This document shows, one piece after another, positions 1 through 64,000 of a stretch of DNA of 64,000 bases. This DNA is from an uncultured Pelagibacteraceae bacterium (lineage in GTDB: Bacteria; Pseudomonadota; Alphaproteobacteria; Pelagibacterales; Pelagibacteraceae): contig CACAYM010000003.1 of the NCBI GenBank assembly GCA_902536765.1, positions 77,501 through 141,500 of the forward strand, given 5' to 3'. Position 1 is the first letter of the stretch, and the number at the start of each line of letters is the position of its first letter. The translations under genes and the position numbers were made by a program. Below the pieces are notes generated by a model. The model was not told the DNA's origin. It made no database searches and saw only the letters and a program-made list of their open reading frames with translations.

Positions 1-277
1 TTACAGTCAACTTTTTTAAATAGTGATTGTTACTATAAACATCATTTAAATTTCTCGGTTGCAAACCTGTGTACCCAACATCACACTTTAAGCAAATAAA
101 TATTGGTATATTGTATTTTACTTGATAGATTTCTCTTTTTGCTGATTTACAAATTGGGCATTTATCAATCTTTCTATTACCATTTCCTTTTTCCACGTTT
201 AATGCCATTATTTGATTTTGTTTAAATATTTTTGAATTAAAATTGTTTGGTCTTAGTTTTGTTAAATCCAGTTTCAT
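1..277 (-). CDS. SAM-dependent methyltransferase, N-terminal part (cut by window edge)
   Basis: The frame opens with ATG at 277 on the minus strand and runs without a stop to the left edge, so only about 92 N-terminal residues are visible. It carries two CxxC pairs (Cys39/Cys42 and Cys61/Cys64) that look like a zinc ribbon. Such a ribbon commonly precedes the class I SAM-binding domain in methyltransferases of polysaccharide clusters. The catalytic domain itself lies outside the window, so the methyltransferase call is an inference from this N-terminal module and from context. It follows the neuC-like gene by 7 bases and is probably co-transcribed with neuB and neuC. Confidence 0.5.
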   Translation of the reverse strand, partial: MKLDLTKLRPNNFNSKIFKQNQIMALNVEKGNGNRKIDKCPICKSAKREIYQVKYNIPIFICLKCDVGYTGLQPRNLNDVYSNNHYLKKLTV

Positions 278-284
278 TATAATA

Positions 285-1406
285 TTAAATTTCTTTAAAA
301 TATTTTTGATTAATTTTATTCCACATAGAATTGTTTTTCGAAATAATATTTATAAATTTTTTATTACTATTACCTGCTCCAAAATATCTTATTTTTTTAA
401 ATTTAATTCCTGAATATTTGTCAATACATTTTAATATTTTTTTTTCAGAAAAATCACAATTAATTACTGATTTAATATTGGCTCTTTTATTTTGCCTATC
501 TCCAAGGTTAATACACGGTGTTCCATAATATGGAGCCTCTACAATTCCAGCACTGGAATTACCTATTATAAATTCTGAATTTTTCATAAAAGTCAAAAAA
601 TATTCGAATCTTATTGATTTAAATATTTTAAATCTTTTATTAAATTTAAGTCTTTGCAAACTTTTGAAAATAAAATTTCTCCCTTCGTCATTATTCGGAT
701 AAATAATAATGTAATTTTTCTTACTTTTTAATAATGTTTTAACAAAAATTTCAGAGTATTTTTTTTGATTTTTTAAATCGGTTGTAACAGGATGCAAAAT
801 ACCAATTGCGTAATTTTTATACGAAACATTGTACCTTGTCTTGGTTTTATTAAGGCTTGGAAGGTTTTTTTTTAATATTATATCCACATCCGGTGAGCCT
901 ATAATAAAAATCGAGGATTTTTTTTCACCCATTTGAATAAGCCTTTTTTTTGCATGTTTATTTGTAACAAAATGAATATTGGAGATTTTTGATATTGAAT
1001 GTCTAATCATTTCATCAACAGTCCCAGTAATTTCACCTCCCTCTATATGACCAACTTTAATATTATTTAAACATCCTACTATTGCACAAGCTAAAGCTTC
1101 AACTCTATCACCATGAACTATAATTAGGTCAGGTTTTTTTTTTTTTAAAAAACTGCTGAATTGGACAGATGTTGTTGCAAAAATTTTATCCATTTGATTA
1201 ATATTTCTTTGATTATTTACTATTATTAAATTTTTAATTTTATCTTTTATTATTTCATTATATGTATAACCATATTCTCTTAAATTATGCATTCCTGTGA
1301 CATAAAGCATTATTTTAAATTTTGAATTTTTTTGAAGCTTGAGAATTATCGATTTTATTTTTCCATAATCTGCTCTTGTTCCAGTTATAAAAAGTATTTT
1401 TTTCAA
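285..1406 (-). CDS. neuC: UDP-GlcNAc 2-epimerase, hydrolysing (NeuC/LegG type)
   Basis: This cytoplasmic GT-B-fold enzyme is expected to hydrolyse and epimerise a nucleotide-linked GlcNAc derivative to ManNAc or a related sugar, the substrate for the NeuB-type synthase next door. Visible motifs include GTRADYG near residue 9, HGDRVE near 98, EGGEITGTVDE near 122 and GNSSAG near 282. Length (about 373 aa) is normal. I chose the TTG at 1406, which overlaps the neuB stop as TTGA; an upstream TTG at 1433 would add nine Lys-rich residues with no homology value. Whether the product is sialic, legionaminic or another nonulosonic acid cannot be told from this sequence. A 13-A run (coding strand) lies inside the gene at 1134-1146. 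Confidence 0.85.
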   Translation of the reverse strand: MKKILFITGTRADYGKIKSIILKLQKNSKFKIMLYVTGMHNLREYGYTYNEIIKDKIKNLIIVNNQRNINQMDKIFATTSVQFSSFLKKKKPDLIIVHGDRVEALACAIVGCLNNIKVGHIEGGEITGTVDEMIRHSISKISNIHFVTNKHAKKRLIQMGEKKSSIFIIGSPDVDIILKKNLPSLNKTKTRYNVSYKNYAIGILHPVTTDLKNQKKYSEIFVKTLLKSKKNYIIIYPNNDEGRNFIFKSLQRLKFNKRFKIFKSIRFEYFLTFMKNSEFIIGNSSAGIVEAPYYGTPCINLGDRQNKRANIKSVINCDFSEKKILKCIDKYSGIKFKKIRYFGAGNSNKKFINIISKNNSMWNKINQKYFKEI

Positions 1407-2443
1407 ATTAAGTCCTTTTTTTTTATTTGGCAATTTTGATTTATTTTTCTTTTAACTCTTTTTCCATAAAGATAATTAAGATTGTTTACGTTAAAATTAC
1501 CATTACCTGGCCTTTTTAAGCATAAATTTTCTTTAGTTAGTTTTTCACCTTTTTCTATATTTTTACTTGATACAACTGAGGAAAATGCAAACTTTAATGT
1601 AGATTTTTCTTTTGAAACTGGCTTTTTTTTTGATCCTTTTGATCTAAATACAATTTTACTAGCTTTTATAAGATTTTTAAGTTCTTCATAATCCATTGAA
1701 GATGATGTATCTGGTCCTTTATCATTTTTTCTATCAAAAATAAAATGCTTTTCTATAACACATGCGCCAAGTGCAATGGATGCAATACTTGGATATATCG
1801 ATTTTGAGTGATCAGACAAACCGACTAAAACATTTGGAAATGCTTTCTTTATTTCAGTAATACAGTCTAATTTTATATATCTTTCAGGTGTAGGGTAAAT
1901 GTTCGTGCAATGCAAAAGTACTAAAGGAATTTTTTTTCTTAAAATAATATTAACAGATTTTGTTATTGTTTTAATTGTATTCATGCCTGTGCTCATAATT
2001 ATAGGAATTTTAAATTTAGTGAGATATTTAACAAAATCGTAATTATTACACTCACCTGAACCAATTTTAAAAGCTGGCACTTTAAATTTAACCAATCTAT
2101 TTGCTGCAGCTTTTGAAAAAGGAGTACTGATGAAAATTTTATTTTTACTTTTTATATATTTCATGAGTTTGAACTCCTCTTTTTCACTTAGTGAACATTT
2201 TTTTATAAGATCATAAATTGAAATATTTGTGTTTAAAGGAATTATTTTCTTTGCCTCTAATGACATTTCCTCATCAGCAATGTGAGTTTGATGTTTTATA
2301 ACTTCAGCACCTGCTTTGATTGCTTTATCAGCTAAATAAATAGCTTTATCTAAAGATCCGTTGTGATTAATACCGATCTCAGCAATAATTAGTGGTTCTC
2401 TGTTTTCTCCAATTAATCTATTGCCTATTTTAATATCTTTCAT
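1403..2443 (-). CDS. neuB: NeuB-family nonulosonic acid synthase
   Basis: The enzyme condenses phosphoenolpyruvate with ManNAc or a bacillosamine-derived sugar to give a nine-carbon acid. The TIM-barrel NeuB domain shows AEIGINHNG (about 21-29), STPFS (about 106), KIGSGE (about 126), STGM, GLSDHS and the IEKHF...GPD segment (about 230-245). A C-terminal SAF/antifreeze-like domain follows (about 283-346). Length of 346 aa is typical. It starts the minus-strand operon neuB-neuC-methyltransferase, divergent from the formyltransferase gene at 2519. No CMP-sugar synthetase (NeuA) is visible in the window; it may lie just beyond the left edge. Confidence 0.88.
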   Translation of the reverse strand: MKDIKIGNRLIGENREPLIIAEIGINHNGSLDKAIYLADKAIKAGAEVIKHQTHIADEEMSLEAKKIIPLNTNISIYDLIKKCSLSEKEEFKLMKYIKSKNKIFISTPFSKAAANRLVKFKVPAFKIGSGECNNYDFVKYLTKFKIPIIMSTGMNTIKTITKSVNIILRKKIPLVLLHCTNIYPTPERYIKLDCITEIKKAFPNVLVGLSDHSKSIYPSIASIALGACVIEKHFIFDRKNDKGPDTSSSMDYEELKNLIKASKIVFRSKGSKKKPVSKEKSTLKFAFSSVVSSKNIEKGEKLTKENLCLKRPGNGNFNVNNLNYLYGKRVKRKINQNCQIKKKDLI

Positions 2444-2518
2444 TGAGATTTTTATAGATTATAATTATATATTAATTAAAATAATTGATACTAAATATCA
2501 ACATAAACCTTAATTTGT

Positions 2519-3301
2519 TTGAAAAAAGTAATTATTATAACCAGCCGCGAACTAAGGCATAAGTTTTTATGTCATTTTTTGAGCTCAAAAAAAAACATAA
2601 ATTTATTATATGGAATTCATGAAAATAATATAATTCTATCAAGCAATAAAAAATTGAGAAAATATAAAATTTTTAGAAAACATTTAAAGCTAAGAAGTAT
2701 ATCAGAAAAAAATTACTTCGGCAGTTACACTAAAAAATATAATAAAATTTGCGTAAAAAAAGACATGATAAATAAACCCTCATTTATCAATAAAATAAAA
2801 CGAGATGATCCAGACTATATAATAACGTTTGGATGTTCAATTTTAAAAAACAACTATTTAGACAAACTTAAAAATAAAACTATCAACATTCATTTAGGTT
2901 TGTCACCTTATTATAAAGGATCAGGAACAAATTTTTTCCCATTTGTAAATAACGAACTGCAATTTTTAGGATCTACATTAATGAAAATCTCAAAAAAAAT
3001 AGATGATGGAAAGATAATAACTCAGATAAGACCAAAAATTTATAATTCCGATAAAATCCACGATATTGGAAATAGAATTATATTTAATACAGCAAAAACT
3101 TTGGCTAAAATAATTTTATGTAAAAAAATCCAGATTTCAAAAAAAAAGTTTAAATATAAAAGTAGATATTTTAAAAGAAAAGATTTTACCTTAGAAGCAT
3201 TGAAAAAAGCCTATTACAACGTTGAATCAGGCATAATTAGAAATTATTTAAAAAATGCAAAAAAAATGGAAAAAAAATTTCCAATAATTGAGAGATATTA
3301 A
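2519..3301 (+). CDS. Formyltransferase-family protein (sugar N-formyltransferase candidate)
   Basis: This 260-aa protein belongs to the formyltetrahydrofolate-dependent formyltransferase fold. The segment near residues 123-131 has the N-x-H of the family (Asn123, His125) followed by S-P-Y-Y-K-G, and GSTLMKISKKIDDG near 141-154 supplies the conserved Asp. These correspond to the Asn/His/Asp catalytic triad of methionyl-tRNA and sugar formyltransferases. The polysaccharide setting favours an amino-sugar substrate over initiator tRNA. Translation appears to begin at TTG. The next gene, a NodB deacetylase, starts 1 base after the stop; the two may act in sequence on one amino sugar. Confidence 0.72.
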   Translation: MKKVIIITSRELRHKFLCHFLSSKKNINLLYGIHENNIILSSNKKLRKYKIFRKHLKLRSISEKNYFGSYTKKYNKICVKKDMINKPSFINKIKRDDPDYIITFGCSILKNNYLDKLKNKTINIHLGLSPYYKGSGTNFFPFVNNELQFLGSTLMKISKKIDDGKIITQIRPKIYNSDKIHDIGNRIIFNTAKTLAKIILCKKIQISKKKFKYKSRYFKRKDFTLEALKKAYYNVESGIIRNYLKNAKKMEKKFPIIERY

Positions 3302-3302
3302 T

Positions 3303-4244
3303 ATGTCCTCAGTAGTAATGTATCACTATATAAGAAAATACGATAAAAAAATAAAGAATCTCAATTTTCTCCATCAAAACAGTTTTTTAAAACAATTAAA
3401 TTATTTTAATAATAATTTTAAATTTTATAAATTATCAGAAAATATTGAACAATTAAGTTATAATAAAAAAAAAATTCTTTTAACTTTTGACGATGGATTG
3501 AAGGAGCATCTACAAGTTGCCAAATGGTTGAAGAAAAAAAATATCAAGGGTATATTTTTTATTCCATCAAAACCCTTAATTACCAAAGATTTTTTGACTG
3601 TACACAAAATACATCTGATTTTAGGCACATCGAATAAAATTAAACTAAAAGAATTATTTTTTAAATTTAAAATAGAAGAGTACTTCGAAAAAAAAAATTT
3701 TGGAGTTTTTTTAATACAAAAAAATTTACTTGAAAAAATTAAAAATAAAAAAAAAAGAGATGAAGTATATCCTAAAATTCAATTAAATATTATATCTCAA
3801 ACAAATCCCCAAATTATTGATGAATTGTTTAATTATTGTTTTTCAAAAAAAAAACAAAAAAAAATGTTTAAAATGTTTTACTTAAATAAAAAAGATATAC
3901 TTCAAATTAAAAAAATGGGTATGGAAATAGGTTCCCATGGACATAGCCACAAGGTGTTGTCGTTATTGAACAAAAAAGAGCAAATCGCAGACATTAAAAA
4001 ATCATTAAAGATTTTGAGCAATATAACTAAGGCACCTATTAAATTTTTTTGTTATCCATATGGAGGAAAAAAGGTCTATAATAAAAATACTATCTACAGT
4101 CTCAATAAATTAAGTATAGTTTATGCTTTTAGTGTTGAAAGTAGAAGTTTTAAAAAAAAAGATAATTTATTAGAAATACCAAGATTTGACTGTAATGATT
4201 TTCCATTCGGAAAAGCTTTTATAAAAAATGGAAAAGCAATATAA
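3303..4244 (+). CDS. Polysaccharide deacetylase (NodB/CE4 domain)
   Basis: A carbohydrate esterase family 4 enzyme, expected to remove N- or O-acetyl groups from a saccharide using a metal. Motifs are LTFDDG at about 60-65 (catalytic base and metal Asp), the GSHGHSH segment at about 210-216 (metal His residues) and the YPYGG segment at about 251-255. About 313 aa if translation starts at the ATG at 3303, one base after the upstream stop; a TTG at 3288 would overlap the upstream gene and is less likely. I see no signal peptide, so it probably acts in the cytoplasm on a sugar precursor or lipid-linked glycan. The long insert between the first and second motifs is rich in Lys. Confidence 0.8.
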   Translation: MSSVVMYHYIRKYDKKIKNLNFLHQNSFLKQLNYFNNNFKFYKLSENIEQLSYNKKKILLTFDDGLKEHLQVAKWLKKKNIKGIFFIPSKPLITKDFLTVHKIHLILGTSNKIKLKELFFKFKIEEYFEKKNFGVFLIQKNLLEKIKNKKKRDEVYPKIQLNIISQTNPQIIDELFNYCFSKKKQKKMFKMFYLNKKDILQIKKMGMEIGSHGHSHKVLSLLNKKEQIADIKKSLKILSNITKAPIKFFCYPYGGKKVYNKNTIYSLNKLSIVYAFSVESRSFKKKDNLLEIPRFDCNDFPFGKAFIKNGKAI

Positions 4245-5199
4245 TTTAATAATTGGCGGCACAGGGCAATTTGGAATTACTCTAGGTAATCTGCTAAAAA
4301 AAAATAAAAAAAAGGTTATAATTACCTCTAGAACAAATTCACGCAATTCAAAAATTAAAAATATTAAAATAACTAAATTAAATATCTATAACAAGAAAGA
4401 AATATTTTCTTGTTTAAAAAAATTTAAACCAGCAAGAATATTTTATTTTGCTGGTCAAAGTTCACCAAGTCTTTCATTTAAAAAAAAAAATGAAACTATG
4501 AGAAGTAATTATATAGGATGTAAGAATATTTTAGATGTGATATATTCTTTTGATAAAAGCATAAAATTTTTACATGCAGCTTCCTCAGAAATGTATGGAA
4601 AAGTGAGTGGTAAAATTTCACTTAAAACACCCAAACATCCAGTCAACCCATATGGAGAGGCAAAACTCAAAGCTTTTAATATTACTAAATTTTATAGAGA
4701 AAAATTTAATTTGAAAACTTATAATGCTGTAATTTTCAACACTGAGTCTTTACTAAGAAGGAAAGAATTTTTAATTCCTAAAATTTGTCTAGCAGCAATA
4801 AAAGCAAAAAAAAAAGAAATCAAAACTGAATTTGGAAATTTAAATATCAGCAGAGAATGGAATTGGTGTGAAGATCAGTGTGAATTGTTAATCAAATTTT
4901 TAAATAAAGCTCCACAAGATTTTATTTTGTCAAATGGTAAACCATACAGTGCTAAGCAAATGCTAAAATTTGCATTTGGATATTTTAATTTGAATTACAA
5001 AAAATATGTCTATGAAAATAATACGAAATTTCTAAGGCCTAGAGATATTTTAAAAAAAAAATCTTACTTTAATGAAAGTCTAAAAAAAAATAATATAAAA
5101 AAGAAAAAATTTGTGTATGGTAAAAAGTTAATATTTTTAATAATTAAATATTACCTTAAAAAAGAGTATTATAAAAATAAAAATTATTATAGTCTTTAG
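4228..5199 (+). CDS. GDP-mannose 4,6-dehydratase-like SDR
   Basis: An extended short-chain dehydrogenase of 323 aa. The N-terminal GGTGQFG (about 10-16) binds NAD(P). AASSEMYGK and the catalytic Y-G-E-A-K (YxxxK) follow the pattern of GDP-mannose 4,6-dehydratase. The stretch NTES..RRKEFLIPKI is a diverged form of the [13 protein letters not shown] signature of that family, so the substrate may differ from GDP-mannose. It overlaps the deacetylase gene by 17 bases. The C-terminal 40 residues are very Lys/Tyr-rich. Base composition changes sharply right after this gene. Confidence 0.72.
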   Translation: MEKQYNLIIGGTGQFGITLGNLLKKNKKKVIITSRTNSRNSKIKNIKITKLNIYNKKEIFSCLKKFKPARIFYFAGQSSPSLSFKKKNETMRSNYIGCKNILDVIYSFDKSIKFLHAASSEMYGKVSGKISLKTPKHPVNPYGEAKLKAFNITKFYREKFNLKTYNAVIFNTESLLRRKEFLIPKICLAAIKAKKKEIKTEFGNLNISREWNWCEDQCELLIKFLNKAPQDFILSNGKPYSAKQMLKFAFGYFNLNYKKYVYENNTKFLRPRDILKKKSYFNESLKKNNIKKKKFVYGKKLIFLIIKYYLKKEYYKNKNYYSL

Positions 5200-5201
5200 A
5201 A

Positions 5202-6131
5202 ATGAAAAATACCACTTCAATGAACAAAGAAGAAATTATAGCTGGAATTCAGAACTTTAATGATTGGGAGTGGGGATATAATCTTGGTGGTATTATACAA
5301 AAACCAAACAACCCTAAGCATGTAACTTTACAAAAACTAAAAACCAATCACTTATTTAATGGTCTTAGATCAATTTTAAAAATGGATAATAAAGAGGAAA
5401 AACCTTTAAAAGGGTTAAGAGTATTAGATGTTGGTTGTGGAGAGGGAGTATTTTCTATAGCAGCAAGACAACTCGGTGCAGAATATGTGTTAGGTTTAGA
5501 GCCAAGACTAGAAAAGGTAGATCAGGCTAGATTTATATGTCGTGCCCAGCAAATTGACTGTGTCGAGTTCAAACAATTAAGAGTGATGGAAATAAATAAA
5601 CAAATTGGACAATTTGATATTGTTCTTTTTATAGGAGTCCTATACGTAATGGAGAAACCGTTTGAGGCAATTAGCAAGTTATCTGAAGTTACAAAAGATA
5701 TATTGGTCATAGACACTGAGTTAATTCCAATAGATTATCCAATTTTAGCTGCAAAAGAATCTTTCCCTAACGTTGCTTATAATACATTTGATTCAGGTTT
5801 GACCTTTACACCATCGCCAAATTCGGTTGCATTGATGTTAAAATATAATGGTTTTAAAGAACCAATAAAACTTTTAGCAAAAGGTAAAGAATGGAAAAAT
5901 AATTCATATACCCGCCATTATCTCACTGGACATAGAGGATCATTTGTTGCAAGAAAATCATCTCAGACACCTTCGAATAGATTATGGCCAAAAGGTGCAT
6001 TACATCCACCTAATCGTGTTCATAGCGCATTGTTTAGGACTATAATAAAACCTAGTTTTATAATTTCTTCGATAGGAAATGAAATACGTAAGTCTATTTC
6101 TAAAATCTTTGATTTGTTCAAAAATAAATAA
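5202..6131 (+). CDS. Class I SAM-dependent methyltransferase
   Basis: A 309-aa protein with SAM-binding motif I VLDVGCGEGVFSIAA near residue 71 and the acidic post-I motif in GLEPR near 96. FDIVLFIGVLYVMEKP resembles the motif used by sugar and small-molecule methyltransferases. It begins two bases after the previous gene, and its stop overlaps the gmhA start (TAATGA). It is the first gene of a segment (5202-10423) with visibly fewer poly-A tracts and lower Lys content than the preceding genes. Its position before gmhA suggests methylation of a heptose-derived sugar, which is an inference. Confidence 0.75.
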   Translation: MKNTTSMNKEEIIAGIQNFNDWEWGYNLGGIIQKPNNPKHVTLQKLKTNHLFNGLRSILKMDNKEEKPLKGLRVLDVGCGEGVFSIAARQLGAEYVLGLEPRLEKVDQARFICRAQQIDCVEFKQLRVMEINKQIGQFDIVLFIGVLYVMEKPFEAISKLSEVTKDILVIDTELIPIDYPILAAKESFPNVAYNTFDSGLTFTPSPNSVALMLKYNGFKEPIKLLAKGKEWKNNSYTRHYLTGHRGSFVARKSSQTPSNRLWPKGALHPPNRVHSALFRTIIKPSFIISSIGNEIRKSISKIFDLFKNK

Positions 6132-6721
6132 TGAAAGAAAAAATAATAGATATAATAAAATCAGGATTAAATGAAAGTATAAATTTAAAATCGGAAATTT
6201 CAAATTCTGTTATAATAAGTCAAATTGAAAAAGTTAGCATGTTATTGATTGATTGTTTGCAAAAAGGTGGCAAGGTATTTTTCGCTGGAAATGGAGGCAG
6301 CTTTGCAGACTCGCAACATATCGCGACGGAATTTACTTCTAAGTTTTTATTAGATAGAAGTGCGTTACCTGCAATAGCTCTTGGAACTAACAGTTCTTCA
6401 ATGAGCGCAATAAGTAATGATTATGGCTTTAAAAAAATTTTTTCACGAGAATTAGACTCTCTAGGTAGCAGCAAAGATGTGTTTATTCCTATTTCTACTT
6501 CTGGTAATAGTCATAATCTTATCGAAGCTGTCAAAACAGCAAATAAAAAAGGATTAAAAACAGTTGCATTGACAGGATCTACCGGAGGAGAGTTAGCAAA
6601 TATATGTGAATGCATTAAAATTCCATCTGACAATGTGCCTAGAATACAAGAATGTCATATTTTGATAGGGCATCTGCTTTGCCAAATCGTGGAAGAAGAA
6701 ATATTCAATCAAAAAGATTAA
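6131..6721 (+). CDS. gmhA: Sedoheptulose 7-phosphate isomerase
   Basis: This SIS-fold cytoplasmic enzyme converts D-sedoheptulose 7-phosphate to D-glycero-D-manno-heptose 7-phosphate, the first step of ADP- or GDP-heptose synthesis. The sequence shows FFAGNGGSFADSQH (about 51-64), ATEF with the active-site Glu, the phosphate-binding STSGNSHN (about 118-125) and RIQECHILIGHL near 175-186 with the catalytic Gln/His region. Length of 196 aa is the family norm. The partner genes for the GDP-heptose route, HddA (14557) and HddC-GmhB (17122), lie downstream on the same strand. Confidence 0.92.
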   Translation: MKEKIIDIIKSGLNESINLKSEISNSVIISQIEKVSMLLIDCLQKGGKVFFAGNGGSFADSQHIATEFTSKFLLDRSALPAIALGTNSSSMSAISNDYGFKKIFSRELDSLGSSKDVFIPISTSGNSHNLIEAVKTANKKGLKTVALTGSTGGELANICECIKIPSDNVPRIQECHILIGHLLCQIVEEEIFNQKD

Positions 6722-6725
6722 AAGA

Positions 6726-7652
6726 ATGGAAAGCTTAGAAATATATAAGGATTTATTTTATCAATCCCTACGAATCAGGTTGGTAGAGGAAAAAATTATT
6801 GAGTTATATCCAAGTGATTTAATTCAAAGTCCAGTTCACTTATCCATTGGACAAGAAGCTGTAGCTGTTGGTGTTTGCGCTAACCTAAATTTAGATGATT
6901 GGGTTTTTATAAATTATAGAGGTCATGCGTTTTATTTGGCAAAAGGTGGCCCACTGCCTGAATTTTTTGCTGAATTAATGGGTAAAAAAAATGGACAAAG
7001 CAAAGGAAAAGCTGGCTCTATGCATTTAGCATCACCAAAGCAAGGTATAATGGGTGCTTCAGCTGTTGTAAGTTCTACTATCTCGCATGCTGTAGGAGCC
7101 GCATTAATTTCTAAAATCAAAAGGGAAAATAGAATATTTGTGACCAATTTTGGAGACGGAGCATTAGAACAGGGAGCTTTTCATGAATGTTTAAATTTCG
7201 CATCTCTTCATAAAGTTCCAATACTTTTTTTATGTGAAGATAATAATCTTGCTGTGCATTCACATAAGAAGGAAAGACAATCTTTTACTTTAGAAAAACT
7301 TGTTGGGTCGTATGGTATTCCTTTTCATGAAATTGAGGAGGGGTATGATTTTGTTAAAGTGCAAAAGTTATCTAAAATTTCTATCGATGAAGTAAGAAAT
7401 ACCAAAAAACCTGTTTTTTTAAAAATTAAAACTTCTAGATATAAAGAGCATGTTGGGCCAGGAGAAGATTTTTCAGCTGGATATAGAGATAAAAATGATA
7501 TTAACAAATGGAAAAAGTTAGACCCTCTCTTACAAGATAAAAAACTCTATGAAAGTTTTCTAGGAAAAATAAATAATGAAATTGAAAATGCTGTAAAGTT
7601 TGGACTTGAATCTCCATTACCTGATAGAGAGGATCTTTTATCTGATGTCTAA
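6726..7652 (+). CDS. Thiamine-diphosphate dehydrogenase E1 alpha-like subunit
   Basis: A 308-aa protein of the pyruvate/acetoin dehydrogenase E1 alpha family. The early segment HLSIGQEAVAVG and the ThDP/Mg motif GDGALEQGAFHECLNFA...N (about 142-172) are clear. It normally pairs with an E1 beta subunit to decarboxylate a 2-oxoacid and pass the acyl group to a lipoyl E2. The E1 beta gene follows with an 8-base overlap, but no E2 or E3 gene is nearby. Its place between gmhA and sugar-nucleotide SDRs suggests the pair may transfer a two-carbon unit to a keto-sugar, as the unrelated ThDP enzyme YerE does. That role is a hypothesis. Confidence 0.8.
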   Translation: MESLEIYKDLFYQSLRIRLVEEKIIELYPSDLIQSPVHLSIGQEAVAVGVCANLNLDDWVFINYRGHAFYLAKGGPLPEFFAELMGKKNGQSKGKAGSMHLASPKQGIMGASAVVSSTISHAVGAALISKIKRENRIFVTNFGDGALEQGAFHECLNFASLHKVPILFLCEDNNLAVHSHKKERQSFTLEKLVGSYGIPFHEIEEGYDFVKVQKLSKISIDEVRNTKKPVFLKIKTSRYKEHVGPGEDFSAGYRDKNDINKWKKLDPLLQDKKLYESFLGKINNEIENAVKFGLESPLPDREDLLSDV

Positions 7653-8691
7653 AACTTATAAAGCTGCTCTTTTAGAGGCCATGCAAGAAGCAATGGATAA
7701 TAATCCTCGTTCATTGATTATTGGTCAGGGTGTAACAGACTTTAAAGGAATATTTGATACGGTAAAAGGTTTTGTTGATAGATACCCAGATAGAGTTATT
7801 GAAACCCCTTTATCAGAGGATTCAATTGCTGGAATTTGTATTGGAGCAGCATTAAATGGTGCTTATCCAATAAACACGCATATAAGAGCTGATTTTGGAT
7901 TACTAATTTTTAATCAATTAATTAATTTAGCTGCAAAATATAAATATATGTTTGGTGGTCTATTTGAAATCCCATGTATGTACAGAATGGTAATTGGAAG
8001 AAGCTGGGGTCAAGGCGCACAACATTCTCAAAGTCTACAATCTTTAATGGCTCATATTCCAGGATTAGTTGTAGTTATGCCAGCAGATCCCAAATCAATT
8101 ATTGAAAGTTACAGATACTCAATTCAAAAATATAAAGGGCCAGTTGTTATGTTAGAACATAGATTGCTTTATGAATTAAATTTTGAAAATGACGAAACAA
8201 AATTATCACACCCTATTTTTGGATCAAAATTAGAAATTGAGGGAACTGATATAACTATTATAGCCACCTCTGTGATGGTTCTTGAGGCAAAAAGAGCTGC
8301 TAATCATTTAAAAAAAAATGGTATATCTGTTGAATTAATTAATCTTCATTCTATTTCTCACCCTGACAAAAAAATTATATGTAAAAGTGTTGAAAAAACC
8401 GGAAAAATGCTAGTAATTGATACTTCCTGGCCAGCATACGGTGTTTGCGCTGAAATGAATAGAATAATAAACGAATACAAGCCTTCAATTCTTAAAGTTC
8501 CCTCGAATTCAATGGGCATGGTATCAACACCTTGCCCAACTGCAAAAGCTTTAGAGGAAATGTATTATCCTGATGTACATGATATTTGTAAAGAAGTTAT
8601 TAAAATGGTTAAAAAAGATGGCTCAGAAATAAATCTGCCAAAAAAAATTTCTATGACAGATTTTTACAAGCATTTTAAAGGTCCATTTTAA
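7645..8691 (+). CDS. Thiamine-diphosphate dehydrogenase E1 beta-like subunit
   Basis: A 348-aa protein of the transketolase-pyrimidine plus transketolase C-terminal (E1 beta) family. The ETPLSEDSIAGICIGAALNGAYPI segment near 51-74 and the GQGAQHSQSLQSLMAHIPGLVVVMPADP block near 122-150 match the E1 beta active-site region including its His. The start is ATG 7645, which overlaps the alpha stop as ATGTCTAA; an upstream TTG at 7600 is not needed. Tight coupling with the alpha gene implies a heterotetramer. It overlaps the next gene by one base. See the alpha subunit entry for the possible role. Confidence 0.82.
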   Translation: MSKTYKAALLEAMQEAMDNNPRSLIIGQGVTDFKGIFDTVKGFVDRYPDRVIETPLSEDSIAGICIGAALNGAYPINTHIRADFGLLIFNQLINLAAKYKYMFGGLFEIPCMYRMVIGRSWGQGAQHSQSLQSLMAHIPGLVVVMPADPKSIIESYRYSIQKYKGPVVMLEHRLLYELNFENDETKLSHPIFGSKLEIEGTDITIIATSVMVLEAKRAANHLKKNGISVELINLHSISHPDKKIICKSVEKTGKMLVIDTSWPAYGVCAEMNRIINEYKPSILKVPSNSMGMVSTPCPTAKALEEMYYPDVHDICKEVIKMVKKDGSEINLPKKISMTDFYKHFKGPF

Positions 8692-9644
8692 TGTCCCAAT
8701 TAACGAGTTACAAGCATTTTAAAATTGATCCACAGCAACAAACTATTAACTTAGAAATTGATTTTTCAAAATTTTTAGGTTTGCAAAATATGACAAAGTT
8801 TATACTCAAACCAAGATCTTTAGTTTTAAAACGAGTTGATAAAGAAAAATATCAAAGCCTACTTAATCATGCTCGAAAAAAACTAGCATCTGAAATTAAA
8901 CCTTCAGGAAGAGAATACTATAAGAAATGGGAAGATGGCTGGGGAGAAAACCTATCTGAATTTTGTAGTACTGGTAAAATAGAGAGCTTATACCCTTACT
9001 ATATTAATAATAATAAATATTTTAGATTTTCAAATAGCTACTTTACTTCTGAAAATATTTTTTTTGAAGTCGACTTTGCAAAAACCGTGATTAATTATTT
9101 TTTTGATAAGTATCTTGCAAAATCAAGCAATATACTTGATGTTGGAAGTGGAAGTAACCATTACGTTATTGATTTAAGCCTACAATATCAAAATAATAAC
9201 TTTTTTGCGTTAGATTGGTCAAGAAATTCATATAAAATTATTGAAGAAGCAAATAAAAGATTTTCAATTAATATAAAGCCATTTCATTTCGATATGTTTA
9301 AGCCTTTCGAACAAAACTTTAAAATAAGAAATTCTTCATCAGTCTACACTATTGGCTCTCTAGAGCAATTAGGTAGTTCTTACAAAAACATGTTGTCTTG
9401 GTTTTTGAAAAATAATTTTGACTGGATTATGAATATAGAACCAATTTATGAATTCTATGATATTAATGATCCTTTTGACTCAGTCGCTGCCGAATATATA
9501 AAGAAACGTAATTGGTTAAAAGGTTATTATAGTTCTTTGTTAAACTTAGAAAAAGCAGGAGATATCGAAATTCTTGAAAGATTAAGATTATTCGGATCTT
9601 TATATCATGAAACATATAATTTTATTATTTGGCGAAAGGTGTAA
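8691..9644 (+). CDS. SAM-dependent methyltransferase-like protein
   Basis: A 317-aa protein with a class I SAM-binding motif NILDVGSGSNHYV at about residue 146 and FFALDWS at about 171, which resembles the strand-2 acidic motif. The first 130 residues have no fold I recognise and may bind the substrate. Gene start and stop overlap the neighbours (start 8691 shares a base with the E1 beta stop; stop TAA shares a base with the next ATG), so it is part of one translation-coupled operon with gmhA and E1. The target is unknown; a sugar made by this operon is the simplest idea. Confidence 0.6.
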   Translation: MSQLTSYKHFKIDPQQQTINLEIDFSKFLGLQNMTKFILKPRSLVLKRVDKEKYQSLLNHARKKLASEIKPSGREYYKKWEDGWGENLSEFCSTGKIESLYPYYINNNKYFRFSNSYFTSENIFFEVDFAKTVINYFFDKYLAKSSNILDVGSGSNHYVIDLSLQYQNNNFFALDWSRNSYKIIEEANKRFSINIKPFHFDMFKPFEQNFKIRNSSSVYTIGSLEQLGSSYKNMLSWFLKNNFDWIMNIEPIYEFYDINDPFDSVAAEYIKKRNWLKGYYSSLLNLEKAGDIEILERLRLFGSLYHETYNFIIWRKV

Positions 9645-10423
9645 TGTCTGGATTTGATTTGTTAAATGCTAAATGTTTGATCTCAGGCACATCATCTGGG
9701 ATTGGAAAGTTTCTAATTCAAAAATTACCTCATGCTGAAAGTTTTGACAGATCTGCTCCAATTTCTAAATATAAGAAAAATACATATGACTTAATTATCC
9801 ATTGTGCTTACGACGCTGGTTCTCTTCGAGGACATAAAAACATATATGAACAAACAAAATCCAATATAAACCTGGTTGAGGAGCTATGTGATATAAATAC
9901 TAAAGTATTTATTTTTTTTTCATCTATCGATGTTTATCCAAAAGAAGCCTCAGGAAATTTATTAGACTTTGAATTAGGGTCGGGAGAATTACTAAATAGA
10001 CATGCTTTTTTTAAAATAGTTGGTGAGTCTATTGTTGTTTCAAAAGTTAAAAATCATATTATCTTGCGTCCATCATTAATGATAGGGAAGAATGCAAGAG
10101 TGAGCACTCTTGTCAACATTGTGAAGGGTAATAAAGGTCCTTTTACTCTAACAAAGAACTCGAGATTTAATGTTATTACTCATGATCAAGTATTATTTTG
10201 CATTCAAGCAGCGTTAAAAGTAAATAAAAAAGGGATTGTTAATTTATGTTCTGGTCTTGAATTTTCATTAGAAGATGTGGCCAATTACGTAAATAATAAA
10301 AATATTACGTGGGGGAAATATAAATATATAACACCAAAGATTGAAAATTCAAATGCAATACAGTTCTATGGAGCCGATGATATTAAAATGAGTGAATTAA
10401 TTTCTACAATTAAAGATTGGTAG
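9644..10423 (+). CDS. NAD(P)-binding SDR-like protein with altered active site
   Basis: About 259 aa with an N-terminal SGTSSGIGKF nucleotide-binding loop (residues about 14-23), FFSSIDVYP for strand 5 and an RPSLMIGK segment near 142 as in NAD-dependent epimerases. At the YxxxK position the sequence reads H-A-F-F-K, so His replaces the usual catalytic Tyr. Start is ATG 9644 in a TAATG overlap; an in-frame TTG at 9629 overlaps the upstream gene and is less likely. It ends the compact block beginning at 5202 and is followed by a 121-base gap. It may be an epimerase, a reductase or a non-catalytic sugar-nucleotide binder. Confidence 0.65.
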   Translation: MSGFDLLNAKCLISGTSSGIGKFLIQKLPHAESFDRSAPISKYKKNTYDLIIHCAYDAGSLRGHKNIYEQTKSNINLVEELCDINTKVFIFFSSIDVYPKEASGNLLDFELGSGELLNRHAFFKIVGESIVVSKVKNHIILRPSLMIGKNARVSTLVNIVKGNKGPFTLTKNSRFNVITHDQVLFCIQAALKVNKKGIVNLCSGLEFSLEDVANYVNNKNITWGKYKYITPKIENSNAIQFYGADDIKMSELISTIKDW

Positions 10424-10544
10424 TTGATATATTGTAAATTAAGTACTTAGACTAAACTATAAACATTCACATCTAGCTTAATTTATTTATTTAAAATTTT
10501 TAAAAAATCATTTATTAATAAAAATAACAATAAAATATAAAATT
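10424..10544 (+). other. Intergenic gap between operon blocks
   Basis: This 121-base gap is long for the window. It is very AT-rich. A TATAAA at 10458-10463 could be a -10 element, but I see no convincing -35 at 17 bases. No hairpin with a U-tract and no small gene could be supported. Confidence 0.3.
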
Positions 10545-11480
10545 ATGCTTAGAGCTTCAGATTACAGTCTTTTACAAAAAATATATTCTAAAAGTGAAAA
10601 AAAAATATCAAAAGATAAAAATCATAAAAAAACCAAAGTTCTTAGTAAAGATAAAATTAATCTTAATAATCTAAACCAAAATGGTTTCTGCATTTTAAGA
10701 GGAGTTTTTTCAAAAAAATATATTGATAATCATCGGTTAGAATTTCAAAATCAAATTGAATTGTTAGAAAATATATCAATTCCAAGAGATTTAACTAAGC
10801 AAACTAAAAAAAAAGATGATATTTTTCTTCCAAAATTAGAAAAAAAATTATTTGATTTAGGTGAAAAAAAGTTCAAAAAATATACTGATAGTGTAAAAAT
10901 TAGAGATCCGCTTATTAATCTACCGAAAATTTTAGATATAGTTCTTAATGAAAGAATTATTTCAATTTGTTCAAATTATTTTGGCTTCAAACCTTATCTA
11001 ACATTTATAAAGTGTGTTAAGTCCTATGCAAATAAATTAAATGATCACGACACACAACACTTTCACATAGACGAAAGTGCAATTAAATTACTCAAGGTTT
11101 TTGTATATTTAAATGACGTTAACTCGAAAAATGATGGACCCTTTTACTATATTAAAAAATCTTTTTTAGATGCAAAAAAAAAATGGGGTTTAAAACTTAG
11201 ATGGGATGAAAAATATTTAAAATCAATTTATGGTAAAAAAAATTTTATTCCAATTTTGGCAAAAAGAGGAGATGTTATAATAGCTAACACTATTGCATTC
11301 CACAAAGGCTTAAAACCACTAAAAAAAAATAGAAATATTTTAATTTTAAATTATGGACTCCATATGGATTATTCACTTAACAATAAACCAGACATTAAGG
11401 CTAGAATATTAAAAAAAGATTATAATTTACAAACAAAAAAAAATCGTACAGTTTTAGATCTGCTAGAAAAAGTTAATTAA
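10545..11480 (+). CDS. Phytanoyl-CoA dioxygenase family oxygenase
   Basis: A 311-aa Fe(II)/2-oxoglutarate oxygenase of the PhyH family. The iron triad appears as H-x-D in QHFHIDESA (about residue 176-178) and a distal His in NTIAFHKG (about 250), with Arg in KKNRNILILNYG likely binding 2-oxoglutarate. PhyH members hydroxylate small molecules, lipids and sometimes sugars. Its location between sugar-nucleotide SDRs suggests oxidation of a sugar or lipid carrier, but the substrate is unknown. It is transcribed apart from its neighbours, with gaps of 121 and 90 bases. Lys content is much higher than in the flanking cassette, so it may be a separate insertion. Confidence 0.72.
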   Translation: MLRASDYSLLQKIYSKSEKKISKDKNHKKTKVLSKDKINLNNLNQNGFCILRGVFSKKYIDNHRLEFQNQIELLENISIPRDLTKQTKKKDDIFLPKLEKKLFDLGEKKFKKYTDSVKIRDPLINLPKILDIVLNERIISICSNYFGFKPYLTFIKCVKSYANKLNDHDTQHFHIDESAIKLLKVFVYLNDVNSKNDGPFYYIKKSFLDAKKKWGLKLRWDEKYLKSIYGKKNFIPILAKRGDVIIANTIAFHKGLKPLKKNRNILILNYGLHMDYSLNNKPDIKARILKKDYNLQTKKNRTVLDLLEKVN

Positions 11481-11504
11481 CAAATAAAAAAACATTATAA
11501 AACC

Positions 11505-11534
11505 TTGACAAAGAAACTTTTGCCTTTTTTTAAA
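11505..11534 (+). promoter_or_regulatory. Candidate promoter for heptose SDR/kinase operon
   Basis: A perfect TTGACA occurs at 11505-11510. With an 18-base spacer it is followed by TTTAAA at 11529-11534, a 4-of-6 match to the -10 consensus. It lies about 37-66 bases upstream of ATG 11571, inside a 90-base gap, so it is well placed to drive the 11571-18312 run. Confidence 0.42.
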
Positions 11535-11570
11535 CGAATTTTTTTGAAAAAATATTTATAGGTTTTAATT

Positions 11571-12557
11571 ATGCTTAATCAAAACATTAAAAACTACTTC
11601 AAACAAAAAAATTGTTTGGTTACTGGTGGCACAGGGATGATAGGAAGAGAAATATCAAAAATTTTGGTAAATTTTGGTGCAAATGTTAAAGCAATCTCTT
11701 TAGATAAAATAAAAATTCATGACAAAGTTGATCATGTTTATGGTGATTTGACCAGTCTTGAATTTTGCAAAGATCAAACAAAAGATATGGATTGCGTTTT
11801 TCATGTTGCTGGTATTAAAGGATCTGTCAAAGTAACAATCGAAAAACCAGCAAGTTTTTTCGTACCTTTATTAATGTTTAATACAAATGTCTTAGAAGCT
11901 TCTAGAATTAACAAGGTAAAAAAATTAGTTTATACTAGTTCAATTGGAGCTTACTCAAATAATGAAGTATTTGTTGAGAGTGATGATAATGATCAAGGTC
12001 CACCTATGGACATGTATCCAGGTTGGGCCAAAAGAATGGCAGAAATGCAAATCAAAGCATATCAAGCTCAATACAATTTAGAAGATTATTCTATTGTTAG
12101 ACCTTGCAATGTGTATGGTCCTGGAGATAATTTTGATCCTGAAAATGCAATGGTAATACCTAGTTTAATGTTCAGAATAAGATCTGGAGAAGATCCAATG
12201 CGTATTTGGGGTGATGGTTCAGCTATAAGAGATTTTGCTTTTGCAAGGGATGTTGCAGAAGGAACAATCCAAGCTTTATTCCATGGTACAAGAGGTAAAT
12301 ACTTGAATCTTGGTAGTGGAAAAGCAGTTACGATAAAAGAACTTGTAGAAACTCTTAATTCATTTTTAAAATTTAAATATGAATTTGACACATCTAAATC
12401 TTCGGGTTGGCCAAAAAGACTTATGGATATATCTCTTGCAAGAGAAATGATAGGTTATAATCCAAGTACATCGCTAAAAGATGGTCTATTAGAAACTTGG
12501 AATTGGTTCTTGGATAATGAAGGTGAGCACAAACTAAAAAAAAATTATTTTAAATAA
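11571..12557 (+). CDS. NAD-dependent epimerase/dehydratase (GDP-sugar epimerase/reductase type)
   Basis: A 328-aa extended SDR with TGGTGMIG (about 18-25) for cofactor binding, YTSSIGAYS (about 122) and VRPCNVYGPGDNFDPENA near 176-193, a stretch shared with GDP-L-fucose synthase-like proteins. The catalytic YxxxK is altered: the segment reads M-Y-P-G-W-A-K, which puts Pro where Tyr is expected with a Tyr one residue earlier. It overlaps the next gene, a GDP-mannose dehydratase-like SDR, by one base. Together with 12557 and 13569 it looks like a dehydratase plus epimerase/reductase set acting on GDP-heptose. Confidence 0.75.
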   Translation: MLNQNIKNYFKQKNCLVTGGTGMIGREISKILVNFGANVKAISLDKIKIHDKVDHVYGDLTSLEFCKDQTKDMDCVFHVAGIKGSVKVTIEKPASFFVPLLMFNTNVLEASRINKVKKLVYTSSIGAYSNNEVFVESDDNDQGPPMDMYPGWAKRMAEMQIKAYQAQYNLEDYSIVRPCNVYGPGDNFDPENAMVIPSLMFRIRSGEDPMRIWGDGSAIRDFAFARDVAEGTIQALFHGTRGKYLNLGSGKAVTIKELVETLNSFLKFKYEFDTSKSSGWPKRLMDISLAREMIGYNPSTSLKDGLLETWNWFLDNEGEHKLKKNYFK

Positions 12558-13579
12558 TGAAAAAAAACAAAATAGCATTTATTACAGGAATTACTGGTAT
12601 GGTTGGATCACATTTAGCTGACTATTTAGTTCAAAATACTGACTGGGATGTATACGGCTTAATAAGATGGAGAAGCTCTCTTGATAATATATCACATCTT
12701 CTTAAGGATATTAATGAAAATAAAAAAATTAAATTAGTTTACGGTGACTTGAGAGATAGTACGTCAATTGACAAAGCTATAGAAAAAGCGAGACCTGATT
12801 ACTTTTTCCATCTTGCCGCTCAGTCTTTTCCCAAAACAAGTTTTGACTCCCCTTTAGATACAATGGATACTAATATTCAGGGAACCAATAGAGTTTTGGA
12901 ATCTTTAAGAAAATATGCTCCCAAAGCCTATATACATGTATGTTCCTCATCAGAGGTTTTTGGTCGAGTTACTAAAAATAAATTACCAATTGATGAAGAA
13001 TGTACTTTTCATCCAGCCTCTCCATATGCAATATCAAAAGTTGGAACTGATCTTATAGGCCGCTTTTATGCTGAAGCTTACAAAATGAATGTAATGATCA
13101 CTAGAATGTTTACCCACACTGGCCCCAGAAGGGGCGATGTGTTTGCAGAATCATCCTTTGCTAAACAAATAGCTTTGGCAGAAGCAGGATATACAAAGCC
13201 AGTAATAAAAGTAGGAAATCTAAAAAGTTTGAGAACAGTTGCAGATGTAAGGGATGCTGTAAGGGCATATTTTATGTTGTTGACAATAAATCCAATAGCT
13301 GGTGAATATTATAATATTGGCGGATCCCATAGTTTGGAGATAGGAGAACTTCTAAATTATCTTATATCCATTTCATCAATAAAGTCTGATTTAAAAATTC
13401 AAGTAGATGAGACAAGATTACGGCCGATTGATGCTGATCTTCAAATACCTAACACAAAAAAATTTCAAGATCATACTGGCTGGAAGCCAGAAATACCATT
13501 TGAAAAATCAATGCTAGATCTTCTTAACTATTGGCGAAAAAAAGTAAAAACTGAGGGTAATAACTTTCTTGATAGATAA
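12557..13579 (+). CDS. GDP-mannose/GDP-heptose 4,6-dehydratase-like SDR
   Basis: A 340-aa extended SDR. TGITGMVGSHLADYL (about 10-24) binds NADP, SSSEVFG carries the active-site Ser/Glu and S-P-Y-A-I-S-K the YxxxK pair. FTHTGPRRGDVFAESSFAKQ corresponds to the GDP-mannose dehydratase [13 protein letters not shown] region. Since the neighbours encode GDP-heptose synthesis (GmhA, HddA, HddC-GmhB) and a second, more canonical GDP-mannose dehydratase exists at 33870, this copy may use GDP-D-glycero-D-manno-heptose like DmhA of Yersinia and its Campylobacter counterpart. It could also be a GDP-4-keto-6-deoxymannose reductase (Rmd-like). Confidence 0.8.
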   Translation: MKKNKIAFITGITGMVGSHLADYLVQNTDWDVYGLIRWRSSLDNISHLLKDINENKKIKLVYGDLRDSTSIDKAIEKARPDYFFHLAAQSFPKTSFDSPLDTMDTNIQGTNRVLESLRKYAPKAYIHVCSSSEVFGRVTKNKLPIDEECTFHPASPYAISKVGTDLIGRFYAEAYKMNVMITRMFTHTGPRRGDVFAESSFAKQIALAEAGYTKPVIKVGNLKSLRTVADVRDAVRAYFMLLTINPIAGEYYNIGGSHSLEIGELLNYLISISSIKSDLKIQVDETRLRPIDADLQIPNTKKFQDHTGWKPEIPFEKSMLDLLNYWRKKVKTEGNNFLDR

Positions 13580-14570
13580 AAATTTTTATAAAGGGAAAAA
13601 TATTTTAGTTGCTGGTGCTTCTGGTTTTATTGGAACTCATCTTACTAAAAAATTAAGTGATTATAATGCAAAAATAGTTGGATCATATCTAAATCATTCT
13701 CCTAAACTTAAACTGCCAAACGTAAAATTTATAAAAGCTGATTTTACGAATTATAAAGAGTGTTTAGCTGCTACGAAAAATATTGATTTTGTTTTTATGG
13801 TTGCTGCTAACAGTTCTGGTGCAGCTGTGATAGAGAAAACTCCATTAGCTCATCTAACACCTAACATTGTAATGAATTCACAGATATTAGCTGCAGCATA
13901 CGAAAATAAAGTTTCAAAATTTTGTTTTATAAGTAGTAACACTGTTTATCCTGTTACAGATTTTCCTGTAAAAGAAGACGACATTAATTACAATTTTTTT
14001 TCTAAATATTTTATTGTTGGATGGATGAAATTGTTTTCAGAAATTATGAATAAAATGTACGCCAAGCATATTAAAATTCCGATGAAAACTTTAGTGGTAA
14101 GGCCTGGAAATCTTTATGGACCCTATGACAAGTTTAGATGGAATGAGTCGAAAGTTATTGCAGCCTTAATTAGAAAGAGTATTGAAAGACATGATCCACT
14201 TATAGTATGGGGAGATGGCAATGATTTAAAAGATTTTTTATATATCGATGATTTTATTTTAGGATTATTAATGGCATTCGAAAAATTTGATGATTTCGAT
14301 ACAATCAATATCGCCTCAAGTATTCCAGTCACTATTAAAGAGGTTCTAGGAACAATTTTAAAAGAAGAGAATTATCAATCAGCTAAATTAAAGTATGATT
14401 GTTCTAAGCCAACTATGTTACCAAAACGACTTATTAATACAGATAAAATTAGAAAAAAATGTAATTGGAAACCCCAAATTACCTTGAGCGAGGGTTTAAA
14501 ATTGACTATTGACTGGTATAAAAAATTTTACAAAAACACTACGCCTGAAAAAAAATATGGTAATTTCTAG
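13569..14570 (+). CDS. NAD-dependent epimerase/reductase (GDP-L-fucose synthase-like)
   Basis: A 333-aa extended SDR starting at TTG 13569, overlapping the dehydratase-like gene by 11 bases. AGASGFIGTHL (about 15-25) is the cofactor loop and FISSNTVYP (about 118) and RPGNLYGPYDKF (about 177) match GDP-fucose synthase relatives. The position of the catalytic Tyr reads V-G-W-M-K, so the canonical Tyr is missing; a Tyr lies three residues before the Val. It forms a tandem with the paralogue at 11571. Likely role: epimerisation or reduction of a 4-keto GDP-sugar. The missing Tyr makes the exact chemistry uncertain. Confidence 0.74.
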   Translation: MIDKNFYKGKNILVAGASGFIGTHLTKKLSDYNAKIVGSYLNHSPKLKLPNVKFIKADFTNYKECLAATKNIDFVFMVAANSSGAAVIEKTPLAHLTPNIVMNSQILAAAYENKVSKFCFISSNTVYPVTDFPVKEDDINYNFFSKYFIVGWMKLFSEIMNKMYAKHIKIPMKTLVVRPGNLYGPYDKFRWNESKVIAALIRKSIERHDPLIVWGDGNDLKDFLYIDDFILGLLMAFEKFDDFDTINIASSIPVTIKEVLGTILKEENYQSAKLKYDCSKPTMLPKRLINTDKIRKKCNWKPQITLSEGLKLTIDWYKKFYKNTTPEKKYGNF

Positions 14571-15546
14571 AACACCATTACGAATATCTTTTTTTGGGGG
14601 AGGAACAGATTATCCTGTTTGGTATGAAAAAAATGGGGGCATGACCTTAAGTGCAACTATTAACAAATATGCATATATTACAGTTAGAGAATTGCCACCG
14701 TTTTTTGAATACAAGCACGTAATTCAATATTATTTGAAAGAACAAGTTAATTCCTTGGAGGAAATTAAGCATCCAGTTGTTAGAGAGGCCGCTAAGTTAT
14801 TAAATATAAAAATGGGCATAGAAATGGTATACAACGCTGACTTGCCAGCAAGATCTGGATTAGGTTCTAGCTCTACATTTACAGTTGGATTTCTTAATGC
14901 TCTATATGCTGTCAAAAATCAAAAAATAACCAAAAGGAAACTTGCCTTAGATGCAATAAATCTTGAACAAAATATTATTGGTGAAGCAGTAGGCTCTCAA
15001 GATCAAACCATGGCAGCATTTGGAGGTTTCAAAATAATAAAATTTAATAAATATAAAACTTTTCAGGTCAAAGATGTTTTGATAAAAAAAGCAAGACTCC
15101 AATCTCTTGAAGAAAATCTATTGTTATGTTTCACAGGTTTCTCTAGAACTGCAGAAAAAATAGCGAAATTTCAAATTGAATCTACACCAAAAAAAGAGAA
15201 AGAATTAAAAAAAATGATGGAAATCGTAAATAAAGCAAAGGATATTATCATTAATAGCAAAATTTCATTAGATGAGTTTGGAAAACTTTTAAATGAACAG
15301 TGGTATTTAAAAAAAAATTTAACTAGACATATATCCAATCAAGCCATTGATGATATTTATAACACTGCAATCAAAGCGGGGGCGATAGGTGGAAAACTTC
15401 TCGGTGCGGGGGGTGGAGGTTTTATGTTATTTTATGCAAAAAAAGAAAATCACGAAAAAATTAAAAAAAGCCTAAAAAATAAGCTTTTTGTACCATTTAA
15501 ATTTGAAAAAACTGGTTCACAAATAATATATTTTTCTAATGAATAA
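14557..15546 (+). CDS. hddA: D-glycero-alpha-D-manno-heptose 7-phosphate kinase (GHMP family)
   Basis: This enzyme phosphorylates C1 of D-glycero-D-manno-heptose 7-phosphate to give the alpha-1,7-bisphosphate of the GDP-heptose route. The N-terminus has the typical RTPLRISFFGGGTDYP, the GHMP ATP loop DLPARSGLGSSSTF lies near residue 95-108, and the C-terminal GAIGGKLLGAGGGGF near 278-292. I chose ATG 14557 (329 aa), just ahead of the conserved start of the family; an upstream ATG at 14509 overlaps the previous gene by 62 bases. It overlaps that gene by 14 bases even so, indicating coupling. Confidence 0.9.
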   Translation: MVISRTPLRISFFGGGTDYPVWYEKNGGMTLSATINKYAYITVRELPPFFEYKHVIQYYLKEQVNSLEEIKHPVVREAAKLLNIKMGIEMVYNADLPARSGLGSSSTFTVGFLNALYAVKNQKITKRKLALDAINLEQNIIGEAVGSQDQTMAAFGGFKIIKFNKYKTFQVKDVLIKKARLQSLEENLLLCFTGFSRTAEKIAKFQIESTPKKEKELKKMMEIVNKAKDIIINSKISLDEFGKLLNEQWYLKKNLTRHISNQAIDDIYNTAIKAGAIGGKLLGAGGGGFMLFYAKKENHEKIKKSLKNKLFVPFKFEKTGSQIIYFSNE

Positions 15547-15599
15547 TTTTTTGGTTTATCAATATAAAATAAAGATAATTTCTAAGATATTATAGTTTA

Positions 15600-17138
15600 A
15601 TGAATAAAAATCCAATATTATCTATTGTAACTACTAATAAGAATGATCAATATCATGAAAATCAATTACAAAGAACCAAATTCATTTTAAAATATTTAAC
15701 ATATTCGTTAAAAAAAATGAATGCTGTTCATAAAGTTGAGTACTTGGTTGTTGATTGGGGATCAGAGGAACCTTTATCAAATTATTTTTATAAGGAGATT
15801 TCTGAGTGCTCTGCTATTAAGTTTATAAATGTACCAAAAGAAGAAACAACAAAATGTGAACTGAGCTTTGATTATTCTAAGGCAATAAATATAGGTATAG
15901 ATAACAGCTCTGGTGATAATGTAATGTTGACGGGATCAGATGCTTTTTTTCCTCTCTCAATTTTTAATAATCTTTTGTCTCTTTTAGAAAAACCAGAATT
16001 ATTTGGACTTGGGGGGGACGAATACAAACTTGTGCCTAGAAAGTTTCTTCTGGATGATTTTTTCATTTATGAAAAAAATATGGAAAAAGTAGACCAATAT
16101 TTTCAAAGTTTAAACCATTCAGCCATACCGCATCCCAATGTTCCTTTAAATGGTGGAGGTGGAGCTGGTGGAAATCTTCTTAAAAAAAAACAATGGATAC
16201 AAATTGGTGGAGTTAAAGATACAATAAAACACAATAGAGGACAGGATATTATTAATATGCATGAAACTACAAAGTTTTGTAGACATATAGATACTGCTAC
16301 ATTTGGTTCTTTTATTTTAAAATTGCCAAGAACAACCTCCGGTTTTCGCAAGACACAAGTAATAAATGAAAAAAAAGAGCTAGACTTTTTAACGTTTGAG
16401 AAAAATGAAAATTTAATTAATGCGAACAAAATTGAGATAATTAGTAGCTTGAACCTCCCCCCAAAAAAAAAAGAATTTGAATTTAAAAAAATTTCAAAAA
16501 AAAAAGAAATAGTTTCAAATAAAGAGATTTTTAAAACCATATTAGATTGTATTTCGTTAACACAATTTTCAAATATAAGTTTAAATAGTCATGATATTGA
16601 GTTTATTTTAAAAACAAAAAGAATTATTAGTACAGAAAAAGTGAAAAATATTATTTTTGATGAGTATCAAGCGATTAGATTTATTTTATATTTAGCAAGA
16701 AGTATACCAGACTTAAAATTTATAATTTTTGTAGACCCTGCAAATAATAACCCAATGAATATTCTTAAATTACGCGCTTTGCTTACAAGTACCATTAATC
16801 GAAAAGTTTCTAAATATTTTGGACATATAAAAGTTATAAGTTTTGAGCAAAACTTCCTCAAATATCTGAATAAAAATCAAGATGTGTGTATTATTCAGGA
16901 TTTTTCCTTTGGAAATAATTCAAGTTTTAAAAAAGAATTTAGCTCTGTTAAAATTAATTCTTATCGAACAAAGATAGGCAATACAAAATCAGTAGAATAC
17001 GTCACTGAGAGTGAGTCTGATATTTTATATGATAATTCCAAAATACTTAGATCAGAGATTTTAATTAATTTCTTAATTTATGTTTTAAAAAGTTTACGAA
17101 AATTTAAAAGGATTTTCATATTTGAAAAAAATAAATAA
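15600..17138 (+). CDS. Large two-domain protein with N-terminal GT-A glycosyltransferase-like fold
   Basis: The 512-aa product begins with LSIVTTNKND and contains VEYLVVDWGSEEPLS (about 48-62) and DNVMLTGSDAFFP (about 105), in the manner of family 2 glycosyltransferases. A Gly-rich stretch GGGGAGGNLLKKKQW (about 186-200) with a following GQD segment fits the acceptor side of such enzymes. From about residue 290 a second region of some 220 residues has no motif I recognise; it includes KNIIFDEYQAIRFILYLAR and may be a separate alpha/beta domain. It sits between hddA and hddC-gmhB, so it may transfer the heptose made by this operon. Confidence 0.6.
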   Translation: MNKNPILSIVTTNKNDQYHENQLQRTKFILKYLTYSLKKMNAVHKVEYLVVDWGSEEPLSNYFYKEISECSAIKFINVPKEETTKCELSFDYSKAINIGIDNSSGDNVMLTGSDAFFPLSIFNNLLSLLEKPELFGLGGDEYKLVPRKFLLDDFFIYEKNMEKVDQYFQSLNHSAIPHPNVPLNGGGGAGGNLLKKKQWIQIGGVKDTIKHNRGQDIINMHETTKFCRHIDTATFGSFILKLPRTTSGFRKTQVINEKKELDFLTFEKNENLINANKIEIISSLNLPPKKKEFEFKKISKKKEIVSNKEIFKTILDCISLTQFSNISLNSHDIEFILKTKRIISTEKVKNIIFDEYQAIRFILYLARSIPDLKFIIFVDPANNNPMNILKLRALLTSTINRKVSKYFGHIKVISFEQNFLKYLNKNQDVCIIQDFSFGNNSSFKKEFSSVKINSYRTKIGNTKSVEYVTESESDILYDNSKILRSEILINFLIYVLKSLRKFKRIFIFEKNK

Positions 17139-18312
17139 AATTGATTTGGTTATATTAGCTGGTGGAAAAGGCAAAAGAGTAAAAAGATTTTTAGCAGGTA
17201 ATCCAAAACCATTATTAAAAATAAATAGTATTCCGTTTCTTCAAATCTTATTAAACGAGTATGCAAAGTATCCTTTCGAAAATATATATATTTTAGCAGG
17301 TTTCAGAGGCAATCAAATTTTTAGAAAATTTAATAATAAATGTTTAAATTTTATTAAAATTAAATGTTATGTCGAAAAAAAAATGCTTGGAACAGCTGGA
17401 GCATTGAGAGTTCTGAAAAAAAAAATAAAAAATGACTTTCTATTAATTAACGGAGATAGTTTCACTGATCTAGAACTAAATGACATCTTTTATAAAGTTA
17501 ATAAAAAAAATAAAATATATTTAACAAGTAATAAAATTTACAAAAGTAATAAACAACTTTCAAATTTGTCTTTAGACTCAAAAAAAAAAGTTTATTTTAA
17601 AGCAAATGGAAATTTAATGAACGCAGGCGTTTATTTTTTAAAAAAAAACTTTCTTAATTTAGTAAAAAAAAATTCTTTTTCTCTTGAAAATGAAATTTTA
17701 ATAAAATTAATTAAGCAAAATAAAATATATGGTGAGATAAATAATGGGTACTTTATAGATATAGGAACTAAAAAGAATTTGTCATATGCTAGAAAAACTT
17801 TAGCTCGATATTTAACAAAACCAGCAGCATTTTTAGATAGGGACGGTGTAATAAATCATGATTTTGGTTATGTATCCAGTGTAGAAAAATTTAAATTTAA
17901 AAATGGAGTTGTTAAAGCCCTAAATTATCTTTCGTCTAAGAAATACTATATATTTGTAATTACTAACCAAGCAGGTATTGCAAAGGGAAAATTTAGATTA
18001 ATAGATTTTTTTACATTACATAAATACATTAAATCATTTTTAAACAAAAGAAATATTAACTTAAATGATGTTCAATTCTGTCCATTTCATAAAAACGGTA
18101 CAGTAAAAAAGTTTAAGAAAGACTCAAAGCTAAGGAAACCAAACAATGGTATGGTTTTAGAAATTTTAAAAAAATGGCCAATAGACAAAAAAAATAGTTT
18201 TTTTATTGGTGATCAAAAAGTTGACGAAAAATGTGCAACAAAAAGTGATATTTATTTTGAATATGCAAAAAAAAATCTTTTTAAACAAGTGAAACAAATA
18301 ATAAAAATATGA
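17122..18312 (+). CDS. Fused heptose-1-P nucleotidyltransferase and heptose-bisphosphate phosphatase
   Basis: A 396-aa bifunctional protein. Residues 1 to about 225 are a nucleotidyltransferase (LAGGKGKRV near 12-20, GTAGALRVL near 90, LINGDSF near 109), equivalent to HddC, expected to make GDP-D-glycero-D-manno-heptose. Residues about 232-396 are a HAD-IIIA phosphatase equivalent to GmhB: AAFLDRDGVINHDFGYV near 234-250 holds the nucleophile Asp pair, VITNQAGIAKG the second motif and FFIGDQKVDEKCA the last. Three of the four residues that form the Zn site in E. coli GmhB appear replaced. Start is TTG, overlapping the previous gene by 17 bases. Confidence 0.85.
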   Translation: MKKINKIDLVILAGGKGKRVKRFLAGNPKPLLKINSIPFLQILLNEYAKYPFENIYILAGFRGNQIFRKFNNKCLNFIKIKCYVEKKMLGTAGALRVLKKKIKNDFLLINGDSFTDLELNDIFYKVNKKNKIYLTSNKIYKSNKQLSNLSLDSKKKVYFKANGNLMNAGVYFLKKNFLNLVKKNSFSLENEILIKLIKQNKIYGEINNGYFIDIGTKKNLSYARKTLARYLTKPAAFLDRDGVINHDFGYVSSVEKFKFKNGVVKALNYLSSKKYYIFVITNQAGIAKGKFRLIDFFTLHKYIKSFLNKRNINLNDVQFCPFHKNGTVKKFKKDSKLRKPNNGMVLEILKKWPIDKKNSFFIGDQKVDEKCATKSDIYFEYAKKNLFKQVKQIIKI

Positions 18313-19385
18313 AAGTTTTTTTTGATCATCAAGTTTTTTTAGAACAGAGTTTTGGGGGAGTATCAAACTATTTTGTGAATTTAGTTAATAATTTCTCAAG
18401 TAATGTTGAACCACTAATTGTGTCACCTATTTATAAAAATAAGTATTTAAAAAATACAAAAAACACTCATAAATTTTTTTATCTCAAGAAAACCGGATTA
18501 TTAAATAAATTTTTCCAAAATTTAAATAGATTTTATTTTGAAAAATATTCAAAAATCAAAAAACCTGATTTTGTACATTATACCTATTTTAATGAAAAAC
18601 TATCTTATAATTTAAATACAAGATTTATAACAACAGAATATGATCTTATAAAAGAAAAATTTTATAAAGATAAATTTAAAGATCAAATTAATTATAAAAA
18701 AAAAATATTTAATAATTTAGATCATATTTTCTGTATATCTAATAATACGAAAAATGATTTATTAGACCTTTATAATTTGAACGATAAAAAAATTTCAGTT
18801 ACCCATCTCGCAGTTAATAAATCGAAAAAATATATAGAAAGAAAAATTAAGGTAAGACCCTTCATTCTTTATGTTGGGAAAAGAGATAGATACAAAAATT
18901 TTGTTAATGCAATTAAAGCATTTGCATCTTCAGAAAGATTGTTAAAAGATTTCGATTTTGTTTGTTTTGGTGGCGATAAATTCACAAGTTATGAAAAAAA
19001 CTTATTTAAAGAAATCAAATTACCAAATTCAAGGATTCACTATTTTCAAGGAGATGAGTATGAATTAAATTTTTTTTATAAAAGTGCTGAAATATTTATA
19101 TTCCCATCTTTATACGAAGGTTTTGGAATACCACTTTTAGAAGCCATGAATATGGAATGCGTAGTTTTATGCAGTAACACAAGTTGTTTTCCAGAGATAG
19201 CTGGAAATGGTGCGTCTTTTTTTAATCCAAACGACTTAGGTTCGATAAAACATTGTATAGAGGAGACTATTTATGACGAAACAAAAAAATTGAGCCTTAA
19301 AAAAAGAGGGAACATAAATTTGTCAAAATATAGTTGGAAAAAATGTGCTGAAGAGACTGAAGCAATTTATAAAAATTTATTTTAG
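18309..19385 (+). CDS. Glycosyltransferase family 4 (GT-B)
   Basis: A 358-aa GT-B enzyme. The N-terminal SFGGVSNYFVNLV (about 14-26) is the acceptor-side Gly motif. The C-terminal half has PFILYVGKRDRYKNF (about 183-197), NFFYKSAEIFIFPSLYEGFGIPLLEAM (about 255-282) containing the E-x7-E motif, and a nucleotide-sugar binding fold. It overlaps the HddC-GmhB gene by 4 bases. A role in adding a heptose or mannose-type residue to a lipid-linked glycan is plausible. Confidence 0.85.
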   Translation: MKVFFDHQVFLEQSFGGVSNYFVNLVNNFSSNVEPLIVSPIYKNKYLKNTKNTHKFFYLKKTGLLNKFFQNLNRFYFEKYSKIKKPDFVHYTYFNEKLSYNLNTRFITTEYDLIKEKFYKDKFKDQINYKKKIFNNLDHIFCISNNTKNDLLDLYNLNDKKISVTHLAVNKSKKYIERKIKVRPFILYVGKRDRYKNFVNAIKAFASSERLLKDFDFVCFGGDKFTSYEKNLFKEIKLPNSRIHYFQGDEYELNFFYKSAEIFIFPSLYEGFGIPLLEAMNMECVVLCSNTSCFPEIAGNGASFFNPNDLGSIKHCIEETIYDETKKLSLKKRGNINLSKYSWKKCAEETEAIYKNLF

Positions 19386-19388
19386 TAC

Positions 19389-20150
19389 ATGCTGCCAAAA
19401 TTCTTGAAACCAAAAGTAAAATTGAAATTAATTAGAGTAGGATCCTCAAGAGACGGAGGATATTTTGTTCCAAAGAAAATAATTAGCAAAATCGATAAAA
19501 TAATTGCTTTAGGTTTAGGTTCAGACTGGTCGTTTGAAGAGCAATTTATAAAAAGAAAAAATTCAATAAAAGTAGTTTTTTATGATCATACAATAAATAA
19601 ATTGTTTTGGATTAGACTATTCTTTAACACTATGTATTTTGCACTAAGATATAAAAGTAGTTATAAAAACCTATTTAAATATTTTAGTTATATAAGCTTT
19701 TTTAAAAATGATAATATTGATCACAAAAAACTTAAAATTTCAACTCACACTAATTTAAAGAGAAAAAATATTTCAATTAACGATGTACTAAAAAAAGAAA
19801 GAGGTGGTTTACTCCTTAAAATTGATATTGAAGGGGACGAATATAAAGTAATTAATCAAATAGCAAAGTATCAAAAAATTATTCATTGTCTTATAATTGA
19901 ATTTCATAACATAAATAAAAATTTAAAAAAAATAAATAAATTTTTAAAGAAGATTGAACAATTGGTAAATTGCAATATATCACCAAATAATTCATTTGGG
20001 TTTGATAAAAACAATAACCCACATGTTTTTGAAATTATTTTGATAAATAAAAAATTTTTGAAAAAAAGGGATTACACTAAAGCTATATCTTTAAAGAGTT
20101 TTCCAAACAATCCTTATAAAATAAATTTTGAAATTACTTTTAAAAAATGA
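19389..20150 (+). CDS. FkbM-type methyltransferase-like protein
   Basis: A 253-aa protein. IIALGLGSDWSFEEQF near 40 takes the place of SAM motif I, and GGLLLKIDIEGDEYKVI near 142 is the FkbM hallmark KIDIEG-E. The N-terminal VGSSRDGGYFVPKK resembles a family often found beside glycosyltransferases and annotated as FkbM-like. A 3-base gap separates it from the GT4 gene, and it overlaps the next gene by 4 bases. The substrate is unknown, probably a glycan hydroxyl. Confidence 0.65.
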   Translation: MLPKFLKPKVKLKLIRVGSSRDGGYFVPKKIISKIDKIIALGLGSDWSFEEQFIKRKNSIKVVFYDHTINKLFWIRLFFNTMYFALRYKSSYKNLFKYFSYISFFKNDNIDHKKLKISTHTNLKRKNISINDVLKKERGGLLLKIDIEGDEYKVINQIAKYQKIIHCLIIEFHNINKNLKKINKFLKKIEQLVNCNISPNNSFGFDKNNNPHVFEIILINKKFLKKRDYTKAISLKSFPNNPYKINFEITFKK

Positions 20151-21058
20151 AAAGAAAATATGCTCCAATAGCTTTATTTGTTTATAATAGACCTGATACT
20201 TTAAAAAAAACGTTATCTTCTCTTGTTAAAAATAAATTAATAAAAAATGCTGATATTTATATTTTTTCAGACGGACCAAAAAAAAAAGAGGATAGTCAAA
20301 AAATTAAAAAAGTTAGAGAAATTATTAATAATATAAAAAAACTTAGAATTAAAAAAAAATTTTATTTTAAAAAAAATCGTGGTCTAAAAAAAAATATTTT
20401 AGGAGGAGTAAGTTATGTTTTAAAAAAAAATTCTAAAATTATAGTGATTGAAGATGACCTATTATTAAGTCCTTATTTTTATCAGTATATGAATAATGCT
20501 CTTGACTTTATAGAAAAAAAGAAAAATATCTGGCATGTAAGCGCATGGAATTATCCTCTTAAAGTTTCAAGATCATCAAAAAATTCCACTTTCTTGTGGA
20601 ATAATATGAATTGTTGGGGTTGGGGTACTCACAAAAAATATTGGAGAAAAATAATTTTAAACTCAGATTTTTTTATAAAAAAATTTTCAAAAAAAAATAT
20701 TAATCGTTTTGATATGAATGGTTACTTAAATAATTGGAATCAAATAAAAAAAAACAATAAAAATATAATTAGTTCTTGGGCTATCTTTTGGAATGCGAGT
20801 ATTTTTTTGAAAAAAGGTTTATGTTTAAATCCTGTAGTAAGTTTTTCAAAAAATATCGGATTTAGTGAAGATTCAACAAATACAAGGGAAAGTATTCCAC
20901 AAACTTCACACTTGAATCAATCTAAAAATATAATTTTTCCAGAAGTAGAAAAAATAAACCCTTTTTATGTAACAAAAATTAAGGCTCATTTAAATTTAAA
21001 CAAAAAAATCAAAAAATATTCAATCCTAAAAAAAAGAATTTATGAAATTTTTAAATAG
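20147..21058 (+). CDS. Glycosyltransferase family 2-like protein
   Basis: A 303-aa GT-A enzyme: IALFVYNRPDTLKKTLSSL (about 7-25), IYIFSDGPKK (about 39), and the IVIEDDLLLSPYFYQYMN segment near 103-120 with the E-D-D metal motif. WNNMNCWGWGTHKKYW near 150 is typical of a bacterial group of GT2-like sugar transferases. It is the last glycosyltransferase before the ABC exporter, 38 bases downstream. Acceptor and donor cannot be deduced. Confidence 0.75.
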   Translation: MKRKYAPIALFVYNRPDTLKKTLSSLVKNKLIKNADIYIFSDGPKKKEDSQKIKKVREIINNIKKLRIKKKFYFKKNRGLKKNILGGVSYVLKKNSKIIVIEDDLLLSPYFYQYMNNALDFIEKKKNIWHVSAWNYPLKVSRSSKNSTFLWNNMNCWGWGTHKKYWRKIILNSDFFIKKFSKKNINRFDMNGYLNNWNQIKKNNKNIISSWAIFWNASIFLKKGLCLNPVVSFSKNIGFSEDSTNTRESIPQTSHLNQSKNIIFPEVEKINPFYVTKIKAHLNLNKKIKKYSILKKRIYEIFK

Positions 21059-21096
21059 ATCTTTAAATGATATTTATATATGAGATTTTTAATTAA

Positions 21097-22836
21097 ATGA
21101 TAAAAAAATTTTTCACTATTTTTAACGTTTTAGGAAATGACAACAAATTAAAAGCTTTTAAATTATTGCTAATACTTTTATCAATATTAGTACTTGAGCT
21201 ACTTAATCTATCTTTAATTATCCCGATGCTAACTGTAATTTTAAGTGAAAATGTAAACTTAAACTTACCTTTTTTTTCAATATTTGAAAATTTTTTTAAC
21301 ATTGATTTTAATAATATTTTAACAATAGGTTCATTATTTTTGATTATTATAATTATAAAAATTATTTTTCTTCTTTTATTTGAATACAAAACTCATAGCT
21401 ACAGCAGAGAAATATTAATTGATGTATATTTGAAAGCGTATTCATACTTTCTATATTCACCTTGGCAAGAAATATCAAAAAAAGATCATGCTTATATAAT
21501 GAGAAACATTTTATCCGATACAGGCACATTTGTAATGGAAGGTGTTTTGAAGTGTATATCTATTATAAAAAACACTTTTTTTTTACTGTTTATCACAGTT
21601 TATCTTTTTACTATTAATTTTAAAATAACATTATCTCTATTAATTTTACTAATCGTTTTCACATTTTTTTTTATTGTTGTATTAAAAAAAAGATTGCTTG
21701 AGTTATCTTTCAAAACAGCAGCTTTTGATAAGCTGAGACTTAAGTACATCTCTGAAAGTATTTTAAACCTAAGAGAAATTAAATTAAATAGAAATTATCA
21801 ATATTATATTGATTTATTTCGAAACAATGAAAATAAAGTAACAAATGTTGTTATTACAAATGAAATTTTAAGGGTTATACCAAGATATCTATTAGAAATA
21901 ATAATTGTAGCAACTATGTTGGTCGTTTTAGTAGCACTTGAGTTTCAGAATTATGATATAGTAAGTTTAATTCCAATACTAGGACTTTACGGATTTGCAT
22001 TACTAAGAATGATACCGATATTTATTGTATATAATGCTGACATTCAAAACATCAGAACTGCCAAATTTCAAATCGATGAGGTTATAAAAAATGCTGCAAG
22101 ATATAAAAAAGTTTATGAAGAAAATTTAAAAATTAAAACTGAAATCGATATTCAAAAATTAAACTTTACAGATGATATAAGTTTAAAGATTTCAAATTTA
22201 TATTTTTCCTATCCCAACAGGAATATTTTATTTGAAGATGTTAATTTAGAATTAAAAACAAATAATACAATATACTTAGAGGGATCAAATGGTTCAGGTA
22301 AGAGCACTTTTGTTGATTTGCTAGCAGGTCTTCTTAAACCAGAAAAAGGTAAAATAGAAATAAATGGTTATAAATTAGATGAGATTTTAAATGAATGGCT
22401 TAAGAATGTTGGATATGTATCTCAAACGAATTTTTTAACAAACGATACAATTAAAGATAATATTTTGTTTGGTAGAGACAATATTTCAGAAAAAAGGGTT
22501 TTGGAAGTTTTAAAAATTGTTGAATTAGATGAAGTAATAAAAAATTTGCCTGATGGAATAAATACAAAAATTGGTAGTTTAGGCAATTTTTTTTCAGGTG
22601 GTCAAAAACAAAGACTATCTGTTGCAAGAGCTTTGGTCAAAAATCCAAAAGTTATTATTTTGGATGAAGCTACAAATGCCTTTGATATAGAGGGAGAAAA
22701 AAAATTTCTTGAAATAGTGAATAAAATAAAAAAAGGAAAAATAATCATATTTATTGCACATTCAAGTTCAATTAAAAACTTTTGCGACATAAAATTTATC
22801 ATCAAAAATAAAAAAATTGAGAATTATGAAGCATAA
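21097..22836 (+). CDS. ABC exporter (PglK/MsbA-like half transporter)
   Basis: A 579-aa half transporter with an N-terminal membrane domain (hydrophobic segments spread over residues 20-320) and a C-terminal ATPase. Walker A GSNGSGKST is near 396, signature FSGGQKQRLS near 500, Walker B VIILDEAT near 518 and the switch His in IAHSSS near 556. The family includes MsbA, which moves lipid A, and PglK, which flips undecaprenyl-linked oligosaccharides. No Wzx or Wzy was recognised in the island, so this protein is the best candidate for moving the assembled glycan across the inner membrane. Confidence 0.85.
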   Translation: MIKKFFTIFNVLGNDNKLKAFKLLLILLSILVLELLNLSLIIPMLTVILSENVNLNLPFFSIFENFFNIDFNNILTIGSLFLIIIIIKIIFLLLFEYKTHSYSREILIDVYLKAYSYFLYSPWQEISKKDHAYIMRNILSDTGTFVMEGVLKCISIIKNTFFLLFITVYLFTINFKITLSLLILLIVFTFFFIVVLKKRLLELSFKTAAFDKLRLKYISESILNLREIKLNRNYQYYIDLFRNNENKVTNVVITNEILRVIPRYLLEIIIVATMLVVLVALEFQNYDIVSLIPILGLYGFALLRMIPIFIVYNADIQNIRTAKFQIDEVIKNAARYKKVYEENLKIKTEIDIQKLNFTDDISLKISNLYFSYPNRNILFEDVNLELKTNNTIYLEGSNGSGKSTFVDLLAGLLKPEKGKIEINGYKLDEILNEWLKNVGYVSQTNFLTNDTIKDNILFGRDNISEKRVLEVLKIVELDEVIKNLPDGINTKIGSLGNFFSGGQKQRLSVARALVKNPKVIILDEATNAFDIEGEKKFLEIVNKIKKGKIIIFIAHSSSIKNFCDIKFIIKNKKIENYEA

Positions 22837-23551
22837 AAATAAAATCTTAGTAACAGGCGGTAATGGAAGATTTGCAAAAGTTATGAAAAAAAATTTTACC
22901 CATAAAAAAAATTATATTTTTTTGGATAAAAAAAAATTTAATATTTTAAGTAGAAACAGTATTCAAAAAAATTTAATCAAATATAAACCAAAAATTGTCA
23001 TTCATTTGGCTGCATTATCTAGACCTATGGCTTTACATTATGAGAATATTCAAAAAAGTATAAGTATAAATATTATTGGTACATCAAATTTGGTAATTGA
23101 ATGTTCAAAATTAAATATAAAATTGGTTCATTTTTCCACTCAATACGTTTATCCAGGATTAAAAGGTAATTATTCTGAAAATTCACCTTTATTACCAATG
23201 AATAATTATGCTTGGAGCAAACTAGGCGCAGAGTCTGCTGTTCAAATTTATAAAAACTCGCTTATTTTGAGAGTTGCAATGATAGAGAAGCCATGGACTT
23301 ATAAATACGCTTACAAAAATATTAAATCAAATTATTTGTACCATGATGAGGTTGCAAAATTATTACCAAAATTATTATCAAAAAAAGGTGTGATTAACAT
23401 AGGAAGTGAAAGCGACTCTATCGTTAAATTTGCGAGAAGAACTAAAAAAGATGTGAAAGTTTCAAGGTTTTTTCAGAAAAGCAATGAACCAAAAACTCCT
23501 ATAAATTCTTCAATGAATATCAGTAAACTTAAAAAAATTTTTAAAAATTAG
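22826..23551 (+). CDS. RmlD-like sugar-nucleotide reductase/epimerase (SDR)
   Basis: About 241 aa from ATG 22826 (a TTG at 22817 is possible). VTGGNGRFAK is the cofactor loop; VIHLAALSRPM, FSTQYVYPG and N-N-Y-A-W-S-K with the YxxxK pair follow the pattern of dTDP-4-dehydrorhamnose reductase. It is shorter than usual RmlD (about 290 aa). It overlaps the ABC transporter by 11 bases and its last codon overlaps the convergent gene on the other strand by 4 bases, so it closes the 21-kb plus-strand run. Confidence 0.72.
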   Translation: MKHKNKILVTGGNGRFAKVMKKNFTHKKNYIFLDKKKFNILSRNSIQKNLIKYKPKIVIHLAALSRPMALHYENIQKSISINIIGTSNLVIECSKLNIKLVHFSTQYVYPGLKGNYSENSPLLPMNNYAWSKLGAESAVQIYKNSLILRVAMIEKPWTYKYAYKNIKSNYLYHDEVAKLLPKLLSKKGVINIGSESDSIVKFARRTKKDVKVSRFFQKSNEPKTPINSSMNISKLKKIFKN

Positions 23552-24354
23552 CCCTTTAATTTTTTATAAAATTTATTGATTAAAATTGGTAAATCTTTTT
23601 TAATATCAAGTTGAGATTTAAATTTAAACTCTTTCTGGATTTTGCTGATATTTATTTTGGGCTCGTAAATTTTTTTTCTTTGATTTTTTAATATTACTTT
23701 ACAGTTTAGCTTGTCTTTTAATATTTTTGTAAAATTTTTTATTGAAATATTATTACCACTTGCAACATTATAAATATCGTTTTTTCCACTTTTCAAAATA
23801 CTAAAAATTATTTTAATAACATCATCTATATGAATATAATCTTTAGTTGAATTTTGGCTAATTATGATTTTAATCTTTTTTTTTTTTATACCATCTCTTA
23901 TTAGAGTTGGTAATAATAATGGTGATTTATAATTAAATCCAAATACATTAGATAACCGAATTATTTTAACCTTTTTATTTAACCTTAGAAGCAAAGATTC
24001 AGATGCTAACTTTAACAAATTATAATAATCATTATTTTTTTTACTACTAACCAATACATTTTTTTCTTCGTATGTATGTCTTGAGTTTAAATATATTCTA
24101 GTTGTGGAAAGAAAAATAATACTTTTAAAAGTGTTATTAAATACTATCTCTTTTAAATGACCAAAATTTGAATAAAAACCTTTTTGTGGTTTTTTTTGCC
24201 AATCATCAGATCCAACACAGTAAATTATATGTCCTAGATTTTTTTTGAATTTAGTTCTTTTCTTATTTGGTAAAAATACTTTTTCCCTTTTGTTTTTAAG
24301 ATATTTACAAATTTCATTTCCAATAAACCCAGTTGATCCAAATATTGTGTACAT
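23548..24354 (-). CDS. NAD-dependent epimerase/dehydratase (SDR)
   Basis: A 268-aa extended SDR with FGSTGFIGNEI (about 4-14), IFLSTTRIYLN (about 100) and the catalytic Y-N-L-L-K near 130, then IRLSNVFG near 157 and KDYIHIDDVIKII near 191. It overlaps the upstream GT2 gene by one base. The product of the deoxysugar block 23548-27033 (RmlC- and FdtA-like enzymes) is the likely pathway, as a reductase or 4-epimerase. Substrate unproven. Confidence 0.76.
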   Translation of the reverse strand: MYTIFGSTGFIGNEICKYLKNKREKVFLPNKKRTKFKKNLGHIIYCVGSDDWQKKPQKGFYSNFGHLKEIVFNNTFKSIIFLSTTRIYLNSRHTYEEKNVLVSSKKNNDYYNLLKLASESLLLRLNKKVKIIRLSNVFGFNYKSPLLLPTLIRDGIKKKKIKIIISQNSTKDYIHIDDVIKIIFSILKSGKNDIYNVASGNNISIKNFTKILKDKLNCKVILKNQRKKIYEPKINISKIQKEFKFKSQLDIKKDLPILINKFYKKLKG

Positions 24355-25208
24355 TATTTTATGTTAATTCTTCTAAATGATTTACTTCCTAAATAGGAAT
24401 TTATTAGTCCACTAATTCGATTTAAATAAATTATTCTTTTTCTATAATCAAATGAAAAAAATATGCAAAATTTAATCATATCAATAAACAAATCTAATAC
24501 GGTTTTTTTGAATGCGAATAATGTGGTAAAGTTTTTCTTAAAAAAATAAAACTTTGACCACATAAAGTGCCAATTTTTATTTGCTTCTATCTCGATAGTA
24601 TTTGGTAAATTCACTGATTTTCCTCCAAGATGTTCAACTTTTATCTTTGGGAGTACATAAATATTTTGCTTTTTTCTGTAAGCCCGTAAACAAAAATCTG
24701 TTTCATCATAGTAAAGAAATATTTTCTCATCGTATAAACCAACTTTTTTTACATTTTTCATTTGAAAAAATAGAAACTGACCATGAACAATTTTCATAAG
24801 TTGATATTCTTTGAAATTATTTTTTCTAGTTGAAAGAAAATCATTTATATATTTACTTTTTTCATGTTGAGGAGCTAAAATAACAAAATTATCTATTTTT
24901 TTTGCTGCATCTAAAAATTTATCTATAATACTTTTTTTAAAATCTATATCAGAGTCCATGTAGATCGCATATTTAGAGCTTATATTTTTAAAACCTAGAT
25001 TTATACCTCCTGTTTGACCAGTATTATGCTTGCTTACAATAATTTTTACATTTTTAAATTTTGAAAATTTTTTTTTCAACCCTTTTTCTTTTGCATTATC
25101 AATTACCAAAACTTTAACTCGTGGATCTATTTTTTTAAGAACCTTTTTAATACTCAATGACGAAAAATATGAAACAAAAAAAATAGTCAAATTTTTATAT
25201 TTATTCAT
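24354..25208 (-). CDS. Glycosyltransferase family 2 (rhamnosyltransferase-like)
   Basis: A 284-aa GT-A protein. VLVIDNAKEKG near 34, NTGQTGGINLGFK near 62-74 and AIYMDSDIDF near 83 give the donor-binding and D-x-D region; FLYYDETDFCLRAYRKK near 172-188 is the ED-type acceptor motif of rhamnosyltransferase-like GT2 enzymes. A hydrophobic patch near 228-258 may help membrane association. It lies between two SDR genes and shares their direction. Confidence 0.8.
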   Translation of the reverse strand: MNKYKNLTIFFVSYFSSLSIKKVLKKIDPRVKVLVIDNAKEKGLKKKFSKFKNVKIIVSKHNTGQTGGINLGFKNISSKYAIYMDSDIDFKKSIIDKFLDAAKKIDNFVILAPQHEKSKYINDFLSTRKNNFKEYQLMKIVHGQFLFFQMKNVKKVGLYDEKIFLYYDETDFCLRAYRKKQNIYVLPKIKVEHLGGKSVNLPNTIEIEANKNWHFMWSKFYFFKKNFTTLFAFKKTVLDLFIDMIKFCIFFSFDYRKRIIYLNRISGLINSYLGSKSFRRINIK

Positions 25209-25211
25209 TTA

Positions 25212-26126
25212 TTAAATATTTGTAGATAGTTTTTTTAAAGTAATCTTAATATCTCTAGATATTTTTGAATTTAGTTTTAAGCCAAACTTTTGAATTTTAT
25301 TTTTGCTTATTTTATAAGAATCTTGGTTCAAAATTCTTGAATTTACAAATTTCAATTGAGGCTTATAATTATTTTGTTTAATAATATTAATAATTTCTCG
25401 AACGGTTCTATTTTCTGACAAAATATTAAACACATCAGATGGAAAGAAATTATTTTCTATAACAAATTTAAATGTCTTTTGAGCATCATTAAGACTTAAA
25501 TAAGGTCTGAAAAGTTTAAGAGCCTTACCCCAAATTGGTATTTTAAGCCCCATTACAGAATTAAAGCAAAATTTATTAACTGCTGTATGAAATCTCATTC
25601 CCTCAGAATAGCCACTGATCGTGCCAAATCTTAGCGAAATATATCTTACTTTTTTCTGAGTTTTTAAAAGTTTCTCTTCTTTTAATTTTATCATTGCATA
25701 TGGACTCTGTGGAGAAAGTTTTTTTAGTTTTTCATTTACAATGTTATTTTGTGGTCCATAAACACTAGTCGAAGATATATGTATAAGTTTTGAATTATTT
25801 TTTTTGCAATATTGGACTATATTTTTAAAAGATCCAAAATTATTTCTATAAATCTCTTTTTTTATGTCAAAACTTTTTTCAGCATTAGTAATTGATGCTA
25901 AGTGTAAAACAATATTAACTTTTGGAATTTTCTTATATAAGTTTTTATCTGCCGTATCTCCATAAAAAAACTTTATTTTTGGACTTTTCATAGATAATAA
26001 TACTGAAAATCTTTGGTTACTAATATTATCAACAACAAAAATTTTTTTGATTTTTTTATATTTTACAAAATTCTTTATTATAAAACTTCCAATATGTCCT
26101 AGACCACCAGTAATTAAAATTTTCAT
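25212..26126 (-). CDS. NAD-dependent epimerase/dehydratase (SDR)
   Basis: A 304-aa extended SDR: ITGGLGHIGSFI (about 4-15), VLHLASITNAEKS, HISSTSVYGPQ near 116 and S-P-Y-A-M-I-K with YxxxK near 140, then SLRFGTISGYSEGMRF. These are features of UDP-glucose 4-epimerase or dTDP-sugar epimerase relatives. Its 3' end is 3 bases from the GT2 gene and its start overlaps the FdtA-like gene by 4 bases. Likely a step in the same deoxysugar pathway. Confidence 0.77.
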   Translation of the reverse strand: MKILITGGLGHIGSFIIKNFVKYKKIKKIFVVDNISNQRFSVLLSMKSPKIKFFYGDTADKNLYKKIPKVNIVLHLASITNAEKSFDIKKEIYRNNFGSFKNIVQYCKKNNSKLIHISSTSVYGPQNNIVNEKLKKLSPQSPYAMIKLKEEKLLKTQKKVRYISLRFGTISGYSEGMRFHTAVNKFCFNSVMGLKIPIWGKALKLFRPYLSLNDAQKTFKFVIENNFFPSDVFNILSENRTVREIINIIKQNNYKPQLKFVNSRILNQDSYKISKNKIQKFGLKLNSKISRDIKITLKKLSTNI

Positions 26127-26545
26127 TCTTTAATTATTTTTAAAAAATTCTTGTAATTAGAAATATATTCCCTTTTGTCATATTTAAAATCGCACAATGT
26201 TAAAAGTGAATCTTCATTTTTTTGAAACTTTATTTTAATCCAGTTGTATGGTGGAACTAAAAGACATTTTTTTTTATGTACTTCTAAGATAAATTTTTTC
26301 GTATATTTTCGACTTTTTATAGTAATATAAATTTTTCCACGCAAAGGTATTATTATTTGACAACATTTTTTATGAGCATGATCAGCTCTAAAAAATTTAC
26401 TTTTTCCGTAAAGTAAAAAAAACCTTTTTAATTTGAAATATTTTGGAAAATGCTTGTTCGTATAAAAAGGTATTAAAGTTCCATTAAATTCTGGATAAAT
26501 GGAATATCTTATTATTCTAGGTTTATTAATTTTTATCACTTTCAA
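26123..26545 (-). CDS. fdtA: dTDP-4-keto-6-deoxyglucose 3,4-ketoisomerase-like cupin (FdtA/WxcM)
   Basis: A 140-aa single-domain cupin. FRADHAHKKCCQIIIPLRGKI (about 53-73, quoted in part) matches the R-x-x-HAHK motif of FdtA and QdtA, with the two His residues and later VPPYNWIKIKF. The family moves the keto group from C4 to C3 in dTDP-6-deoxyhexoses, ahead of PLP-dependent 3-amination. The aminotransferase at 27107 fits the partner FdtB. Basic residues are unusually abundant for a cytosolic cupin. Whether it is FdtA (galacto) or QdtA (gluco) cannot be told. Confidence 0.75.
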   Translation of the reverse strand: MKVIKINKPRIIRYSIYPEFNGTLIPFYTNKHFPKYFKLKRFFLLYGKSKFFRADHAHKKCCQIIIPLRGKIYITIKSRKYTKKFILEVHKKKCLLVPPYNWIKIKFQKNEDSLLTLCDFKYDKREYISNYKNFLKIIKE

Positions 26546-26547
26546 AT

Positions 26548-27033
26548 TTAAAATGTCTCATCAAAAGTCGGCATCAAACTATCTCTTTTAGATAAAATTG
26601 GTTTTTTAATGCCCCATTTTATTTTAAGTTTTTTATCGTTATAAATTATCCCTCTTTCATACTTCTGGTACCTATATTCAGATAGATGATAAAGAAGTAT
26701 ATTTTCTCTGCTGAAAAATCCTATACCGTGTGCAAAATTCTTAGGGACATAAAGTAATAACCCAGGTTTTAGAATAAATTTATACACTTTACCAAAATTT
26801 TTTGACTTTTTGTCTATATTCACGCAAATATCAATAGCACTCCCTTTCAAGACAGAAAGTATTTTAGCTTGTTTTTTTTTAATTTGATAATGAAGTCCTC
26901 GTATGACATTTTTTTTTGATGACGACATGGCTGTAAATTTACAATTAAATTTAATTTTTTTTTTTAAATAAAGCTCTTTAAAAAAACCCCTGTTGTCTGG
27001 ATAAACAGATGTTTTGATTAATAATGGTTTCAT
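26548..27033 (-). CDS. rmlC: dTDP-4-dehydrorhamnose 3,5-epimerase
   Basis: A 161-aa cupin. D-N-R-G-F-F-K-E-L (about 13-21), VIRGLHYQ (about 43-50) with the catalytic His and VPKNFAHGIGFFS near 98-110 are RmlC signatures. The usual length is about 180, so it is slightly short. It begins the minus-strand block and is divergent from the aminotransferase gene at 27107. RmlA and RmlB, which would supply the dTDP-4-keto-6-deoxyglucose substrate, are not in this window. Confidence 0.85.
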   Translation of the reverse strand: MKPLLIKTSVYPDNRGFFKELYLKKKIKFNCKFTAMSSSKKNVIRGLHYQIKKKQAKILSVLKGSAIDICVNIDKKSKNFGKVYKFILKPGLLLYVPKNFAHGIGFFSRENILLYHLSEYRYQKYERGIIYNDKKLKIKWGIKKPILSKRDSLMPTFDETF

Positions 27034-27106
27034 TTAGTGTTTATTTTAATTTAAAAATATGTTTTATAATTTAAATTAATGTATTTCTTTAAAAAATCAA
27101 TTTATT

Positions 27107-28195
27107 ATGAAAGTAAAATTCACTAATTTATATAAATTAATCCCTGAAAAAAAAAAAATCATTAACAAAATAAACTTATTAATAAAAAAATCAAATTTTG
27201 TAGGTGGACAAGAAGTAAAAAATTTTGAAAAAAATTTTGCGAAATTTGTTGGAGCAAGATTTTGTGTAAGTCTTGGAAATGGTACCGATGCACTAGAAAT
27301 TGCTATCATGTCTTTAAATTTAAAAAAAGGGTCAGAGGTTATTATACCAGTTAACACCTGGATTTCGACTGCAGAAGCTATTCAAAATAATGGATACAAA
27401 ATCATTTTTTGTGATGTTGATTTGAATGATTACTCAATTTGTATTAAAGATTTAAAAAAAAAAATCACAAGGAAAACATCAGCAATTATTGCCGTTCACT
27501 TGTATGGTAATCCAACTGATATGAATCTAATAAAAAAAATAGTTAAAGGAAAAAAAATCAAAATCATCGAGGATTGTGCACAAGCACATGGAAGTAGAAT
27601 AAAAAATAAACACGTTGGAACTTTTGGAGATGTCGGAACATTTAGCTTTTTTCCTGGAAAAAATTTAGGAGCCTTTGGTGATGGGGGAGCAATAGTTACA
27701 AATTCGAAAAGTATAGCTGAATTTAGTGAAAGAGTCAGAAATCATGGAGCTTTAAAAAAATATGACCATAAATTTTCGGGAAGAAATTCAAGACTAGATA
27801 CGTTACAAGCAGCAGTTTTAAATATTAAGCTAAAAAATTACAATAAAGCAATTTCCAAAAGAAATAGTTTAGCAAAAGTTTATTTTAAAGAGTTAAAAAA
27901 AGTTAAAAAATTAGATTTATATAATCTAAAAAAAAATTATATATACACTTTTCATCAGTTTGTTGTGAGAACATCTAATAGAAATAAATTACAAGAATAT
28001 CTAAACAAAAATGGAGTGAGTACCATGATACATTATCCTTACATGCTAAATGAACTTAATTTCTTTCCTGGAGCAAATTTAAGAAAAGCGAAGCATCTTG
28101 GAAAAAAAATATTGAGTTTACCAATTTCTGAGGAGCACTCTTTTAAAGAAATAAAATATATATCTAATTGTATTAAAAATTTTTTTAGTAAATGA
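27107..28195 (+). CDS. DegT/DnrJ/EryC1 PLP aminotransferase (FdtB-like)
   Basis: A 362-aa fold type I aminotransferase that would add an amino group to a keto-sugar nucleotide. SLGNGTDALEIA near 57-68, IIEDCAQAHGS near 157-167 (Asp contacting PLP) and SFFPGKNLGAFGDGGA near 183-198 (Lys that binds PLP) are clear. HIHYPY-like TMIHYPYMLNE near 307 is also typical. The FdtA-like cupin at 26123 lies on the opposite strand across a 73-base divergent gap, so the pair could make a 3-amino-3,6-dideoxyhexose. No acetyltransferase follows. Confidence 0.86.
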   Translation: MKVKFTNLYKLIPEKKKIINKINLLIKKSNFVGGQEVKNFEKNFAKFVGARFCVSLGNGTDALEIAIMSLNLKKGSEVIIPVNTWISTAEAIQNNGYKIIFCDVDLNDYSICIKDLKKKITRKTSAIIAVHLYGNPTDMNLIKKIVKGKKIKIIEDCAQAHGSRIKNKHVGTFGDVGTFSFFPGKNLGAFGDGGAIVTNSKSIAEFSERVRNHGALKKYDHKFSGRNSRLDTLQAAVLNIKLKNYNKAISKRNSLAKVYFKELKKVKKLDLYNLKKNYIYTFHQFVVRTSNRNKLQEYLNKNGVSTMIHYPYMLNELNFFPGANLRKAKHLGKKILSLPISEEHSFKEIKYISNCIKNFFSK

Positions 28196-29145
28196 AAATA
28201 TTAATTTCAGGTGCCGCTGGATTCATAGGGTATCATTTAGCAAAACAATTATGTCAAATTAAAAAATTTAATGTTTTAGGTATTGACTCAATAAATGGAT
28301 ATTATTCAAAAAAATTAAAAAAAAAAAGAGTAAGTTTATTAAACAAAAATAAAAATTTTTTTTTTAAAAATATAAACTTAAATAATAAGAAAAGCTCAAA
28401 ACTTCAAATAAATAAATTTAAACCTGATATTATTTATCATTTAGCGGGACAACCTGGAGTTCTTTATTCTTTCAAAAATCCACAGAGCTATTACAAAAAT
28501 AACGTTTTGGCGACTAAAAATCTGGTAAAAATTGCGAAAGAATTAAATATTAAAAAATTTGTATTCGCATCATCCAGTTCAGTTTACGGTGATCAAAAAA
28601 AGTTTCCAATTAAAGAAAATTTCAAATTAAATCCAAAAAATCCTTATGCAATTACGAAACTTAAATCTGAAAAAATAATTAAAAAAAAGTTCATAAAAAC
28701 AAAAATAGAATTTATTATTTTTAGATTTTTTACAGTTTACGGACCGTTTGGTAGACCAGATATGTTTATTCACAAGTTTTTAAATAGTATTAAAAAAAAA
28801 AATAAAATTTATCTTCATAATAATGGGTTAAATTATAGAGACTTCACATATGTAAATGATGTATCTAAAATTCTTAAAATTTGTTTAACAAAAAAACTTA
28901 ACGGAAAAATAATTAATATTTCAAGATGTAATCCAGTTAGAACCGATAAACTTGTTGAATATATCTTAAAACTTCTAAAAGTTAAAAAAGCAAATGTTGT
29001 AAAAATACCCCCTGTAAAAGGTGAAATGTTAAAAACTCATGGTAGTAATAAAAAATTAAACTTATTTTTTGGAAATATAAAATTTACTGAAATTAAGACT
29101 GGTTTAAAAAATACTATACGGAATTTTAAATCTACTGGTTTTTAG
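28192..29145 (+). CDS. UDP-glucuronate 4-epimerase-like SDR
   Basis: A 317-aa extended SDR with SGAAGFIGYHLAKQL (about 6-20), ID-SINGYY-like GIDSINGYYSKKLKKKR (about 31-47), HLAGQPGVLYSF near 85-96, SSSSVYGD near 126 and N-P-Y-A-I-T-K near 150. The Q-P-G-V-x-Y-S and DxINxYY stretches point to the UDP-glucuronate/UDP-galacturonate 4-epimerase group. It overlaps the aminotransferase gene by 4 bases. Its 3' end overlaps the convergent FkbM gene by 14 bases. Confidence 0.8.
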   Translation: MKILISGAAGFIGYHLAKQLCQIKKFNVLGIDSINGYYSKKLKKKRVSLLNKNKNFFFKNINLNNKKSSKLQINKFKPDIIYHLAGQPGVLYSFKNPQSYYKNNVLATKNLVKIAKELNIKKFVFASSSSVYGDQKKFPIKENFKLNPKNPYAITKLKSEKIIKKKFIKTKIEFIIFRFFTVYGPFGRPDMFIHKFLNSIKKKNKIYLHNNGLNYRDFTYVNDVSKILKICLTKKLNGKIINISRCNPVRTDKLVEYILKLLKVKKANVVKIPPVKGEMLKTHGSNKKLNLFFGNIKFTEIKTGLKNTIRNFKSTGF

Positions 29146-29857
29146 TAAATAAAATATCAAGCTGATAGGTTTGACCTGTATTTTTATTTCCTACAGCTCT
29201 GTCAACTGACCAAACCGAAAACCCGAATTTTTTAATAAAGTCCAAAATTTCATCAAATAATGGTTGATTTTTGTAAAGCTTTACAAGTGACACTTCTGCA
29301 TAAATTGCATCTACAAACTCAAGAGTTTTTTTTGCCCCTTTCAAAATCTCCAATTCATAACCTTGGGTATCAATTTTTATTAATATTTTTTTTTTCATGT
29401 TGATTATTTTATTATAAAATTTATCTAAAGGAAAAATATCAATTTTTTCTTTACCAATATTTATACTTTCAGGATAAAGATTTGTATGAATCTCAGAAAT
29501 ATCTAGAATACTACTTGATTGTCTCATTCCAGATATATTAATTTCTAGTTTTTTATCTGACGCTCCCAACCCACATCTCTCTGCAATTTCCCAATTATAT
29601 TTATTCATTTTAAATTTTTTATCTAAAAGATTAGAGTGTTCAATTTTTAAAGGCTCAAAACTTAAAATATAACCGTCGAATCCGTTTTTAAAAACTTCCT
29701 CAGCAAATTGCCCATTGTTTGCTCCTACATCAATTATAGAATAAATATTATTATTTCTAAGAGACTTAATTAAATTTAAATTTTTTTCGTATAACCACTT
29801 TGTATTTTTTAATTTATAGCCAAACACTGAGGTTATTGAATTAACAATTTTTTTCAT
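29132..29857 (-). CDS. FkbM-family methyltransferase
   Basis: A 241-aa class I methyltransferase. SIIDVGANNGQFAEEVF near 39-55 is motif I, ILSFEPLK near 64 the acidic loop, and KILIKIDTQGYELEILKGA near 155-172 the FkbM hallmark. FkbM enzymes O-methylate macrolides and many sugars. It overlaps the GT2 gene upstream (29841) by 17 bases, so the two are coupled. Its 3' end overlaps the UDP-glucuronate epimerase-like gene tail to tail. Confidence 0.85.
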   Translation of the reverse strand: MKKIVNSITSVFGYKLKNTKWLYEKNLNLIKSLRNNNIYSIIDVGANNGQFAEEVFKNGFDGYILSFEPLKIEHSNLLDKKFKMNKYNWEIAERCGLGASDKKLEINISGMRQSSSILDISEIHTNLYPESINIGKEKIDIFPLDKFYNKIINMKKKILIKIDTQGYELEILKGAKKTLEFVDAIYAEVSLVKLYKNQPLFDEILDFIKKFGFSVWSVDRAVGNKNTGQTYQLDILFTKNQ

Positions 29858-30596
29858 TTTTTATTGCTTTAATAAATTTAATTGGTTTTTTTAATATCTT
29901 AAAAACAAATAAAAAGTAAACAAAAAAAATATTTTGATTATTATTTAATCTTATCTGATTTAAATCTTTTAAGTGATCAATATAATTTACTTTGGATGAA
30001 AAACCTCCTTTTTCAAATTTTCCAAATATTTCGCTTTTTTCTGATGAAATACCATTTAATTTATATTTTTTAATCATTTTATAAAAAAAATCTAAATCAG
30101 CACTTAAAAATTTTTGGTTATAAAAACCAACCATTTTATGTTTTTCTGTCTTGATAAAGAAACCTACTGAGTGCGATGTGTAAAAACCGAAACTCCATGA
30201 TAGTTTCCATGGCTTGTAACCATACATAAGCTTATATTTCTCAACACTTCCAAACAAGAAATCAATTTTGTTTTCTAAAAAGTAACGATTTACAGTTTTT
30301 AAGGTATTTAGGTAATAAATATCACCTGAATTTAAAAAGCCAATTAAATTTCCACTTGCCAGCTTAATTCCTTTATTCATTGCATTCCAAATACCACTAT
30401 CTTTTTCACTTAAAAATAATGATATATTTTCTTTATATTTTTGAATAATTTCTAAAGTACCATCTGAAGATCCACCATCTATAATTATGTATTCCAGATT
30501 TTTATACTCTTGAGCGAGAACACTTTTTATAGTTTTTTCTATTGTGTTTGATGAATTTTTTACAACAGTAATAATTGAAATCTTATTTTTTTCCAT
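29841..30596 (-). CDS. Glycosyltransferase family 2 (WcaA-like)
   Basis: A 251-aa GT-A enzyme: ISIITVVKNSSNTIEKTI (about 6-23), YIIIDGGSSDGTLEII near 36-51, NKGIKLASGNLIGFLNSGD near 73-91 with the metal-binding region. The pattern matches GT2 proteins of colanic-acid type clusters. Divergent from the WecA-like gene at 30656 across 59 bases. Donor and acceptor are not predictable. Confidence 0.82.
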   Translation of the reverse strand: MEKNKISIITVVKNSSNTIEKTIKSVLAQEYKNLEYIIIDGGSSDGTLEIIQKYKENISLFLSEKDSGIWNAMNKGIKLASGNLIGFLNSGDIYYLNTLKTVNRYFLENKIDFLFGSVEKYKLMYGYKPWKLSWSFGFYTSHSVGFFIKTEKHKMVGFYNQKFLSADLDFFYKMIKKYKLNGISSEKSEIFGKFEKGGFSSKVNYIDHLKDLNQIRLNNNQNIFFVYFLFVFKILKKPIKFIKAIKNEKNC

Positions 30597-30655
30597 TAAT
30601 TGTTAATTTAATATATACCTCAGAATTAGTAATATAAATATATTTTTAAATTAAA

Positions 30656-31663
30656 ATGATGAATAATTTTTTTGTTTTTTTTATAATATTTTCATTTGCT
30701 CTAATATTCTTCTGTAAAAAATATAATATTCTTGTTGATCAAAAAATAGAAAAACATAAAAAATATTCCACAAAAAGTAAAAGTTTTTTAATTGGTGGAG
30801 TCTTATTTGTCACTTTTTTAAATTATTACTTCCTAAAAGTACAACAAGATCCTTTACTCTTGATATTTATAATATCAATTTTTTTTATAGGCTTTATGTC
30901 AGATCTTAAACAACTAAATAGTGTTAGTTTAAGGTTTTTTCTTCAATGTATTTTAGTTTTAATTTTCGTTAATTTTTTAAAAATTGAGATTAATTACACA
31001 AAAATCAATATTTTCGATCAGTGGCTTACAATATCTTTAATTAACATTATCTTTGTTACTTTTTGTTTACTAGTTTTAAAAAATGGTTCAAATTTCATTG
31101 ATGGAATAAACGGTATAACTATTGGATATTTCCTTGTTATTTTTTTAACTATACTTATTAATTTAAGTCATTTTGAATACGACAAAAATTTATTAACAAA
31201 TTTAATTTCCATTTTACTTATATTACTTCTATTAAATTTGTATGGCATTATTTATTTGGGGGACTCAGGTTCATATTCATTATCATTATTCTCAGGCATT
31301 TTTTTAATAGAATTTGTCAATACAAATATTTCAATATCCCCTTACTTCATTATTGTGTTGTTATGGTATCCTTGTTTCGAACTTTTGTTTTCTATCATAA
31401 GAAGATTATCTCAAAAAAATCAAACTTATAAACCTGATACAAATCATTTACATCAATTGATTTATAAAAAAATAAAAACTAATTTTAATATTAAAAATGA
31501 CCCTATTATTCATCTCATAACAATGATTATTATAAACCTATATAATTTAATGTGTTTTTTTATATCTGCGAAATATATTTATTTTTCTGAAATCTTAATA
31601 ATAATTTTTACGTTTAATATACTAGTTTATATAGTTTTATATAATTTATTAAAAAGGAATTAA
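30656..31663 (+). CDS. WecA/MraY-like polyprenyl-phosphate HexNAc-1-P transferase
   Basis: A 335-aa integral membrane protein with about ten hydrophobic segments. The conserved loops are present: FMSDLKQ near 81 (the D-D/N motif region), NGSNFIDGINGI near 140-151, YLGDSGSYSLSL near 199-210 and PDTNHLHQ near 259-266 with the His motif. The family transfers a sugar-1-phosphate from a UDP-sugar to undecaprenyl phosphate and starts glycan assembly. It is the only initiating phosphoglycosyltransferase seen in the window. WecB at 37537 could supply ManNAc-type substrates. Confidence 0.86.
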   Translation: MMNNFFVFFIIFSFALIFFCKKYNILVDQKIEKHKKYSTKSKSFLIGGVLFVTFLNYYFLKVQQDPLLLIFIISIFFIGFMSDLKQLNSVSLRFFLQCILVLIFVNFLKIEINYTKINIFDQWLTISLINIIFVTFCLLVLKNGSNFIDGINGITIGYFLVIFLTILINLSHFEYDKNLLTNLISILLILLLLNLYGIIYLGDSGSYSLSLFSGIFLIEFVNTNISISPYFIIVLLWYPCFELLFSIIRRLSQKNQTYKPDTNHLHQLIYKKIKTNFNIKNDPIIHLITMIIINLYNLMCFFISAKYIYFSEILIIIFTFNILVYIVLYNLLKRN

Positions 31664-31664
31664 A

Positions 31665-32405
31665 TTATATTTTTCTTTTTATTGAATTAATACTTAATAA
31701 AGTAACATAATATAAAGATTTAAAAAGATTAAAATTTAAAAAAGTATAATAAACCCTAAAACTATCAAATATTTTTTGAAAAAAATTAGAAGATAATGAA
31801 TTTTCAGAATAATTCCATTCTACTAAAAATTCTGGGTAATTATGTGCAAATTCGTTTTTTTTTGTAATTTTAAGCCATGCGACGAAATCTTCTTTTGTTT
31901 TTAATGTTGGAAATAAATTTTCGTCAACCAAATTTCTTTTCACGAAAACGGTAGATAAACCAATATTACAATCAGTCAATAGATCAAAGTAAGAAATTTT
32001 ATCTTTTTCACTTACTACATCAATTATTTTGTGCTTATTTTTTTTTCTATAGTTACAGAAGGTAAAATTATACTCGTTATCTTGCATAAATTTTAGTTGC
32101 TTTTCCAATCGATCTGGCTCCCAATAATCATCTGAGTCTAAAAACGCAATGACGCTACCAGAAGAATTTTTAATACCAGTATTTCTAGATGCACCTGCTC
32201 CAATATTATTCAAGTTATCAATTATTTTAACCTTTGCATTATTTTTAACCAATGTCTCTATAACTTTCAGATCATTTTTTAATTCATCATCATAAATCAA
32301 AATGATCTCAAAATCCTGGAAGGTTTGTTTAAAAACTGAATTTAAAGTTTTTTTTATGTGATTTATCTTTCTGTAATAAGGTATTATTACACTTACTAAG
32401 GCCAT
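31665..32405 (-). CDS. Glycosyltransferase family 2
   Basis: A 246-aa GT-A enzyme: VSVIIPYYRKINHIKKTL (about 4-21), FEIILIYDDE near 32-41, GAGASRNTGIKNSSGSVIAFLDSDDYWEPDRLEKQL near 68-103 (cited by key residues D-S-D-D-Y-W) and the late W-x-x-x-x-K region KEDFVAWLKITKK. Single gene on the minus strand, convergent with the WecA-like gene (1 base apart) and divergent from an FkbM gene. Likely part of the same glycan assembly. Confidence 0.84.
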   Translation of the reverse strand: MALVSVIIPYYRKINHIKKTLNSVFKQTFQDFEIILIYDDELKNDLKVIETLVKNNAKVKIIDNLNNIGAGASRNTGIKNSSGSVIAFLDSDDYWEPDRLEKQLKFMQDNEYNFTFCNYRKKNKHKIIDVVSEKDKISYFDLLTDCNIGLSTVFVKRNLVDENLFPTLKTKEDFVAWLKITKKNEFAHNYPEFLVEWNYSENSLSSNFFQKIFDSFRVYYTFLNFNLFKSLYYVTLLSINSIKRKI

Positions 32406-32467
32406 ATTTAAATTTTAATAAAATAATGAATAATAATATATAATTTAATAATATTAAATAATAAATA

Positions 32468-33187
32468 ATGTATTATAATTTAGCAAAACAATTTTTAACT
32501 TACTTCGATACATATAATAAAAAAAAAATTAGCAACTTTTTCTTAAAAGAAAATAATGGTAGAATTCGGACATTAGTCGATGTTGGATCTCATCATGGAG
32601 AAAGTATATTTTTCTTTAAAAAAAATTTTTCTATAGATAGGATATTTGCATTTGAACCTGGAGTTGAGAATTTTAAAATATTGAAAGAAAATACAAAAGA
32701 TCTGGAAAACACTCAAATTTTCAATACAGCATTAGGTGATAAAACGGGACATATAAATTTTCAAGATCATTACGATTCAGAATCCTCAACACTTGTAAAA
32801 ATTAACAAAAAATCCAATTATTACAAAAAAAAAAATTTATATCTTAATTTTTTTAACACACATAAAATAAACAGCAAAGGTAAAAAAGTTGAGATTAATA
32901 CTTTAAATAATCTTATAAATATAAAAAAGTCTGAGTATATAGATTTAGTTAAAATTGATACCGAAGGTTATGATTTTCACGTAGTTAAAGGTTTAGGAAA
33001 ATTAATTAATAGAGTTAAATATATTTACTTTGAACATCATTTTCATGATATGCTTATAAAAGGTTATAAATTTAATGACATAGACGGGTATTTAAAAAAA
33101 AATAATTTTTGTAAGGTTTTTAAAACAAAAATGTTTTTTAGGAAGACATTTGAGTACATTTATAAAAATAATTCAATAAACAAATGA
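32468..33187 (+). CDS. FkbM-family methyltransferase
   Basis: A 239-aa class I methyltransferase. TLVDVGSHHGESIFFFKK near 35-52 gives motif I, IFAFEPG near 58 the acidic loop and DLVKIDTEGYDFHVVKGLG near 158-176 the FkbM signature. It overlaps the next GT2 gene by 4 bases. The gene is distinct from the FkbM genes at 19389, 29132 and 63069; each carries its own surrounding glycosyltransferases. Confidence 0.85.
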   Translation: MYYNLAKQFLTYFDTYNKKKISNFFLKENNGRIRTLVDVGSHHGESIFFFKKNFSIDRIFAFEPGVENFKILKENTKDLENTQIFNTALGDKTGHINFQDHYDSESSTLVKINKKSNYYKKKNLYLNFFNTHKINSKGKKVEINTLNNLINIKKSEYIDLVKIDTEGYDFHVVKGLGKLINRVKYIYFEHHFHDMLIKGYKFNDIDGYLKKNNFCKVFKTKMFFRKTFEYIYKNNSINK

Positions 33188-33855
33188 AAAACTTAACACT
33201 TATCATACCAACTAAAAAAGAAGTGGAATCTTTGCCTATATTTTTAAGAGAAATTGAAAATTTAACATGTAGAAAATTAATTGTATTGCAGGAGGAAGAC
33301 GTAGAAACCAAAAATGCAATTAGCTTTTTTAATAACATTGAAATTCTAGTCCAAAAAAAAAATGGATACGGGAATGCATTAATTGAAGGCATTCAAAATG
33401 TTGAAACAACTTATTGTTGCATAATTAATGCTGATGGATCAATGGATCCAAAGTACTTAACTGAAATGCTTGACTCATGTAAAGATAAAGATTTAGTTTT
33501 TGGTTCAAGATATCAAAAACCAGGTGGTGGAAGTGACGATGACGACATAATTACTTCACTTGGAAATCATATTTTCACATTTATTGGAAATTTTTTGTAT
33601 AATCTAAACATCACAGATATCTTATATACGTACATCCTTGCTAAAACTTCTTCACTTAAAACACTACAATTAAATAATAGCGACTTTAGAATATGTGTAG
33701 AACTTCCTATAAAAGCAAAGTTTTATAAAATGAAATACATCTGCTTACCTTCTTACGAAAGAGAAAGAATAGGTGGTAAAAAAAAAGTTAATGCTTTAAA
33801 AGATGGAATACTTATACTTTTAGAAATTATTAAGTATTTTTTTAAAAGAAAATAA
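33184..33855 (+). CDS. DPM1-like glycosyltransferase family 2
   Basis: A 223-aa GT-A domain. [18 protein letters not shown] (about 4-21), [13 protein letters not shown] near 60-72, [15 protein letters not shown] near 78-92 (D-x-S metal region) and [18 protein letters not shown] near 102-119 follow the dolichol/polyprenol-phosphate mannosyltransferase pattern. No C-terminal membrane domain. It may make a polyprenol-phosphate sugar used by the GT-C protein at 34891, with gmd in between. This link is inference. Confidence 0.8.
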
Positions 33856-33869
33856 TACAATACATATTT

Positions 33870-34907
33870 ATGAAAAAAAAAGCTTTAATATTTGGTATAA
33901 CTGGACAAGATGGCTCGTATCTAGCAGAATATTTAATTAAAAAAAATTATATAGTTCATGGTGTAAAGAGAAGATCCTCATCTATTAATACAGGAAGAGT
34001 TGATCATATTTATCAAGATCCACATGTAAGCAATAGAACATTTATATTACACTATGGAGACATCACAGACTCTTTATCTGTAGCTAGATTAGTAAAACAA
34101 ATTAAACCCCATGAAATATATAATCTTGCAGCTCAATCACATGTTCAAGTATCTTTTGAATCTCCAGAATATACCGCAAATGCTGATGCCATAGGAGCTT
34201 TAAGAATACTAGAAGCTATTAGATTTAATAAGTTAGAAAAAAAAACTAAGTTTTACCAGGCTGGTACCTCTGAACTTTATGGATTAAATGAAAAAACTCC
34301 TCAAAATGAAAAATCATTTTTTCATCCTGCAAGTCCATATGGTGTAGCAAAACTTTATGCTCATTGGATTACCATTAATTACAGAGAGTCATACAATATG
34401 TTTGCGTGTAACGGTATTCTTTTTAACCATGAAAGTCCAAGGAGGGGTGAAACATTTGTTACTCAAAAAATTGTACAGGCTATGTGCAGAATTAAACAAA
34501 AAAAACAGAAAACGTTATATTTAGGCAATTTGTATGCCAAAAGAGACTGGGGTCATGCAAGAGATTTTGTACATGCAATGTGGTTAATAATGCAAAGAAA
34601 AGATCCAAAGGATTTTGTAATTGCAACAGGAAAACAAACAACAGTGAAAAATTTCGTAAATTTAGTTGCAAAAAAACTTAAAATTAAATTAACATGGAAA
34701 GGCAAAGGTATTAAAGAAAAAGCTTTAGATCAAAAAGGACAAATATTAGTTGCATGTGATAAAGCCTACTTCAGGCCTTTAGAAGTTAATAACTTACTTG
34801 GAGACTCATCTAGAGCACGAAAAATACTAAATTGGAAACCAAAAACTTCAATAAGAGAGCTTGTATCTGAAATGGTTGATAAAGAAATGAATGAAACTAT
34901 TGGATAA
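33870..34907 (+). CDS. gmd: GDP-mannose 4,6-dehydratase
   Basis: Converts GDP-D-mannose to GDP-4-keto-6-deoxy-D-mannose. The 345-aa sequence has [14 protein letters not shown] (about 9-22), [15 protein letters not shown] near 33-47, [15 protein letters not shown] near 88-102, GTSELYG near 131, S-P-Y-G-V-A-K near 154 and [16 protein letters not shown] near 184-199, all hallmark Gmd features. Together with the GDP-fucose synthase gene at 38692 it completes the route to GDP-L-fucose. It overlaps the membrane GT-C gene by 17 bases. Confidence 0.94.
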
Positions 34908-36099
34908 AAAAGTACTATTAATAAATTTTATTATTTCGTTAGTATTATCAATATTAATTTTTTATTTATCAAACAATCAATACCTCTGGTCGTTTTTTTG
35001 GCAATCACTCAGTATACCTCCACAGGCTCCTTTTTCAGATTTGAAAGCACACGTATATTTTTTTAATTGTTTTGAAGATGGAATAAATATATATAAGCAA
35101 AAGTGTAACTTAATACCATTAGGAGGTGGAGCAATAAGCACACACCCACCTATATGGTTGAAAATAATTCAAGTTTTTAATTTAAATTCTGAAATAAATT
35201 ACAATATATTTATTTTAACTTCATATGTATTATATTTCCTATTATTTTTAAATTTTTTTTTTATATTTAAAAACTTTGACAGTAAAATTTTTCTTTTAAT
35301 TTTTTTTTTTTCAACAACAAATTTTCTACTAATTGAGAGGTTTTCTACAGATTTATTAATTTTTATCTTTGTTGGCTTAATTATTTATTTCAATTCAAAA
35401 CTTATCAAGGCGTCAATAATATTTGTGATTTCTCTCTTAAAGTTTTACCCAATCTTTTTAGTATCAATATTTATTGATAATAAAAAATTTTTTTATATTT
35501 TCTTTTTAGCAATAACATCTTTTATTCTCATATTTTATTTAGATGAAATAGCATCTACAAATGAAAATTTGATTGATATGGCTTTGCTAATTGCCTATGG
35601 ATCAAGAACAATGATTAGAGCACTATTTTATTTATCAGATAAGTACAATCTTTTTTTAAATGAAGGAAATTATGAATTTTATAGGAATATTTTTTTATTA
35701 ATACTTTTATTTTACTCTTTTATCATTACAATTTTAAGTTATTTAAGCTCATTCAAAACAACAGAAAACATCCTGAATTCAAATGAAAAATTATTCTTAA
35801 TTGGTGGTTCAATTTATATTGGAACATTTATTTTTGGTGCAAATGCCGATTATAGGCTAATTTTCCTTTTGTTTACAATCCCGTATATAATTGAATTAAA
35901 AAATGTTTTTATCAAATCTATTTTAAGTTTTAGTATTATTTTATCAATAAACAGTTTTATATTTCAATCAGGAGAACCTAATAGTATAAATTACTTCTCT
36001 AAAGCTTTTTTAATATTTGGATGTAAATTTTTAATTTTTACTTTATTTTTAATTTTTTTTGGTAAAATATTGAAAAAATTAAATTTTTTAAAATTATAA
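34891..36099 (+). CDS. GT-C type membrane glycosyltransferase (DUF2029-like)
   Basis: A 402-aa protein with about nine to ten membrane segments. After the first segment comes a periplasmic loop with [13 protein letters not shown] and later [10 protein letters not shown]; the acidic residue in the first loop is the usual catalytic region of GT-C mannosyltransferases that use polyprenol-phosphate donors. No exact family assignment is possible. The adjacent DPM1-like gene (33184) could make its donor. Start is ATG 34891 inside the gmd end. Confidence 0.6.
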
Positions 36100-36104
36100 A
36101 TTAA

Positions 36105-36788
36105 ATGTATAAAAAAAAACAGTTTTTAAAATTAGATAAAAAATATAAAAAATACCAAGAAGGTGGTTCTGTTGGCTTTATGATGGATATCTGCCATAAA
36201 GGAATGGAAATTGATAAGTATTTCTTAGGTAAAAAAACTGTCATTTTAGAAATTGGTGCTGGCTCATCTCCACACATTCACTATTTAAATCATAATTATA
36301 ATCGATATTATTTTTTAGAGAGTTCAAAATTCGCAATTCAGCACTTAAAAAAAAATTTTAGAAAAAATAAAAAAATTTATTTTAGATATTACAAAAACAA
36401 CAAAATACCTTTCAAAAAAAATTATTTCGATAGAATAATAATTTCACATGTTTTAGAACATATCCCAGATCCAGAGCAGTATCTTTCACAAATATTTTCA
36501 AAACTAAAAAGGAACGGAATTCTATCCATAGCACTTCCGAATGATCCAGGTATATTTTGGAGATTAGGAAGGTATTTTTTAAAAATGTTTAAAGTAAAAA
36601 AAATTCTTAAAATTTCTGAAAAAGAGTATAATTACATGATAGCAACTGAACATATAAATTCTATTTTTAATTTAATATCAATAATAAAATATAAATATGA
36701 AAAGAATATAATTGATGAGAAATATTTACCATTTAGAATTAAAAATATTGATTTAAATTTATTCTATAACGTTACACTAAAAAAATAA
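36105..36788 (+). CDS. Class I SAM-dependent methyltransferase (Methyltransf_11-like)
   Basis: A 227-aa protein with VILEIGAGSSPHIHYL near 45-60 (motif I), YYFLESSK near 67 and FDRIIISHVLEHIPDPEQYLSQIF near 108-131, ending motif III with RNGILSIALPNDPG. It is a small-molecule or glycan methyltransferase. The stop codon abuts the convergent GT2 gene at 36789 with no gap. Related to other methyltransferases in the window only at the fold level. Confidence 0.8.
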   Translation: MYKKKQFLKLDKKYKKYQEGGSVGFMMDICHKGMEIDKYFLGKKTVILEIGAGSSPHIHYLNHNYNRYYFLESSKFAIQHLKKNFRKNKKIYFRYYKNNKIPFKKNYFDRIIISHVLEHIPDPEQYLSQIFSKLKRNGILSIALPNDPGIFWRLGRYFLKMFKVKKILKISEKEYNYMIATEHINSIFNLISIIKYKYEKNIIDEKYLPFRIKNIDLNLFYNVTLKK

Positions 36789-37547
36789 CTAATATATTTT
36801 TCTCAAAATTAATATTCTTAGATTTAAATAAATTGTTTTAAAAATTTTCATTTTTGATTTACCTTTTTTCAAATCATATCTAAGATTAATTGGTAATTCA
36901 CAAAAAGATAAACTATTTTTATAACTGTAAAGTTTTAATAGAATATCAACTGAGGCAGAAAAACCTGTTTCAGAAAAAAAATGTTTATTTTTTTTAATTA
37001 TGTTTCTTATTTTTTTGACTTTAAAGGCTCTAAAGCCAGAGGTATAATCTTTAATATTTTTAATTGGGTAAAAAATTTTGAATAAAATTGCTGCAGCAAA
37101 ACTTAAGAATTTTCTTGATGTCTGTAGACCTTTGATCTTAGAGTTTCGAACATACCTTGAGGCAATTGCCACATCTTTATTCTCATTTTCTAATTTATTT
37201 ACCAATGAATAGCTTAGGGCAACAGTATGAGAATTATCCGTATCCATTGTAACTATAAAATCTTTGTCATTTGCATTATTAATTACATACTTAAAGCCAG
37301 TTTCTAAAGCTTTACCAAATCCTTTGTTAGTTCTGTGATTTATCACTTTTATTTTAATTTTTTTGGAAATTTTCTTTTTAAGATTTGATATAATACTTAA
37401 AGTATTATCAGTAGAGCCATCGTTAACTAAAATAATAAAAATAGAGATTTTTTTTCTTTTATAAAATTTATTGAAACTTTTTAACAAAGGCTGGATATTT
37501 TTACTTTCGTTATAAGAAGGCAGTACATAAAATATTTTAATTTTCAT
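36789..37547 (-). CDS. DPM1-like glycosyltransferase family 2
   Basis: A 252-aa GT-A enzyme. FYVLPSYNESKNIQPLL (about 6-22), IILVNDGSTDNTLSII near 38-53, HRTNKGFGKALETGFKYV near 72-89, FIVTMDTDNSH near 98-108 (D-x-D) and DYTSGFRAFKVKKI near 165-178. These are typical polyprenol-phosphate mannosyl- or glucosyltransferase features. It overlaps the wecB end by 11 bases, so the two share a transcript. Confidence 0.84.
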   Translation of the reverse strand: MKIKIFYVLPSYNESKNIQPLLKSFNKFYKRKKISIFIILVNDGSTDNTLSIISNLKKKISKKIKIKVINHRTNKGFGKALETGFKYVINNANDKDFIVTMDTDNSHTVALSYSLVNKLENENKDVAIASRYVRNSKIKGLQTSRKFLSFAAAILFKIFYPIKNIKDYTSGFRAFKVKKIRNIIKKNKHFFSETGFSASVDILLKLYSYKNSLSFCELPINLRYDLKKGKSKMKIFKTIYLNLRILILRKIY

Positions 37548-38619
37548 TTTTATATTCTTTTATTAAAATCTTTACAATTTTAGCAGAAACATATTTTCCG
37601 TAGGGATTTTCCCAACTTTTTTTTGATTTAAGCATTTTGTAAATTGCTTTTTTAATTAGTTTTGCGCTATATCCAGTTAGTATATTGGATTTAATTTTTA
37701 TTGTTTCTGGTCTTTCTGTATTATTTCTGATAGTTACGCACGGTGTTTTAAGTATACATGCTTCCTCTTGCACGCCGCCAGAATCTGTTAAAACCAATTT
37801 TGATTTTTTTTGATATCCAAGCGATTCGTTGTAACTACAAGGTTTAATAATAAATAATTTTTCTAGATTATTAATCTTTAAATTTTTTATTTTCTTTTTT
37901 GTTCGTGGATGTATAGGAAAAATGATTTTCGTTTTTAATTCCTCTGTCAAATTTATAATTGTTTTAATTACGGTTTTTAATCTTTTAGGATTGTCAACAG
38001 TTTCAGGTCTATGAAGAGTCAGAAAAAAAAATTGTTTATAGTTATTTTTTTTTTTAAATTTGGAAAAATTTTGTGTAATAGTATCTGATATAGTATTACC
38101 AACAACATAAACTTTTTTTTTAGTTAATTTTTCATTAACCAAATTTTTTTTTGCTATGATAGTCGGAGCAAAAAGAATATCGCTGATTTTATCAGCTTTT
38201 ATTCTATTGATTTCCTCAGGCATTTTTTTATCAAATGATCTTATTCCTGCTTCGACATGTACTAATTTTGATTTAATCTTATTTCTTATTCTTTTATAAG
38301 CTAAGGCGGAAGCCAAAACTGAGTTTGTATCACCTTGATTTATAATATAATCCGGATTTATTAATTTATAATAATCAATCAATTTCAATACTGCCTTTTT
38401 AATAAAATTCTTATTATAAGATCTTGAGTTATTCAGTTTTAAAAAATAGTTTGGCTTTAAGGAAAAATCTCTAAAAAATCTTCCTTCCATATTATAATCA
38501 AAATGTTGGCCAGTATGAATGATTGTGGATTTAATTTTTTTTTTTTTACACAATTTTATTAATGGTGCAAGTTTAATTATTTCCGGTCTGGTTCCAAGAA
38601 CAAAACAAATACTTATCAT
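37537..38619 (-). CDS. wecB: UDP-GlcNAc 2-epimerase, non-hydrolysing
   Basis: A 360-aa GT-B-fold epimerase interconverting UDP-GlcNAc and UDP-ManNAc. FVLGTRPEIIKLAPLI (about 6-21), HTGQHFDYNM near 35-44, NQGDTNSVLASALA near 94-107, HVEAGIRSFDKKMPEEINR near 121-139, HPRTKKKI near 242 and DSGGVQEEA near 280-288 are the standard motifs. It differs from the hydrolysing NeuC-type enzyme at 285. No WecC dehydrogenase is present in the window, so the UDP-ManNAc may serve another purpose. A 13-A run (coding strand) lies at 38535-38547. Confidence 0.92.
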   Translation of the reverse strand: MISICFVLGTRPEIIKLAPLIKLCKKKKIKSTIIHTGQHFDYNMEGRFFRDFSLKPNYFLKLNNSRSYNKNFIKKAVLKLIDYYKLINPDYIINQGDTNSVLASALAYKRIRNKIKSKLVHVEAGIRSFDKKMPEEINRIKADKISDILFAPTIIAKKNLVNEKLTKKKVYVVGNTISDTITQNFSKFKKKNNYKQFFFLTLHRPETVDNPKRLKTVIKTIINLTEELKTKIIFPIHPRTKKKIKNLKINNLEKLFIIKPCSYNESLGYQKKSKLVLTDSGGVQEEACILKTPCVTIRNNTERPETIKIKSNILTGYSAKLIKKAIYKMLKSKKSWENPYGKYVSAKIVKILIKEYKNEN

Positions 38620-38664
38620 AAAAAAAATAATGTAATATAATAGTTTTTTCTGGAGATTTATCTA

Positions 38665-38670
38665 TATAAT
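38665..38670 (+). promoter_or_regulatory. Candidate -10 element for fcl
   Basis: TATAAT at 38665-38670 matches the -10 consensus exactly and is 21 bases upstream of the fcl ATG. No good -35 box is seen 17 bases upstream. In this AT-rich sequence such matches arise often by chance. Confidence 0.3.
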
Positions 38671-38691
38671 TGATAGTGATAATGTAAATTC

Positions 38692-39609
38692 ATGAAAATT
38701 TTTTTAGCAGGACATAAAGGGTTAGTAGGCTCAGCTATTTATAGAAAATTAATTGAAAAGAAATATAAAAAAATAATTACGATTGATAAAAAAAAACTAA
38801 ACCTTCTTGATCAACGTAAAGTTTTTAAATTTTTAAAAAGCAATAAACCAGACGTAGTAATAATTGCAGCAGCAAAAGTTGGAGGAATATATCACAACAG
38901 TATTCACGGCGCAGATTTTATTTATGAAAACTTACAAATACAAAATAATCTTATCCATGGAAGTTATAAAAATAAAGTCAAAAGACTTCTGTTTCTAGGG
39001 TCAAGTTGTATTTATCCTAAATTTGCAAAGCAACCAATCAAAGAAAAATATTTGTTAACAGGAAAACTAGAAGAAACGAATTATCCTTATGCAACAGCAA
39101 AAATTGCGGGTGTAAAAATGTGCGAAGCATATAATGATCAATATAAAACCAATTTTACCTGTTTAATGCCGGCCAATTCTTATGGACCAAATGATAATTA
39201 TCATAGTTTGAATTCTCATTTTTTCCCTGCTTTAATAAAAAAAGCACATGAGTGTAAAATTAAAAATAAAAAAAACTTTATGGTTTGGGGCTCAGGTAAA
39301 CCATTAAGAGAGCTAATATTTGTAGATGATATCGCTGATGCTTGTGTTTTTTTTATGAATAAAAAAACTAAAAGCCCACTGATAAATATTGGTACAGGAA
39401 AAGACATGTCAATAAAACATTATGCAAAGTTTTTAATAAAAAAATTAAAATTAAAAGCAAAAATAAAATTTGATAAATCAAAACCTGATGGTGTCCCAAA
39501 AAAACTTTTAGATACGACATTAGCTAGAAAATATGGATGGAAGTCAAAAATCTCGTTAGATAAAGGCTTTGATATAACTTATAAAAGTTTTTTAGAGAAT
39601 AATAAATAG
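38692..39609 (+). CDS. fcl: GDP-L-fucose synthase
   Basis: Epimerises and reduces GDP-4-keto-6-deoxymannose to GDP-L-fucose. The 305-aa protein shows AGHKGLVGSAI (about 6-16), AAAKVGGI near 64-71, LGSSCIYPKFAKQPIKE near 102-118 and Y-A-T-A-K near 135-139, with NSYGPNDNY near 163-171, all characteristic. Upstream partner gmd is at 33870. A TATAAT at 38665-38670 could be its -10 element, 27 bases ahead of its ATG, in a 72-base divergent gap with wecB. Confidence 0.93.
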   Translation: MKIFLAGHKGLVGSAIYRKLIEKKYKKIITIDKKKLNLLDQRKVFKFLKSNKPDVVIIAAAKVGGIYHNSIHGADFIYENLQIQNNLIHGSYKNKVKRLLFLGSSCIYPKFAKQPIKEKYLLTGKLEETNYPYATAKIAGVKMCEAYNDQYKTNFTCLMPANSYGPNDNYHSLNSHFFPALIKKAHECKIKNKKNFMVWGSGKPLRELIFVDDIADACVFFMNKKTKSPLINIGTGKDMSIKHYAKFLIKKLKLKAKIKFDKSKPDGVPKKLLDTTLARKYGWKSKISLDKGFDITYKSFLENNK

Positions 39610-39614
39610 TAAAA

Positions 39615-40496
39615 GTGAAAAAATTAATATTAGTTACTGGAGGAGCTGGATTTGTTGGATCTAATCTAATTAAGTATCTGTTAAAAAAAACGAAATATAA
39701 AATTTTATCAGTTGATAATTATAGCTCAGGATCAAAAAAAAATCATATTAATAATAAAAGAGTAAAATACTTAAAAGCTGATACTAAGGATATTAGCAAG
39801 GTTATATCAAAACCCCAATTCATTAAAGTTGTTTTTCATTTTGGTGAATTTTCAAGAATATATCAAAGCTTCTTACAAATGGACAAATGTATTAGTTCTA
39901 ATTCAGTTGGTACAAACGCCGTTTTTAATTTTTGTTTAATAAATAAAATTAAGCTCGTTTACAGTGCAACATCCGCATCATTAGGAAACAGAGGTAAAGA
40001 TAAAAATTTATCACCATATGCATTTACAAAAGCAAAAAATTTAGAATTATTAGAAAATTTAAAGAAATGGTTTAAATTTAATTACGAGATAATTTATTTT
40101 TATAATGTATATGGACCAGGACAAATTTCTAGAGGCTCTATGGCTACTGTTATTGGTATTTTTGAAAGTTGTTACAAAAAAAATAAACCATTAACAATTG
40201 TAAAACCTGGTACTCAATCCAGAAGATTTACTCATATAAACGATACAATAGAGATATGTTACAAAGCCTGGAAAAAGAATTTATGCAGACATTACAGCAT
40301 TTCACATAAAAAAAGTTATTCAATTATTGAGGTTGCAAAATTATTCGGAAAAAAAATTAAATTTTTACCTAAAAGAGATGGAGAGAGATACGCATCTGCA
40401 TTAACAAATATGAATTTATCCAATAAGGTGTATAGACACTTTGGCAACATAGATTTAAGAGAATACATACAAAAATTTAAAGAAAATAATCACTAA
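39615..40496 (+). CDS. NAD-dependent epimerase/dehydratase next to 5S rRNA
   Basis: A 293-aa extended SDR starting at GTG 39615. VTGGAGFVGSNLIKYL (about 6-21), HFGEFSRIYQS near 75-85, YSATSASLGNRGK near 116-128 and S-P-Y-A-F-T-K near 133-139, then FYNVYGPGQ near 158. The fold is that of UDP-glucose 4-epimerase and UDP-sugar decarboxylases, with the HFGE motif taking the usual HLAA place. It is the last gene of the island, ending 41 bases before the 5S rRNA. Substrate unknown. Confidence 0.76.
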   Translation: MKKLILVTGGAGFVGSNLIKYLLKKTKYKILSVDNYSSGSKKNHINNKRVKYLKADTKDISKVISKPQFIKVVFHFGEFSRIYQSFLQMDKCISSNSVGTNAVFNFCLINKIKLVYSATSASLGNRGKDKNLSPYAFTKAKNLELLENLKKWFKFNYEIIYFYNVYGPGQISRGSMATVIGIFESCYKKNKPLTIVKPGTQSRRFTHINDTIEICYKAWKKNLCRHYSISHKKSYSIIEVAKLFGKKIKFLPKRDGERYASALTNMNLSNKVYRHFGNIDLREYIQKFKENNH

Positions 40497-40529
40497 TTTA
40501 CAATTGATTTTTTGATTTTTTTTTATATA
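40497..40529 (+). promoter_or_regulatory. Possible promoter for the detached 5S rRNA gene
   Basis: Only 41 bases separate the SDR stop from 5S. They contain TTTACA (40497-40502) and TATATA (40524-40529), spaced 21 bases, or TTTATA at 40522-40527 spaced 19. Both are poor fits in spacing, so a promoter here is only a suggestion; the alternative is read-through from the island. Confidence 0.22.
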
Positions 40530-40537
40530 AGTTCATG

Positions 40538-40653
40538 GCCTGGTGATTATTGCGGAGGTGTAATACCCGATCCCATTCCGAACTCGGAAGTCAAGCCCTT
40601 CAGCGCCGATGGTACTTTGTCTTAAGGCATGGAAGAGTAGGACGTTGCCAGGC
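40538..40653 (+). rRNA. rrf: 5S ribosomal RNA
   Basis: The 116-base sequence has the universal 5S pattern: GCCTGG at the 5' end pairs with CCAGGC at the 3' end, and the interior holds CCCGATCCCATTCCGAACTCGG followed by AAGCCCTTCAGCGCCGATGGTACT. It is by far the most GC-rich stretch in the window. No 16S or 23S gene accompanies it. In SAR11 genomes the 5S gene is known to be separated from 16S-23S by a hypervariable region, which matches the island to the left. Exact ends may differ by one or two bases. Confidence 0.95.
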
Positions 40654-40661
40654 TATTAATT

Positions 40662-40787
40662 ATGAAAGTCAAAAGTTCTTTAAAATCATTAAAAAAAAGA
40701 GATCTTAACTCTAAGTTAGTTAGACGCAGAGGAAGAGTTTATATAATAAATAAAAAGAATCCAAAGTATAAAGCTAGACAAAAATAA
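40662..40787 (+). CDS. rpmJ: 50S ribosomal protein L36
   Basis: A 41-codon gene, too short for many ORF callers. It encodes [14 protein letters not shown]...[21 protein letters not shown] (only key parts given), the alphaproteobacterial form of L36, a small basic large-subunit protein. Like other alphaproteobacterial L36 proteins it lacks the zinc-binding Cys residues of the bacillus type. Its ATG lies only 8 bases after the 3' end of 5S, with no Shine-Dalgarno sequence, so it may be transcribed together with 5S. Confidence 0.93.
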
Positions 40788-40801
40788 ACCTTAATTAATT
40801 T

Positions 40802-41884
40802 ATGATAATTGGATCAATTTCAGAAAATAAAATGATTGAAAAAAGAGTTTCGATAACTCCTGAGATTGCTAAAAAATATATTTCCAATGGATTTCAAATA
40901 AAAATTGAAAAAGGAATTGCTGAGCATCTTGGTATATTGGACGATGAATTTGTTAAAGAAGGTTGTGTTTTAGATACAAAAGAAAATGTTTTAAGAGAAT
41001 CTGACTTATTGTTACAAATGAATTTGCCATCGGATGAGAATTTAAATATTGTTAAAAAAAAAAATATTCTTGTAGGCAGTTTTAATTTAAGTAATAACGA
41101 GGAAAAAATTAACAAGTACAAAGATAAAGTTTCAATTTTTTCCCTTGAACTTTTGCCTAGAATTACGCGAGCTCAATCAATGGATATTCTCTCTTCACAA
41201 GCAAATTTAGCTGGATACAAAGCTGTTATAGACTCTTTTTCTTTATTTAAAAAAGCAATTCCTATGATGATGACAGCTGCGGGGACTATTCCAGCAGCTA
41301 AAGTACTTGTGGTTGGAGCAGGTGTTGCTGGATTACAGGCTATTGCTACCGCAAAAAGAATGGGCGCCATTGTTTTTGCTACCGATGTGAGACTAGCATC
41401 AAAAGAGCAAGTTGAGAGTTTGGGTGGAAAATTTTTAGTTGTTGAGGGTTCAGAAAATCTTGAAACGGAGGGTGGTTATGCAAAAGAAGCATCTGAAGAT
41501 TTTAAAAAGAAACAAGAAGATCTAATATTAGAAACTTTAAAAAAAATAGATGTAGTTATTTGTACGGCTCTAATACCTGGCAAAAAAGCTCCAAAAATTA
41601 TAAATGAAAATATGATAAATAATATGCAGCCCGGATCTGTAATTTATGATTTAGCTGCTTCACAAGGAGGAAATGCAGCATTTACAAAAGCTGATGAAAT
41701 TGTAGAAAAAAATGGCATAACAATTGTGGGAGAAAGTGTTATACTTAATAAACTTCCAGTTTCAGCATCAAATTTATATGCAAAAAATTTGTTTAACTTT
41801 GTTTTAAATTTATACGACAAGAAAAATAATAAAATTAATATTAACATGGAAGATGAAATTATTTCAAAAACTTTGGTAAAATAG
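40802..41884 (+). CDS. pntAA: NAD(P) transhydrogenase alpha subunit, part 1 (NAD-binding dI)
   Basis: The peripheral NAD(H)-binding component (dI) of the proton-translocating transhydrogenase. The N-terminal EKRVSITPEIAKKYISNG (about 11-28) and the Rossmann fingerprint VVGAGVAGLQAIATAKRMGA near 170-189 with a following D-V-R are characteristic of alanine dehydrogenase/PntA proteins. Length of 360 aa with no membrane domain shows the three-subunit arrangement. pntAB and pntB follow at 1- and 3-base gaps. The enzyme uses proton motive force to make NADPH from NADH. Confidence 0.93.
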   Translation: MIIGSISENKMIEKRVSITPEIAKKYISNGFQIKIEKGIAEHLGILDDEFVKEGCVLDTKENVLRESDLLLQMNLPSDENLNIVKKKNILVGSFNLSNNEEKINKYKDKVSIFSLELLPRITRAQSMDILSSQANLAGYKAVIDSFSLFKKAIPMMMTAAGTIPAAKVLVVGAGVAGLQAIATAKRMGAIVFATDVRLASKEQVESLGGKFLVVEGSENLETEGGYAKEASEDFKKKQEDLILETLKKIDVVICTALIPGKKAPKIINENMINNMQPGSVIYDLAASQGGNAAFTKADEIVEKNGITIVGESVILNKLPVSASNLYAKNLFNFVLNLYDKKNNKININMEDEIISKTLVK

Positions 41885-41885
41885 T

Positions 41886-42194
41886 ATGGAAATTGACCCA
41901 TTTATATTCAGGCTGAGCATTTTTATTTTGGCAATATTTGTTGGATATTATGTTGTATGGAGCGTAACGCCTTCACTTCATACTCCGTTAATGTCAGTAA
42001 CCAATGCAATATCTTCAGTAATTATTGTGGGCGCAATAGTTGCAGCGTTAGCTGGTGATGACAGTAAAATTTTTGATACAGCAAATATTTTTGGATTTCT
42101 AGCTATAATTTTAGCAGCAGTAAATATTTTTGGTGGGTTTCTCGTCACTCAGAGAATGTTAGCAATGTATAAGAAGAAAAAGAAAGAAAAATAA
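41886..42194 (+). CDS. pntAB: NAD(P) transhydrogenase alpha subunit, part 2 (membrane)
   Basis: A 102-aa membrane protein with three to four hydrophobic helices (about 9-27, 38-56, 66-88). VTPSLHTPLMSVTNAISSVIIVGA near 27-50 is the conserved PntA membrane signature. It forms half of the proton channel with PntB in the inner membrane. It lies one base after pntAA and 3 bases before pntB. Confidence 0.92.
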   Translation: MEIDPFIFRLSIFILAIFVGYYVVWSVTPSLHTPLMSVTNAISSVIIVGAIVAALAGDDSKIFDTANIFGFLAIILAAVNIFGGFLVTQRMLAMYKKKKKEK

Positions 42195-42197
42195 ATA

Positions 42198-43592
42198 ATG
42201 TCCGCAAATCTTTTAGCAATATTTTATCTTATATCTGGTGTCCTTTTTATATTAGCCCTAAGAGGTCTCTCTTCACCAGAAACGTCTCGACAAGGTAATT
42301 TTTTTGCGATAATTGGAATGGCCATTGCTATTGGTGTCACTATTATTTCAATAGGTAATTTTTCAACTGGGTTCATATTTTTGTTAATTTTTTTAATAAT
42401 AGGCGGATCTATAGGTGCATTTATAGCTTTTAAAATACCAATGACTGCTATGCCTGAGCTTGTAGCTGGTTTCCATAGTTTGGTAGGTTTAGCTGCAGTA
42501 TTTGTTGCAATATCTGCTTTTTTAAATCCTGATGTTTTTAATTTAGGTTCTCCTGGTAAAATTAAAATTGCAAGTTTGATTGAAATGTCTTTGGGAGCAG
42601 CCATTGGGGCAATTACTTTTACTGGATCAATAATTGCATTTCTTAAATTAAGAGGTTTGATGTCAGGGTCACCAATAACATTTACTGGTCAACATTTATT
42701 AAATCTTGCATTGGGGATAATAATTGTTGGTCTAATCATTTATCTCTGTAATACGCAACAGGAATATTTATACTGGTCGTTGATAGCAGTATCTTTTCTT
42801 GTAGGTATACTTCTAATTATTCCAATAGGTGGTGCTGACATGCCTGTTGTTATTTCTATGTTAAATTCCTATTCAGGTTGGGCAGCAGCCGGTATCGGCT
42901 TTACTTTAGAAAATAGTGCACTGATAATAACAGGCGCATTAGTAGGTTCTTCGGGTGCAATATTATCTTACATAATGTGTAAAGGTATGAATAGATCTTT
43001 CTTTAATGTAATTTTAGGAGGCTGGGGAGCAACTGAGGAAAGTTCAAAATCAATTTCAAAAGAACAAAAACCTGTAAAAAGCGGAAATGCAGACGATGCA
43101 GCTTTTTTAATGAAAAATGCTTCCTCAGTAATTATCGTTCCAGGATATGGTATGGCAGTTGCTCAAGCACAACACGCACTTAGGGAGATGGTTGATACAC
43201 TAAAAAAAAATGGAGTTAAGGTATCTTACGCAATACACCCTGTAGCTGGAAGGATGCCTGGGCATATGAATGTATTGCTTGCAGAAGCAAACGTGCCCTA
43301 TGATGAAGTTTTTGAATTAGAGGATATAAATAATGATTTTGCTAATTGTGATGTAGCTTATGTAATTGGCGCAAATGACGTGACTAATCCAGTGGCAAAG
43401 ACAGATCCACAAAGCCCAATTTATGGAATGCCTATTTTAGATGTAGAAAAATCAAAATCAGTATTATTTGTTAAAAGGAGTCTATCACCTGGATATGCTG
43501 GAATAGATAATGATTTATTTTACAGGGAAAATACTTTAATGTTGTTTGCTGATGCTAAAAAAATGACTGAAGATATAACTAAAAGCTTATAG
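42198..43592 (+). CDS. pntB: NAD(P) transhydrogenase beta subunit
   Basis: A 464-aa protein with about nine membrane helices (residues 1-285) and a C-terminal NADPH-binding dIII domain. dIII shows VIIVPGYGMAVAQAQHALREM near 311-331, HPVAGRMPGHMNVLLAEANVPYDEV near 345-369 and GANDVTNP near 392-399. Length and motifs are typical. The three-gene set is conserved in alphaproteobacteria and marks the start of core genome right of the island. Confidence 0.95.
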   Translation: MSANLLAIFYLISGVLFILALRGLSSPETSRQGNFFAIIGMAIAIGVTIISIGNFSTGFIFLLIFLIIGGSIGAFIAFKIPMTAMPELVAGFHSLVGLAAVFVAISAFLNPDVFNLGSPGKIKIASLIEMSLGAAIGAITFTGSIIAFLKLRGLMSGSPITFTGQHLLNLALGIIIVGLIIYLCNTQQEYLYWSLIAVSFLVGILLIIPIGGADMPVVISMLNSYSGWAAAGIGFTLENSALIITGALVGSSGAILSYIMCKGMNRSFFNVILGGWGATEESSKSISKEQKPVKSGNADDAAFLMKNASSVIIVPGYGMAVAQAQHALREMVDTLKKNGVKVSYAIHPVAGRMPGHMNVLLAEANVPYDEVFELEDINNDFANCDVAYVIGANDVTNPVAKTDPQSPIYGMPILDVEKSKSVLFVKRSLSPGYAGIDNDLFYRENTLMLFADAKKMTEDITKSL

Positions 43593-43601
43593 GGAAAACT
43601 T

Positions 43602-44300
43602 TTGAGCACAAAAATATTTTGTGATATTGCAGATATAAAAATAATAAAAAAATTCACTAAAAAAAAAATAGTTAAAGGTTTCACAACAAATCCATCTTTA
43701 ATAAGAAAAGCTGGAGCTAAAAATTATTTAGATTATTGCAGAAAAATTGTTCACACATCCAAAAACAAGCCTGTTTCCTTGGAAGTATTTGCTGATAATT
43801 ACAATGATATGAAAAAGCAAGCATTAGTGATAGATAACTTAGGAAAAAATGTGTATGTAAAAATTCCAGTTTGTAATTCAAAAGGAGTGTTTTCTGGAAA
43901 GATAATTAACTTTTTATCAAAGAAAAATATAAAAATTAATATCACTGCGGTTTACACAGCCAAACAAACAAAAAATATTTTAAGTGTAATAAATAAACAA
44001 TCAGATGTCATAATTTCAATTTTCGCCGGAAGAGCAAGTGATGCAGGAAAGGATCCACTGCCAGAATTAATCAAAAGTATATCATTCGCAAAAAAATTTA
44101 AAAATGTAAAAATTCTTTGGGCCAGTGTTAGAGAACCATATAATTATTTACATGCAAAAAAAATAGGTTGTCATGTGATAACAGTCCCACCTAAAATAAT
44201 AGAAAAAATCGAGAATTTTGGAAAATCTTACTCAAAATTAACTTTGGACACAGTAAAAACCTTTTTGGTTGATAGTGAAAAATCAAAGTTTAAAATTTAA
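43602..44300 (+). CDS. Transaldolase-like protein (fructose-6-phosphate aldolase family)
   Basis: A 232-aa small-type transaldolase beginning at TTG 43602. IFCDIADIKIIKKF (about 5-18) and GFTTNPSLIRKAG near 26-38 are the N-terminal family signature; Lys in NVYVKIPV near 86 is the expected Schiff-base residue, followed by NITAVYT near 112. IFAGRASDAGKDP is also conserved. It works in the non-oxidative pentose phosphate pathway or on related sugar phosphates, and transaldolase chemistry can feed sedoheptulose 7-phosphate, the substrate of GmhA. It overlaps the next gene by one base. Confidence 0.85.
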   Translation: MSTKIFCDIADIKIIKKFTKKKIVKGFTTNPSLIRKAGAKNYLDYCRKIVHTSKNKPVSLEVFADNYNDMKKQALVIDNLGKNVYVKIPVCNSKGVFSGKIINFLSKKNIKINITAVYTAKQTKNILSVINKQSDVIISIFAGRASDAGKDPLPELIKSISFAKKFKNVKILWASVREPYNYLHAKKIGCHVITVPPKIIEKIENFGKSYSKLTLDTVKTFLVDSEKSKFKI

Positions 44301-44974
44301 TGAAAATTTTTAATTATTCGTTATCATTTAATTTTATTAAACATACATATCTTTCTTTTAAAAAAAAAAATTCGTTAATACGACTTACTCACAATTATTT
44401 TCTAAAAAAAATTTGTTTAAAAGGTAAAACAATTGATCTTGGCGCAGGAGATGGTTCAAATTTGACGTATTACGATTTTATTAATATAAGTGAAGCAAAA
44501 ATAGAAAAAGCTGACTTTTATAAAGAAGCGAAAAATAAATTTAATTTGGAAAATAAAATTTCCATTGATAATCAAAAATACGATAATATTATTTTATTTA
44601 ATACTATCGAGCATATTGAAAATTACAAAAATCTAATATCTGAAACGCACAGAATTTTAAAAAATAATGGTAATCTTGAAATATTTGTACCATTTCTTGT
44701 TTTATACCACCCTGACCCAAAAGATGTGTTTAGACCTACGCATTTTTATTTAGAAAAACTTTTAAAAGAACAAGGATTTCTAGTAGAAATTACACTGATC
44801 GGAGTTGGACCTTTTTTTGCTTCATATCAAAATTTATTTAGATATTTTAAGTTTCCATTATTACAGACAATTTTTTTTATTTTTTTTGATATTCTTAATA
44901 GGTTAATAAAAATTTTTTCAAAAGATTTTTCTAATTATTATTGTGGTATTCATGCGTCGTGTATTAAAAAATAA
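44300..44974 (+). CDS. Class I SAM-dependent methyltransferase
   Basis: A 224-aa protein with TIDLGAGDGSNLTYY near 43-57, then YDNIILFNTIEHIENYKNLI near 95-114 and EIFVPFLVLYHPDP. A C-terminal hydrophobic patch near 190-205 might contact the membrane. It is the first of three surface-glycan genes (with the GT2 at 44990 and the membrane protein at 45970) inserted between the transaldolase and murB. Substrate unknown. Confidence 0.74.
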   Translation: MKIFNYSLSFNFIKHTYLSFKKKNSLIRLTHNYFLKKICLKGKTIDLGAGDGSNLTYYDFINISEAKIEKADFYKEAKNKFNLENKISIDNQKYDNIILFNTIEHIENYKNLISETHRILKNNGNLEIFVPFLVLYHPDPKDVFRPTHFYLEKLLKEQGFLVEITLIGVGPFFASYQNLFRYFKFPLLQTIFFIFFDILNRLIKIFSKDFSNYYCGIHASCIKK

Positions 44975-44989
44975 CTTAAAAAAAAATTT

Positions 44990-45970
44990 ATGAATTCAGC
45001 AATAGTAGTTCTTACTTGGAATGATTGGAAAAACACTATTGATTGTTTAGAGAGTATTTATCAAAATGAGGGAAATTTTGATGTTTTTTTGATTGATAAT
45101 GGCTCTAAACTTCAAAATATACTTAAAATATCAAGTTGGTACAGAGGCCAGATTATATCAAATAGAACTTTTATTAAACCGAAAATAAAAAAATGTGGTG
45201 AATTTATAACAATGAATCATAAAAATAATATTTATAATATTAAAAAAAGCACAAGAAATCTTTATTTAATTAGAAATAAGAATAATTTAGGTTTAACTGC
45301 TGGGCTAAATTTAGCATATGTTTTTTTAATAAGAAATAATTATGATCAAATACTTAGAATAGATAATGATTTCATAATTCAAAAAGATTATTTTAAAAAA
45401 ATTTCAAATACAATTAGACCAAAAAAATTTGTAAGCGCATCACCAAAAATAATGCATGCTTATATTAAAAAAAATATTTGGTTTAAGGGCTTTAAAATGA
45501 GATGGTCATATTTGAAATTTCAGAAAACGATGAATTTAAAAAAAAAGAGATATTTTGATAATGAAAATCTTAACAAATTAGTTGAGACAGATGTTATAAG
45601 TGGATGTTGTTCCATATATAAAACAAACATCTTAAAAAAATCGGGTCTAGGTGATGAAGATTTTTTTTATGGTCCAGAAGATATTGAATTGTCTTATCGA
45701 TTAAAAAATTACGGTAAATTAGTTTGTGATCAAAAAATAAAAACTTTTCATAAAATAGGCAGGAGTTCTGCAATCGCTGACCGAACTGACAGAATATTTC
45801 AATCAACTTATGGTTTTTTAATGTTAATTAAAAAAATAGGTACTTTTTCAGATAAATTGATCGGATACACTTTTTTTATTTTGAGGGGCTTTTTTTACTT
45901 TTTTGTAGAAAACGACAAAAATAAAAAGAAAGGTTATAAAAAGGCATTAATAAAATTCTTTATTAAATAA
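44990..45970 (+). CDS. Glycosyltransferase family 2
   Basis: A 326-aa GT-A enzyme: AIVVLTWNDWKNTIDCLES (about 4-22), FDVFLIDNGS near 30-39, NLGLTAGLNLAYVF near 96-109, ILRIDNDFII near 118-127 (D-x-D) and FFYGPEDIELSYRLKNYG near 220-237 (ED acceptor motif of rhamnosyltransferase-like enzymes). The C-terminus has a hydrophobic segment near 285-305. One base overlap with the following membrane gene. Confidence 0.83.
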   Translation: MNSAIVVLTWNDWKNTIDCLESIYQNEGNFDVFLIDNGSKLQNILKISSWYRGQIISNRTFIKPKIKKCGEFITMNHKNNIYNIKKSTRNLYLIRNKNNLGLTAGLNLAYVFLIRNNYDQILRIDNDFIIQKDYFKKISNTIRPKKFVSASPKIMHAYIKKNIWFKGFKMRWSYLKFQKTMNLKKKRYFDNENLNKLVETDVISGCCSIYKTNILKKSGLGDEDFFYGPEDIELSYRLKNYGKLVCDQKIKTFHKIGRSSAIADRTDRIFQSTYGFLMLIKKIGTFSDKLIGYTFFILRGFFYFFVENDKNKKKGYKKALIKFFIK

Positions 45971-47226
45971 TGTATAGCAAAAAATTTATTAATAGAAATA
46001 ATATTTTTTTTTTTATCCTACTATATGTCTCACTTCTTGTAGGATTCTATTTTGGAGAGAACCTTAATTATGGAGCTAAACCAGACTGGTACTATACAAA
46101 CTTTCCTGTAATAAAAGATTTCTCAGAAAATTTTACTAAAACATTTTTTAATTATGATTTATATAATCATAGGCATTCACCTTCTTACCTAATTTTTTTA
46201 AGTCTTTTTGCGAAAATTGGTATAAATTTTGATTTAATTAGATTTTTTCATTTACATTTATGCATCGGACTTATTTTTATTTTTTTTAAATGTTTATCTT
46301 TAAAATTTAATGATAAGGATAAAAATATTTTATTTTTATTGTCTATTTCAATTTTTTTATCTCCAACATTTCGATCTTTAGCAATTTGGCCTGATACACG
46401 AATTATAGGATTAATTTTTTTTACTTTATCAATTTACGAGTTTTTAAAATTTAATGCCTCAAAAAAAATAAGTTCATTTTATAATAATATCATTTATCTT
46501 ATTATAGCATCTTACATCAGCCCAAATTTTTCTGTATTTATTATATTTTTTTATTTTTGTTTTTATAAAAAAGTTAAGATAAATCATATTTTGATCAGTC
46601 TTGTAATATGTGTGTTATCTTGCTTGCCGGCGCTTTATTATTTATTTATCTTAGATATAAATTTTCTATTAGCGGAAACACCTGGAGAAAATATAAACGA
46701 ACCAGAAAGTTTAAATTTTAATTTTTCAAATAAAATATTAATTATAACTACAATAATAATTTTTCACTTAATTCCCTTTCTCTTTGAAAAAAAATTCATT
46801 TATAAATTTTTTTTGTCAGTTAAAAAAAATTTTTTTTATATACTAATTTTTTTAATTTTGAATGTGTATTATTTTGATTATTTAGAATCATTTACAGGTG
46901 GAGGTTTCTTTTTTCAATTATCTTTGATTTTATTTGATAATAATCTGATTTTTTATTTTTTTAGTTTTATATCGCTTCTTATAATCGCCAACTTTGTAAT
47001 ATCTAACTTTAATAATCTAATTTTATATTTGTTGCTAATTATGTCGAATATACAAAATACAATATATCATAAATATTACGATCCTTTAATCATGATATTA
47101 TTTTTTCTTTTGTTTGTTCATGCTTTACCAGGAAAATTTTTAACTAATAAAAATAATTTGTTATTTCTATATCTATTTTATTTATCGTTTATTTCTCTAA
47201 GAATTGTAAAAAATTCTTTTTTATAA
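45970..47226 (+). CDS. Multi-spanning membrane protein, GT-C-like or unknown
   Basis: A 418-aa protein with about ten hydrophobic segments. After the first helix there is a loop with NYGAKPDWYYTNFPVIKDF and later NHRHSPSYLIFLSLF, which resembles the acidic first loop of GT-C glycosyltransferases. No family motif is strong enough to be sure. Its linkage with a methyltransferase and GT2 gene suggests glycan assembly at the periplasmic face of the inner membrane. It ends 45 bases before murB. Confidence 0.5.
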   Translation: MYSKKFINRNNIFFFILLYVSLLVGFYFGENLNYGAKPDWYYTNFPVIKDFSENFTKTFFNYDLYNHRHSPSYLIFLSLFAKIGINFDLIRFFHLHLCIGLIFIFFKCLSLKFNDKDKNILFLLSISIFLSPTFRSLAIWPDTRIIGLIFFTLSIYEFLKFNASKKISSFYNNIIYLIIASYISPNFSVFIIFFYFCFYKKVKINHILISLVICVLSCLPALYYLFILDINFLLAETPGENINEPESLNFNFSNKILIITTIIIFHLIPFLFEKKFIYKFFLSVKKNFFYILIFLILNVYYFDYLESFTGGGFFFQLSLILFDNNLIFYFFSFISLLIIANFVISNFNNLILYLLLIMSNIQNTIYHKYYDPLIMILFFLLFVHALPGKFLTNKNNLLFLYLFYLSFISLRIVKNSFL

Positions 47227-47271
47227 ATTAGATTTTTCATATAATTTACTGTAAAGATAATAATATAATAA

Positions 47272-48183
47272 ATGTTAGATCAAGAAATTCTTCATTTTTC
47301 AAAAAACCTCAAAAGTAAATTTTTGTCCAACTATAATATTAAAAAACTAAATTGGTTTAATATTGGCGGTATAGCCAAATTTTATTTTAAACCCGATAAC
47401 TTAAATGATCTAGTACAATTTTTTCAAAATTTTGGTAGCAAGGTAAATATATTCATTTTAGGAGCCGGATCTAATATTTTATTAAACGATGAATTATTTG
47501 ATGGTGTTGTTATCAAATTAGGAAAAAATTTTTCGAATATTTCACTTATGCCCAATAATATAATAGTAGCTGGCGCTGCGGCATCAGATAAGAAATTATC
47601 AGATTTTGCATTAAATAACTCCATTGGCGGTTTTGAGTTTTTATCTTGTATACCTGGTACAGTTGGAGGTGGATTAAAAATAAATTCTGGATGTTATGGA
47701 AAAGAATTTAAAGATATTTTGGTATCAGTTCAGGTTATAGATAAAAAAAACGGTTTAATTAAAACAATTCCAAGTTCAAAAATTAACTTTGAATATAGAA
47801 AAAGTGACTTACATAAAGACTACATATATTTAAGTGCTTCTTTTAAAGGCAAAAAAAAGAAAAGAGAAGATATTGAAAAAGAAATTAATAATATGAAAAA
47901 GAAAAAAATTATTTCACAACCCTCAAATATTAAAACAGGAGGAAGTACTTTTAAAAATCCTAAAGATCAGACTTCCGAGAAAGTCTGGGAATTGATTAAA
48001 AAATCTGTTTCGTTAGATACTTCATTTGGAGGAGCATCGATATCAAAAAAACATTGCAATTTTTTGGTTAATACAGGAAATGCTTCTTTCAAAGAAATGC
48101 TGAAATTAATTCAATTTATAAAAAAAAATGTAAAATCTAAAACAGGTGTTACATTGGAAACAGAAATTGAGATAATTAATTAA
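47272..48183 (+). CDS. murB: UDP-N-acetylenolpyruvoylglucosamine reductase
   Basis: The FAD enzyme reduces UDP-GlcNAc-enolpyruvate to UDP-MurNAc in peptidoglycan synthesis. NIGGIAKFYFKP near 28-39, LGAGSNILLNDE near 62-73, CIPGTVGGGLKINSGCYG near 125-142, YRKSD near 182 and GGSTFKNP near 222-229 (catalytic Ser) are conserved. The C-terminal TGVTLETEIEII is also typical. 303 aa matches the type found in alphaproteobacteria. Followed immediately by ddl at 48184. Confidence 0.93.
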   Translation: MLDQEILHFSKNLKSKFLSNYNIKKLNWFNIGGIAKFYFKPDNLNDLVQFFQNFGSKVNIFILGAGSNILLNDELFDGVVIKLGKNFSNISLMPNNIIVAGAAASDKKLSDFALNNSIGGFEFLSCIPGTVGGGLKINSGCYGKEFKDILVSVQVIDKKNGLIKTIPSSKINFEYRKSDLHKDYIYLSASFKGKKKKREDIEKEINNMKKKKIISQPSNIKTGGSTFKNPKDQTSEKVWELIKKSVSLDTSFGGASISKKHCNFLVNTGNASFKEMLKLIQFIKKNVKSKTGVTLETEIEIIN

Positions 48184-49098
48184 GTGAAAAAAAAAATTTT
48201 AATTCTAGGAGGAGGATTATCAAAAGAAAGAGAAATAAGCCTTGAAACAGCAAAGCAGGTAAAAAATATACTCAAAAAAAAATATAAAGTTTTTCAATCA
48301 GATTTAGATGAAAACCTCGAAAAAAAACTAAAATCTTTTAAACCAGATATTGTATTTAATGCGCTTCACGGAAGATTTGGAGAAGATGGATACGTACAAA
48401 CATTATTAGAGTTTAATAAAGTAAAGTATACACATTCTGGCATTCTATCATCAGCACTGGCAATGGATAAGGCTACTTCAAAAAAAATATTCATTAAAAA
48501 TAATATACTAACACCAAGATTTTTTAAGTTTGAAAACATTCCGGGAGCAAAGAAAAACCTAATAAAAAGAATAAAAAAAAAATTAAGATTTCCTGTAATA
48601 CTTAAGCCCATTAATGAAGGCTCAAGTGTTGATGTTTATATTTCAAATGAAAAAAATATTTTTAAAAATTTATCTAAGTTAAATAATTATAAAGAATTTC
48701 TTGTTGAGGAGTATATTGGTGGAAAAGAGATACAAGTTGCAATACTTGGAAAAAAAAAGCTTGGGATTATTGAGCTAAAACCAAAAAGAAAATTTTATGA
48801 TTATAAAGCTAAGTATGACTTTAAATCTAAAACCAAACATATTATTCCAGTAGATTTGTCAGAAAAAAACTCAAAGAAAGTATTAAATATTGCATTAAAA
48901 GCACATAAGCTTCTAAAATGCAGGGGTGTTACAAGATCTGATTTTAAATTTTACAAAAATAAATTTTATTTACTAGAATTAAATACACAACCAGGTATGA
49001 CAAAGTTATCATTAGTTCCTGAAATAGCTGCATATGAGGGTATTAGTTTCTCAGAATTAATAGAATGGATTTTAAATGATGCTTCTACTAACAGATAA
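48184..49098 (+). CDS. ddl: D-alanine--D-alanine ligase
   Basis: A 304-aa ATP-grasp ligase that joins two D-Ala for peptidoglycan. It starts at GTG 48184, with no gap after murB. LGGGLSKEREISLETAKQV (about 7-25), NALHGRFGEDGYVQTLLE near 59-76, HSGILSSALAMDKATSKKIF near 83-102, PVILKPINEGSSVDVYI near 138-154 and ELNTQPGMT near 263-271 are all Ddl motifs. Its 3' end overlaps ftsQ by 23 bases. Confidence 0.94.
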   Translation: MKKKILILGGGLSKEREISLETAKQVKNILKKKYKVFQSDLDENLEKKLKSFKPDIVFNALHGRFGEDGYVQTLLEFNKVKYTHSGILSSALAMDKATSKKIFIKNNILTPRFFKFENIPGAKKNLIKRIKKKLRFPVILKPINEGSSVDVYISNEKNIFKNLSKLNNYKEFLVEEYIGGKEIQVAILGKKKLGIIELKPKRKFYDYKAKYDFKSKTKHIIPVDLSEKNSKKVLNIALKAHKLLKCRGVTRSDFKFYKNKFYLLELNTQPGMTKLSLVPEIAAYEGISFSELIEWILNDASTNR

Positions 49099-49747
49099 AA
49101 AGCTAAAAATTTATTTTTATTTAATTTTATTACTTTTATTCTCAACAATCAATAATCACAAGTTGACAAACTATTTTAAAGAAGAATTTAAAATCAAAAA
49201 AATTAAATTTACAAAAAGTGATTTGATAGACTATAATTTAAAAAATAATATTATTAATCAAAATATATTTAGTATAAATAAAAATAATTTAAAGAGTATT
49301 TTGGAAAATTTTACTATTTTGAATTCGTTTGAGGTAAAAAAAATATACCCTAGCACATTAGAAATAAATTTGATTAAAACAAAACCATTTGCCAAAATTA
49401 TTTCAAATTCTAATTATACCTATTTAGGAGAAAATGGAAAAATATTTGAATCTTATGAAACTTATAATAATATTCCAAGTATTTCAGGTAATGTTAATTT
49501 TAAAAATATTAATCATGTAATAAAAACTATAAATAACTCACCTTTCAAAAAAAAAATTGAAACAATAAAATTATTTCCTTCAGGTAGATTTGATCTAGTA
49601 CTTAAAAACAAAAAAGTTATAAAATTACCAATTAAACTTGATAAAGAATTTATGCAAAGCGTATTTTTTTTTATAGAAAATAATAATGATCAGAAAAATA
49701 TTTTTGATTTTAGGCTGTATAATAAAATTATTTTGAGAAATGAATAA
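49076..49747 (+). CDS. ftsQ: Cell division protein FtsQ (DivIB)
   Basis: A 223-aa bitopic membrane protein of the divisome. A hydrophobic segment near 10-24 is the single membrane anchor, followed by a POTRA domain (about 38-108, including the IYPSTLEINLIKTKPFAKI strand) and the C-terminal beta domain ending DFRLYNKIILRNE. It overlaps ddl by 23 bases, and the downstream FtsA-like gene by 8. The gene order ddl-ftsQ-ftsA is standard in alphaproteobacteria. Confidence 0.86.
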   Translation: MMLLLTDKKLKIYFYLILLLLFSTINNHKLTNYFKEEFKIKKIKFTKSDLIDYNLKNNIINQNIFSINKNNLKSILENFTILNSFEVKKIYPSTLEINLIKTKPFAKIISNSNYTYLGENGKIFESYETYNNIPSISGNVNFKNINHVIKTINNSPFKKKIETIKLFPSGRFDLVLKNKKVIKLPIKLDKEFMQSVFFFIENNNDQKNIFDFRLYNKIILRNE

Positions 49748-50447
49748 TTTTCAAATTTTCATAAATATTAATATTATTGATAGAAATTTTATATTTTTGT
49801 TGAAAAAAATTTATCAATCAAAACCTCTTTTTCAAAATATATTGAAATTAGACACAATCAAGAATATAGAACTTTTAGTTGAAAAAAATTTTGGAACATT
49901 TTTGAAAAACAACATACTTGAAGTTGAAAAAAAATACCGAATTTCTGTTGATAAAATTAATTTAATGATCGAAAATGAAAAACAAAATAATATTGAAATT
50001 ACATTTAAAAAAAACTTCGAAAATAAAAATATAGACGTAACATCGATTGAATATCTATTCCAAGACATAAGACAAAAAGTAACGAAAAATCATCCAGAAA
50101 AAAAAATTGTACACATAATTATTAAAAAATGTTTTGTGGATGACGAGGAATACAACAATATTCCTTTTGGAAAAAAATGTAAAAATTTAGTTATTCAAAT
50201 TTGTTTTATATATTTACAAAACCAATTAGTTTCAAAATTAGAATTATTACTACAAGAACATCAAATCCAGATAAATAAAGTAATTTGCTCAAAATACGCA
50301 AAATCATTGTTGAGCGCTGACCATGATGATTTATCAAAAGCCGGGATGGCTATTCTCAATGACAATAATTTTAATGAAATTGGTATTTATTCAAAAAAAA
50401 TAACAAAAATGGGATTTTTTGAAAAATTATTTCATATTTTATCTTAA
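49740..50447 (+). CDS. Reduced FtsA-like protein
   Basis: A 235-aa protein in the ftsA slot after ftsQ. By eye it aligns with FtsA subdomain 1C: residues about 95-192 (from IDVTSIEYLFQDI through KKIVHIIIKK, IPFGKKCKNLVIQICF and QINKVICSKYAKSLLSADHDD) follow E. coli FtsA from the segment with VENVV through VLHVIP, PVGLSG, AKVHLI and VDQLIFAGLASSYSVL. LSKAGMAIL may match the end of FtsA, and GFFEKLFHILS (about 225-235) looks like its membrane-targeting amphipathic helix. The ATP-binding 2A and 2B lobes (about 180 residues) appear missing, as does the phosphate-1 loop. This is inference without profile search. Confidence 0.6.
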   Translation: MNNFQIFININIIDRNFIFLLKKIYQSKPLFQNILKLDTIKNIELLVEKNFGTFLKNNILEVEKKYRISVDKINLMIENEKQNNIEITFKKNFENKNIDVTSIEYLFQDIRQKVTKNHPEKKIVHIIIKKCFVDDEEYNNIPFGKKCKNLVIQICFIYLQNQLVSKLELLLQEHQIQINKVICSKYAKSLLSADHDDLSKAGMAILNDNNFNEIGIYSKKITKMGFFEKLFHILS

Positions 50448-50509
50448 TTGTATTTTATCGTAATATTTGTTGTTTTTTACACTCAATATTAACCTCATAT
50501 AAGTCTTAA

Positions 50510-51430
50510 ATGGCAATTTTAAATCAAAAAACTATTAATGAAGCTATAAGTTTTAGCGGTGTTACGTTGCACAAAGGTAAACAAGCTAAAATGAAAATAT
50601 TACCTTCACCTCCTAATAGCGGCATAGTTTTTAAAAGAGTAGATTTAAATAAAGATAATTTGATTTTAGCAAATTTTTGCAATGTTAGTGAAGCAACGTT
50701 ATGCACAACATTAAGTAATGATGCTGGAATAACTGTTTCTACAGTCGAGCATTTAATGGCAGCCTTTTACGGACTTGGAATTGATAACGCTTTAATTGAA
50801 ATTGATCAAGACGAGATACCGATCATGGATGGATCTTCAAAAAATTTTGTAGAAGCTATTAATAATATAGGTTTAAAAAATTCATCTACTCCAATTAAAA
50901 TAATTAAAATTTTAAATAAAGTAAAAATAGAAAACGAAAAAAAATTTATATCTATTGAACCAACAAAAGCAAGTTTAGAAATAGACTTTGAGATAAAATT
51001 TAGTAATCAATTAATTGGCAATCAAAGAAATAAAATTAATGTTTACGAAAATGATCTAACTGAAATATACAATTCAAGAACTTTTTGCCTATATGAGGAT
51101 ATTGAAAAATTAAGGAAGATGAACTTGGCTAAAGGTGGTTCATTAGATAATGCAATAGTAGTTAAAGACAATAGCATTTTAAATGATGAAAAGTTGAGGA
51201 ATAGTAAAGAATTTGTAAATCATAAAATTTTAGATTGTATTGGAGATTTGTATCTTTCTGGATATAAAATTATTGGTAAAGTAGAGTGCTCGCAAGGAGG
51301 ACATAGATTAACAAATGAATTATTAAAAAAAGTTTTTATGAATAATGATAATTTTTCAATATTTGAATTAAAAGAAAAAATTATACCAAACACTTTTATC
51401 AACAAAAAAAGTCTCAAATCTATAGCTTAA
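50510..51430 (+). CDS. lpxC: UDP-3-O-acyl-N-acetylglucosamine deacetylase
   Basis: The zinc deacetylase of lipid A synthesis, 306 aa. TVEHLMAAFYGLGIDNALIEI near 77-97 carries the first zinc His, EIPIMDGSS near 101-109, SRTFCLYEDIE near 183, NHKILDCIGDLYLSG near 232-246 with the His-x3-Asp ligands, and the C-terminal GGHRLTNEL near 259-267. Shows that lipid A is made. It lies directly after the FtsA-like gene; ftsZ, which usually sits between them, is absent. Confidence 0.94.
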   Translation: MAILNQKTINEAISFSGVTLHKGKQAKMKILPSPPNSGIVFKRVDLNKDNLILANFCNVSEATLCTTLSNDAGITVSTVEHLMAAFYGLGIDNALIEIDQDEIPIMDGSSKNFVEAINNIGLKNSSTPIKIIKILNKVKIENEKKFISIEPTKASLEIDFEIKFSNQLIGNQRNKINVYENDLTEIYNSRTFCLYEDIEKLRKMNLAKGGSLDNAIVVKDNSILNDEKLRNSKEFVNHKILDCIGDLYLSGYKIIGKVECSQGGHRLTNELLKKVFMNNDNFSIFELKEKIIPNTFINKKSLKSIA

Positions 51431-51470
51431 ATTATTTTTAGTTTTGCTATTAATCTGATAAAAATCATTA

Positions 51471-52307
51471 ATGCAACGAATTATAATTCTCATAATTTAT
51501 ACTTTTTTATTAGTTGGCCTTAACTCGTGCAAGTCAAATAAGGAAAAAATATCAATTCTCAGCGATGATAACTTAGAATTGCAAATGATTGACGCTTATA
51601 AAGAAGCGTATAAAGAGCTTGAAAAAGGTGATGCAATTTACGCTGCAAAAAAATTTAATGAGGCAGAATTACTTTACCCTCAATCAGAATGGGCACCTAA
51701 AGCTGTATTACTTTCTGCATACTCATATTACTCTCAAAACTATTATGATGACGCTTTACTGGAATTAGATAGGTTTTTCAAAAAATATCCAAAACATAAA
51801 AGTACAGATTATGCACATTTTTTATATGCGATGTGTTTTTATGAAAATATAATAGATGAAAAAAAAGATTTAGAGCCATTGTTAATTTCAAAAACTAGAT
51901 TTGAGTTTGTTGTAAACAATTACCCAAATACGGATTTTGCGCAGGATGCTAAATTCAAAATTAATCTTATTAATGATGTTTTGGCTTCTAAGGAGGTTTA
52001 TTTAGGAAAATATTATTTAAAAAAAAAAAAGTGGGCTGCTGCAATTAATAGATTTCAAAATATTTTAGAAAACTATGGAACTACAATATATGTTGAGGAA
52101 GCGTTACATAGGTTAGTAGAAATAAATTATAAATTAGGGCTAATTGAAGAGGCCGAAAAATATGCCAATGTCTTAGGGTATAATTACCAATCAAGTGAAT
52201 GGTACGAGCAATCATATAAGATTTTTAATAGGGAGTATCAAACATCAAGTGAAATTAAAAAAGAAAAAAGTTCAGTTTTCAATAAATTTAAAAAATTGTT
52301 TAAATGA
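51471..52307 (+). CDS. bamD: Outer membrane assembly lipoprotein BamD
   Basis: A 278-aa lipoprotein of the BAM complex that inserts beta-barrels into the outer membrane. The N-terminal hydrophobic segment ends in a lipobox-like GLNSC with Cys at residue 20. TPR-like helices follow, including YKEAYKELEKGDAIYAAKKFNEAELLYPQSEWA near 43-75, cited here only by location. Length is near the family norm. It overlaps ligA by 4 bases (ATGA). A 12-A run lies inside the gene at 52019-52030, in a stretch coding LKKKKW. Confidence 0.86.
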   Translation: MQRIIILIIYTFLLVGLNSCKSNKEKISILSDDNLELQMIDAYKEAYKELEKGDAIYAAKKFNEAELLYPQSEWAPKAVLLSAYSYYSQNYYDDALLELDRFFKKYPKHKSTDYAHFLYAMCFYENIIDEKKDLEPLLISKTRFEFVVNNYPNTDFAQDAKFKINLINDVLASKEVYLGKYYLKKKKWAAAINRFQNILENYGTTIYVEEALHRLVEINYKLGLIEEAEKYANVLGYNYQSSEWYEQSYKIFNREYQTSSEIKKEKSSVFNKFKKLFK

Positions 52308-54346
52308 AAAATAAGCATCCTTTAAAAATTAAGAAAAATTACTTTAAAAAAATCAAAATGTTTAAAAAATATAATGAGGCTTATTATGATAAAAGTAATC
52401 CTTTAGTGAGCGATTCTGTTTTTGATATTTTAAAAAGGGAAATTCTTGATTTAGAAAAAAAATACGAATTTCTAAAAAGTAAAGACTCGCCGTCAATTAG
52501 CACTGGTTACAAACCTTCGAAATACTTCAAGAAAGTAAAACATAAAACACCAATGTTATCTCTAAGTAATGCTTTTGATAAAATTGATTTATTAAATTTT
52601 GAAAAAAAAATTTTGAATTTTTTAAGTTTAGAAAACAATAATATTATTGAATATAGTGCTGAGCCAAAAATTGATGGAATTTCTGCTTCTTTATATTATA
52701 AGAATGGAAAGTTTATCCAAGGTTTATCTAGAGGAGATGGAGTTGAAGGTGAGGATATTACTGTAAATTTAAATACTATCTCTGATATTCCTAAAAATCT
52801 GAAAGGTTCGAATATTCCAAATGAAATTGATATTAGAGGAGAAGTTTTTATTAAAAACTCAGATTTTAAAAAACTGAGTGACAAATTTGCAAATCCAAGA
52901 AATGCTGCGTCGGGCTCATTAAGGCAAAAAAATCCAGAAAAAACCAAAGAAATCCCATTAAAATTTATTGCCTACACTTTTGGTTTTGCAAAAAATTTTA
53001 ATGTTTTAAAGCAATCCCACTTTTTGGAAATTCTTAAAAATTGGGGATTTAAAGTTAATAAATTTAATAAACTTATAAAAGGAATCGATAATTTGATTAA
53101 AAATCATTCTGAATTAGAAGCTAAAAGAAAAGAGATTGATTTTGATATTGATGGAATTGTTTATAAAATAAATAATTTTGACATTCAAAAAAGATTGGGT
53201 TTTGTTGCTAATGCTCCTAGATGGGCAATCGCGCATAAGTTTTCATCAGACAAGTCAATTTCAGAGATACTTAACATAGAAATTCAAGTTGGAAGAACAG
53301 GTGCATTAACACCTGTAGCAAAAATAAAACCTATTAATATTGGCGGTGTGCTTGTATCAAATGCTACTTTACATAACGAAGATGAGATACAAAGAAAAGA
53401 TATTAGAATAGGAGATGTGGTTACTGTAGAGAGAGCAGGTGACGTAATTCCTAGAGTGATTTCAGTAGATTTAAAAAAAAGATATAAAGATTTAAAAAAA
53501 TTTGTTTTTCCAAAAAAATGTCCTTCTTGTGGAGCTTCTACAATAAAGGAATTTAATAAGACTACAAAAAAATTTGATGCTGTAAGGAGGTGTATAAATA
53601 ATAGCTACGATTGTGAGAAAATAGCCATTGAAAAAATAAAACATTTCGTATCGAAAGAGGCATTAAATATTGAAGGTTTAGGAAAAAAAATTGTTGAAAA
53701 TTTTTGGGAATTAAAACTGATTAGATATCCTCAAGATATATTTAATCTTGACTATAAGAAAATTTCTGAACTTGAGGGTTGGGGAAAGCTGTCAGTTGCT
53801 AACCTAAAATATTCGATTGAGCAAAAAAAAAATATCACACTAAGTAAATTTATATATTCAATCGGCATAAGGCACATCGGTCAAGAAAATGCAAAGCTTA
53901 TATCTAAAACACTAAAAAATGCTAAAGACTTCTTTGAATTAGGTAAAAATAACAATTTTGATGATCTGTTAAATATTGACGGCATAGGTGATACTCAAAT
54001 CAAATCTATCAAAGAATTTTTTTCTCAAAAAAAAAATATGTTCGTTTTGGAAAAATTAAAAGCAAGTTTAAATATAATAAATGAAAAAGAAATTTCAAAA
54101 AATGGTATTTTAAGAGAAAAAACATTTATGTTTACTGGAAAACTTGCGGGCATAAGTAGAGCAGAAGCAAAGTCTTTAGTAGAGAAAAATTCGGGAAAAA
54201 TTGTTAGTAACGTTAGTCAAAAACTTAATTTCTTAATTACGGGTATTAAACCAACATCTAGAAAAGTTAATGAGGCAAAAATTTTAAATATAAAAATAAT
54301 TTCACAATCAGAATTTTTAAAAATGCTTGATACTAAAGACTCTTAA
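52304..54346 (+). CDS. ligA: NAD-dependent DNA ligase
   Basis: Seals nicks during replication and repair. The 680-aa protein has the N-terminal Ia region, the adenylation motif K-I-D-G with nucleophile Lys near 122, RGDGVEGEDITVN near 143-155, the OB domain, a four-Cys zinc finger (C-P-S-C near 406-409 and R-C...D-C near 428-437), helix-hairpin-helix repeats and a C-terminal BRCT domain (about 600-680). It begins within the bamD stop; recN, which in many alphaproteobacteria lies between, is missing. The stop overlaps the convergent pepP-like gene by 14 bases. Confidence 0.95.
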   Translation: MKNKHPLKIKKNYFKKIKMFKKYNEAYYDKSNPLVSDSVFDILKREILDLEKKYEFLKSKDSPSISTGYKPSKYFKKVKHKTPMLSLSNAFDKIDLLNFEKKILNFLSLENNNIIEYSAEPKIDGISASLYYKNGKFIQGLSRGDGVEGEDITVNLNTISDIPKNLKGSNIPNEIDIRGEVFIKNSDFKKLSDKFANPRNAASGSLRQKNPEKTKEIPLKFIAYTFGFAKNFNVLKQSHFLEILKNWGFKVNKFNKLIKGIDNLIKNHSELEAKRKEIDFDIDGIVYKINNFDIQKRLGFVANAPRWAIAHKFSSDKSISEILNIEIQVGRTGALTPVAKIKPINIGGVLVSNATLHNEDEIQRKDIRIGDVVTVERAGDVIPRVISVDLKKRYKDLKKFVFPKKCPSCGASTIKEFNKTTKKFDAVRRCINNSYDCEKIAIEKIKHFVSKEALNIEGLGKKIVENFWELKLIRYPQDIFNLDYKKISELEGWGKLSVANLKYSIEQKKNITLSKFIYSIGIRHIGQENAKLISKTLKNAKDFFELGKNNNFDDLLNIDGIGDTQIKSIKEFFSQKKNMFVLEKLKASLNIINEKEISKNGILREKTFMFTGKLAGISRAEAKSLVEKNSGKIVSNVSQKLNFLITGIKPTSRKVNEAKILNIKIISQSEFLKMLDTKDS

Positions 54347-56030
54347 TCAACCATTTTTTTTCATTTTGATTCAAATATTTAGAAATTTTCGAATACACTA
54401 ACAAGTGATAATTAAACAAGTATTCTTCCTCTTTTTTATTTAATAGCTTGAAATTAATAAGTTCTCTATCTATAGGTGCCAAAGTAAGGTTTTCAAAAAA
54501 TAATCGTTTTTTTTTTCTTTTCACATATATTAAATTCTCAATTCTAATTCCAAATTTTCCTTCTCTATAAAACCCAGGTTCATTACTCAAAACCATTCCT
54601 TCTTTAAGTTTTATTGGATTGTATTTGGAAATAGATTGTGGACCTTCATGCACATTTAAAAAATAACCAACTCCATGACCAGTGCCATGGCCATAATCAA
54701 GTTTTTGTTTTTTTAAAAATTTTCTTGCTTGAACATCTAGCTTTTTTCCGGTGTTATATTTAAGTAAATTACTGGTTGCAACTGCTATATGACCTTTAAG
54801 AACCAACGTAAAAATATTCTTTATTTCATTAGATTGTTTTTTGAAGCAAACAGTTCTTGTAACATCAGTTGTTCCGTATTTGTATTGCCCACCAGAATCA
54901 AATAAAAATAAGTCTTTTTTGTTTATCACTTTATTTGTTTTTTTTGTAGCTCTGTAGTGCACAATTGCGCCATTAGACCCTGATCCAGCAATTGTACTAA
55001 AACTTGGATAAAGATATTTTTTATTTTTTTTCCTGAATTTTTCTAATTGTCTTTCAGCACCAATTTCAGTTAATTTTTTTTTTTTAAAGTTTTTTATCCA
55101 AAAGAGAAACTTTGTTAATGCTACTCCATCTGACACGTGGCTTTCTATCATATTATTAATCTCGGTTGAATTTTTTATGGATTTCAAAAAGTAACATGGA
55201 TCACTTCGATTAATAATCTTAAATTTTGAACTAATAATATCTTCTTTTAGAACTGATAAGGTTTTATTATCAATAATAAATTTTTTACCTTTTAAATTTT
55301 TTATGAATTTTTCAAATTCATCTTCTTCAATAATTTGATTTGAAGATATTTTTTTTTCTATTAATAATTTCTTAGCCTTAAATTTTTTAGTAATCAGATA
55401 TATTTTTTTATTTTTTGTTACTAACAAATTACAGTTAGGCAAAGGAGAGAAAGGCGTGTCGGATCCTCTAATATTTAGTAACCAGGCAACGTTTTCAGAC
55501 GCACTTATAAACAAAAAATCTGCTTTTTTATTCGATAAGTATTTTGATACTAAATTAATTTTCTTATGATGGCTCTCTCCACTAAACTTATTTGAAAGGG
55601 AAAAAAATGGCTTACTTTTAATTTTTTTATTTTTGAAAATTTCATCAACCAAGTTTTTTTTTAAAGGTTTTAATTTAATTTTTTTGCTAAATAAATAATC
55701 CAGCTGATCGTAAGTAAAAAGATTTGGATCGAAACCTAATTTAATATTTTTAAATATTTCTTTTGGTAACTTTTCATGTATTTTTATAATTTTAAAATTT
55801 TTACCAGACTCAATTTTTGCTTGTATAGTGTATCTGCTGTCGACAAAAAGGTAATTTTTTTTTTGTAAAATAATCGCTAATCCAGCTGACCCACTAAAGT
55901 TTGATATTGTTTTAAGTCTGTCATTTTTAACCTGTTCAGTAAAAAAGCTATCATTTTTTGGTACTATATATCCATCTAAACTGTAATTTCTTGATATCTT
56001 TCTTAATTTCTTGATATTAATTTTTGTCAT
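54333..56030 (-). CDS. pepP: M24 family aminopeptidase P
   Basis: A 565-aa metallopeptidase removing N-terminal residues ahead of proline. Two creatinase-type N-terminal domains precede the pita-bread catalytic domain. Metal ligands lie in LFDSGGQYKYGTTDVTRT near 374-391 (two Asp), GTGHGVGYFLNVHEGPQ near 449-465 (His) and the ends NEPGFY and RIENL (two Glu). The N-terminal DGYIVPKNDSFFTEQV is typical of the long (about 600 aa) form. It overlaps the uvrD stop/start by 4 bases. Confidence 0.9.
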   Translation of the reverse strand: MTKINIKKLRKISRNYSLDGYIVPKNDSFFTEQVKNDRLKTISNFSGSAGLAIILQKKNYLFVDSRYTIQAKIESGKNFKIIKIHEKLPKEIFKNIKLGFDPNLFTYDQLDYLFSKKIKLKPLKKNLVDEIFKNKKIKSKPFFSLSNKFSGESHHKKINLVSKYLSNKKADFLFISASENVAWLLNIRGSDTPFSPLPNCNLLVTKNKKIYLITKKFKAKKLLIEKKISSNQIIEEDEFEKFIKNLKGKKFIIDNKTLSVLKEDIISSKFKIINRSDPCYFLKSIKNSTEINNMIESHVSDGVALTKFLFWIKNFKKKKLTEIGAERQLEKFRKKNKKYLYPSFSTIAGSGSNGAIVHYRATKKTNKVINKKDLFLFDSGGQYKYGTTDVTRTVCFKKQSNEIKNIFTLVLKGHIAVATSNLLKYNTGKKLDVQARKFLKKQKLDYGHGTGHGVGYFLNVHEGPQSISKYNPIKLKEGMVLSNEPGFYREGKFGIRIENLIYVKRKKKRLFFENLTLAPIDRELINFKLLNKKEEEYLFNYHLLVYSKISKYLNQNEKKWLIKSL

Positions 56031-58060
56031 TTAATTCTTTTTTGATATCTAATCCATCCTGGGCTCCTGGTCCCTTCTTCAATTTCAAAATCTTGATTAA
56101 ATTCAAAATCTTCATTTTGATTTTCGTCATTGTGAATAATGTCTTTTTCTATAAATTTTTCTGGGAGTTCTTCCACAAATCTTGACGCCATACTATCAAT
56201 CCAATCACCCTGATAAAATCTATTCATTGAAAATGAAATATACGCTTTTTTTTTTGCTCTTGTGATACCAACATAGGCAAGTCTCCTCTCTTCCTCTAGA
56301 CCTTTCTCTCCTTTTTCCTCTAGAGATTTTTGGTGAGGGAACAAACCTTCTTCCCAACCAGGTAAAAAAATTACATCGAATTCTAATCCTTTAGACGCAT
56401 GCATAGTCATTAAGTTAATTTTTTGGCCATCCCAGTCTTGGTCTATTGAAGTAGCTAATGATACATGCTCTAAAAAACTTTCTAAGTTATCAAATTCTTT
56501 CATAGCACTTAAAAGTTCTTTAATATTTTCTAATCTATTTTCATTTTCCAAATCTTTTTTATTTTTCAGCATTCCAGAATATCCTGACTCATCAAGTATT
56601 ATTTGCAGTAATTTCACATGATAAGTATTTTTTAATTCATAATCATTTTTCCATTTATTTAATAAATTTAAAAAATAAGATAATCCTAATTTTGCTTTTG
56701 GTTTTATCTCATTATTTTCTATCAGGATCTTTGATGCTGAAATAAGTGACACAGAATTTTTTTTTGAATATTCATGAATTATTTTTATAGTATTTTCTCC
56801 AATTGATCTTTTGGGGTTATTTACAACTCTTTCAAAAGCTAAATCATCTTTTTCTTGATAAACTAACCTCAAGTAGGCAATACAATCTTTTATTTCAGCT
56901 CTTTCATAAAACTTAGTACCCCCTATAATTCTATATGGTAGGCCAATTTTTAGAAATCTCTCCTCAAATTCTCTTGTTTGAAATATAGCTCTTACTAAAA
57001 TGGTAATATCATTTAAAGAATAACTTTTTTTCAAATTTTTTTCAATTTCATCACTAAGTCCAATTGCTTCCTCTTTGCCATTTCTATAACAACTTAGTTT
57101 GATTAAGTCACCAGTCTCTGAGTTTGCTCTCAATGTTTTGCCGACTCTTTTTTTATTATTTGAAATTAATTCTGATGCAATAGATAAAATATTTTGTGTA
57201 GATCTATAGTTCTCTTCAAGTCTAATTACTTTCGTATTTTCATAAATTTTATCAAATTCTAAAAAGTTTTTTATCTCCGCACCTCTCCAACTATAAATTG
57301 ATTGATCATCATCGCCAACACAGCAAATATTTTTATTCAATTTTGCGAGAATATTTAACCATTTACTTTGAATATAATTTGTATCTTGGTATTCATCTAC
57401 TAAGATATATTTAAAATTTTTATTATAAATTTCACAAATATCTTCATTTTTCTGCAAAATATTTACGCAGTGTAAAATAAGGTCGCCAAAGTCACAACAA
57501 TTTAGATTAATTAATTTTTGTTGATAAATTATATATACAGGAAGAATTGTTTTTTCAAATATATCTTTTTTATTTAAAATAACATCTTTTGGAAACCATC
57601 CATTATTTTTCCATCTATCAATTATAGAAAGAATTAATTTAGGCGATAATTTTTTTGAATCTATATTTTCTGACTTACAAATATTTTTTATAAGTCTTAC
57701 TTGATCATCAGTGTCTAAAATAGTAAAATTAGAGTTTAGCCCTGCAGCTTTTGCATGTTTTCTTAAAATTTTTGCACATATCGAATGAAATGTTCCTAGC
57801 CACGAAAGTCCTACAGCTTCAGACCCAAGTATTTTGCTAACCCTTAAGTGCATTTCTTTTGCTGCTTTATTAGTGAAAGTTACTGACAATATTTGGTTCG
57901 GAAAAGCCTTTTTTTTTTTAATTATATGCGCAATCCTAGATGTAAGTACTTTAGTTTTTCCTGAACCAGCTCCAGCAACTACCAAAATTGGTCCTTCCGT
58001 GTTAATTACAGCCTCTTTTTGTGCAGAATTTAAATCTTTTAAATAATCAAAGTTTATCAT
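56027..58060 (-). CDS. uvrD: UvrD/PcrA-family DNA helicase
   Basis: A 677-aa superfamily 1A helicase for mismatch and excision repair. Walker A VVAGAGSGKTKVLTSRIA is near 28-45, motif II VDEYQDTN near 222-229, GDDDQSIYSWRGA near 248-260 (motif III), EENYRST near 288, motif V MTMHASKGLEFD near 553-564 and motif VI EERRLAYVGITRAKK near 592-606. The C-terminal acidic tail is common in UvrD. It ends 33 bases from the divergent AsmA-like gene. Confidence 0.93.
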   Translation of the reverse strand: MINFDYLKDLNSAQKEAVINTEGPILVVAGAGSGKTKVLTSRIAHIIKKKKAFPNQILSVTFTNKAAKEMHLRVSKILGSEAVGLSWLGTFHSICAKILRKHAKAAGLNSNFTILDTDDQVRLIKNICKSENIDSKKLSPKLILSIIDRWKNNGWFPKDVILNKKDIFEKTILPVYIIYQQKLINLNCCDFGDLILHCVNILQKNEDICEIYNKNFKYILVDEYQDTNYIQSKWLNILAKLNKNICCVGDDDQSIYSWRGAEIKNFLEFDKIYENTKVIRLEENYRSTQNILSIASELISNNKKRVGKTLRANSETGDLIKLSCYRNGKEEAIGLSDEIEKNLKKSYSLNDITILVRAIFQTREFEERFLKIGLPYRIIGGTKFYERAEIKDCIAYLRLVYQEKDDLAFERVVNNPKRSIGENTIKIIHEYSKKNSVSLISASKILIENNEIKPKAKLGLSYFLNLLNKWKNDYELKNTYHVKLLQIILDESGYSGMLKNKKDLENENRLENIKELLSAMKEFDNLESFLEHVSLATSIDQDWDGQKINLMTMHASKGLEFDVIFLPGWEEGLFPHQKSLEEKGEKGLEEERRLAYVGITRAKKKAYISFSMNRFYQGDWIDSMASRFVEELPEKFIEKDIIHNDENQNEDFEFNQDFEIEEGTRSPGWIRYQKRIK

Positions 58061-58093
58061 TTATAAATAATCATTATAAATCATTTTAAATTT

Positions 58094-59539
58094 ATGAAAA
58101 AAATAAATTTTAATATAAAATTTAATCCTAAAATTGGGATATTTACACTCACTAGTTTATTTTTTTTGTACTTGTTATATTTATCAATACCAAGTTTATA
58201 CGATAGTGGAAGAGTACAAAAAGACCTTAATAATAAAATTGTAGATGAGTTCGGGTTCAATCTTAGTCTATCTAGTGAAATTTCTTACAGAATCCTCCCT
58301 CAACCACATTTTCATGTCAAGGACTCAAAAATTTTAGGAAAAAATAAAATAGCAGAGGAGATTGGAGAGATTAAAGATATAAAGATTTTTATAAACCAAA
58401 GAAATTTATTAAAAAAACAAGATATAAATATTAAACAAATAGTTTTCTCGAAAGGTAATTTTTTTATTAATAGAGAAAATTTTAGCTTTATAATAAATCT
58501 TCTTAATGATGAATTTTCAAAAAAAAAACTTATTATAAAAAAAAGTAAATTATTTTTTAACGATAAAAATAGAGATATAATTTTTATATATAGTATCGAT
58601 AGTCTTAACCTTTTCAAAAATATAAAAAAAAAAAATCAAGGGATAAAAACCAAAGGAAGTATTTTTAAAATACCAATTAAATTTTATTGGGAAAAAAATT
58701 TAGAAAATAAAAAAACTATTTCAAATTTTAAAGCTGATAAATTAGATATTGATTTTCAAAACAAAGGTAATTTTCAGAATGAAGAATATATTTATGATAA
58801 TAATTTAAATATTTTAACAAGTAATTTTAAAACAAATTATAAAATTTCAAAAAATCAAATTGAATTAAAATCACAAAAATCTCTTATAAAGAATACTCCA
58901 ATCAGTTATTTTGGTAATATTGATTTATCACCTTTTAGTTTCCAAATATATATTAATGCTAAAGAAATCGATCTTGAGTATTTTTTCAAAAATACTTTTT
59001 TCCTGAACGAAATAGTATCTTCAAATATTTTACTAAACCAAAATATTAATGGAGTTTTAAAAATCAAAACCGAAAAATTAAATAAAAATAAATTTTTTAA
59101 TAGCGCCCAAGTAAATGTTAATTTTGAGGAAGGCTATTTTAATTTTAATAATTCTTATGCAATAAATAATAAATTTGCTAAAATTACCGCAAATAACATC
59201 AAATTTGAGGAAATAAATGCCACATCATACCTAAATGGAGATATTTTTTTAGATATTTTTAACAAAAACCAATTTTTTAAATTTTTTCCAATTCAAAAAA
59301 AAAAAAGATTTAAAAGAAATTTTGATAAGATAAAATTTTATTTTACGTTCAATTTAAATAATTCAAAATTTTCTATAAATAGAATTAATTTTTTCGATAA
59401 ACAAAATAAAATTATTCAATCAAAAAATGTGGATGATTTTGTTGAAGATAATTACGAAACTCGTTTTAATTACTCAAATAGTGTTTTATTTAAAAACTAT
59501 ATAAAAAAAGTTATCAACGCTTATTTAGACGAGGGATAA
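58094..59539 (+). CDS. AsmA-like protein
   Basis: A 481-aa protein with a single hydrophobic segment near 15-32 at the N-terminus, then a long basic and polar region rich in alternating short strands. The early stretch LNNKIVDEFGFNLSLSSEISYRILPQPHFHVKDSKIL resembles the N-terminus of AsmA proteins, which are thought to help phospholipid traffic between membranes. The call is based on this pattern and on topology. It is shorter than the E. coli AsmA (about 617 aa). A 12-A run lies at 58624-58635. Its end overlaps fumC by 19 bases. Confidence 0.6.
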   Translation: MKKINFNIKFNPKIGIFTLTSLFFLYLLYLSIPSLYDSGRVQKDLNNKIVDEFGFNLSLSSEISYRILPQPHFHVKDSKILGKNKIAEEIGEIKDIKIFINQRNLLKKQDINIKQIVFSKGNFFINRENFSFIINLLNDEFSKKKLIIKKSKLFFNDKNRDIIFIYSIDSLNLFKNIKKKNQGIKTKGSIFKIPIKFYWEKNLENKKTISNFKADKLDIDFQNKGNFQNEEYIYDNNLNILTSNFKTNYKISKNQIELKSQKSLIKNTPISYFGNIDLSPFSFQIYINAKEIDLEYFFKNTFFLNEIVSSNILLNQNINGVLKIKTEKLNKNKFFNSAQVNVNFEEGYFNFNNSYAINNKFAKITANNIKFEEINATSYLNGDIFLDIFNKNQFFKFFPIQKKKRFKRNFDKIKFYFTFNLNNSKFSINRINFFDKQNKIIQSKNVDDFVEDNYETRFNYSNSVLFKNYIKKVINAYLDEG

Positions 59540-60915
59540 ATCATTTTCTTTGGATCTACTATTTTATCATATTCACTTTCACTAATTAATTTCGTTTTTA
59601 AAGTTTCATATCTTAAAGATGTGTTATTAGTAAGAGCATTTTTTGCAATCTTCGCTGCTTTATCGTACCCAATTTTTGGCGTTAACGCAGTTACCAGCAT
59701 TAATGAATTGTTAAGTAGCTCCTTTATTTTTATTTTGTTTGCTTTAATTCCATCAACACAATACTTTGCGAAGTTTTTTGAACTATCTGATAACAACGTT
59801 ATGGATTGTATAATATTATGAGCAATAAGAGGTTTAAATACATTTAATTCAAAATGTCCATTCGATCCGGCTATTGTAATTCCATAATGATTACCCATGA
59901 CTTTTGCACAAACCATCGTTATTGCCTCGCACTGTGTTGGGTTTATCTTGCCAGGCATTATTGATGAACCTGCCTCATTCGCTGGCAATTCTAATTCTGA
60001 ATATCCAGCTCTTGGTCCGGATCCTAAAAATCTTATATCATTTGCAATTTTAGTCAAACAAACTGCAGTTGTATTTAAAGTTCCAGAAAAATTTACTATT
60101 GGATCATGAGATGCAAGAGCTGCAAATTTATTTTTTGCACACTTAAATGGAAGTTTAGTAATTTTTGATATCTCATTGACAATTTTTTTATCAAAGTTTT
60201 TTGAACTATTTATACCAGTTCCGACAGCGGTTCCACCTTGAGCTAGAAAATAAATTTCTTTAAGGCTTAACTTTATTCTATTAATTGAATCTTGAAGCTG
60301 GGATTGGTAACCAGAAAATTCCTGACCAAGTGAAATTGGTGTAGCATCTTGAAGATGTGTTCTTCCTATCTTAATTATTTTATTAAATTCTGAAACTTTT
60401 TTTTTAAGTTTTTTATTCAACAATTCTAGATTAGGTAAAAGATCATTTATTGTTTTAGTCGCAATAGCTATGTGAATAGCTGAGGGAAATACGTCGTTGG
60501 TAGATTGAGACTTGTTTACATGGTCATTCGGATGTACGGGATTTTTAGTACCCTTTTTTCCTTTCAAAATTTCTATTGCTCTATTAGAAATGACTTCATT
60601 AATATTCATATTTGTTTGGGTTCCAGAGCCAGTTTGCCAAACTTTTAATGGAAAATGATCTTTTAATTTTCCTGATATTACTTCCTCAGATGCTTTAATA
60701 ACAGCTCTTGCAATTTTTTTATCTATTTTTTTTTCTTTTAAATGCACAATCGCTGCTGACTTTTTGATTATCGCAATAGATTGAATAATCAAAGGATTAA
60801 TTAAAATATCTCCAATATTGAAATATTTTTTTGACCTTTCTGTAGACGCGCCCCAATATTTATCCACAGGCACACTTATTGAACCGATGCTATCGTATTC
60901 TTTTCTAGTTTTCAT
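59521..60915 (-). CDS. fumC: Fumarate hydratase class II
   Basis: TCA cycle enzyme interconverting fumarate and malate. The 464-aa protein starts at ATG 60915 with MKTRKEYDSIG..VPVDKYWGAST; an upstream start at 60954 adds 13 residues. Motifs include GSGTQTNMNINEVISNRA near 97-114, HPNDHVNKSQSTND near 128-141, the TGINSS region and the fumarase signature SSIMPGKINPTQCE near 317-330. Divergent from the MazG-like gene across 69 bases. Its stop overlaps the AsmA-like gene tail to tail. Confidence 0.95.
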   Translation of the reverse strand: MKTRKEYDSIGSISVPVDKYWGASTERSKKYFNIGDILINPLIIQSIAIIKKSAAIVHLKEKKIDKKIARAVIKASEEVISGKLKDHFPLKVWQTGSGTQTNMNINEVISNRAIEILKGKKGTKNPVHPNDHVNKSQSTNDVFPSAIHIAIATKTINDLLPNLELLNKKLKKKVSEFNKIIKIGRTHLQDATPISLGQEFSGYQSQLQDSINRIKLSLKEIYFLAQGGTAVGTGINSSKNFDKKIVNEISKITKLPFKCAKNKFAALASHDPIVNFSGTLNTTAVCLTKIANDIRFLGSGPRAGYSELELPANEAGSSIMPGKINPTQCEAITMVCAKVMGNHYGITIAGSNGHFELNVFKPLIAHNIIQSITLLSDSSKNFAKYCVDGIKANKIKIKELLNNSLMLVTALTPKIGYDKAAKIAKNALTNNTSLRYETLKTKLISESEYDKIVDPKKMIYPSSK

Positions 60916-60984
60916 AAACTTTAGTTTGAGTTCATTGATGTATTTCTTATACAATATGTTGAAAGAGAATCAAATAGGAGTGAT

Positions 60985-61359
60985 ATGACAAATTTTGAAA
61001 AAGTTGAATTGTTTATGAAAACTTTTGGCCAAGAAGTTAAAACTTCGCCTAGCCTAAGTAATAAAAAAATAAACGATTTGAGGTTGAGCCTTATCGAGGA
61101 GGAGTTAAATGAACTTAAAGATGCAATAAAGAACAATAATTTGGTTGAAGTAGCTGATGCACTTACGGATATTTTATATGTTACTTATGGAGCTGGTCAC
61201 GCGTTTGGTATAAACTTGGATGAATGTTTCGATGAAGTTCAAAAGTCTAATATGAGCAAACTAGATATGAATGGTAAGCCAATTTTTAACAATAAGGGAA
61301 AAGTAATGAAAGGACCAAATTATTTTATTCCAAACTTTTCAAAACTTATAAAAAGCTAA
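60985..61359 (+). CDS. MazG-like nucleotide pyrophosphohydrolase
   Basis: A 124-aa all-alpha NTP pyrophosphohydrolase-type protein. The metal-binding pattern is seen as EEELNELKDA near 38-47 and EVADALTDILYVTYGAGHAFG near 54-74 (E-x2-D type). The C-terminal NKGKVMKGPNYFIPNFSKLI is found in homologues annotated as phosphoribosyl-ATP pyrophosphohydrolase-like. The substrate is not predicted. The stop lies directly against the convergent methyltransferase gene. Confidence 0.78.
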   Translation: MTNFEKVELFMKTFGQEVKTSPSLSNKKINDLRLSLIEEELNELKDAIKNNNLVEVADALTDILYVTYGAGHAFGINLDECFDEVQKSNMSKLDMNGKPIFNNKGKVMKGPNYFIPNFSKLIKS

Positions 61360-62121
61360 TTATTTTTTTTTTAAGAATGCTATATTTGAGGATAAAGGCG
61401 ATTTTTGATTTCCTTCATAAGTAAATATTTCCTCAATATTTTTAAATAAATAATCTTGATCCTCTTTATTGAGTATCTGCGACTCAAAATAACTTTTATT
61501 TTTTATATTTGTAAGCAATTCCTCAATAAATATTTCCTTACCATTACTATCATCCAAATGTTTTTGATCATTGGGTGCTTTAAAATCCTCAATTATATAA
61601 TAAGAATTACTTTCAACTTTTTTAAAAAAAAACTTTAAATTTTTAATAATGTGCGTAAGTATATGAGAGCCATCATCTATAATTATTTTGAATTTTTTAT
61701 TATAGATTTTTTTTTCTAAATTTTTAAATTCATTTTCAATTGTTAGATCGCAATTTATAAATTTTAACCTTTTTGATTTATAACTAAACTTAAAATTTCT
61801 ATCTACTCCACATACATATGCATTGGGAAAATATAACACAAATGCAGCAGATGATGCACCTTTCCATGTCCCAATTTCTAGAAGGTCAAACTTTTGATTT
61901 TTATATGATGACAAATGTTTTTCATAATATTTCGCGAAACCATGTCCAAGAATAAGATCTGAGTTTTTATCGTATTGATTTTTTACATTTGTACCTTTGT
62001 CAGTCCCAAAATAATTAAATATATCATCTAATGAACTAAAATTATTAAATATCTTATCGACATCGATTTTAGGTTTGAGATTAAAAGTAATTTTTTTATA
62101 AAGTCGTGTAATTTTTTTCAT
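61360..62121 (-). CDS. Class I SAM methyltransferase-like (cephalosporin-hydroxylase type)
   Basis: A 253-aa protein with FDLLEIGTWKGASSAAFV near 78-95, VCGVDRNFKF near 103 and FKIIIDDGSHILTHIIKNLKFFF near 144-166; IDDGSH is a hallmark of the group that includes macrocin-O-methyltransferase and cephalosporin hydroxylase-like proteins. FNYFGTDKGT near 36-45 is also conserved in this group. It is followed by 40 bases before bcp and could be cotranscribed with it. Function in O-methylation of a glycan is plausible. Confidence 0.7.
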   Translation of the reverse strand: MKKITRLYKKITFNLKPKIDVDKIFNNFSSLDDIFNYFGTDKGTNVKNQYDKNSDLILGHGFAKYYEKHLSSYKNQKFDLLEIGTWKGASSAAFVLYFPNAYVCGVDRNFKFSYKSKRLKFINCDLTIENEFKNLEKKIYNKKFKIIIDDGSHILTHIIKNLKFFFKKVESNSYYIIEDFKAPNDQKHLDDSNGKEIFIEELLTNIKNKSYFESQILNKEDQDYLFKNIEEIFTYEGNQKSPLSSNIAFLKKK

Positions 62122-62161
62122 AAATAATTAAGCTATTATTATACTAAAAAATTTTCTTTAA

Positions 62162-62623
62162 CTATTTTTTTAATTCTAACAATACTTCTTTAGCATGATC
62201 TTTAACTCTTACATTTGACCATATTTTTTGAATCTTACCATTTAGGTTTATTAAGAAAGTGGATCTTATTACACCCATATAATTTTTTCCCAAAAATGAC
62301 TTTTTACCCCATGCACCGTATTTCTTTATAACTGATAATCTTTCGTCAGATAATAAATCAAACTTTAATTTATATTTCTTCTTAAATTTGAGATGACTTT
62401 TGATATTATCTTTAGATAATCCAAGCACCAAAGTATTTTTTTTTTTAAAAATATTATTTAACTTATTAAAATCTTTAGACTCCAATGTGCACCCAGGTGT
62501 ATCATCTTTTGGATAAATATATAAAACAATTTTTTGTTTACATTTATTTAATTCAAAAAATTTACCATTCGTACTAGGCAGTTTAAAGTTGGGAGCTTTT
62601 TTATTTAACTTTAACTTTATCAT
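62162..62623 (-). CDS. bcp: Peroxiredoxin Bcp/PrxQ
   Basis: A 153-aa thioredoxin-fold peroxidase that reduces hydroperoxides. LYIYPKDDTPGCTLESKDF near 34-52 holds the peroxidatic Cys (about residue 45) in the TPGCT motif. The usual resolving Cys five residues on is Lys here. A Cys near residue 28 lies before the active-site strand. Function may depend on an external thiol or a different resolving Cys. A perfect 10-bp hairpin lies just upstream of its ATG. Confidence 0.86.
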   Translation of the reverse strand: MIKLKLNKKAPNFKLPSTNGKFFELNKCKQKIVLYIYPKDDTPGCTLESKDFNKLNNIFKKKNTLVLGLSKDNIKSHLKFKKKYKLKFDLLSDERLSVIKKYGAWGKKSFLGKNYMGVIRSTFLINLNGKIQKIWSNVRVKDHAKEVLLELKK

Positions 62624-62633
62624 TTAATTTTTT

Positions 62634-62656
62634 ATGAGGTGATATTATCACCTCAT
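62634..62656. other. Perfect inverted repeat ahead of bcp
   Basis: ATGAGGTGAT and ATCACCTCAT form a perfect 10-base-pair stem with a 3-base loop (ATT). It is 10 bases upstream of the bcp ATG on the minus strand and 5 bases after the small secreted protein gene. No T-tract follows on either strand, so a classic Rho-independent terminator is not supported; it may protect an mRNA end or regulate bcp. Confidence 0.75.
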
Positions 62657-62661
62657 ATCAA

Positions 62662-62868
62662 CTAATTATTTAACATGCTCAAAGCTTTATTAAATAGCTT
62701 TTCAGATTTAGCATGATCGCCGTCGTCGTGTGCTTTCTTTCCAGCATCTTTAAGTTTTTCAATTTCATTTAGTTTATTTTCAATTTCAGTTAATAGCAAA
62801 GGACAAGACCCTGCGTTTGCTGCTTGAGCATAAATAAACAGAAATATAGATATTATTATTTTTTTCAT
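62662..62868 (-). CDS. Small secreted protein, unknown function
   Basis: A 68-codon gene starting at ATG 62868, preceded by a strong Shine-Dalgarno GGAGGTG at 62872-62878; a TTG 12 bases upstream overlaps that site and is not credible. The N-terminus MKKIIISIFLFIYAQAANA-G is a signal peptide with an ANA cleavage motif near residue 19. The mature part of about 49 residues is a short helical, charged peptide (LTEIENKLNEIEKLKDAGKK) with one Cys (C-P-L) near its start; the last 20 residues resemble a half-TPR (GDHAKSEKLFNKALSML). Periplasmic location likely. I do not recognise a family. Confidence 0.72.
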   Translation of the reverse strand: MKKIIISIFLFIYAQAANAGSCPLLLTEIENKLNEIEKLKDAGKKAHDDGDHAKSEKLFNKALSMLNN

Positions 62869-62871
62869 ATT

Positions 62872-62878
62872 CACCTCC
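62872..62878 (-). promoter_or_regulatory. Strong Shine-Dalgarno site for small secreted protein
   Basis: GGAGGTG on the minus strand, 3 bases before ATG 62868. Most genes of the island show no such site, so this one is unusually strong and decides the start. Confidence 0.7.
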
Positions 62879-62919
62879 AAATAAAAATTATTACACTTAT
62901 TTCTTTTTAAAAGTATCAG

Positions 62920-62930
62920 AGTGTCACACT
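62920..62930. promoter_or_regulatory. Short palindrome, possible operator
   Basis: AGTGTCACACT is an odd palindrome (five-base arms, central C), 52 bases upstream of the small secreted gene start, in the 200-base divergent gap with 63069. It could bind a regulator; chance occurrence is not excluded. Confidence 0.3.
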
Positions 62931-63027
62931 TTCAAAATTTAAAAAAAAAGAATACAAATTTTATTTTAATCTGAAATATGATTATAATTATAACTTTCTT
63001 TACAAATAAATAATGTAATTAAGTATT

Positions 63028-63044
63028 ATCCTAATTTATAGGAT
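63028..63044. other. Short inverted repeat in divergent gap
   Basis: ATCCTA and TAGGAT form a 6-bp stem around a 5-base loop, 25 bases ahead of the ATG at 63069. The 62869-63068 gap is otherwise AT-rich with no gene seen. Confidence 0.25.
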
Positions 63045-63068
63045 GATATATATTTAATATTAAAAAAA

Positions 63069-63938
63069 ATGTTTAAAATAATTAAAAAATTATCATATAT
63101 TTTTACCAAAATTTTAATTTTTTTGGATAAGTTTTTATCAATATTTATAAAAAAAAATATATTTATTGGTTGGTGTAAGTTTTTTCTTCAGGAGCAGTCT
63201 TACAAATCAATTAGGATTTTGGATAAAAAAGTTAGTTTTTTTGTACCAAATCAGCTTACCAGTGATATGGTTGACACTTATTTTGAAAAAGAACCAGAAA
63301 CATTAGAATGGATAGATAATTTTGAGAAAAAAGAAAATATAGTTTTTTGGGATATTGGAGCTAACATAGGTTTATATTCTATCTATAATTCTTTAAAAAA
63401 TGTAAATTCTACGACAATTGCTTTTGAACCATCAAGTTCAAATTTAAGAGTATTAACAAGAAATATATCAATAAACAATTTAGAGAAAAATATTAAAGTC
63501 ATGCCAATACCACTTACAAATAGAGAAAATATTTTTCAAACGATGAATGAAGGTCGTTTTCAAGAAGGTGGTGCTTTAAATTCATTTGGTGAAACATTTG
63601 ATTTTGGAGGAAATAAATTTAATTCACAAATGAGTTATAGTTTATTTGGAACGACAATTAATAACTTAATTGAAAACTGTAAATTTGATATTCCAGATTA
63701 CATTAAAATCGATGTAGATGGCATTGAGCACTTAATACTTGAAAGTGGTGATAGATATCTTACAGACAAAAAAATAAAAAGTTTATCAATTGAAATTAAT
63801 GAGGACTTTGAGAAGCAATACAACATGGTTATAAATTTAATGAAAAAATATGAATTTAATATTTTACATAAAAAACGTAATGACAAGTTTTATAAAGGAA
63901 AATTTTCAAAAACTTACAACTATATTTTTATAAGGTAA
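63069..63938 (+). CDS. FkbM-family methyltransferase
   Basis: A 289-aa protein with an N-terminal hydrophobic stretch (residues 8-32) that may anchor it to the membrane, then the FkbM domain: VFWDIGANIGLYSIYNSL near 95-112, TIAFEPSSSNLRVL near 118-131 and YIKIDVDGIEHLILESGD near 213-230. Single gene on the plus strand between the secreted protein and the next core gene at 63988. It lies 23 kb outside the island, showing that glycan-modifying genes are also scattered in the core. Confidence 0.83.
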   Translation: MFKIIKKLSYIFTKILIFLDKFLSIFIKKNIFIGWCKFFLQEQSYKSIRILDKKVSFFVPNQLTSDMVDTYFEKEPETLEWIDNFEKKENIVFWDIGANIGLYSIYNSLKNVNSTTIAFEPSSSNLRVLTRNISINNLEKNIKVMPIPLTNRENIFQTMNEGRFQEGGALNSFGETFDFGGNKFNSQMSYSLFGTTINNLIENCKFDIPDYIKIDVDGIEHLILESGDRYLTDKKIKSLSIEINEDFEKQYNMVINLMKKYEFNILHKKRNDKFYKGKFSKTYNYIFIR

Positions 63939-63966
63939 AATTGTTTTTTTGAATTTCTTTAAGACA

Positions 63967-63972
63967 TATAAT
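63967..63972 (+). promoter_or_regulatory. Candidate -10 element of the gene at the right edge
   Basis: TATAAT at 63967-63972 is a perfect -10 match, 15 bases before the next ATG. TTGTTT at 63941-63946 could be a -35 but is spaced 20 bases. Followed by a Shine-Dalgarno AAAGGAG at 63977-63983. Confidence 0.4.
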
Positions 63973-63987
63973 AATTAAAGGAGCGTT

Positions 63988-64000
63988 ATGTTGCCAGGTG
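63988..64000 (+). CDS. Start of a gene cut by the right edge
   Basis: ATG at 63988, preceded by a clear AAAGGAG ribosome site 4 bases upstream and a perfect -10-like TATAAT. Only four residues (M-L-P-G) are visible. Its identity cannot be told. Confidence 0.55.

Follow-up and report, generated by a model that had tools for sequence, protein, structure and literature searches.

The locus described here comes from an uncultured Pelagibacteraceae bacterium (assembly GCA_902536765.1, contig CACAYM010000003.1); by the window we mean the whole stretch of 64,000 nucleotides analysed, positions 77,501 to 141,500 of this contig. Positions 5202 to 18312 of the window hold the following genes.

5202..6131, plus strand: methyltransferase-like gene immediately upstream of the block (Methyltransf_31, 6.2e-13)
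6131..6721, plus strand: gmhA-like sedoheptulose 7-phosphate isomerase (SIS_2, 1.1e-25; NCBIfam phosphoheptose isomerase models, 178-190 bits, below the cut-off)
6726..7652, plus strand: E1 alpha-like ThDP subunit of sugar type, clade A (E1_dh, 2.5e-47; tree; SP...EHVG signature)
7645..8691, plus strand, ATG start: E1 beta-like ThDP subunit (Transket_pyr, 1.7e-24; Transketolase_C, 3.3e-23)
8691..9644, plus strand: protein resembling class I SAM methyltransferases (with homologues at further E1/hdd loci; AF2 model)
9644..10423, plus strand, ATG start: SDR, NAD-dependent epimerase/dehydratase-like (PF01370, 2.1e-7)
10545..11480, plus strand: ORF absent from the list of the preliminary description, without family match
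11571..12557, plus strand: SDR closest to GDP-fucose synthetase (best PDB match 1e7s, 3.6e-30)
12557..13579, plus strand: GDP-heptose 4,6-dehydratase-like protein (best PDB match 7us5, 3.2e-107)
13569..14570, plus strand: SDR closest to GDP-mannose 3,5-epimerase and GDP-fucose synthetase (best PDB match 8sg0, 6.7e-29)
14557..15546, plus strand, ATG start: hddA-like heptose 7-phosphate kinase (NF049969, 152 bits, cut-off 600; PDB 4usm, 7.4e-40, and 3k85, 9.9e-39)
15600..17138, plus strand: protein of 512 aa, no match in Pfam or NCBIfam at the limits used
17122..18312, plus strand: fused HddC-like nucleotidyltransferase (NF049965, residues 9-219) and GmhB-like phosphatase (TIGR00213, residues 234-376)

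When ORF starts and stops were rechecked, all frames named in the preliminary description were found in place on a single strand. It had also been right that E1 alpha, E1 beta, the methyltransferase-like gene and the following SDR form a coupled block, whose neighbouring frames overlap by 1-8 bases (8 between the two E1 subunits, 1 at each of the next two junctions), and that no E2 gene lies at the locus. The Pfam domains of the block are SIS_2, E1_dh, Transket_pyr with Transketolase_C, Epimerase, GDP_Man_Dehyd, GHMP kinase, and NTP_transferase with HAD.

The E1 beta protein has the C-terminal tail DFYKHFKGPF. The AF2 model of the 8691..9644 protein reached a pLDDT of 90.0 and matched methyltransferase structures at TM of about 0.3-0.5. 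The SDR at 9644..10423 has a single homologue in the other neighbourhoods (34%, locus L114), and that at 11571..12557 has homologues in other loci. For the ORF at 10545..11480 the profile search gave no family at E 0.001, and no homologue was detected in other neighbourhoods; by motif we take it to resemble a 2OG-Fe(II) oxygenase. The 15600..17138 protein is, by eye, presumably glycosyltransferase-like. Whether the methyltransferase-like gene at 5202..6131 belongs to the block is uncertain; its GC content of 0.322, compared with 0.255 for the window, is elevated as in the block. Phage and plasmid origins of the block were rejected: tblastn returned 21 phage and 622 plasmid records, all below 60% identity (31.8% for the top one among the phage matches listed), and the plasmid matches pointed to Azospirillum and Streptomyces loci.

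The preliminary description read this run as holding the steps to GDP-D-glycero-D-manno-heptose. Homologues of GmhA, HddA, GmhB and HddC are indeed all present, but each scores below its curated NCBIfam cut-off (bits/cut-off: gmhA 190/276, hddA 152/600, hddC 81/300, gmhB 133/149.6); domain matches in the block are far above chance (e.g. E1_dh, 2.5e-47). Since all four score under the cut-offs, the exact substrates of these genes rest on the whole set and on the nearest solved relatives. The dehydratase at 12557..13579 scores 362 bits to 7us5 versus 138 to GDP-mannose dehydratase 1db3, and this match makes it the predicted keto-sugar-forming enzyme inside the cluster of the E1 pair. HddA-, HddC-GmhB-, GmhA- and dehydratase-like genes are thus common to the window and the known GDP-6-deoxyheptose pathway of 7us5; we know of no E1 pair in the described pathways of this kind. 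The window also encodes a true GDP-mannose dehydratase.

The E1 pair consists of separate alpha and beta subunits, in which the alignment shows the ThDP and catalytic residues retained. The sequence family, the ThDP motif and the active-site Glu and His are common to this pair and to pyruvate dehydrogenase E1 alpha/beta. In contrast, the window pair has no E2, falls in a separate clade, and differs in the loop Ser and in several conserved beta residues. The E1 beta pocket is altered around the retained Glu and His, and the replacements of the loop Ser and pocket residues are themselves conserved among relatives. In E1 beta, His94, Arg96, Asp98, Arg134 and Gln138 (7600-frame numbering) are candidates for lining a sugar site. 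Sugar-type alpha subunits carry a signature, (S/C/T)P near position 35 and usually EHxG near 241, from which a few rows depart. In the window it reads SP...EHVG; TxnB3 also has the (S/T)P...EHVG kind. This protein, named from UniRef, we take to be the branched-octose E1 of the trioxacarcin cluster.

Relatives of the pair are represented here by the best 80 of 556 confirmed loci, a set that stands for close relatives rather than for all E1s and covers 19 named phyla. E2 was found near E1 in none of these 80. As a control we used 20 further E1 loci, taken from 20 of the same genomes: E2 was present in 17 of them and hddA in 0. Of 20 genomes with a relative of the pair, hand-chosen from the best 80 loci, 11 carry in addition a non-SucA-type E1 alpha linked to an E2. 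In the 92.8% complete assembly of the window itself no spare E2 that might complement the pair was seen: it has one E2 only, about 2 kb from a SucA-like gene, and no AceE. In two Elusimicrobia assemblies, whose completeness is unknown, the E1 pair is likewise present and no E2 was seen.

Both E1 alpha trees placed the window protein outside E2-linked pyruvate dehydrogenase. The first kept 104 of 129 rows once near-duplicates had been taken out, with E2 labels taken from the survey of E2-linked E1s in the 20 genomes. The second had 73 hand-picked rows, long-branched ones being omitted (including E2-linked L138, L142, L149, L159 and L164); here 63 sugar-type rows, the window among them and together with TxnB3, separate from 8 E2-linked rows (100/99). 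Clade A, which holds the window, comprises 26 rows of this tree (100/99). TxnB3 is the sole branched-octose reference on it. For locus counts the clades were assigned by number (A, L038-L093; B, L094-L117). Where loci were placed on the trees, the two assignments match except for L095, a clade A row; loci dropped as near-duplicates take their clade from the number.

The linkage to heptose genes recurs among the relatives. Among the best 80 of 556, hddA lies nearby in 55 and a GDP-heptose-dehydratase-like gene in 51. In L038-L093 loci of at least 20.5 kb from this set (n = 30) the dehydratase is present in 28 and hddA in 26; of all 56 loci in this range, 23 have the dehydratase gene no more than 1.6 kb from E1. 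Dehydratase-like ORFs (41 from 39 loci) are in 37 cases nearer to the 7us5-like dehydratase of the window than to its true GDP-mannose dehydratase, and that of L043 is also closest to 7us5. However, L051 (clade A) lacks hddA and carries a true GDP-mannose dehydratase, and in L038 (clade A) a GDP-mannose-type dehydratase adjoins E1; even within clade A, therefore, heptose is not a requirement. Within its stretch, L044 has neither hddA nor dehydratase. Clade B loci of at least 20.5 kb (n = 9, from the same 80) have the heptose-type dehydratase in 2 and hddA in 7, so that the 4-keto sugar there must have a different enzymatic source, unless the reaction itself is different, and the reading proposed below is firmest for clade A, the home of the window.

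Two further samples partly comprise the same loci as the best 80, with at least 4 in common (L196 = L059, L201 = L080, L242 = L098, L247 = L099). In the hddA-anchored one, 17 of 40 alphaproteobacterial loci hold E1 alpha, mostly of clade B, and loci with E1 do not have the dehydratase more often (2/17) than those without (4/23). The methyltransferase-anchored sample has E1 alpha in 4 of 6 loci.

What, then, may such a pair do among heptose genes? We consider it probable that it represents a sugar-linked E1 branch, recurring beside GDP-heptose genes with no E2 nearby, whose predicted reaction places a two-carbon (acetyl) unit, drawn from pyruvate, on the C4 keto carbon of GDP-4-keto-6-deoxyheptose. 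What the substrate and the donor are, where the unit is attached and in which order the steps run are predictions. GmhA, HddA, GmhB and HddC would yield GDP-D-glycero-D-manno-heptose, which the 12557 dehydratase would convert to the 4-keto-6-deoxy sugar. On its ThDP the E1 pair would decarboxylate pyruvate to a hydroxyethyl carbanion, whose target would be C4 rather than a lipoyl group. One SDR, for which that at 9644..10423 is a candidate, would then reduce the acetyl branch, the methyltransferase-like protein may decorate it, and the end product would be a nine-carbon branched sugar for surface polysaccharide. The preliminary description had already proposed that the pair adds an acyl unit to a 4-keto GDP-6-deoxyheptose; none of the outcomes it listed as refuting this was obtained (a place among E2-linked pyruvate dehydrogenases, a complementing E2 elsewhere, no recurring linkage to heptose genes), and its proposal is supported in part, with the acyl transfer as a prediction.

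The preliminary description named only the unrelated YerE family as precedent, and in this it was mistaken. In the accessible parts of the reports (PMC4425429, PMC4802897, PMC10338323, PMC4753412), the E1 alpha/beta-like pairs AviB1/AviB2, Pau11/Pau12 or Plm8/Plm9, and EvdU5/EvdS3 have been connected, genetically or as a proposal, with the two-carbon branches of antibiotics from actinomycetes. Like the window, the clusters of avilamycin, paulomycin, everninomicin and TxnB3 place E1 alpha/beta-like genes among deoxysugar genes; TxnB3, which shares the 100/99 clade with the window, was compared by sequence and the others by description. These pairs are actinomycete and, in the available part of one source, act on hexose- or pentose-derived sugars (PMC10338323), whereas window-type pairs have GDP-heptose partners in polysaccharide-type clusters of other phyla. 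YerE of yersiniose synthesis, too, adds a two-carbon branch at C4 of a keto sugar, but is described in the accessible text as a single flavoprotein of acetolactate-synthase type, unlike the E1_dh and Transket_pyr/Transketolase_C pair of the window. Membership in its family was rejected, neither E1 subunit having an acetolactate-synthase-type Pfam match at E 0.001. The accessible parts of the open-licence literature gave no apparently on-point report of E1 pairs in heptose or surface-polysaccharide sugar branching, and two-carbon branches of this kind appear there only on smaller sugars.

The avilamycin branch has been proposed, in the part of the source available, to be added after glycosyl transfer (PMC4425429), so that the acceptor in the window may not be a nucleotide sugar. 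The 4-keto sugar that receives the C2 unit could be bound to a lipid or glycan beforehand, or a different 2-oxo acid such as 2-oxobutyrate could be the donor. This is compatible with an E1 beta pocket in which many conserved positions differ from those of pyruvate dehydrogenase; the closeness of dehydratase and E1 in L038-L093 speaks weakly against the lipid or glycan acceptor, as it suits the direct dehydratase product, and we regard these variants as rather unlikely. Much less probable is a transketolase- or DXS-like pair that builds or extends a ketose phosphate before HddA. Split transketolase genes (N part in 11 and C part in 12 of 93 neighbourhoods) show that ThDP sugar-phosphate chemistry is at home there, and hddA without the heptose-type dehydratase is a frequent arrangement in clade B, but E1 alpha groups with TxnB3, and the transketolase genes, where present, would probably already supply sedoheptulose 7-phosphate. 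An ordinary pyruvate, acetoin or branched-chain E1 using a distant E2, set among sugar genes by chance, is extremely improbable and was rejected: a pair in an assembly without AceE-type E1 could stand in for it, but the position of the sole E2 beside sucA, the E2 counts (0/80 against 17/20), the separate clade, the heptose linkage and the other E2-linked E1 alpha in 11 of 20 genomes all oppose it.

If acetyl transfer to the keto-heptose is correct, ThDP-dependent C-branching is not confined to antibiotic sugars derived from hexoses and pentoses but also serves heptoses in the surface glycans of bacteria, among them a SAR11-like one from the ocean, and a candidate enzyme can be named for a sugar class with poorly known biosynthesis. 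A large number of genes now labelled pyruvate or acetoin dehydrogenase E1 may then encode glycan enzymes, and (S/C/T)P near 35 with, usually, EHxG near 241 of alpha would help annotation to separate sugar-type from housekeeping E1.

Among the best 80 of 556, 12 loci have a second place for E1 alpha, of clade C where placed. More tentatively, branched higher-carbon surface sugars may be widespread and undescribed, with clade A pairs acetylating C4 of GDP-4-keto-6-deoxyheptose to give nine-carbon sugars in at least 14 phyla, and the second E1 alpha allowing two successive C2 additions and eleven-carbon sugars. A SAR11 relative, L121, has its clade D E1 pair next to the oxygenase (TIGR04324) of the NCBIfam 'sporadic carbohydrate cluster'; those window proteins that were searched with NCBIfam gave no such match.

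The window (GC 25.5%) is part of contig C3; the whole assembly is 1.14 Mb long and 92.8% complete. Its close protein matches, wherever a name is given, belong to Candidatus Pelagibacter or Alphaproteobacteria, and because of these names we label it SAR11-like. The main ORFs between 2519 and 23551 are on the plus strand. The following features are discussed here.

6726-7652, plus strand, E1 alpha
7645-8691, plus strand, E1 beta
10545-11480, plus strand, ORF resembling a 2OG oxygenase by eye
from 12557, plus strand, dehydratase
285-2443, minus strand, NeuC-like and NeuB-like genes, recognised by eye and presumably for nonulosonic acid synthesis

E1 alpha overlaps E1 beta by 8 bases, E1 beta overlaps the methyltransferase-like gene by 1 base, and the latter overlaps the SDR gene by 1 base. 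The observation made in the preliminary description is right. Genes across 5202-15546 have a GC content of 0.27-0.34 each, except 10545-11480 (0.23); the range is 0.22-0.24 for hddC-gmhB and for those flanking genes that were examined, and 15600-17138 has 0.26. Because the GC of 5202-15546 exceeds that of the flanks, the contrast suggests that this gene block may have been acquired. The oxygenase-like ORF, of low GC within the higher-GC block, had no homologue among the other neighbourhoods.

The dehydratase at 12557 has as its best solved relative 7us5, a GDP-D-glycero-D-manno-heptose 4,6-dehydratase (3.2e-107, 362 bits), followed by a GDP-6-deoxy-hexulose reductase (197 bits), with the GDP-mannose dehydratase 1db3 at only 138. 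A true GDP-mannose dehydratase is separately present at 33870-34907 (539 bits, cut-off 415). The two SDRs flanking the heptose-type dehydratase resemble GDP-fucose synthetase and GDP-mannose 3,5-epimerase. Solved relatives of HddA are 4usm and 3k85, and the last gene of the set encodes an HddC-like part followed by a GmhB-like part. Since gmhA, hddA, hddC and gmhB of the window all score under their own NCBIfam cut-offs, the heptose identity rests on the whole set together with the dehydratase.

E1_dh matched a SucA-like frame of 973 aa in the assembly, the window gene and, weakly, a frame of 637 aa. A search for an AceE-type E1 gave no match in this 92.8% complete assembly. The sole E2 seen lies about 2 kb from the SucA-like frame, so that an E2 elsewhere serving the pair, which the preliminary description had considered, was not seen. 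Two E2s occur in 20 of 36 same-genus genomes, with fragments of one in two more; the single E2 and absent AceE-type E1 here reflect either an assembly gap or true loss.

Placement inside the housekeeping E1s, also considered earlier, was not borne out by the 73-row E1 alpha tree, in which 8 E2-linked rows (99/92) stand apart from a 63-row clade (100/99). The latter holds clades A (that of the window; 26 rows, 100/99), B (14), C (5) and D (8), the single locus L143, and nine actinomycete rows, TxnB3 and L035 among them. L140 and L141 fall between the E2-linked rows and this clade. An earlier 104-row tree gave the same split of E2-linked and sugar-type rows (97 SH-aLRT). The sugar-type pair of L035, on a Streptomyces griseofuscus plasmid, has a condensation-domain protein among its neighbours, and we take this neighbourhood to be the lankacidin cluster. 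TxnB3, identified through its UniRef name, is presumably a member of the trioxacarcin cluster. Trioxacarcins are counted among the C4-branched-octose antibiotics (PMC4753412).

At alpha positions 35-36, the rows compared from clade A (57) and clade B (26) have Ser-Pro. All 12 PDH-type rows have Gly-Phe there, and an E2 is adjacent in 11 of them. Position 243 is Val in clades A and B and Ser in PDH; ThDP residues are common to both. The corresponding residues are Thr-Pro and EHVG in TxnB3, and Cys-Pro and EHCG in the nine rows of clade D. For E1 beta, 53 rows (L038-L093 and the window) were compared with 8 PDH rows in 7600-frame numbering. Glu73 and QHSQ 141-144, for which we assume catalytic roles, are kept, whereas 94-98 reads H-I-R-x-D against F-M-T-x-N in PDH, and 134, 137 and 138 are R, G, Q against A, R, V. 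A C-terminal YK(H/R)F(K/R)GPF occurs in the window and the four relatives printed and in 0/4 PDH tails printed. These residues may give the E1 beta pocket a polar wall, which would suit a sugar acceptor.

Species genomes were scanned for relatives, and 556 places were confirmed. The best 80 of these, from 19 named phyla plus 6 loci without an assigned phylum, were analysed by tblastn with window proteins, calling hddA at ≥ 100 bits and the dehydratase at ≥ 200 bits. In these best 80 of 556, hddA was present in 55, the dehydratase in 51, both in 48 and either in 58, so the lack of conserved heptose linkage envisaged in the preliminary description was not borne out; E2 was nearby in 0/80. The 39 of them with loci of at least 20.5 kb had hddA in 33, hddA or dehydratase in 35 and E2 in none. 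Among long loci of the same best 80, L038-L093 (clade A) carried the dehydratase in 28/30 and hddA in 26/30, and in 23 of all 56 loci L038-L093 the dehydratase lay ≤ 1.6 kb from E1. Long loci in L094-L117 (clade B except L095) had hddA in 7/9 and the dehydratase in only 2/9; the keto sugar of clade B may come from another source. L094, L104 and L113 have alpha and beta within one frame of 623-692 aa. L110, a related cluster, stands in a metagenome assembly titled Bordetella parapertussis, a doubtful label.

E1_dh and E2 places were also listed in 20 genomes chosen from the relatives' loci. Their other E1 loci (n = 20, ≤ 10 kb per side) had hddA in 0/20, a dehydratase ≥ 200 bits in 0/20 and E2 in 17/20. 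Three had no E2 by this test: L184, which is the sugar-type E1 called L143 on the trees; L185, near which the listing of genome E2 places shows a weak E2; and L182, which stops close to a contig end. The Elusimicrobia assemblies of L083 and L089 gave no E2 match. HddA was searched in 385 alphaproteobacterial genomes so that loci were not picked by E1; at 1e-30 it matched 53 (own included), in 58 places. E1 alpha was in the stretch of 17/40 fetched loci, 16 strong (15 nearest a clade B query, one nearest clade C) and one weak (L254, 107 bits). Of the loci with E1, 2/17 had the heptose-type dehydratase, and of those without E1, 4/23, hence there is no association of the two in this sample. The methyltransferase-like query matched 11/385 genomes, own included; of six other loci below 1e-20, four combined hddA and the dehydratase with an E1 of clade A or C, and two had none of the three in the stretch. 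At least four loci of the hddA and methyltransferase samples are identical with loci of the best-80 set.

E1-like pairs are tied to a two-carbon branch in antibiotic makers (PMC4425429, PMC4802897, PMC10338323). A pau11 mutant was made with the aim of proving the paulomycin cluster (PMC4425429). AviO2, which belongs to the branch pathway of avilamycin, is a non-heme iron enzyme (PMC4425429), a point of comparison for the oxygenase-like ORF at 10545-11480. For Plm8/Plm9 the role described is to join a two-carbon chain, derived from pyruvate, to deoxyhexoses (PMC4802897), and EvdU5/EvdS3 are proposed for eurekanate (PMC10338323). Acetyl-branched sugars are there hexose-derived via 4,6-dehydratases, with pentose-derived eurekanate as the exception (PMC10338323). 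YerE, the yersiniose enzyme of Gram-negative bacteria, is contrasted with the E1-type pairs (PMC4753412). By analogy with the antibiotic pairs, the 4-keto sugar that the heptose dehydratase forms would be the substrate of the window pair; the acceptor may belong to another stage and the donor may be other than pyruvate. The proposed C2 transfer by the E1 pair to GDP-4-keto-6-deoxyheptose is the best reading for the window's clade, and we consider it rather probable. Judging by L051 and L038, a GDP-hexose could replace the heptose. The enzyme kind itself is already known; a heptose setting and a spread of E1-type branching beyond actinomycetes were not found in the open-licence papers searched. 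A second E1 alpha place, possibly for a second C2 addition, occurs in 12/80 of the best 80 of 556 (L052, L053, L054, L056, L058, L062, L064, L065, L070, L076, L079, L088); those placed on a tree, eight on the first and five on the second, form clade C.

In 93 neighbourhoods, with each cluster named from one representative, HddC-like nucleotidyltransferases, an aldo-keto reductase, classical and GDP-fucose-synthase-like SDRs, RfbH-like PLP enzymes, B12-radical SAM enzymes and split transketolase subunits recur. The aldo-keto reductase represents a cluster covering 15 loci; paulomycin Pau7, an aldo-keto reductase, was shown to reduce the acetyl branch (PMC4753412). None was among the window ORFs scanned, so there an SDR would have to reduce the branch. 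The methyltransferase-like protein has 15 aligned neighbourhood homologues (23-30% identity). Comparison of its model (pLDDT 90.0) found class I methyltransferases, with a best E of 3.9e-8 but TM-scores of ~0.3-0.5; the protein's glycine-rich motif and acidic residue stand at places that we take to be typical of SAM enzymes. Split transketolase genes near the E1 pair (N part 11/93, C part 12/93; L039, L043, L049, L050, L067, L068, L074, L078, L097, L114 and others) may serve either heptose precursor supply or their own carbon-carbon chemistry.

Among 100 other related genomes, 8 matched E1 at E < 1e-39, with identity never above 45%. In the first tree seven of these, together with two rows of other bacteria, made up clade D; the eighth, G011 (L126), lay outside it with an E2-linked row. 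An aminotransferase-like gene was in the stretch of 6/7 clade D loci of related genomes (four of the seven scanned), and the SAR11 relatives L119-L125 form a distinct E1 clade mostly adjoining such genes. Near the clade D E1 of L121 lies a 2OG oxygenase that scores 188 bits (cut-off 150) as a "sporadic carbohydrate cluster" member.
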